Origin: Spirogloea muscicola
Taxonomy: Eukaryota > Streptophyta > Zygnematophyceae > Spirogloeales > Spirogloeaceae
Direction of reading: 5' to 3'
DNA: 29,881 nt
NCBI GenBank assembly: GCA_009602725.1
Contig: WELB01000012.1
Coordinates: 1,228,956-1,258,836, forward strand
In this document: positions 1 through 29,881 of the stretch, piece by piece
Layout: each line of letters begins with the position of its first letter
Numbering within the stretch: position 1 is the stretch's first letter
The notes under the pieces: model-generated
The model's database searches: none
Told to the model about the DNA's origin: nothing
Seen by the model: only the letters and a program-made list of their open reading frames with translations
Made by a program: the position numbers and the translations under genes

Positions 1-570
1 TGGGGTGTCAGGCAGGGGTGGAGAGGGAGGTGGGGGAGCCTCCTGTTGTGGAGGGGGAGGGACTGGGGGAGCAGGGGAGGGAGGAGGCGGAGGGGGGGAC
101 TCGGCTGGAGGAAGTGGGGGGGGGCCTTCCGGCGGGGTTGGTGGAGGGGGAGGACTGGGAGGAGGTGGTGGCAAGAGGGCCGGACCCACCGGAGGTGCAG
201 GTGGAGGAGGGGGGCTTTGGGGAGAAGGCTGCAGAGGAGGTGTGGGGGGGGACTCGGGTGGTGGTGGTGGTGGTGGTGGTGGTGGTGGAGGAGGGGGAGG
301 CGGCGGCGGAGGGGGGGGTTGGACTGATAGCGGTGGCGTCACTGGGCCCTTGGTTGTGCAGTTTAGAGGCATCCAGCCGAGCTGCGGTCCACAGAAAGGC
401 ATGCAGGATGAGCAGGGCCCGTTAACAGAGCAAGGCAAGGCCTGGCTAGGGTCTTGCCCTCCCAAAACTATATTTAATCTTCTGTGATGTGGCCGTCTGT
501 TACTTTTAGATGCTAGAGACACACACAAGTTGGTGATGAGGATAGCATAGGCCTTGTGCTGACGGGTTCA
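1..570 (-). CDS. Partial proline-rich (hydroxyproline-rich glycoprotein-like) open frame, running off the left edge
   Basis: On the minus strand one frame stays open from about 570 to the window edge. Its upstream part has spaced cysteines (CSVNGPCSSCMPFCG, about 425-375). From about 330 it becomes almost pure proline with Ser-Pro blocks such as PPPPPSPPPP and QQEAPPPPSPP. Poly-Pro with SPPPP blocks is typical of chlorophyte cell-wall and extracellular-matrix glycoproteins (the pherophorin/HRGP type). No ATG opens the frame; a pyrimidine-rich acceptor (TGTGTGTCTCTAG, near 520) could start an exon. It begins just downstream of the protease stop, so it is either a separate gene or a neighbouring exon. 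The plus strand reads as poly-Gly and is the less likely sense. The (GGT)n/(GGA)n DNA could also be plain low-complexity sequence. Confidence 0.35.
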
Positions 571-603
571 TGAGGGTGGTGGAGGGGACTGACTTGTCAA
601 CAT

Positions 604-3600
604 TCAAAGGCAGCCATCATACTGAGCAGCTTGTAGTATCGGGACATGAGCAGTTACCATGGTGTGGTTCAGATCGTGCACCATCAGGAAGTTCTGCTGT
701 GCATAATTGCCAATGATGGTCATGCTCGACTCCACAAAGACTGCACAGACTACTGTATCAGTTACCAGACCAAGATAATTCACAGGGGGAATTGTGAGGT
801 CGGAAGGCCCTGACATGCGTATGGTCATAGGAGGAAAGATGCCCAGTTGGTCAATGTCCTCCTGACTGGCCACTCTTCCATCGACGTTCCAGCAAAGCTC
901 AAAACCCAATCCAGCAGTATCTGTCACTCTGATGCAACACAAGCAATCTTAGGCAAATGATGACGGCTGCACTGCTCAATGCAGTTGTGCTACCTGCAGC
1001 GGTTGTACAATGTACGTAGCATATGGTAGCATCAGGTGTCCTTCATGAGATCACGAGTTGGCAAAAGTGCAATCTTAAGAGCACATAATTGGTAGCACAT
1101 TACGAGACTGCAGTACTCTATGCTTACCTGGGTAGAGGTATGCTGGCGATCAGATAGTCAATAATGGGTTGGTATACAGCACTCAGCAGCCTGAGGACAC
1201 AGTATGAGTCAGAAGAGCCCGCCAAAGCAAATCACGCGCTACATGCTCATGAATTGTATCATTTTTCTTTTTTGTGATTGCTTTAAGCATGGCAGCAAAA
1301 TGGCAAGCAGCTGCATCACTCACATTATCAAGGTTGTCCCAGAGTCAAAGATTGTTCCCCCTCCACCAGCTGTGTCGAAGGTAAAAGCAGCCGTAGGGAT
1401 GCTGACTGAGGTTGTTCCAAATAGAATCTCATTGACCTGCACGTAGAAAAAGGTAGAGTACCCAAAGTATGCATCGAGGACGGGATTGTCGAGGATGGGA
1501 GTGTACGTGACGCCCGTACTCGGCACTCCAGCCGACCCAAACTCCAACTCGCTCGGAGGCAGGTAATCCGCATACCAGCTTTGCAGGCACAGGGTGAATA
1601 CATGGTCGTAAGGTTCCAGCTGCAGGTCGGAGTAGTAAATTGTATGCATCAGAGAAGCATTGGTGCAGCAGTACACATTGAGATTTTGAAACGCTGTTCA
1701 AGAACATCCCCGCCCGCTGCATCATCAAGCATCGCAGTATTCACAACAGTGCAAAAGTGGGCAACATTGCTGTGGCTCAAATGAAAGACCCAGGCATCAC
1801 CTGTTGCAATCAACATGCAAGCTTACTGGCTTGAATAATTGACATCAAAGGGCCTATCCCAGTAAGAATGTATGCTGCAGCTGGCCATGATTCATAGAGT
1901 CGCAGAGACTTGCCTGTTGAGCAAAGGATATTGGCCCCCGTCCAAGGCCAATGAGGCCCCCTGCAAAGTAGAAGGTACCAGCATTGGAGTGACCGCAACC
2001 AAAGGTAGTCCCCAAGAGACGTACACTACTGCCAGTGGTGGTTGTTAGCCAAACCGTCTCAGTTGCCAATTGACCTGACGTGTATGACATGTCTCCATAC
2101 CTGCATGCACTCAAGATGCATGACTCAGCACGTGTGCTTATAACCTCCTGCCACACATTGATGTATCTCAGAATGGGACACATCAACAGTGCAATAGTTA
2201 GAAGGTCAAATGAGTTAGAATATTGACTACGCTGCTCCAATGCAAATAATGCAATCTTTACAATTGACAAGATACACTTGACAAGATACACTGCCTCCAA
2301 GTTCACAGAAGGTGTACCTGTAGGTGTATTCGCATTCAGCTGTGCCTCCGCCTAAGTTACAATTGTCGTACTGGTACTGATATTCAACATATAGGCAACT
2401 TAAATTTTTGCAACCAAGGACAGAGAAGGTTGTCGACAGAGTGGGATCAAAGATGGGTCCCGCTTGATCATAGCAATCTAAGCAGGGCAAGCACTGCAGC
2501 AGGAAGAGATTTTAGAGAAGGTAAGTCCTTGCACGCCACCAGCTGCAATGAGGTGCTTTAGGGAGGTTCTATCACATCAATTTTCAGGTCTGCAATTGCT
2601 TATTCATAACTCCTGTTTGCCTCCAGCGAGTCCATGCATGCGGGAGATGCGTTCTTTGACATAGCCTGCTGCCAAGGTCAACGCGCTGTTGCAACCTGAG
2701 TCCACAGTAGATCGCTTCCAGTGTCTACAATGAGAAGCTGTGGTTGGGCAGGGTCGCCCAAGCTGAAGTCTGCAAAGTATTCTCCGATTCCAACACCAAA
2801 TCCTGAGTGCACTGTCGTATTGAAAGCTTCCTCTACAACTTGGAGTGCTGCCTCCTGGGATGATCTTGTGGACGTGGTGTTGTGCACCCCTGACACGAGC
2901 TTTGGTCGCGTCAAAGAAGGGACCCTGTTTCCTGGATGTTGTCTTCGCTCTTTGCCAGTGATCAGGTGATACAACCTCTCCGATCTTGCCTGCAGAAGGT
3001 GCAGTGACTTATAAGCAAAGGAGTCAATTTTGCATAGAGTTGTGATGCATTGCAACAGTACTGAACAACTCCACAAGCAGCCAACTTACACATTCTCCGA
3101 GGGCGGGCAGCTGGTCATTAGACTTGTAAGCTGTTGTGGGAAGAAGATGTCTGTTCAGCATTGCTGGGTCTAATGACTGTTGCAAGGGGCTACAAGCAGA
3201 CAGGGGAGCCAAAGTACGTGTAAAGTGGCATATTTGGACACATCAGTATACCATCTGCCACTTGCATATCCTTTTACCTTGTCGCTGTGGTACCGAAACC
3301 TGTTTGCGTGCTCCTTGCTGGGCCACTCTCTCCGAAGAGGCGAATGAGGTGCGTCAACGTGAGTGAGGCTCAACCTGCCATGTACATGTCACGGCAATTG
3401 GTGAATGCTGCTCATATCAGAGTCAACAAGGCCGTGAGGGTAGGAGAACACCAGCCCTGCTCTAGCAGCAGGGTCCAGTTCTGGGGCTAGTCTGATGCCA
3501 AGTGAGACCAAGGCAAGCAGCGTGCTATGCAGAAGCAAGCAGAGGAAAAGCCGACAAGAGCTCCTTACTTCAATGTGGACGGCCTTTCCTCTGCATCCAG

Positions 3601-3993
3601 ACTGGCACGTGCAGGACCTGGCATGGGAAGCAGACTGAGCCAGCTTGAGGAGGGGACCTTTCACATGGGCCAGCAGCAGCCGCGATTGAGAGTGTCCAGC
3701 ACAGCAAAGCTGGTGTCTTGAGCATTGGCAGCCCATAACAAACGGGCGCCTGAGACGAACTCGTGCTACTCCCAGGGCACTGATCACAACATCAGTTGTG
3801 GACACAGTACAGCTTGAGAAGTCAGAGGGTCGTTGTCGGTGGAAACCCAACAAAGAGAGCCAGTGCTGCAGACGAATGCTGCACGGGGAGGGGCGGACCG
3901 CCCACCTGCCAGAGCCCCGTGGAGAGAGAGCGCGAAGAGGGCGACAAGCCGCAGAGGCACAGACGCTGCCCGCGGCGGCCGCAGAGGAGTCAT
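604..3993 (-). CDS. Nepenthesin-like aspartic protease (pepsin family A1), multi-exon, probably secreted
   Basis: Endopeptidase of the plant nepenthesin/CND41 class. The first exon, starting at an ATG at 3993-3991, encodes a hydrophobic signal-like stretch (LRLVALFALSLHGALAGG). Exons supported by matching phases and GT-AG sites are 3617-3569, 3374-3278, 3176-3090, 2989-2696, 2493-2318, 2100-1914, 1693-1324, 1190-1128 and 928-604. The propeptide carries the family motif LSLTHVDAPHSP. The first catalytic Asp is in IVDTGSDLLWTQ (end of 2989-2696) and the second in TIFDSGTTLIM (end of 1693-1324). The Cys-rich nepenthesin insert starts directly after the first site (CLPCLDCYDQAGPIFDP). GQLATETVW, FGCGHSNAG and GLIGLGRGPISF follow, and IIGNYAQQNFLMVHDL lies near the C-terminus. 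Both catalytic aspartates are present, so the enzyme is probably active. Two joins are unresolved: signal exon to propeptide, and 1914 to 1693, where a GC donor (GCAAGT) and a phase mismatch suggest a missed exon. Confidence 0.87.
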
Positions 3994-4233
3994 GGGGCCT
4001 CTCCTGCTGACTGCGGCCTGGCGGCGGCCTGGTCTGGCCGCGGCGCAGCGAGGCGAGCAGCAGGGCGCGGGCGGCGGAGGCCGGGACCACCAATGCAGGT
4101 GAGACGAAGGAATGGTGGCGTAGCGTGGGGCGGGAAAGGAAGCGGCTGCTGATAATAAAGAGCGGCTGTGAAAGCCAGCCGGATGCATACAGGTGTTCAT
4201 GACGGAGCCACAGGCTAGACAGCCAGGGCGCTC

Positions 4234-4313
4234 TTAGTAACCCCGTGTCAGCAGTAGGAAGTCAGATGAGCTGAGGGGAGGAAGAGCAACCCCGCTGCGC
4301 AAGCCAGAGGCCG
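4234..4313 (-). pseudogene. Fragment of retrotransposon ORF C-terminus (ends SDFLLLTRGY-stop)
   Basis: On the minus strand from about 4313 the frame reads AASGLRSGVALPP, then SSSDFLLLTRGY and a TAA at 4236-4234. This is the same C-terminus as the larger copies in the cluster (AAASGFRQGDSF...SDLRLLTR-Y-stop). Nothing upstream of the AAASG block is retained. It lies about 240 bp upstream of the protease start codon, in the same orientation as that gene, so it forms part of the protease 5' flank. Confidence 0.6.
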
Positions 4314-4384
4314 CCGGGTGGTCCTTGGGAGGAGGGATGCGGGGGGGGTGCTGGTAGGCGGGCACCCGACCCGCTACAGGCTGC

Positions 4385-4600
4385 GGGTTACGGCGGGTTC
4401 CCCTGGCCCCTCTGGCCTGCGGACATTGTCCACTCTTTCTGGGCTGGCTTTGCTACCCCCTCTTTATCTATGGGCGAGCCGTCTTTCTGGCCACACCGCG
4501 CGCGCCTTCTTTGACCTTTGGTCATTCTTTTCTCTGGGCTGGCCTCTCCCAGCCACCGCCTTCTTCTCATGGAAGCGTCTCTTCTACGGCGACGGCGGCC
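4385..4600 (+). repeat. Two retrotransposon 3'-UTR hairpin units in tandem
   Basis: Two degraded plus-orientation copies of the dispersed UTR unit. The first reads CCCCTGGCCCCTCTGG, then CACTCTTTCT, GGGCTGGCTTTG (4441-4452) and ATGGGCGAGCCGTCTTTCT. The second reads TTTGACCTTTGGTCATTCTTTTCT, with the hairpin GGGCTGGCCTCTCCCAGCC at 4536-4554, then a TTCTTCT run. Neither has its coding tail intact, although a degenerate LRVTA remnant precedes the first unit. Confidence 0.55.
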
Positions 4601-4702
4601 GTCCGTGGTGGCCACATGGGCTTGCTTGGCGTTCCTAGCGGCGGGCCGTCCCGTGCCCTTTCTCTCTCTCTCTCACTTAGGTCTAATGTCACCCTGTCAC
4701 CT

Positions 4703-4820
4703 TAGGCACGTTAGCATTGGGCTGCTTTGAATGTAGCCTTCTTTATTCTGCACTTGATTCTACCTGAAGATTAAATTGGCTTGAAGTGGCCACGCTTTCA
4801 TTTCATACGCACAGCGCGCC
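4703..4820 (+). repeat. Distal 3' module of the retrotransposon family (copy 1)
   Basis: This segment is shared with 9522-9640. Common blocks include CTTAG.CAC.TTAGC at the start, a TTTGAAT/TTTCATA-TAGCCTT stretch, TGCCTGAA.AAT-type sequence, TTGGCTTGAA.TGGCC and finally CATACGCACAGCGCGCC. A shorter copy is at 9835-9880 and an inverted one at about 15250-15320. It lies downstream of the hairpin units, so it may be the real 3' end of full-length elements. A short (CT)n run (about 4660-4676) precedes it. Confidence 0.45.
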
Positions 4821-4880
4821 TTCCTCCTCTCCTTCACCTATTCATTCCCTGGCCTTGCACAGCCAGCCGCACGAAAAGAG

Positions 4881-5917
4881 AGAGCTTGCTTTCAGGTGGC
4901 GCTCCGCTCAGCTCAAGACGAGTTACTTGCGGAGCACCCTGCCCTCGCAGAGAGCGTGGTCCCGTTTGGCCACCTTGCTCACTCCACCGACTCGCAAGCG
5001 CAGGCGCCGTACATGGCGGCAGTGACAAGGCGTCCTTCACGGCCACGCTGCAGCTCCTCCCACCCACAGACGTGCGAGGCCATGCTCGGCTGCTGTCGGC
5101 CGCCTCCCCTGGCGCGGCAGCCTGGCTCTGCGCGCTCCCCCTGTACGACGCCCTCAGGATGCCGGATGAACTCTTCCGTACGGCCACCCACCGCGTGTTG
5201 GGTCTCCCCCCGCCGTCTGCTTGGCGTGCTGCAGTGTGAGTGTGGGGAGCGGTCGACAGACCCGGCGGAGTGCTGGCGGCGCATATCCTCCGCTGCGCCA
5301 CTGGAGGCGAACGTACAGCTGCTCACGACCTCCTCCGAGATGCAATGTTCAGCATCTTCCAGGAGGCCGGATACACGGTGGCCATGGAGACTACGTCGGT
5401 CATGCCCATCCTCCAGAGGGCCGACGGACCTTACACGCGCCGCGTCGACCTGGTGGCGTCCACGCCGGGCGGCGGCGCGTGCATCATCGCTGATGTGGTC
5501 ACCAATGATGTGGTCGACCGCTCCAACCCGGGGCTCTCTGCCTCGCGGGCTGGCCACGCTGCGGCGAAGGCCGCTCACAGCAAGGCGGCTAAACACGCTG
5601 ACCACCCGGCTGGAGACGAGTTCGTACCCCTGGCCGTGGACGTGCACCGGGCTCTCGGGTCCCAGTGGCTCGACCTGCTGGCCAGGCTTGCGCGGCGCGC
5701 CGTGTCCCGCAGGGGCGGTGAGCCGGCTGACTTCAACGCCGCTGGCTCGTGGGCTCAGGTATATCGTATGCATTTGTCCGTCTCCCTTCAGCGGTCCATG
5801 GCCCACGCCTTGCATCTGCGTGCTGGCCGTGCTCTCGCTGCGAACTCCGGCTTTCGTCAGGGGGATAGTTTTTCAGCTAGTCTGTCGGATTTGAGGCTCC
5901 TCACTCGTGAGTACTGA
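4881..5917 (+). pseudogene. 5'-truncated LINE-like retrotransposon ORF: C-terminal region with endonuclease-like domain (subfamily B, copy 1)
   Basis: The longest copy in the window. Its first part (about 4990-5236) encodes a stretch typical of the region after the reverse transcriptase core in non-LTR ORFs (ARLLSAASPGAAAWLCALP, then FRTATHRVLGLPP). It ends at a TGA (5237-5239). A knuckle remnant, CECGERSTDPAE, is readable only in another frame. From 5240 to 5917 the original frame resumes: HILRCATGGERTAAHDLLRD, AMETTSV, YTRRVDLVA, IIADVVTNDVV, FVPLAVDVHRALG, WLDLLARLARRAVSRR, SLQRSMAHALHLRAG and SDLRLLTREY-stop. The spaced E...D...D-V-V with nearby Lys/His resembles the PD-(D/E)XK domain of restriction-like-endonuclease LINEs. 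The frame breaks and missing RT core mean it is dead. Family assignment is by motif recognition only. Confidence 0.7.
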
Positions 5918-6090
5918 GTGGTCCATCCTCCCCCGTTTTGACATAGCATCTTCAGGCCCCTTTGTAGCTGCTTAGCGCTTTCTAGGCCCCTCAATCATTT
6001 GGCCTCTTCGAACCTTTGTCAATTCTTTTTCAGGCTTGCTTTTCACAGCCCTTGCCCGCATTGGGAGTGCCACTTCTTCTTTCTTGCACG
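5918..6090 (+). repeat. Subfamily B 3' UTR with hairpin unit
   Basis: It follows the stop of the preceding ORF and reads GTGGTCCATCCTCCCCC, then ACATAGCATCTTCAGGCCCC, GTAGCTGCTTAGCGCTTT, GGCCTCTTCGAACCTTTGTC and AATTCTTTTTCAGGCTTGCT. A hairpin of the CAGGCTTGCTTTTCACAGCC type and TTGGGAGTGCCACTTCTTCTT follow. Its reverse complement is present almost intact at 13610-13830, showing that the whole UTR moves with the ORF. Confidence 0.65.
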
Positions 6091-6560
6091 GCCAGCCGCC
6101 GCTTGGGTACTATCTAAAGAAGTCCTTCGGGCTGACCTGTCACAGCCATGGCCTTGCATTGACATAGCTAATTCTTTTTGTCTTTCTTCTGGGACCTTGT
6201 TCAAGCTCCTGTGTGCTTCCATTTCTGAGTGGCTACTTGATTCACTGTGTGCTTCAGAGCTTTCTGTCGCCCCTTCGAACTTTGTTCATTCTTTGTCAGG
6301 GCCCGACTCTCACAGCCACCGCCCTTTACTGGAAGCCTCTGTTCTTCTATTTCACAGCCCTCGCCCCCACTGCAGGAGCTGCTTCTTCATCCAGTGCTTG
6401 TGTTCCTGCAAAATATGAGCTCAGCGTCTCTTCTGCGTCTCTTCTCTATCAGCTTTGTGTGGGCGGGCCCTTTCATTGTACCCTTGGCAGAGTGCTCCTT
6501 TTCCAGTGGGAAGAGGAGCGTCTGTTCTTGGTGCTGGGCGGAATGCGTGCATCGACGACA
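6091..6560 (+). repeat. Run of degraded plus-strand UTR/hairpin units
   Basis: No gene is recognised here. The segment holds successive decayed versions of the UTR unit: about 6125-6185 (CTTCGGGCTGACCTGTCACAGCC), 6230-6345 (CCCCTTCGAACTTTGTTCATTC, CTCTCACAGCCACCGCCC), 6350-6400 (TTCACAGCCCTCGCCCCCAC) and a faint one near 6460. The 6230-6345 unit is the inverted partner of 6680-6790: both carry the CTTGATTCACTGT...GCTTT block next to TCGAAC. Confidence 0.45.
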
Positions 6561-6619
6561 GATTAAAGTTGAACGCTTGCCTGGGCTGCCTTCCGCAGAC
6601 ATTGCTCATTGGAAGAGCT

Positions 6620-6800
6620 TGTCTGAAGAAGCAGCTCTTTCAAGGGGGACGATGGCTGTGAAGGAAAGACGCTTACCGGGCGGTGGCTATGAGAGCCAGC
6701 CCAGAAAATAGATTGACCAGAGTTCGAAGGGGCCAGAGAAAGCTCCAAAGCAGACAGTGAATCAAGTGGCCACGAAGCACTCAGTGACCTCTGATGAGCA
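6620..6800 (-). repeat. Minus-strand retrotransposon 3' end (RLLIRGH-stop tail plus UTR hairpin)
   Basis: Read on the minus strand, CGGCTGCTCATCAGAGGTCAC then TGA (6783-6781) is a decayed LLxRGY-stop tail. GTGCTTCGT, CCCCTTCGAACTCTGGTCAAT and the hairpin CTGGGCTGGCTCTCATAGCC (about 6705-6685) follow. It mirrors the plus-strand unit at 6230-6345. Confidence 0.5.
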
Positions 6801-6999
6801 GCCGTGAACAGCTGTGAACGCCCAACCTCCAAAATTGGTCGAGGTTCCAAGGGGCCGACTCGCCGACTCTGTTTTTACAGAAGGGGCTAACGAAGAGCCG
6901 CGCAGCTACGCAAGTGGTTTTTTCAAATGGGTGCTCCACAAAACCTGGTCAACAACCGCAGAATGGAGTACCTAGCAGGCGGAAAGAAAGTTGCTTTCC

Positions 7000-7275
7000 G
7001 GAAGAAAAGAAAGTGCTCGCCCACAGAAGGTGCAGAAGGGAGGGGCTGGGAAAGGCCAGCCCAAAAAGAATCCAGAAGGGGGCGAGGGCTGCAGAAAGAG
7101 AGAGACGCTTCCGTAGAGGGCGATGGGGAGAAGTTGTGGCTCTCCCGGAGGGGGCAAGGGCTGTGAACAGCCAGCCCTAAAACACTTTACGAAGTCCGAA
7201 GGGGCCAAAAGCGCTGTCTCAGAGCTTGGCCGGCCGGCACAATGAATCAATTAGTAACCACGACTGAGGAGCCGT
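7000..7275 (-). repeat. Minus-strand retrotransposon 3' ends: RLLSRGY-stop tail and two hairpin units
   Basis: On the minus strand CGGCTCCTCAGTCGTGGTTAC then TAA (7253-7251) gives RLLSRGY-stop. Its UTR (GACAGCGCTTTTGGCCCCTTCGG, GGGCTGGCTGTTCACAGCCC, about 7175-7155) matches that of the plus-strand copy at 10690-11130. A second, subfamily-A-type hairpin (GGGCTGGCCTTTCCCAGCCCC, about 7063-7043, then GGGCGAGC) follows at 7000-7080. Confidence 0.5.
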
Positions 7276-7311
7276 AAATAAGAAATCTAGCAGCCGGAAA
7301 GCGCGTCCAAA

Positions 7312-7485
7312 TTGAGAGCAGTGGCTGTGAGAGGCCAGCCAAGAGAATGGACGCCTGAAAGCGGGAAAGCAATTACCCTGACGAAAGCCAGAGGCTGCAG
7401 CTAGAGCAAGGCCAGCACGCAGGTGCATGGCATGGGCCTTGGACCGCTGCAGTGAGGATGGAGAGGCGCATATGAAAGAAGTTGC
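7312..7485 (-). pseudogene. Subfamily B ORF C-terminal fragment fused to a hairpin
   Basis: On the minus strand, from about 7485, the sequence reads ATATGCGCCTCTCCATC, then codes for QRSKAHAMHLRAGLALAAA and SGFRQGNCFPA (to about 7365). It then runs directly into a hairpin unit (TTGGCTGGCCTCTCACAGCC, about 7340-7325). The SDLxLLTR tail and first part of the UTR are missing, so an internal deletion joined ORF to hairpin. Its start abuts the end of another UTR unit (7470-7565). Confidence 0.5.
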
Positions 7486-7655
7486 TCGCCCATAGAGGGT
7501 AGGGGCTGGGAAAGGCCGGCCCAAAAGGAATGGACAAGGGTCAAAGAGCCAGAAGGTGCCGGGAAAAACACCACACAGCTGGACACTACACGACCGCAGA
7601 TGGAAGCTCAGTACCCACGAGTGAGCAACAGCAAGTCCGAGTAACTCGCAGCTGG
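7470..7655 (-). repeat. Minus-strand 3' end, SDLLLLTRGY-stop plus A-type hairpin
   Basis: Minus-strand AGTTACTCGGACTTGCTGTT...GGGTAC then TGA (7610-7608) encodes SYSDLLLLTRGY-stop. The UTR includes CTTCCATCTGC, GTCGTGTAGTGT, TTTTTCCCGGCACC, CCATTCCTTTTGGGCCGGCC and TTTCCCAGCCCCTACC, then TATGGGCGAGCAACTTC. It is the closest relative of the two arms of the foldback at 8091-8533. Confidence 0.55.
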
Positions 7656-7819
7656 GACTGAGGCACTCCGTCGAGACCCAGAGGCAGCAGCCATAGCGCG
7701 GCCTGCTCGCGGGTGGGACTGCGTGAGCCAGGAAGCGCTGAAGCCGGGGAGATGCATGCGGAAGATTTGCGCGAGCGAGCCAGCAGCATTGAAGCCCGGA
7801 AAAAGAAAGCACAGCCAGA

Positions 7820-7945
7820 TTGACTGGTGGCTGTGAGAGGCCAGCCCAAAGGTATGGACGAGGTCTGAAGAGGCCGGAGTGCTAAGTGCTAAGACAGCAG
7901 CAAGGAGACTCTCAGTAACCTCTAGTCAGTAGATGCAAGTCGGAA
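7820..7945 (-). repeat. Minus-strand 3' end, SDLHLLTRGY-stop plus hairpin
   Basis: Minus-strand TCCGACTTGCATCTACTGAC, TAGAGGTTAC, then TGA (7914-7912) encodes SDLHLLTRGY-stop. A short UTR with GGGCTGGCCTCTCACAGCC (about 7848-7830) follows. The same subtype recurs at 13031-13065 and 10668-10695. Confidence 0.5.
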
Positions 7946-8090
7946 TACCTGCACTAGCGAGCCAGCGGCATTGAAGGCGGCCTGCTCACCTCTCCTGCCG
8001 GACACCGGACACCAAGCCGGGCCAATAGGTCAAACTGAGGGTCGAAAAGGGCGGAAGGCGCCTCCGGGTCTCGGCGTAAGTGCCTCATTT

Positions 8091-8533
8091 CCTGCAGCGA
8101 GCTACTCCGACCTGATGTTGCTCACTCCCGGGTACTGAGCTTCCCTTTGCATCGAATGCGTTTCGTAGTGTTTTTGAGGTATAGTCCTTTTTCGGCACCT
8201 TTTTCTTTGGGTTTGGCCATTGTCCATTCTTTTCGGACTGGCTTTGCCAGCCCCTCTTCTCGATGGGCGAGCACTTTCTTCCTGAAGGCGCCAAAACCAG
8301 GCAAAGCGCCAACAGCCAATGAGAGGCGTGCAAGGCGTACCTAGAAGAAAGTGCTCGCCCATAGAGAAGAGGGGCTGGCAAAGCCAGCCCAAAAAAGAAT
8401 GGATGTTCACAGGCAAAGAAAGAGGAGCCGGAAAAAGGACTACACTACACAACACTGCAAAACTCATAGACGATGCAGAGGAAAGCTCAGTACCCGCGAG
8501 TGAGCAACATCAGGTCTGAGTAGCTCGCTGCAG
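8091..8533. mobile_element. 440-bp foldback: two inverted copies of a retrotransposon 3' tail
   Basis: The left arm (8091-8288) and right arm (8533-8342) are reverse complements over about 195 bp with few differences, around a spacer of about 50 bp. Each arm read inward begins CTGCAGCGAGCTACTC, encodes SYSDLMLLT(P/R)GY-stop (stops 8136-8138 plus, 8489-8487 minus), and continues through GTCCTTTTTC and CCATTCTTTT. Each then has the GG(A/G)CTGGCTTTGCCAGCCCC hairpin and ATGGGCGAGCACTTTCTTC. Both arms start and stop at equivalent bases, so this is one inverted duplication rather than two chance insertions. A transcript through it would form a long hairpin RNA. Confidence 0.75.
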
Positions 8534-8535
8534 GG

Positions 8536-8953
8536 AGCGCTGGCGACCGCTCACACCCAGCCCAATGTGCCATCAAGGCTGGGTATGCGGTCGCCTGCTC
8601 CGCTCGAGCTAAGGAGCTCAAATATGCTGATCATCCGCGGGAAGACGACTTCTTCCCGCTGGCTATCGACACGCATGGGGCGTTCGGCGCTCGGTGGCTC
8701 GAGCTGCTCAACCAGCTCGCCCGCCAAGCCATCGTCCGCCGCTTCCATGGGGAGCCAGTGGATTTCCCTGCAGCCGGGTCGTTAGCGCAGGTGTACCGGA
8801 TGCGCTTTGGCCGTCTCGCTGCAGAGGTCTATGGCCCGCGCGCTGCACCTGCGTGCCGGCAGAGCCCTCGCTGCTGCCTCTGGCTCTGGCCAGGGGACCC
8901 ACTTCCAGGAGCCTAGCTTCTCTGACCTGAGGCTGCTTAGCAGGGGTTACTGA
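8536..8953 (+). pseudogene. Subfamily A retrotransposon ORF fragment (endonuclease-domain C-terminal half)
   Basis: No start codon is present. From just after the foldback the frame reads AIKAGYAVACSARAKELKYA, DHPREDDFFPLAIDTHGAFG, ARWLELLNQLARQAIVRRFH and GEPVDFPAAGSLAQVYRMRF, ending near 8810. A frameshift there moves the last part to another frame (GSGQGTHFQEPSFSDLRLLSRGY-stop, TGA 8951-8953). The chain aligns with subfamily B block for block but differs at many residues (THGAFGARWLELLNQLA versus VHRALGSQWLDLLARLA). The N-terminal part is missing at the foldback boundary. Confidence 0.65.
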
Positions 8954-9095
8954 GTAATACGTAGCTGCTTGGTTTCTTGTTGTGCTTGTTTTTCTTGGCG
9001 CTTCCCCTGGCCCCCTTCTCGTACTTTGTTCCTTCTTTTCTGGGCTGGCTTTTCCAGCCCCTATCCTCAATGGGCGAGCCCTTTCTTCTTCTTCG
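8954..9095 (+). repeat. Subfamily A 3' UTR with hairpin (copy 1)
   Basis: After the stop comes TACGTAGCTGCTTGGTTTCT, then TGTGCTTGTTTTTCTTGGCG, CCCCTGGCCCCCTTCTCGTAC, CTTCTTTTCT and the perfect seven-pair hairpin GGGCTGGCTTTTCCAGCCC. CTATCCTCAATGGGCGAGCC and CTTTCTTCTTCTTC follow. The same UTR recurs at 9254-9390 and 10362-10497, and inverted at 14205-14373. Confidence 0.7.
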
Positions 9096-9190
9096 CTGGC
9101 CGGCCGGGCGGGCCGCCCGGCCGGCCGCCGGCCCTCGCGGCAGGCCCCGCTCTCCTCCCCCTTCCTCCCTCCTCCCCAAGAACATCCTCC
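9096..9190 (+). other. GC-rich spacer with a 29-bp palindrome
   Basis: Sequence without recognised coding potential between two subfamily A ends. At 9098-9126 there is a 29-nt palindrome (arms of 14, single central base at 9112) made only of G and C. A C/T-rich run follows. Confidence 0.5.
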
Positions 9191-9204
9191 GTGTACGCCC
9201 AACG

Positions 9205-9395
9205 GCAACGACCCAGTTTCTCAGACCTGAGGCTGCTTAGCAGGGGTTACTGAGTGCTTCGTAGCTGCTTCGTTTCTTTTTTGTGCTTGTTGTTCTTTGT
9301 ACTTCCCATGGCCCCTTCTCGTCCTTTATTCATTCTTTTTTGGGCTGGCTTTTCCAGCCCCTATCCTCAATGGGCGAGCCCTTCATCATCCCCAA
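9205..9395 (+). repeat. Short subfamily A unit: last 12 codons plus 3' UTR
   Basis: Only TTTCTCAGACCTGAGG...TTACTGA (SDLRLLSRGY-stop, TGA 9251-9253) is kept from the ORF. It is followed by a complete UTR of the same type as 8954-9095, including the GGGCTGGCTTTTCCAGCCC hairpin near 9342-9360 and CAATGGGCGAGCCC. Total length is about 190 bp. Confidence 0.65.
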
Positions 9396-9439
9396 GTTCG
9401 CTTGTCGGACTCGTATGTGCTCATCCGTGGGTACAAACG

Positions 9440-9640
9440 TCACTGTTACCTTAGCCTTTGTCAATTCTTTATTGGGCTGGCTTTTCACAGCCCTTGCCCC
9501 CATTGGGAGTGCCACTTCTTCTTAGCCACCTTAGCGTAGGGCTTTGTTTCATATAGCCTTGTTGTTTCCCTCTAGTTTCTGCCTGAACAATGTTGTTTGG
9601 CTTGAATTGGCCCTTACACGACATGCGCACTGCGCACCAC
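9440..9640 (+). repeat. B-type hairpin unit followed by the distal 3' module (copy 2)
   Basis: TTTGTCAATTCTTTATTGGG opens the unit. It continues as GGGCTGGCTTTTCACAGCCC and TTGCCCCCATTGGGAGTGCC, then CACTTCTTCTT (to 9523). Directly after it begins the module shared with 4703-4820 (CTTAGCCACCTTAGCG, TGCCTGAACAATGTTG, TTGGCTTGAATTGGCC, CATGCGCACTGCGCACC). The order hairpin-then-module suggests the module is the natural downstream end. Confidence 0.5.
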
Positions 9641-9965
9641 CGCGCCCCCCCGTAATCAGCGCCCTGTCTGCCTCGCCTGTGGCTCCGTCATGAACCCCTG
9701 TATGCACCTGGCTGGCCCTTCTTCTTCTTCTTCTTCTTTCACAGTCGGTCTTGAATATCAGCAGCCTCCTTCTTCTTTCTTCTTATTAGTGCCCCCCTTA
9801 GCCAGCTCATTTCCTCGTTATCAGGACTTTTGTAAAGCTTGAATTGGCGTCTTTTCAATTGCATGCGCACCGCGCGCTTCTCTATTACTGGAACACCTCA
9901 CTTCTTATCCTGCACTTTGCATCTGCTGGCCTCCGAGCTTGGCCGCCCAGGCCCTCTCTCTCTCG
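9641..9965 (+). repeat. Low-complexity spacer with (CTT)n and a third copy of the distal module
   Basis: No gene is recognised. A CTT/TCT microsatellite lies at about 9718-9740 with a smaller one near 9770-9785. At 9835-9880 GCTTGAATTGGCG...TTGCATGCGCACCGCGCGC is a short copy of the distal 3' module. A pyrimidine-rich stretch leads into the next ORF fragment. Confidence 0.4.
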
Positions 9966-10361
9966 TGCATGCGACTATCCATTTCCCTTCAGCGGTCCAT
10001 GGCCCACGCCATGCACCTGCATGCTGGCCGTGCTCTCGCTGCCGCCTCTAGCTTGGATCACCCGCTCGCCATCGATACGCACGGGGCGATGGGCGCTCGG
10101 TGGCTCGAGGTGCTCAACCAGCTCTCGCGCCGCGCCCTTGTTCCGCCGCTTCCATGGGGAGCCGGTGGATTATCATGCAGCCGGGTCGCTGGCGCAGGTG
10201 TACCGCATGCGCTTGGCCGTCTCGCTGCAGAGGTCTATGGCCCGCGCGCTGCACCTGCGTGCCGGGGCAGAGCCCTCGCTGCTGCCTCTGGCTCTGGCCA
10301 GGGGACCCGCTTCCAGGAACCCAGTCTCTCTGACCTGAGGCTGCTTAGCAGGGGTTACTGA
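9966..10361 (+). pseudogene. Chimeric fragment: subfamily B piece joined to subfamily A C-terminus
   Basis: The first part (about 9968-10050) encodes CMRLSISLQRSMAHAMHLHA and GRALAAAS, a subfamily B block normally found near the C-terminus. At about 10052 it jumps back to an earlier, subfamily A block: DHPLAIDTHGAMGARWLEVL, then NQLSRR. After a frameshift come FHGEPVDYHAAGSLAQVYRM and AVSLQRSMARALHLRAG. The fragment ends SDLRLLSRGY-stop (TGA 10359-10361). The order and subfamily change show two truncated copies joined end to end. Confidence 0.6.
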
Positions 10362-10497
10362 GTGCTTCGTAGCTGCTCAGATTCTTCTTGTGCTTGTTTT
10401 TCTTAGTGCTTCCCCTGGCCCCTTCTCGTCCTTAATTTATTCTTTTGGGCTGGCTTTTTCCAGCCCCTATCCTCAATGGGTGAGCACTTCTTCTTGG
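10362..10497 (+). repeat. Subfamily A 3' UTR with hairpin (copy 3)
   Basis: GTGCTTCGTAGCTGCTCAGA, TTGTGCTTGTTTTTCTTAGT and CTTCCCCTGGCCCCTTCTCG precede the hairpin GGGCTGGCTTTTTCCAGCCCC. CAATGGGTGAGCACTTCTTC follows. The stem is unchanged from the other A copies; only the loop gains a T. Confidence 0.6.
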
Positions 10498-10502
10498 TTC
10501 CG

Positions 10503-10665
10503 GCAGCTAGTCTGGATGTTGAGGCTCCTCACTCGTACTTACTGAGTGGTGCATCCTACACCTACTTGCGCTTTTCCCCTTCATAATTTAGCCCCTTCGA
10601 ACCCTGTCAACTCTTTTCGGGCTGGCTTCTCAGAGCCCTTGCCCCCATCGGGAGAGCCACTGATT
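10503..10665 (+). repeat. Short subfamily B unit: decayed last codons plus 3' UTR
   Basis: TTGAGGCTCCTCACTCGTACTTAC then TGA (10543-10545) is LRLLTRTY-stop. It is followed by GTGGTGCATCCTACACC, TTAGCCCCTTCGAACCCTGTC, CGGGCTGGCTTCTCAGAGCCC and TTGCCCCCATCGGGAGAGCC. Directly beyond it, on the minus strand, is a piece of another tail (AEMHLLTRGY, 10695-10668) whose stop codon is lost. Confidence 0.5.
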
Positions 10666-10695
10666 GGTAACCTCTAGTCAGCAAGTGCATCTCGG

Positions 10696-10998
10696 CAGGG
10701 GACGAGTTCGTCCCCCTGGCCGTCGATGTAGACGGGGCTTCCGGGTCCCAGTGGCTCGGACTGTCGGCCCGGCTTGCGCGACGCGCTGTGTCCCGCAGGC
10801 GAGGTGAGCAGGCCGCCTTCAACGCCGCTGGCTTGCTAGCTCAGGTCTTTCGTATGCGCCTCTCCATTTCACCCAGGACCAACGCCTTGCATCTGCGTGC
10901 TGGCCGTGTTCTAGCTGCAGCCTCTGGCTTTCGTCAAGGGGATTGCTTCCCAGGCTGCTAGTCTTTCTGACTTGCGGCTCCTCACTTGTGGTTACTAA
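10696..10998 (+). pseudogene. Subfamily B retrotransposon ORF fragment, truncated at the FVPLAVD block
   Basis: The fragment starts at GDEFVPLAVDVDGASGSQWL and continues ARLARRAVSRRRGEQAAFNA, VFRMRLSIS, then ALHLRAGRVLAAASGFRQGD. The usual QRSMAH is missing through a small deletion. The tail, in a shifted frame, is SDLRLLTCGY-stop (TAA 10996-10998). Confidence 0.6.
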
Positions 10999-11130
10999 GT
11001 AATCTATCCTACCGGCAAAGTCTAAGACAGCGCTTTTGGCCCCTTCGGACTTCGTCTTTCGGGCTGGCTGTTCACAGCCCTTGCTTCACTTTGGAAGATG
11101 CCATTTTGCGCGAGCCACTTATTCTACGGG
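10999..11130 (+). repeat. 3' UTR with hairpin belonging to the preceding fragment
   Basis: TCTATCCTACCGGC, then AAGACAGCGCTTTTGGCCCC, TTCGGACTTCGTC and CGGGCTGGCTGTTCACAGCCC, then TTGCTTCACTTTGG. It is nearly the reverse complement of part of 7155-7250. Confidence 0.55.
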
Positions 11131-11165
11131 GGGACCCTAATAACAATATTTCTCACACGTAGAGG

Positions 11166-11230
11166 CAGTGGCTGTGAAAAGGCCAGCCCGATAAGAATGG
11201 ACAAGGTCCAAAGAAACGAGAGGCGCTTAT
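11166..11230 (-). repeat. Isolated minus-strand hairpin unit
   Basis: Minus-strand GACCTTGTCCATTCTTATCG, GGGCTGGCCTTTTCACAGCC and ACTGCCTCT. No coding tail is attached. The rest of 11131-11389 shows no recognisable gene. Confidence 0.4.
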
Positions 11231-11389
11231 ACGACACCATGAACGGCTCAACTCACTCGGCTATCCGGGCCCCTAAGGCTCACAGACTACCCAATACCGG
11301 ACGCCCTTTTGCCCTCGCCCTCTCCTGGCCGCGTTTTACCAGTACGACTGCGGCCGTTGAGCTGCCGACGACATCCCACTTTGATTGAG

Positions 11390-12445
11390 CTGCTCTACGT
11401 TACCCTGGCTGAGCACATGCTCAAGGATGAAGAGGGTGGTGAGCGCATTGGCTCTCACAACCTGCTCCGGGAGCTAGATCTAGCCTTATTGGCGAGGCTG
11501 GTGACAGCCTGCGGTGGATGTTTCGGACATCATGCTCGTCATCAGAAACGAGGCAAGCCGTATGTGAGGCCTGTGGACGTGGTCGTCACTCCCCTGAGGT
11601 GGCGGGTCTCGCCTTCTCCTCTACGTGGTCCTCACAGACGCCTTCGAGGTAAGGACTTCCACAACACTCAAGGATGCCTGGCTGGGTGACAGCCCGTGCG
11701 GAGCGCAAGTGAGTGCCATGGACATGAGTGCCATAGAGTGCCATGGACATGTACGGCAGCTACGGTGAGAAGTAAAGTTCCCGCCTGCAGCGTCTTGCCC
11801 AGAAGTGGATGCGCGCCGCAGTTGTGGGGTTGCAGCTTGGGAATACCACTTTACTGCAGGCAATTTCCGTGCCACAGGATGTGGCTCTCGCTAAGCCTGC
11901 AGCGATCGCAGACGGTTGCAATCATCTGTGTGCTGGCCGGGCCATAAGCATGGCCACCAGCTTCCGTTGCGGCGCTCCGGCAGAAGTGAATCTGTCCCAC
12001 TTGCCATCGACCTGGCGGCGGCCCACGCATCTTGGTCGATGTGGTAACCACGAATTCCTTCGACAGCTCAATCCGGTCCCCTCAGCCATGTTGGTGAGAT
12101 GTGCGGTCACCAACGCCGCTTGCAGTAAGGAAATCAAGGACGCCGACTGATAGGGGGTGAGCTTGTCACACCGGCAGTCAACGTCCGCGAGCATTTGGAT
12201 GCTTGGTAGGGCCTCCTGCACCGGCTCGCACGACAAGCGGTGTCCAGACGGCAGTAAGGGAGTTCGACGTCAATGCCGTGGGTTCTATGTCCCTGGTCAA
12301 TCAAATGCCTCTCTCTACTTCGCTGTCGTATACTCTGGCTTATGCCTTGCATTTGCGGGCTGGCCGTGCCCTAGCTGCTGCCTCAGGCTACAGGCGGGCC
12401 ACTCGTTTCACGCTGCTGTATATGAAAGTTGCAATAATTACTTAA
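11390..12445 (+). pseudogene. Strongly degraded, rearranged copy of the retrotransposon endonuclease domain
   Basis: Blocks remain in order but with frameshifts and a duplication. About 11450-11600 reads GGERIGSHNLLRELDLALLA, then KPYVRPVDVVVTP (compare GGERTAAHDLLRDAM and YTRRVDLVASTP). About 11860-11960 reads ISVPQDVALAKPAAIADGCN, then AGRAISMATSFRCG, a decayed form of the C-terminal SLQRSMAHALHLRAGRALAAA block. About 12030-12150 reads RILVDVVTTNSFD, then a KEIKDAD remnant. About 12265-12400 reads EFDVNAVGSMSLVNQMPLST, then AYALHLRAGRALAAASGYR. The C-terminal block appears twice, so two copies were joined. It is more divergent than subfamilies A and B. Confidence 0.5.
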
Positions 12446-12844
12446 TGTCAAGTGATCAGCGGCCATCCGTAGTCTTCACTTGCTTGCAACTTGCCCCGGC
12501 CTAAACTGCCCCGCGCCCAGCCAGCTCGAGGTCCTACGTCGACCCCGCGCCGTCACAAGAGCCGGACCCCGACCTATCCCACCGCCAAGCACGCTCGCCA
12601 GGGGATCACCAATCTCAGCTCGGCCTTGTAATTACCGCGGCCGTAGCGCCGACATAGTGCAGCCGACATGCGCCACTGCAGCCACTCTCCCTTACCAACC
12701 CACTGCCACGGCCGCCGCCTAGGGCAGTGAGCTCTTCCAGAGGAAATGGATTCAGTGATGGTGTATTGAGTGAAGGGCTGAGTGGCTAAGTACGAAGGCA
12801 AGCACATGATTGGATGTGCATCACCTGCTGCTAAATTGACCCGC
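12446..12844. other. Spacer without recognised gene
   Basis: I see no retrotransposon block, hairpin unit or convincing coding frame here. The short open frames on both strands have no recognisable motif. Confidence 0.4.
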
Positions 12845-13070
12845 TCAGTAACCACGAGTCAGCACACAGGTCAAAGGGGGCGAAAACTATGAAAAACCAG
12901 CCCAGAAAGAAGGACGCCCAAAATTGATAGCAGTGGCTGTGAGAGGCCAGCCCAAAAGTGACAATGTCTGGAAGGGCCGGATGGCGCAAAAAGCAGGATA
13001 CTAGACTTTAAGACGTCAGCAAGTGGGCTCTTAGTAACCTCTAGTCAGTAAGTGCAAGGCGGGATAATTA
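12845..13070 (-). repeat. Minus-strand retrotransposon 3' ends (two tails, two hairpins)
   Basis: Two minus-strand tails: HLLTRGY-stop (TAA 13033-13031, subtype as at 7912) and VLTRGY-stop (TGA 12847-12845). After the first come CCTTCCAGACATTGTCACTTT and GGGCTGGCCTCTCACAGCC (about 12950-12932), then a decayed GGGCTGGTTTTTCATAG at about 12903-12887. The 13071-13345 stretch downstream on the plus strand shows no recognisable block. Confidence 0.45.
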
Positions 13071-13357
13071 GAGGGCAGAGAGCGCCTCCCATCGTTGTGT
13101 AGGAGGCAATGCTGTCTAGGGAAGCCCGATGTCGGGCCAGCACTGCAGCCTGCAGATGTCAAAGGCATTGCAGGAAACAGCCCTTTATTGACAGAGGGCC
13201 TGAGCGGCCAAACGAGCACTTTCGAATTGAAGGCTGCCTGCAGGCCGGGGGCAAAGGGGTGTATGGACTGATTGATCATTAGAGCCGCCAAGTTCCATGT
13301 GCACATCTACGGACTGTTAGCAGCCTGCCGCTATGCTTTCTGTCCTTCTGTCAAGGT

Positions 13358-13545
13358 AACCCCGACTTGCGGCTGCTAACCCGGGGTTACTAAGCTTCCC
13401 TATGCCGTAGCCTCGTACATAGCTGTGTGATGCAGGCGCCTTGGCTCTTTGAGCCTGTTTGGGCTAGCCTTTCCCAGCCACCACCTTAAATTGGGCGAGC
13501 TTCTTCTTCTATGCCCTTGCCCCCATCGGGAGAGCCACTTCTTCT
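13358..13545 (+). repeat. Plus-strand 3' end PDLRLLTRGY-stop with hairpin units
   Basis: CCCGACTTGCGGCTGCTAAC then CCGGGGTTAC and TAA (13391-13393) encode PDLRLLTRGY-stop. The UTR has ACATAGCTGTGTGATGC, then GGGCTAGCCTTTCCCAGCC (about 13459-13477), AAATTGGGCGAGCTTCTTC and a second partial unit, TGCCCTTGCCCCCATCGGGAG. Confidence 0.55.
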
Positions 13546-13609
13546 ATGCCGGTCCGCTCGGAAGCCCCGGGTCAGTAGGCGGAGGTCGCTGACCGATCAT
13601 CACTGGACA

Positions 13610-13830
13610 AGGAAGAAGTGGCTCTCCCAATGGGGGCAAGGGCTGTGAAAAGCAGAAGAAGTGGCACTCCCAATGGGGGCAACGGCTGTGAAAAGTGAAA
13701 AGCCAGCCCGAAAAAGAATTGACGAAGGTTCGAAGGGGCCAAATGATGGAGGGGCCTAAAAAGCGCTAAGCAGCTATGAAGGGGCCTGAAGATGCTATTT
13801 CAGAACGGGGGAGGATGGACCACCCGGTAG
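13610..13830 (-). repeat. Subfamily B 3' UTR, inverted, with a duplicated hairpin segment
   Basis: The reverse complement matches the UTR at 5918-6090 nearly throughout (TGGTCCATCCTCCCCCGTTC, ATAGCATCTTCAGGCCCC, GCTGCTTAGCGCTTTTTAGG, GGCCCCTTCGAACC). The distal segment (GCTTTTCACAGCC.TTGCCCC plus CATTGGGAG.GCCACTTCTTC) is present twice in tandem (about 13613-13653 and 13655-13697). That is a local duplication of about 40 bp. Confidence 0.6.
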
Positions 13831-14130
13831 TTACGAGTGAGGAGGCAAATCCAACCGGCTAGTTCCCGGGAAACCTCCCCCTGACGAAAACCCGGAGGCC
13901 GCAGCGAGAGCACGGCCAGCACGCAGATGCAAGGCGTGGGCCATGGACCGCTGAAGAGAGAGAGACTGAAGGGAGACTGACAATCGCATACGGTATACCT
14001 GAGCCCACGAGCCAGCGGCGTTGGAGTCAGCCGGCTCACCGCGCCTGCGGGATACAGCGCGCCGCGCAAGCCTGGCCAGCAGGTCGAGCCACTGGAACCC
14101 GAGAGCCCCGTGCACGCCCACGGCCAGGGG
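13820..14130 (-). pseudogene. Subfamily B retrotransposon ORF fragment, inverted
   Basis: Minus-strand reading from 14130: VPLAVGVHGALGFQWLDLLA, RLARRAVSRRRGEPADSNAA, GSWAQVYRMRLSVSLQSLSL, QRSMAHALHLRAGRALAAAS. A SLQ repeat is inserted. The final LLTRNY reads through because the stop codon has become CGG. The 5' break at 14130 falls inside the FVPLAV block and abuts the middle of another B hairpin (CGGGCTGGTTTTTCACAC). Confidence 0.65.
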
Positions 14131-14200
14131 TACGTGTGAAAAACCAGCCCGAAAAGAATTGACCAAGGTTCGAAGGGGCCAAATGACGGAGGGGCCGTTG
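14131..14200 (-). repeat. Interrupted B-type hairpin/UTR unit, inverted
   Basis: Minus-strand CCCCTCCGTCATTTGGCCCC, TTCGAACCTTGGTCAATTC, then TTTTCGGGCTGGTTTTTCACAC stops abruptly at 14131, where the neighbouring ORF fragment begins. The right half of the hairpin (CAGCCC) is missing. It looks like the acceptor of that insertion. Confidence 0.5.
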
Positions 14201-14204
14201 AGAG

Positions 14205-14417
14205 AAGGGCTCGCCCATTGAGGATTGGGGCTGGAAAAAGCCAGCCCAAAAAAGCCACCAGTTAATCTGGCCGCGCTTGCTCCTTAAAAAAGAATGAACA
14301 AAGGACGAGAAGGGGCCAGGGGAAGTACGAAGAACAACAAGCACTACAAAGAAACGAAGCAGCTACGAAGCACTCAGTAACCCCTGCTAAGCAGCCTCAG
14401 GTCAGAGAGACTGGGTT
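14205..14417 (-). repeat. Short subfamily A unit, inverted, with a 30-bp insertion
   Basis: Minus-strand GGAACCCAGTCTCTCTGACC, then SDLRLLSRGY-stop (TGA 14376-14374), GTGCTTCGTAGCTGCTTCG, CCCCTGGCCCCTTCTCGTCC and TTTGTTCATTC. A stretch of about 30 bp (14262-14292) not found in other copies comes next. TTGGGCTGGCTTTTTCCAGCCCC and CAATGGGCGAGCCCTTCTCTC complete it. It abuts the plus-strand B copy at 14418. Confidence 0.6.
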
Positions 14418-15155
14418 CCGTTGGGTCTCCTCCCGCCGTCTGCTAGGCGTGCTGCGGTGTGAGTGCGGGGAACGGTCGGCGGACCCGGCGGAGCTGGCGG
14501 CGAATGTCCTCCGCGAGCACTTCTCCGCTGCGCCACTGGAGGTGAACGCATCGCTGCACACGACCTCTTCAGAGATGCGATGTTTGGCATTTTCCAGGAG
14601 GCGGGGTACACTGTCGCTCTGGAGAATACATCCATTATGCCCATCCGGCAGATGCCGGATGCACTGCACACTCGCCGGATGGACTTGATGGTGTCCACGC
14701 CGGGCCGCGCCCCGCACGTCATTTCCGATGTGGTCACCACCGATGTGGTGGATCCCGCGAATCCGGGGCTTTCTGCCTCGAGGGCTGTCCATGCAGCGGC
14801 GAACGCCCCTCGTTGCAAGGCGGCAAAGTCTGCAGACCACACGGCTGGGGACGAGTTTGTACCCCTGGCCGTGAATGTGCACGGGGCTCTCGGATTCCAG
14901 TGGCTCGACCTTCTAGCCAGGCTTGCGCGGCGCGCTGTGTCCCGCAGGCGAGGTGAGCCGGCTGACTTCAACGCCGCTGGCTCGTGGGCCCAGGTCTATC
15001 GCATGCGTCTGTCAATCTCCCTCCAGCGGTCCATGGCCCACGCCTTGCGTCTGCGTGCTGGCCGTGCTCTCGCTGCAGCCTCTGGCTTTCGTCAGGGGGA
15101 TAGCTTTCCTGCAGCTAGTCGGTCGGATTTGGGGCTCCTCACTCGTAGCTACTGA
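14418..15155 (+). pseudogene. Subfamily B retrotransposon ORF C-terminal region (copy 2)
   Basis: Begins at GTTGGGTCTCCTCCCGCC, equivalent to the LGLPP block of copy 1. The knuckle remnant CECGERSADPAELAANVLRE-H is in one frame; the endonuclease-like domain is in another, open to the end: LLRCATGGERIAAHDLFRDA, YTVALENTSIMP, LHTRRMDLMVSTP, HVISDVVTTDVVD, FVPLAVNVHGALGFQWLDLL, LRLRAGRALAAASGFRQGDS, SDLGLLTRSY-stop (TGA 15153-15155). With copy 1 it gives a good two-sequence consensus. The frame break lies between CxC and the HxxxC half in both copies, though at different points. No RT core, so not mobile by itself. Confidence 0.7.
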
Positions 15156-15215
15156 GTGGTCCATCTTACACCCGTTCTGACAGCGCTATTGGCCCCTCTG
15201 TCATTTGGACCAGGG
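15156..15215 (+). repeat. Truncated subfamily B 3' UTR
   Basis: GTGGTCCATCTTACACCCG, TTCTGACAGCGCTATTGGCC and CCTCTGTCATTTGG match the start of the B UTR. The sequence then diverges before any hairpin. Confidence 0.5.
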
Positions 15216-15662
15216 GGACTAGCCCTAGGTCCCGAGTGTCGACCCCTGCACCAGGAAGAGAGAGAAGGCGCGCGGTGCGCAAGAAATTGAGAGGGAGGCC
15301 AAGTCTAGCACTTACAAATATCCTGTTACGGGGTAATGAGCTAGCTAAGGGGGACACCGATTTCCCCGAGTCAGCACATCCGTATCCGACAAGCTAAGCT
15401 GAGGAGCCAAATGCCAAACCACATCACGGAAGCCATTAGCCTGCGCTAATGCACGCCCAGCACGCTGGTGTATCGCAAGTGCGCTGGTGTATCGCAAGTG
15501 CCTGGGAGCGCTGTAGACTCAAAATAGCCGCATTCTATAGCATGCAACGATTGCCCTTCTTTACGATTCTTTTGCATCAATCAAATCTAGAATGATGCAA
15601 CTTGGCAGTTGTCTGATATTAAGGCTTTAAGCCCATTGACCCCAAGTACAATGTCATTCGAT
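15216..15662. other. Spacer: inverted distal-module remnant and a 19-bp tandem repeat
   Basis: No gene is recognised. At about 15250-15320 the minus strand holds a decayed distal module (TTGCGCACCGCGCGCC, then TTCTCTC), as at 9835-9880. At 15463-15500 a 19-bp unit (CGCTGGTGTATCGCAAGTG) is repeated twice in perfect tandem. The remainder shows nothing recognisable. Confidence 0.4.
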
Positions 15663-16113
15663 CTATAGGTAAGGTCTAGTGACTTGCGCATGCCTCAGAG
15701 CTACAAGATAGACGACACTATAGAGATGGGGGACGCTAGAATGCCCCAAGCTACCCGCCAGACTACGTCGGCGGGCATCGACATGCAGAGCCAGGCGATG
15801 GAGGAGGGAAGACCACTTCGTTCCGTAGCCGCCGTGTATGTCCATGGCGCACGGGAAGAAGTGGTCGCCCCGGGGGTGTTGTGCCTCTCCTTCCCTCTCC
15901 GGCATCATGTGTCGCCCAACCGGGCACAGCTGGTGTGGGTGCCCATAGTTGGAAGGCGTCAATGAGAACGACATCAAGGAGGAGACGAGGCTCACCGCTC
16001 CGGGGGGTCGCAACCACATCCAGACGTCTGATGTTAGGGCCTGCCCGAAAAGAAGAACGGGAGGTCACCGGGGTGGCCACTGCCAGCCATTTCCAGCCTC
16101 GGGAGGCGCTCAA
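15663..16113 (-). pseudogene. Divergent retrotransposon endonuclease-domain remnant next to the NIPA 5' end
   Basis: Minus-strand blocks in two frames. First: NIRRLDVVATPRSGEPRLLL, then DVVLIDAF (compare YTRRVDLVAS and IIADVVTNDVV). Then, after a frameshift: FFPCAMDIHGGYGTKWSSLL, HRLALHVDARR (compare FVPLAVDVHRALGSQWLDLL, ARLARRAVSRR). Similarity to A and B is much weaker than A to B, so it is an older or separate lineage. It ends within about 100 bp of the start codon of the divergent NIPA-like gene and may overlap its promoter or 5' UTR. Confidence 0.5.
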
Positions 16114-16115
16114 GG

Positions 16116-16149
16116 CGCCGCCGCCACCGCCGCCGCCGCCGCCGCCGCC
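16116..16149 (+). repeat. (GCC)n triplet run just before the start codon
   Basis: A run of GCC with one ACC interruption ends exactly at the ATG at 16150. It would lie in the 5' UTR and form strong G/C structure in the mRNA leader. Confidence 0.7.
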
Positions 16150-19100
16150 ATGGGCGAGTCGGAGGCGCAGCGGCGGCTCCAGACGGCGCTGGACAAGCTC
16201 CTGCCGCCCTCGCCCGCCGCGCCCGCCGCCAGGTCCGCGGCCGGCCGAGCTCGCTCGCCTCTCCGCAGCTCTGCCAAACCCTACACCCTAAACCCTAAAG
16301 CCCGTCCTTGACAGCGCCCGCCGCGGGCCTGGCCCTCGCCCTGCAGCTCTNCCAGCTGGGCCTGCCCGTGGCGTCGACCGCCGCCCCCCCCGCGGGCGTC
16401 GCCTGCCGGCCCTGGGACCGCGGCGACCTCCTGCGCCGCCTGGCCACGTTCAAGTCCTCCACCTGGTTCGGCAAGCCGCAGGTCCGCCGTCGCAAGCTCT
16501 CACCAGGAATGGCTTCGATGGCCGGTCGAGGCCAATGATCACCATCTTCGTCGTCATCGGAGTTTCCCGACAGTCAGCCGAGCCTGCCAGTTGCTCGAGA
16601 CCCACGAGGGCACGCCGTGTGCAACAGGTGGCTGGCCCGGTGGCCTGCGCCAGGCGAGGCTGGATCAACGTCGAGGCCGACCTGCTCGCCTGCGAGGGCT
16701 GCAGGGCTGCCCTGGGCTTCGTGCTGGCCCCGACCCTGCCGCGCCAGCAGGCCGAGAAGGCTGCCCAGGATTTCTCCCTGAGGCTGGATGCGTCGCACAA
16801 GGACCTCTGCCCCTGGCAGGGCAATGCCTGCTCCGAGAGCCTCGTCCAGGTCTCCTCCGGACCGCTGCTGCTGATGCATCAGCGTGCTGCCGTAGCGCAC
16901 TTCTGTCAGTCAACCAGCGCTCATGCATTTGTGCGCGCAAGGTCAGTGGTTATGTAGGTACCCGCAGGTCACTTGAGATTTTCTCTACTGTATCAAATGG
17001 GCTCAGACTGGAATGCTCCTGAGCAGTTTGCTACCTGTTTCTGCAGTTCCCTGTGACAGCGGCCTCTGAGTTGGTGACATCCTTCCAAGAACGGTGCAAA
17101 GACCTTGCTGGGCTTCCCTCTCTGCCTGCTGTCAGCCCTGCAGCTCTCGATGCCATGGCAGACTTTAGCCCCGCGCAGTTGGAAAGGCTGCTGTCGCAGG
17201 CTGGAAACAGCTATGCCCAAGAGTTCGTGCAGCCGGCCAAGTCCCTTCCAGTCATAACTGCCTACATGCAGGTAAATCCGTGGCGCAGTGGTACTGTCAT
17301 TCTGCCGATGTTCCTAGCCTAACTCCGGTGAGTCTCTCTGAGGAGCCTCTGACAGCCTGCGTTGCGCTCCTCTTTCAGGCACAGCACATCATCGCTCTCT
17401 GTGGCTGGCAGCCGCACCTACTGCCTTACGAGTCAGATTGTGGGGCACGTGCATTGGACCTCCATGCACAGCGCTCGCTTCTGTCGCTGTCGCAGCATCT
17501 GACCAATCAGGTACTGTCCTCTGCAACAGTGTGCAGTTTGGAACAGACCTCGAGACTCTCCAGCAGCTTGTGACTGGTGCCGCTTGTGATACTGGCTTCT
17601 GGCTTTGTGCTGAGAGAAGGCTTGCCTGCTCAAGCAAGCCTCAGCACAAAAGAGCAGCACTTGACTGGCATGCCCTGCCGGGATCTCCTCACATTGGCGC
17701 AGGAAGAAGCTTGTCTGAGGTCCTCGAGTGTACGCGCCACCAGGTTGCCAAATTCTGCTGAGAATATAGCCCGGGAAAGCCCACAGAGCACTACTGCTGT
17801 TCCCCTGCCTCCTGCCGTGGTACTCGCTTGCAATCTGTGCGGAGCCAGTGTCGGCCTCTGGAGCGTGCGCCTGATAGACAGACCTTTGCCAACAAAGTCT
17901 GACAAGTACCAAGTTGAGGATGCCGTGCCTGTGCCGAAAGATGCAGCTGCCTCCGCTCTCGTTGACGGCGCTGGGCCTGGGTGCAGGTTGGACTCTCTGC
18001 CCTCCTCGGTGCTGCGCATGCATATATTTCTGCCATCCATGTTAGCAGACCTCAAGTCTGGCTTGAAAGACATGCAACGAGCTCTCGTTATCTGTTGTAG
18101 CATTGCTTGAGGATTAAGTCCATCACTCCCCTGGTGCATATGGCATGCAGTGCGACACATGGGCAGAGTGATGTTGATCACACCACCGATGTGGCAATTG
18201 CTGGAGACCTTGAGGCCAAGTCTCATGCAGCAGGTTGCTTGTTACTTAAGTTGTCCAGCTCAATAGGAGGTGACTTGTTTGTGAAGTGGCAATAGCAACT
18301 GTGCGAATTGTCGAGCTAATTGGGAGGCTCTTCATGACAAAGGTTTTTCTCCAAGGACGTCGTTGTGTTCCTCGATGACGTTATTGTCTTCTGCTGATGC
18401 AGTTGTCATGGAGGAGGCACACAGAGTGCCGCCGAAGCTTTGCCCTGCACCGAAGGGTTTCAATCTCAGCCTGACAATTGCTGGCGGGCCGCCTCCAGCA
18501 GAGTCCCATCTGCCCTCAGGTCTACTACCCTTTGGGATGGCTGTGTCTAGAAAGCCAGCCTTTGGGAGCTCTCCAAAGGGCACAACTGCAAGTACTTGTG
18601 GAGCCGACATCGTCAAGGATAAGCCCTACCAGACTGGTGCCCCCTTGCAGGCGCCTGCTGAAGAGTGCAGGCATCGATATTCCTTGATGGCGACAAGTGC
18701 TGCAGACCCTCCTCACTGTCGCAGCAGCCTGGTGTGTAGCCTGCCCACGTTGCTGTCCTCAACCACGTCCATGGGACATGAAGCTTGTGTAGGCATGTCA
18801 AGACTTGTTGTAACATAGTGGATGAAGGATATGGGGATGCACCATGAGCAACAAAGTCAACTCTTGTGATGGCAGGGAGACAGCGCAGAGGCCATGGTAG
18901 TAGAGCACGGGGGAGATGACGGGGCAGAAGTTGCACAAGTGGCTCGAGACCCGGCGAGCACTGCAGCAGGAGAAAGGCGATCAAAGAGGAAGCGATCAGG
19001 CTTGGAGCTGGAGACATCCACTCAGCTGCGGGCAGTTCGGCCAATCAGCTGTGCAGGGACGAATGTAGCAACATTGGAAGGCGAGGAAGTAGATAAGGGG

Positions 19101-22011
19101 GAGACAGGCGCCAAGCGCTGGCCTGTGGAGGGAGCAAGCTGGGGTTGTGAGCTGGGGTGGTTACTAGATGCTGGGCAGGCTCGTGGGGAGCAGGGTGACA
19201 CTGCACAAGGTGGAGGTGAGAGACCGGGTGAGTCAGCTGAGGACTCCAGCAAGAGGGCTGCAAGAGCACCTACCTCGCAAGCCAAGCACGCCGCGGAGCA
19301 GCGTAAGCACCCGAGTCGTTGACGTCAAACACATTGCAACTGCCAAGTGCTGCCAAGCCTGCAAACTTCAGTGTTGCGTATCGCATGAGTGGCTGGTCTG
19401 AAGAATCATTCAGCCTCTTCCGAGCTAAATGCTTACAGAGGTTGGTCGCATCACTTGCAGACGCTCAAAATCTGCAGACATCGTCAGTCTTTGCAACAAA
19501 CACAGACCACTCAGAGAAACAAGCTGATTCCGGGGATAGCGTGGACAACCTTTTGCAAGCCAGGTGGGTTACGATTTACATGTATCCAAATTGCTGACTG
19601 TAACAAGAACATGAAGGCAACTGTACTGAGGGCTGCCCATCAAGCATTGCAGGATACGTACTCAGCTGATAACCTGATCAACAATGTCTAGGTCTTGGTT
19701 GTATCACTACTTATGTTCAGTTACTTTCTTCTGCAATACCACAAGCCTTGAGCCACAAGATGCCACTGTCTCTGCGTACGAATGTTTGGGGACTTCCCCT
19801 TCTCCTGTTGCCTGTGACGAAGAGTGTCTCCAGGCAAGAAAAACGACACTGACTTATTTCGTTTCTGTCCATGCCTGTGCAGCAAGCATGAAGCAGAGGT
19901 GCAACAAGAGGGGCAAGGTGATGTAGGCGTGATGAAGGAGAGGGAAGGGGAAGCCGAAGGTGGGGCTGGTACAGCTGCTGCAAACATCAGCACCGGAGAG
20001 GAAGGTGGCGACGTGGGGGGCAGCGTTGCAATGAAAGGAGCTCCTCATGACAGCGCTAGCGTCGAGGCTGATGTGGAGGGAGGAGACCAACTCACAGGAG
20101 GCGTGCTGGAGCTTGACGATGCTGGGGAAGGCGTTGTCTTCAATCGCAGCTCAATTATGGGGCACAGTTCGGCACTTGATCAGCTTCTGGCAAGCCTCAA
20201 CTCTTACATCAGCCTGGCTTGAGATAGTCGTGTTTCGTTAGAAGCCCATTTGCAAACGCTCTCAGCTGCATGTGCGGCTTTGTATTCAGGGCGGGACCCT
20301 TGCCTCGGAGCCTGGAAGGAGTGTTGCTGGTGGTAGCGCTGCTGTGCCAGGTATCTTGCTGCACCGGACATAGGTTGTTAGGTTAATGACAGGATTTTCT
20401 GCATGTGAAGGAGTACTGTCTCCGTCCTATGTGCAGGGATTGTGTTCTTGCTCCCTATTGACTGGAGCTCGTATTTAGTATAACTGTGGCCACAAACTCT
20501 GTAAAGATGTTTGGGCTTCTGATATTTTATGCTGGGACACCAACCCAGACCTTACAGCAGGCAACTGAGTGCACCTCTGTGACAAGCTGCATAGCTGCAG
20601 GCTGAGGGCCCATCCTGGTCTGTCCCCATTGTCATGCATCTCAGATGTCTGGCCCTTGAGCAGGCTGTGCAGGAAAGGGCAGCGTTTTGTGGTGCTAACA
20701 TTTGTTGAGCAATTGGGTGCCTGCAATGCTGATTCAGCTGGAAGCACCGAGGGGAGGATGGGACCGAGCATGGGCGAGGAGGAGTGTGGGCAAACAAGCC
20801 CTGGCTCTGCAGCCTCGGTGGAAGTCAGAGGACTGCAGGAGACAGGTGCTGCTTGCAGTGCTCAACAAGGCGACGATGCAGGAGGAGGTGCAATGATGTG
20901 GAGCGCAGGGGCAGCAGGCGGGGAAGATGTGCACGGGAGCAGGCAGCAAAGAGGACGGGCAGGGGAGGCAGGAGGGGCAGGAACTACAGAAGGATGTACA
21001 TTGGAGATGGCAGGTCCAGGAGGGGGTCAGAGCAGTGCAGACATTGGAGGTGAGCGCAATGGAGGTGAACTCAAGAGAGAGACAGTTGGCAAATGTACAC
21101 CTTCATCTGACGAAGGTGAAGGACCGAGCAAAGGTCGCATGGTTGAGACCAGAGACACGACAAGAAGATCAAGAGCCGTCCCTAGTGGGGATGTAGGCAA
21201 CCCTTTTCCAGGTCAGTGTTGACGTTTATAAGGGTTTCACACCCTCTCTACTGGCAAGAAGTCTCTACAGTCCACCTGAGATTTGTCAAGATAGCACCTT
21301 CATGTAGTGGATGAGTGCAGCAGGGTTGAGGTTGCAAGTGCAGTCGCTTGCGGGCTTGCTCTGAGCATCATGGCCTTCTATTGGTTGGTCACGCACTGGT
21401 CATGCAGATGTTGCGAGACTACCTCATGAGATTAACGATGTTCAGGTGGCATCTCCAAAGAGGCATGATGGTGAGTAAGAAATATTGTATTCTCACCAGC
21501 ATAGAGACTAAGGTAATAGATTACACCAGGTCTCCTGCTCTAGATCTGTGCTATGCCCCAATTCTGAATTGACATGCCAGCTGGTCTCATTGGTGTTTCA
21601 CCGGCATGCCCTGTGAATAAGTGATAGTATGCCAATCTTGGCCGCTGACCTCCATCTCTTGGCATATGTAGTTGCTAAGCAGACTAGCAAGAACGGTAGT
21701 GACAACAAGGGAGCTTGTTGCCTAGCGCAGGACCAGACCTGGGAGTGGCTGAGGACAGAGCAGGAGCTTGCGACTCCTCAATGTCTGGGCTGGATTCCCG
21801 CCGTGAGTTTGACCCTCTCAGGCAACACCGGCATTTCTGTCCATGGGTAAACACCCAAGGGGCTCCTTGTGGTTGGCAGAGGACTGCAGAGGCCCTGCAC
21901 AGTATGACCAATCGGACACCACCTGGCCTTGCTGTACCAACAGAGTCCACCTCATCGATTTTCAAGGTGCACTCAGGAGGACCTGAGCTATGGACTGCAG
22001 ATGAATCCTAA
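16150..22011 (+). CDS. ZC3HC1: NIPA/ZC3HC1-like C3HC zinc-finger protein, multi-exon
   Basis: Nuclear protein of the NIPA/ZC3HC1 family; members have two BIR-like zinc modules, and the human one is linked to cyclin B1 turnover and the nuclear-pore basket. Resolved exons with agreeing phases: 16150-16232, 16301-16481, 16628-16849, 17047-17271 and 17379-17510. Module 1: CRPWDRGDLLRRLATFKSST-W, then CARRGWINVEADLLACEGC and SHKDLCPWQ (C, CxxC, HxxxC ligands). Exon 17379-17510 adds HIIALCGWQPHLLPYE. Module 2 is split: VVLACNLCGASVGLW (about 17815-17860) supplies CxxC, and the final exon (about 21780-22011) supplies EFDPLRQHRHFCPWVN, then GWQ and a TAA at 22009-22011. The family motif FNLSLTIAGGPPP lies at about 18460-18500. 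Between them are Gly/Glu/Ser-rich exons (about 18880-19320, 19930-20220, 20740-21220) whose boundaries I cannot fix. One N at 16351 hides a residue. Orthology is clear; the symbol is by family. Confidence 0.87.
16276..16303 (+). repeat. Short telomere-like CCCTAAA repeats in intron 1 of the NIPA-like gene
   Basis: AAACCCTACACCCTAAACCC then TAAAG contains three imperfect copies of the plant/algal-type CCCTAAA unit. It sits at the end of the predicted first intron (16233-16300). AAACCCTAA is also the plant telo-box, found in 5' regions of some housekeeping genes. It is too short for a telomere. Confidence 0.55.
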
Positions 22012-23188
22012 GGGCCGCTATATGCCTTTCTTTGTTGGCCTTTTGTGAGGCATGGAGTAGAGCTTTGGGCCTGAAGGTTAGCCGAACAGTGAGCAGCTTC
22101 AAGCAGCTCAATTATAGATGGGTCAAAGTGCAGAACTGCCTAGCCTGGACAACTCTCTTGCAAGCCTTGTCTGCCTCTTCGCCTGGGTGATGTGTCTGAG
22201 CTAGGTGCTGTGCGGTGCTGTTGTGCAGGTCGATGCACTTCATTCTGTGAAACGCCTTCTGCAATCTAGGGCGTCATTCTCAAAGGCGCCCTGACAAACG
22301 CGAGTGATATTTTCTTTGAATAGTGCAGCCACACACTTCCAGCATGTGACCTGGCGGCTTTGTGATTGCTGCCATTGCTTCATGTCTTCCCTGTTGCTGT
22401 AGTATCTTGGATATATGTTCCGGGGCTCGAACATTCTGCTAACACTTAGCTAGCTCTTTCAGCAGGTTGCATGCCTGCACTTGTTCGAGTGTGGTCCTGT
22501 TCGCCAGACATTGCGTTAACTTTGCATTTATGTGATGGCAATCGTCAGGCTGCCGTAAAGGGCTTGTCATGGCAGATGTGTCGAGAGCTTTGTGTTGCTG
22601 CATATGGCTCTCTGAAAAAATGGGCTTCAGTTGTGGCAGTTGCAGTTTCTGGCCAGGGACACAGAGATGGTAGCTCATGATTCTCTTTGCCTGTATCGAC
22701 TTAGCTAGCACTGAGTGGGTGCAGCATGACATACAAGCTGTGCTACGCATTTGATTACAGAGGGAACCAATGTGTTACACCAGCACGCTAGTACGTGCAT
22801 TGCAGAACCCCAAGAAGCCTTGACCTTTACCTGTCTCACTGGTGCTTCTGCCAGCCTTGGCTGTCAGACAGCCCAGCAACCTTTGCTGAATGCACAGAGA
22901 TTGGTGGTATGCAGGGTGTCCGTTGTAGACTTCTACTATGGACAGACCAAGCACCAGCTGGTTGAGAGTCTTGCCTCAAGCAAGTGCACGGCATGGCTTC
23001 TGTCGGCAGTCGCTGTCACAAAGCACGAGCTCTCCACTGCGTACTGTGTGCTGTTGGGAACTGTAACTTGGACCAGCAACAAAATGGCACTTGGAAGCAG
23101 GCTCAGTATGCAGGTAGTGTGTAGGAAAGTCCATAAATCGCAACGCGGCTACAAGTGAGTAGAGTGTAAAACGAGGACAATGGTCCCA
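22012..23188. other. Convergent 3' flanks of the NIPA-like and MINDY-like genes
   Basis: No supported gene. Open frames here (for example plus 22751-23158 and minus 22750-22439) show no family motif and are probably chance. TGTAA, the usual chlorophyte polyadenylation signal, occurs on the minus strand at 22779-22775, about 410 bases past the MINDY stop. It could end that transcript. I found no TGTAA in a good position for the plus-strand gene. Confidence 0.4.
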
Positions 23189-26100
23189 TCACATGACAGC
23201 ACAGTCCTGCTTCTCCCTACGCTTGTCCCCCTTTGCTCGGTCGTCGTCTCTGCTCGACTCTGATCCGGGAGACGACAAGACCTGCAGTGCACCAATTCCA
23301 ACCTCCGAGATGTAAGGCACAGGAGATTTGAAGTGGCAACATTTCTCCTGTGTCCAACTCACAGACTGGGGAGTTTGCTAGTCTGCAACTCTGAACCTGT
23401 ACCAAATAGCTATCGAAGACAAGCCAACTTACCAGTTCTACACGTTCCCTGTGCGTGGGCAATCGGCTAAGCGACGGGCCCTTCCTCTCACTATCTTCTT
23501 GACCCCGTGGCTCCGTTGGCAAGTTTGGCTGCTGTGCTAATGCAGGTGATCCGTCCACACTGAACAAGAAATAGAAGAAAGGCAACACCATAGTCCAGTC
23601 TCAGCTCTCAGTGACGCGTTTGAGGAGCTGAATGCTCTCTTCAGGGGAACAGGTTGGCCAATGCTGAGCGGACAAGCTAAGTCCAGCATTGACACATGAG
23701 GCCCCTGCTGAGATGAGCCTTCTCTCACCGTGCAGCGGCTCAGTAATCTGTGCTTTGTGCTTGAGAAGGACTAGGCTAAGAGGCAGCACCATGCTTGACT
23801 CTTGGAGAGCCATCAGAGCTTCATGCACTGTCACTATCATGCAACCTTGCTTTTCTAGAGACAATAACTACCACCGCTTCCGTGGCAGCGCTGCCTTGCA
23901 GGAGAGATTGAAACTTACCACACATTGTCTGCGCTGGAAGTAGTTGGCTGAGGGCTAGGTACGCTGGATGTACTTGGATGTTGTCTACTCACAACAGCTT
24001 TCCTATGGTTGGCAGATACTGGACGTGGCTGAGTAAAAAATTTCTGCCCGTGACCAGCAACCAGCATGCAATGTCAGTAATTTGAAGACGAAACAACGCA
24101 AGTAGGGTGAGAAGTCCATCAAGGGGCATACCATGCTGTCTCATGATGACCTGGCACAGCTATCTTCAGTTCTTCAAGGCTGCTAAAGATGAACAGATGG
24201 TCATAGCTCCTCTATTTCATCTTTGATTGGCGGAAGCTAGCTGTTAGCTGCAAGACTTCTCCGTGTGATGACTTGCTAAATTGTCAAGCTAGTTGTTTAA
24301 GGAGAAAAGCATAGTAGGAAGTCTCACAGCTGAAGTGTCATCCATAATCTCCCCCTCTCCTAAGTGCTCCCGCAGCACACTAACCGGCTCATACGGGTGG
24401 AAGCTACTATCATAAAATGACGGGGCACCATCCGCCTACACCCACGAAATTCAGATGTTCATGTCGCAGATTCATACCTCAACGATGTTGATCCTCAGGA
24501 AACACTAGATTTCAATCTCTAGGATATCAGCACATGCAATGGCCAATTCAGCAACTAAGAGCTGAAAGCTGTCTGGTACAGCTTCACCTTTCATTCAACA
24601 CTGAGGAGCATTCACAAACTTAGCTGTGGGTTTGCAAACATTGAGCTCAAAGGCCATACTTCATTGAGCTAGTACTGGTTGCGCCAGCACATCTCTTCTG
24701 GAATCTACTGATTACGTGTATTTGATATTCATGGTCGACGCCCAGACGGATCACAATTGCACCCCTTACCTGCCCAAGCTTTTCCCACACGATATTAGGC
24801 TGGTCCAGGTAGCCCTGGTCGCTCACCAGCGTAAACAAATTGCCCTCATACTGCATGGCGTAGATCCTCCACAAAGATGACCATCAGTTTCTGATTCTGC
24901 CCAATATTGGAAGATGACCAGCAAGGGAGTCTGTAGCGGGTCTTCTTTAGTTAGCAAGCACACGGCGATTGAGCGGTGACTTAAGGTCAACAACCAGACA
25001 ACTCCGTGCGCGTATGTGCTGCTGGACACTGACCTTGAACAAGGTGCTGTATTGACTGTCTCGATATAAGACACAGAGCTCTTTCTCCTTCAGGCCCTCA
25101 CGAAGCTTCAACAGCCTGCTCAAGAAGACAAGCACAAATGGTGAGAGCCCCTGGCAAGACAACCTCAAGCACAGTGGCAGTAGAGCTCAACCAAATACAG
25201 CAGTAGCTCAAGGGGACTGACATCTTACCCATGTGGAGTGAGTTGCCTTGTTGACTCCTTAAGAAACTCCACTATGCGGCCTATGCATCATTTGGGGTGA
25301 ACGTGAGCAGAAGACTGGTAATTTGCAAGCAATTTAGCAGTTAACGGCCTCCCAAGTTCTTATAATCAGAGATACAGCAAGTGAAATTGCTGCATGGCCA
25401 GCAGAGGATTATTTCCCCCCTCTTACCAAAAGAATTCCACAATTGACACTGCTAACCATGATACTGCTAATTTTGACATTGCTGACACACCAAGATTGCC
25501 TGATGCAGTTGCTGGCCAAACAAAGTATAAGGGAAGCACCGTCACCTTCATGCACTGCTTCGGCACTTTCAACCTCCGCGTCTGGCAAGGGATGCACAGC
25601 TGCCTGAGCCTCAGAGGCCCGTGCTCCTCTGCCCTCGTGCTCTCTGTCGGCTGTGCCCTCCACCAGTTCGTCACTGTTGCCGACATAGTCCCCACTGGGG
25701 GCTCCCAGACCACGACTGTGCCCTGGTTCTTCCTCTCCGCTCTTCTCTGGGCTCTGATCTCCAAAAACCTGGGCAAGCAGCATCGCATCCAGCTTGCTGG
25801 AGAAGGTAGGCGTCGACAGAGGTGACCCCACATTGTCCTGACCCACCAATCCCTGCCGGTCTGCACTCCACGGAAACAGCGGGGGACTGATTGCAAGTGC
25901 ACCAAAGCCAAGGCTTCCTCCTGCCTCATTGTCGGCACTCAGTAAGCTGGTCAAACGGCTCTGCTGCTGCAGTGATTGGGGCAATCCTGCAGGGATGTTG
26001 ACAAGTCCACCGAGAGTGCCAAGCAACCGGGGTGTTGCGAGCAAGCGCTGCTCGTCGAGGTCACTCCCCAGACTGTTCAGCGCGCTTGGAGGTCCCAGTG

Positions 26101-29100
26101 ACTGCACCGCTCCCTCAAGAGCTGCAAGCTGCCGTCTAGGGTGGCCCTCAGGCGCTGGACGACCTGGTGGTGAGGTGACGTGCTGAGGAGGTATCACCAG
26201 TCCCCCCAGCGTCCCCAGCATGTGAGGTACCACTGGCAAAGACTGATATGGAGAGGCCTGCACCAGCCCTCCAAGCGTGCCCAGCAAGGGCGGTCCTCTT
26301 CTCGGCGATCTTGGCGACGGCTGGTCGGGTCCCGCGTGCCAAGCATGTGCTTGCTTGGGAGAGGACGACTGCCTGGGAGAGCGGGGAGAGCGGGGAGAGC
26401 GGGGAGGCAAGCTGCCGGAAGTGGTGGGCCTGACCTCCTCCGTATTGGCCTCCGGCCTGGACGAAGTCGACACGGCGTGAAGGCCCAGAGGTGAAAGAGC
26501 TGTCAAGGTGGAGGAGATGCTGAGGTCGGCAAGGTCGGCCCCATCACCTTCGCCACGCCCGCTCTGAGGGGGCAGAAGCACGAATCTCTCGAGGCTTGCT
26601 GCCCTGCTCGGCGGCCATGCAGCACCAGGCGGTGGCTCCGACTCGGCTTCTTTGCCGTTGCTTCTGTCGGCATCAGCTTGCGCCGTGGACTGGCCCCCTG
26701 CTTCAGCGCCTGAGGGCTCGTGGGTGCACGGGGCAGGCCCGCCTCCCTGTGCATCCCCACATCTGCATGAACGTGCCCCTACACCTCCGCGCTCAAGAGC
26801 CTGCAGCGCAGAGTATCATGCATCGTCAGCACATGCATGCACAAGCACGGCAACGTCAATCACACTGACTCACAATACACTGGTGTGGAGTCAGGGTGTC
26901 CTTCGTCCTTCATTCCACGAACAAACACAGAAGCTTGTCAAGAGTAAGAGAGGGACGTAGATGACTTGGAGCGAATGTCAGGGCCACTTTGATCTGCTTC
27001 GTGAGGCTCTAAGTGACGTCCTGATAGCTTGGACTAGGGCGTCGAGTTGTCGAAGGATTCATCATGAAAGACGTGGACAACCTGCTCAACATTGCCATTG
27101 ACAGGCGGTAGCTCGGGCCTGCTCTGGTCCACTGTTGTGCCAGAGGCAGAGGACGTGGGCTCATCGCCACCTGTGGCGCTTGTAGACTGAACTGCCACTG
27201 GCAGTCCTGTACCGCAGCGGCCAGCAGCGGGCCACCTCCCTTTGTCCTCCGCCTCTGCAGAAGGTGCTGGTTGGCGAGGATCATGAGGCGGCGCCGGCTC
27301 TGACCCTGACCGCTCGTCGCTCTGAACATGACTCGCTTGAGCTGGCCCTGCCTCTGTACCCCTGCCATTGCTCGCCTGGCTCTGCTGAGCGAGGTGGGAC
27401 TGGCTTGATGCCGGCGCAACAGCAGCTCCCTGAGTGCGCTCGGATCTGTCACTGGGGGACTCTGAGTGGTTACGCCAGTGGGCGCTTTGCTGGTCCCTGG
27501 GGATGGCAAACCCCGCTTGCAGCCTCGACAGGCTCGCTTCTGGGACGTCCTTCACGACCTTAGCTGGGAGGGCATCGCCACCGACGCCTTTGATTGCCTT
27601 GGGGTTCACGTTGGACCAGTGCAGGGAGCCCGGCAAGGGCACCACGGCAGGTGCGGACAGGTCCTTAGCCTTGGCAGGCCTGCGCTTCTCATAGGCCCTC
27701 GGAGCACCCAACCGAGCTGGGGGCCCACTGGACTGACCGCGCACGGACGGCTCGTAGTTTCTGCTTGGTCCACGAGCCCTGGGCTGGCGAGCATGCGCCT
27801 GACTGGCTCTATCGGTAGACTGCAGGCCCTTGGCAGAGCGGTATGCTGCTGCTTTCTTGAGCAACATGCTATGCGACTGCCTGCCAACCTCCTTCCTCGT
27901 CTCCACGTCCTGCACGGTCATGAACGTGAATCTGTTACAACAACGTGCTCACCGACCATCTCGTCAGGTGGCTGCAGCAGCGGAGCAGGCGTGCAGCCTC
28001 CGCAGAGAAGGCCACAAGCTCATGCATAACAGCGCTCTCAATGCCCTGCTCCACTAGTCAGAAGAGGAGGACTAGCAGGGTGGACAAGAGGCTAGGGCCG
28101 CCGGGTGGGTGCTCAGGCGGCTTGCTGCACTGCTACCTCACCTTGGGGTTGACTAGCCAACCATGGACGAGGTTCATGTCAAGAAGGTCGAGTACAACAC
28201 CTCCTGGCATCGGCTCAAAGTCGTTGATTCTGCAGCAACTCTCACCATGCATGAGGCTTGCCCCATCAGCCTCTGTCAGTTGCCAGGGTTTAGTTGCCAG
28301 GAGGGCACAAGCTACCAATGCAAACATGCTTGCTTAACATGTTGAGTCAGTCAGATGCTTGAAGCTTGCGTGCATTTGGCACGACCACTGGTGCATCACT
28401 AGCTGCATTGCTAAGGTCGGCTATGTGCACCATATGGGCCCTGCCAGCTGACAAGCCAGCTCCTGAGGCGGCCTTTCCAAGAAAGCCACTGAGAGCTGGA
28501 GTCTTTGCTAATAACATGAGAGCTTCAAGCACTCAACCAACAGCAGACTGAGCAGTTGTTACCTGTTGAACCTCACATCCAGCTCGGTGCGTGTGGCGAG
28601 GCGAGGCAGCAAATTGATGGCGTCAGCAATATCCTGGTGCTCCTGTTGTATGCTGGAGCTGCTCCTGCCCTGCAGTTAGTCAAGGAACCGCATAAGCGAC
28701 AGCTCCTAACAATTGTGTGCATTTCGTTCACGCTTGGGCAATGCTCCAAGGAAGGCAGGTGCGGCAGGAGCCAGCTGGAAGACGTGCCGAGTGAGAAAGG
28801 TCACCTGTCTAGTTGCCCCATTGATGAGTAGCTTCTCAGCAATCAAGGTGAGGAGGTCGCCGCCGGATATGTCCACTCTCTGTGGGTGCAGCGTGATGCT
28901 GTCCCGCAGGAGCAGCACATTTGCTGCATGCAAGACAACGGCGGCTTGGACGGTCTGTCTGGCATCCCGCCAACGGAGGGCACGGCAGGTCGAGCACAGG
29001 ATGGAGGGCAGAATGTGTTGCTCGGCGCAATGCTGAGCACGACAACAGCAGATGATCGAGACGACTTCCACTAGCCGCAGCGGGACACGGCGTGAGGCAC

Positions 29101-29881
29101 CCCTGGCCAGCTCAGGGAACCAGAATTGGTGTCCATTGTGCATGCAGATACTCTAGTCCCGATTGGTGTGACTGCAACCAGCACAGCATTGCCGCCCCCC
29201 GGTGCGAAAGGAAGAGCCAACAGCAGATGGCGCGCCCTGGGGACGCTTGTCTGCCACTCCCATGCCTCGACCAGCCTTTCCTCCTAATTTCGACTACGTA
29301 AGCACTGCTGCTGACAGTCGGGCCCTTGACAGAGCTGCCTACACTCCGGTGGCTCTACCATGCTCCGCTCACTGCCTGCAAGTCCAGCACGCGCGTCGTC
29401 CTGCCCTCTCGCTGCTGGCCAGCTGAGCGACCGCGAGCTGACCTCGCCGAGCACGCTCGATGGCACAGATGTCCGAGCCGGCCTGGCTGAACAAGCTTTC
29501 CTCGGGGGACACTAGAGCACCTCCTGGCACAGCCTTGGACGTGGCATTGCACGCAGCCAAGCGGCGCTGCACGGGAGGCGGAGGTGCGCCAGGCAGACTC
29601 GAACATGCGCGGGCAAATGGAGAAGGACAACTTGGCGCCTGGGGCTGCTCCCACGGCAGGGCTGCTGTCGGCTGCTCACCGATGGCGACGAGGGGGCAGG
29701 GGCCGGCGCCGTTCTGGAGCACTATGGGGACGTCGGTGCGGTGCAGGAAGTGGACGCGCTTGATCCTGAACGCCAGCTGCTCCGCGGGAGGCGGCGGCAC
29801 GGCGGCGGCGGCGGCGGCGGCGGCGGGGCTGGCCACCGTGTCCACCCAGTGCGTGAAGCTGGGGCCGTCGCCGCCGCCGCC
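23189..29881 (-). CDS. MINDY-family deubiquitinase-like protein, multi-exon, 5' incomplete
   Basis: Family members are cysteine proteases that trim Lys48-linked ubiquitin chains. Exons with agreeing phases: 29881-29680 (open to the edge, no ATG; the first ATG is outside), 28923-28805, 28669-28563, 28229-28142, about 28050-27950, 27905 to about 27080, 26762-25546, 25280-25229, 25115-25034, 24850-24770, 24435-24328, then small exons, 23568-23433, and a last exon from about 23280 to the TGA at 23191-23189. Motifs in order: FRIKRVHFL, VPIVLQNGAGPCPLVAI (the Gln and catalytic Cys of the family are present), ANVLLLRDSITLHPQ, HQDIADAINLLPRLATR-ELDVRFN, VVLDLLDMNLVHGWLVNPK, EFLKESTRQLTPHG, KEKELCVLYRDSQYSTLFK, LFTLVSDQGYLDQPNIVWEK and APSFYDSSFHP. 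Where relatives have RNNHFST the sequence reads RDSQYST, so the catalytic His position is Gln. A disordered insert of about 690 residues interrupts the domain. The protein ends DCAVM, a CAAX-type C-terminus. Confidence 0.9.
26000..26287 (-). repeat. Three coding copies of the nonapeptide (L/M)LGTLGGLV in the MINDY insert
   Basis: In exon 26762-25546 the peptide occurs as PLLGTLGGLVQAS (26287-26262), HMLGTLGGLVIPP (26222-26195) and RLLGTLGGLVNIP (26026-26000). Copies are separated by Pro/Ser-rich, probably disordered sequence. Eight of the nine codons differ in third base between copies while the residues stay the same. Earlier in the same exon is an S-P-R repeat (PPRSPRSPRSPR). Confidence 0.75.
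29797..29827 (-). repeat. (GCN)n run encoding poly-Ala in the first visible MINDY exon
   Basis: A GGC/GCC triplet run read on the minus strand as an alanine tract (SPAAAAAAAAVPPPP) just before the FRIKRVHFL start of the domain. A second GGC run at the window edge codes for glycines. Confidence 0.6.

Follow-up and report, generated by a model that had tools for sequence, protein, structure and literature searches.

The window, a 29,881-nucleotide stretch of the Spirogloea muscicola genome, contains between positions 4234 and 15155 a dense series of non-LTR retrotransposon (LINE) 3′ ends on both strands, most of them recognizable by a short C-terminal coding tail (Table 1). A 13-position tail profile, trained on 30 distinct tails from elsewhere in the genome, identified 16 tails scoring above 22.4, the top score among 50 shuffles of the window in 2-base blocks; all 16 lie inside this interval, and the remaining 19 kb of the window contain no tail above the profile threshold. 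An earlier note, made from the letters alone, had listed 18 tail stops (nine plus, nine minus), and all are correct to within a codon. Fifteen of the 16 profile tails belong to this list; the other, at 13558–13596 on the minus strand (SVSDLRLLTRGFR), was absent from it. Three of the listed tails, at 6781, 10507, and 12845, score below the shuffle maximum (8.0, 20.1, and 8.8, respectively); for those at 10507 and 12845, matches at the DNA level (to family D and family E, respectively) lend support, which is weaker for the tail at 6781. Two minus-strand tails described as having lost the stop are readable at 10664–10702 (SPAEMHLLTRGYQ) and near 13826 (CLLTRNYR), both also below the shuffle maximum of the 13-position profile. 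The tail is indeed common to these pieces, though "the same decapeptide" was loose wording for what is really a motif, S-D-L-x-L-L-(T/S)-R-x-Y. The observation itself is confirmed, and its interpretation as repeated insertion is partly supported, as set out below.

Table 1. LINE-derived features of the window (positions count from the first letter of the window; percentages are nucleotide identities to the family named; shuffle maximum of the tail profile, 22.4)
Feature	Position	Strand	Evidence
C-terminal tail SSSDFLLLTRGY-stop	4234..4272	-	profile 34.4
Family D LINE, 5′-truncated, spanning the endonuclease region through the end of the 3′ UTR; tail 5879-5917 within open frame 5240-5917	4890..6080	+	blastn 90% to D 75-1252
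Piece of a LINE 3′ end (diverged tail and 3′ UTR)	6685..6819	-	D DNA match 87% (6685-6735); tail score 8.0
LINE 3′ end, tail 7251-7289 ISYLRLLSRGY-stop	7128..7289	-	profile 29.8; D UTR match 83% (7129-7209)
Family D C-terminal-extension fragment	7376..7475	-	85%
Family C-like 3′ end, tail 7608-7646 SYSDLLLLTRGY-stop	7501..7799	-	profile 45.1; blastn 74%
Family A-like 3′ end, tail 7912-7950 RYSDLHLLTRGY-stop	7806..7950	-	profile 40.4; blastn 70%
Family C 3′ end, tail 8100-8138 SYSDLMLLTPGY-stop	8060..8258	+	profile 41.1; blastn 81%
Family C 3′ end (ends 8349), tail 8487-8525	8349..8536	-	profile 47.0; blastn 79% over 8367-8536
Family B 3′ end, tail 8915-8953, UTR hairpin, ends ~9083	8545..9083	+	blastn 87%, profile
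Family B 3′ end, tail 9215-9253	9215..9383	+	profile, DNA match
Diverged tail-like stretch behind family B 3′ end	9399..9437	+	score 7.3
Family D 3′ UTR end	9448..9517	+	blastn 94% over 9458-9522
Family B 3′ end, tail 10323-10361	10061..10493	+	profile 42.2; blastn 83%
Family D 3′ end, diverged tail 10507-10545	10500..10661	+	DNA match 75%; profile 20.1 (below shuffle maximum)
Stopless tail SPAEMHLLTRGYQ	10664..10702	-	profile 11.3 (below shuffle maximum)
Family D 3′ part, tail 10960-10998 SLSDLRLLTCGY-stop	10693..11106	+	profile 41.4, DNA match
Family E 3′ end, diverged tail 12845-12883	12726..12883	-	E DNA match 77%; profile 8.8
Family A-like 3′ end, tail 13031-13069 NYPALHLLTRGY-stop	12933..13076	-	profile 30.1; blastn 74%
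Tail GNPDLRLLTRGY-stop	13355..13393	+	profile 28.3
Tail SVSDLRLLTRGFR, no stop	13558..13596	-	profile 26.5
Family D 5′-truncated copy within the 3′ UTR hairpin of another D copy, 8-bp duplication TTTTCACA	13659..14134	-	empty-site comparison with L055
Family B 3′ end (ends 14205), tail 14374-14412	14205..14416	-	profile, DNA match
Family D 5′-truncated copy, open frame 14463-15155, tail 15117-15155	14420..15182	+	blastn 82% to D 383-1132
Pieces left by an older, diverged copy, past the end of the reported interval	15357..16041	-	weak tail 15357 (10.0); tblastx 15426, 15753, 15952

Comparison with the LINE families by blastn bears out the 5′ truncation that had been proposed for the window copies. 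Family D is the source of the two largest pieces, and the copy at 14420..15182 has 44 counterparts, itself included, among the matches listed in the genome. The ends of the family B insertion at 14205..14416 (minus strand) have only 5 bp (GGCCC) in common. An Rfam scan of the window returned no matches at the gathering threshold. Chains of TAL-effector matches in the window were sums over repeats without a strong single stretch, and were read as chance.

Elsewhere in the genome, families A, B, and C are represented by four stop-to-stop frames (1521, 1558, 1418, and 1386 aa), all ending in the tail. The three long frames scanned contain the Pfam reverse transcriptase (RT) domain RVT_1 (E = 1.2e-14, 2.5e-13, and 1.8e-17), so that the full-length search proposed in the earlier note did recover long genomic copies with an RT upstream, as its reading of the tails as retrotransposon 3′ ends implied. 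RT matches among PDB sequences comprise three distinct sequences, all R2 proteins (best E = 0.001), and a three-family RT profile likewise matched R2 chains only (best E = 2.6e-7); a single RT-profile scan of viral contigs identified no relatives. At the N-terminus, zinc-finger patterns (pattern matches only) occur twice in families A and C and once in B. Families A, B, and C carry a signature of the restriction-like endonuclease (RLE), RRxDLV-x12-DVV plus KE[KLI]KY, in which the latter corresponds to the KX2KY signature described for LINE RLEs in a passage of PMC5678591; in family D a histidine replaces the tyrosine of KX2KY, and family E is without KX2KY. A CCHC motif is present in families A, B, C, and D with the spacing CX1CX12HX3C, which does not match the CX2-3CX7-8HX4C given for RLE LINEs in the same passage, and the GXW described there appears in these families as GXXW. 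No APE domain was identified in the three long frames at E values up to 0.1. The RLE assignment, for which a PD-(D/E)XK fold would be expected, is based on motifs because the C-terminal domain has no Pfam match and no R2 match among PDB sequences, and because its AlphaFold model, from a window protein, has a mean pLDDT of 39. Judged by these motifs, the endonuclease is apparently an R2-type restriction-like nuclease.

Across the last 12 codons of six families, 73 of the differing codon pairs are synonymous and 54 non-synonymous, counts that suggest constraint acting on the tail peptide. What stays constant is a conserved C-terminus that several families with distinct UTRs have in common, in keeping with the earlier remark that different UTRs follow one peptide. 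Downstream lies a short 3′ UTR with a conserved hairpin sequence (GGGCTGG...CCAGCCC), an ATGGGCGAGC-like end (families B, C, D, and F), and a few C/T residues. In an alignment without family A, no pair of the hairpin is changed on both sides, and its pairing is not above that of shuffles (86.7% of cells paired vs. a shuffled mean of 86.9); only its sequence is therefore shown to be conserved. Two copies at separate loci have 4 differences in 4,273 positions, which indicates recent movement.

A single tail pattern matches the 153-Mb genome 3,603 times, and nine tails were found in 6 of 40 random 800-bp places (on 28 of 471 contigs, those of known length; one place, L103, overlaps the tail-chosen place L035). 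Tail density in the interval, at 16 per 10,922 bases, is about 3.7-fold that of the small random sample (9 per 22,476 non-N bases), so the window cluster is no special locus; pile-up is ordinary for this genome, and the density is not exceptional in it. Nesting was assessed at 56 tail places (L015–L070) hand-picked from 100 of the 3,603 matches, a list skewed toward family B and toward contigs with low numbers. The pattern step removed one place (L054), and of the other 55, 13 lacked a clean 3′ end, which gave 42 flanks. The 3′ flank lies inside the same kind of LINE in 26 of 42 cases; among random windows, 17 of 83 do so (p = 8e-6). Under a tighter limit the counts are 24 of 42 and 16 of 83 (p = 3e-5). 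The control windows in these comparisons are not independent, as they come from 28 regions (10 of them with a match), 12 of the 40 random places having yielded no control window owing to N. A looser classification by unmasked tblastx (32/42 vs. 31/83) was rejected since many control matches looked low-complexity, and the classification given here was repeated with masking, an identity floor, and removal of the proline-rich N-terminus. LINE sequence accounts for 3,619 of the 21,580 non-N bases in the control windows (about 17%, taking the longest match per window).

Insertion sites were compared at 77 distinct 3′ junctions from the sampled loci and the window, with L001, L002, and L004 left out; 50 of these mapped to the library, one being a library copy's own flank. 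Relative to the stop codon, mapped targets on both strands range from approximately −808 to +186 and lie mostly outside the tail (positions for short family B UTR entries fall about 30 bases too far downstream, as these entries begin in the tail), so that insertion "into the same place," taken as one target site, is not supported. Among the 50 mapped flanks, 37 nested copies share the strand of their target and 13 oppose it (36 vs. 13 without the self match). In 8 of 21 empty-site pairs, the 5′ and 3′ flanks have 8–12 bp in common, whereas 200 permutations gave 0.9 such pairs on average and at most 4. Seven of the 21, one of them in the window, are clean duplications in which the common string starts no more than 7 bases from the element end; at L005 the common string does not adjoin the element end, and 13 pairs have no common string of at least 8 bp. 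The check for target-site duplications recommended earlier thus finds copies nested in one another, with duplications at some insertions. Over the 8 bases preceding the aligned target, a first test showed no excess of pyrimidines (4.21 against 4.41, p = 0.83, 48 junctions with an uninterrupted reference). A second test, anchored on the first purine and using a matched null, found that 32 of 49 junctions with such a reference have a run of at least 3 pyrimidines at the intact target (null 20.5, p = 0.0005); only the run ending at that purine is enriched.

These data are best explained, with a probability of roughly 85%, by a nest of 5′-truncated copies belonging to a multi-family superfamily of RLE-encoding (R2-group) non-LTR retrotransposons. 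Judged by motif, the single encoded protein carries zinc fingers, RT, CCHC, an RLE with KX2KY, and a C-terminal extension ending in S-D-L-x-L-L-T/S-R-x-Y. We propose that the RLE would preferentially nick where the strand reads a short pyrimidine run; the exposed DNA end may then pair with the pyrimidine-rich 3′ end of the RNA and prime reverse transcription, which would mostly halt early, leaving only the 3′ end, often with an 8–12-bp duplication. As the 3′ part of the element is itself abundant and contains such runs, new copies would often enter old ones, and 3′ ends would pile up on both strands for this reason.

The nesting could also have arisen passively, if insertion were near-random, genic copies were lost, and the survivors in LINE-rich DNA merely appeared nested; we give this only slightly less than even odds. 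Given the LINE share of the control windows, gene-poor DNA may be full of such elements, and both the scatter of targets over about 1 kb and a flank enrichment of only about three-fold over random DNA agree with it, while the pyrimidine runs at intact targets and the same-strand excess hint at a sequence preference, without proving one for the LINE itself. Under the mechanism proposed above, nesting would be active and not passive. Strict insertion at the S-D-L codons of relatives' coding tails is very improbable: a 12-bp duplication at L023 (CTCTCTGACCTG) spans these codons and at L006 the element end directly precedes a YSDL tail, but the spread of mapped targets, mostly outside the tail, already contradicts it.

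That many pieces are non-autonomous, SINE-like derivatives with a borrowed LINE 3′ end would suit their length, often just ~150–300 bp, but is unlikely given that they start at differing LINE positions. A centromere-type cluster, as formed by Zepp in Coccomyxa, is less likely still; nested LINE 3′ ends in a green alga invite the comparison (PMC8226300; PMC3446292), but the tails here are dispersed (9 in 6 of 40 random places), whereas Zepp is described as forming one cluster per chromosome. Hardly any credence can be given to a tandem satellite or segmental duplication containing LINE tails by chance, which the earlier note had named as the contrary case. Numerous similar units do occur within 11 kb, but 17 tails (the 16 plus that at 10507) divide into 9 plus and 8 minus at spacings of 184–2071, the pieces differ in family and 5′ end, an 8-bp duplication flanks an insertion in the window, and Tandem Repeats Finder reports one array only in the interval (2 × 43 bp).

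A nest of truncated RLE-type LINEs invites comparison with several known groups, and an R2-like enzyme type is apparently unusual for such a pile-up. RLE LINEs (CRE, R2, R4, NeSL, HERO; Utopia) resemble these families in their one long frame, N-terminal zinc fingers, RT, CCHC, and RLE with KX2KY, as well as in the RT's only PDB matches, R2 proteins (among the PDB chains compared). They are described as mostly target-specific, though HERO includes non-specific members, some with a microsatellite preference (PMC4640811). The apparent differences here are that no fixed target gene was seen, copy number is high, and the host is of the green lineage; the C-terminal extension with its conserved tail also has no mention in the passages describing RLE LINEs. 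No description of such a family was found among titles, abstract openings, and passages of the open-licence literature, which is weak evidence of newness. Dualen, known from Chlamydomonas and its relatives and belonging to a group found in green algae (PMC8226300), is likewise a green-algal LINE with an RLE; however, it is described as encoding APE and RLE together (PMC4640811), whereas the three long frames here contain no identifiable APE. Zepp and Zepp-like LINEs of Chlorella, Coccomyxa, and Chlamydomonas resemble these families in habit, with 5′-truncated copies nested in each other and arrays consisting chiefly of 3′ ends (PMC8226300). By description they are set apart as L1-type, with one cluster per chromosome in Coccomyxa (PMC3446292), compared with the apparently RLE-type, dispersed copies of Spirogloea. 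We tentatively suggest, at clearly less than even odds, that an RLE-only LINE lineage has come to occupy about one-sixth of the sampled non-gap sequence by feeding on itself, with short pyrimidine runs, plentiful in its own 3′ end, serving as landing sites, as a second, enzymatically unrelated case of self-nesting after Zepp. An RLE family of this kind, abundant and dispersed in the green lineage and nesting in its own copies, would illustrate the way in which such an endonuclease can become genome-wide, and would offer a comparison with Zepp in which the nesting habit is identical and the endonuclease is another.

A conserved C-terminal tail, S-D-L-x-L-L-[TS]-R-x-Y followed by a stop, recurs throughout the cluster, and the stop positions listed for it in the earlier note were correct in 18 of 18 cases. 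What the tails share is a conserved peptide motif, though not the single identical decapeptide that had been described. A tail profile built from 30 distinct tails, all from outside the window, identified 16 window tails above a threshold of 22.4 (the best score of 50 shuffles), all of them inside the cluster; 15 were already known, and one is additional (Table). Three of the 18 listed tails are too diverged to be recognized by score alone, two of which are backed by DNA matches.

Long copies elsewhere in the genome provided four stop-to-stop frames (1521, 1558, 1418, and 1386 aa), each ending in the tail. These frames carry zinc-finger patterns, and the reverse transcriptase (RT) expected in full-length elements is indeed present, with Pfam RVT_1 recovered in all three frames scanned. 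PDB matches of the RT were limited to three distinct R2 retrotransposon proteins, with a best E of 0.001 for one sequence and 2.6e-7 for a three-family profile. The C-terminal part combines CCHC with RRxDLV-x12-DVV and KE[KLI]KY; KX2KY is described as belonging to the unusual catalytic core of the restriction-like endonucleases (RLE) that LINEs encode (PMC5678591). Sequence searches with the C-terminal domain returned no Pfam match and no R2 among the PDB matches. The family B frame at L012 (G000:C295), a locus elsewhere in the genome, has a proline-rich N-terminal part with many near-identical ~147-bp repeats, so frame length may vary with repeat number. A more distant family, E, is 38% identical to family C in alignment; it retains the tail SDLYVLTRSY and RTLDIV..DVV, and KX2KY is absent.

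Features in the window and at one sampled locus
Feature	Position	Strand	Observation
Cluster of tails	4234-15155	both	
Additional tail	13558-13596	-	above profile threshold
Family D copy inside another D hairpin	13659 (3' end)		8-bp duplication, by empty-site comparison
Tandem units	13612-13695		two 43-bp units at junction of nested family D insertion
Exon-like frame	1854-2348	-	Pfam TAXi_N match, E 2.6e-14
Family E element	L003:2950-3618	-	

LINE library matches span 7,069 of the 10,922 cluster bases; at the DNA level, the pieces occur on both strands and lie within ~1.2 kb of an element 3' end. As had been proposed, the window gave no RT match; genome-wide, 150 of 985 candidates were scored. 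Two near-identical copies occur outside the window (4 differences in 4,273 positions); their flanks differ, and the family has therefore moved recently. Comparison of insertion flanks with uninterrupted copies of the target yielded 21 empty-site pairs. The target-site duplications sought around the copies are found in part: eight pairs share 8–12 bp, versus a mean of 0.9 among permuted pairs, and the other 13 share no string of 8 bp or more. Seven of the eight shared strings abut the element end, and at one sampled insertion (L023) the duplication covers the codons for the S-D-L of the tail. Insertion into the UTR hairpin may have produced the apparent 43-bp tandem repeat as a side effect. Duplications are reported for CRE, R4, and a few R2 relatives, and deletions are associated with others (PMC3636483).

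Of the sampled 3' flanks, 42 had a clean end, and 26 of these fell inside the same kind of LINE, compared with 17 of the 83 windows taken at random (p 8e-6); the windows came from 28 regions, 10 of which had a match. Repeated insertion into one same place, which the density of 3' ends had been taken to imply, is not supported, as mapped targets range from approximately −808 to +186 around the stop. After removal of one self match from 50 mapped targets, 36 are in the same orientation and 13 in the opposite. In 32 of 49 intact targets, three or more consecutive pyrimidines stand where the element inserted (expected 20.5, p 0.0005); a simpler test, the pyrimidine count upstream of the aligned target, gave no excess (p 0.83). 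Our reading of this association is that short pyrimidine runs serve for priming. Old insertions do not separate a preference for the LINE itself from simple tolerance of insertion there.

The UTRs of families A–D and F differ while the C-terminal motif is constant, in agreement with the initial description. Across the last 12 codons of six families, 73 of the differing codon pairs are synonymous and 54 are non-synonymous, with change most frequent at third positions (98 vs. 67 and 47); this synonymous excess, together with the third-position changes, suggests selection on the tail peptide. A hairpin is common to the UTRs, with an almost invariant inner stem (94% of cells paired). Because no pairs (0) changed on both sides and structure was not above that of shuffles, covariation lends the hairpin no support. 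Families B, C, D, and F have a ATGGGCGAGC-like end, then C/T residues; family A differs from these downstream of the hairpin.

The window cluster is ordinary for this genome. Exon-wise matches in the assembly, 68 to chlorophyll a/b-binding proteins and eight to the RuBisCO small subunit on four contigs, indicate a photosynthetic host, probably a green alga; of 14 controls, a cyanobacterium alone gave a signal. In the 153.1-Mb assembly (471 contigs), a degenerate tail pattern matched 1,804 times in the forward and 1,799 times in the reverse direction, with 0 matches for the reversed control; the window holds five matches of its kinds. A tail-region protein query met 22,194 candidates at first look, and 111 of them were scored. 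Random sampling found 9 tails in 22,476 non-N bases, distributed over 6 of 40 places, which extrapolates to a rough figure of tens of thousands of tails per genome. Approximately 30% of bases in these places (L071–L110) are N (22,476/32,000 non-N), and counts for this genome are thus likely too low. The exon-like TAXi_N frame is probably a host gene adjoining the cluster.

Among known LINEs, Zepp, an L1-type element with one cluster per chromosome in Coccomyxa, forms nested arrays of 3' ends (PMC8226300, PMC3446292). Dualen, a green-algal LINE group with both RLE and APE endonucleases (PMC4640811, PMC8226300), differs from the S. muscicola elements in that no APE domain was found in the three long frames scanned. 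The CCHC spacing listed for R2-group LINEs is absent from these elements, and the name we use specifies type, without clade. In motif and RT similarity, the elements are like R2-group LINEs, and on these sequence features we call them RLE-type LINEs.
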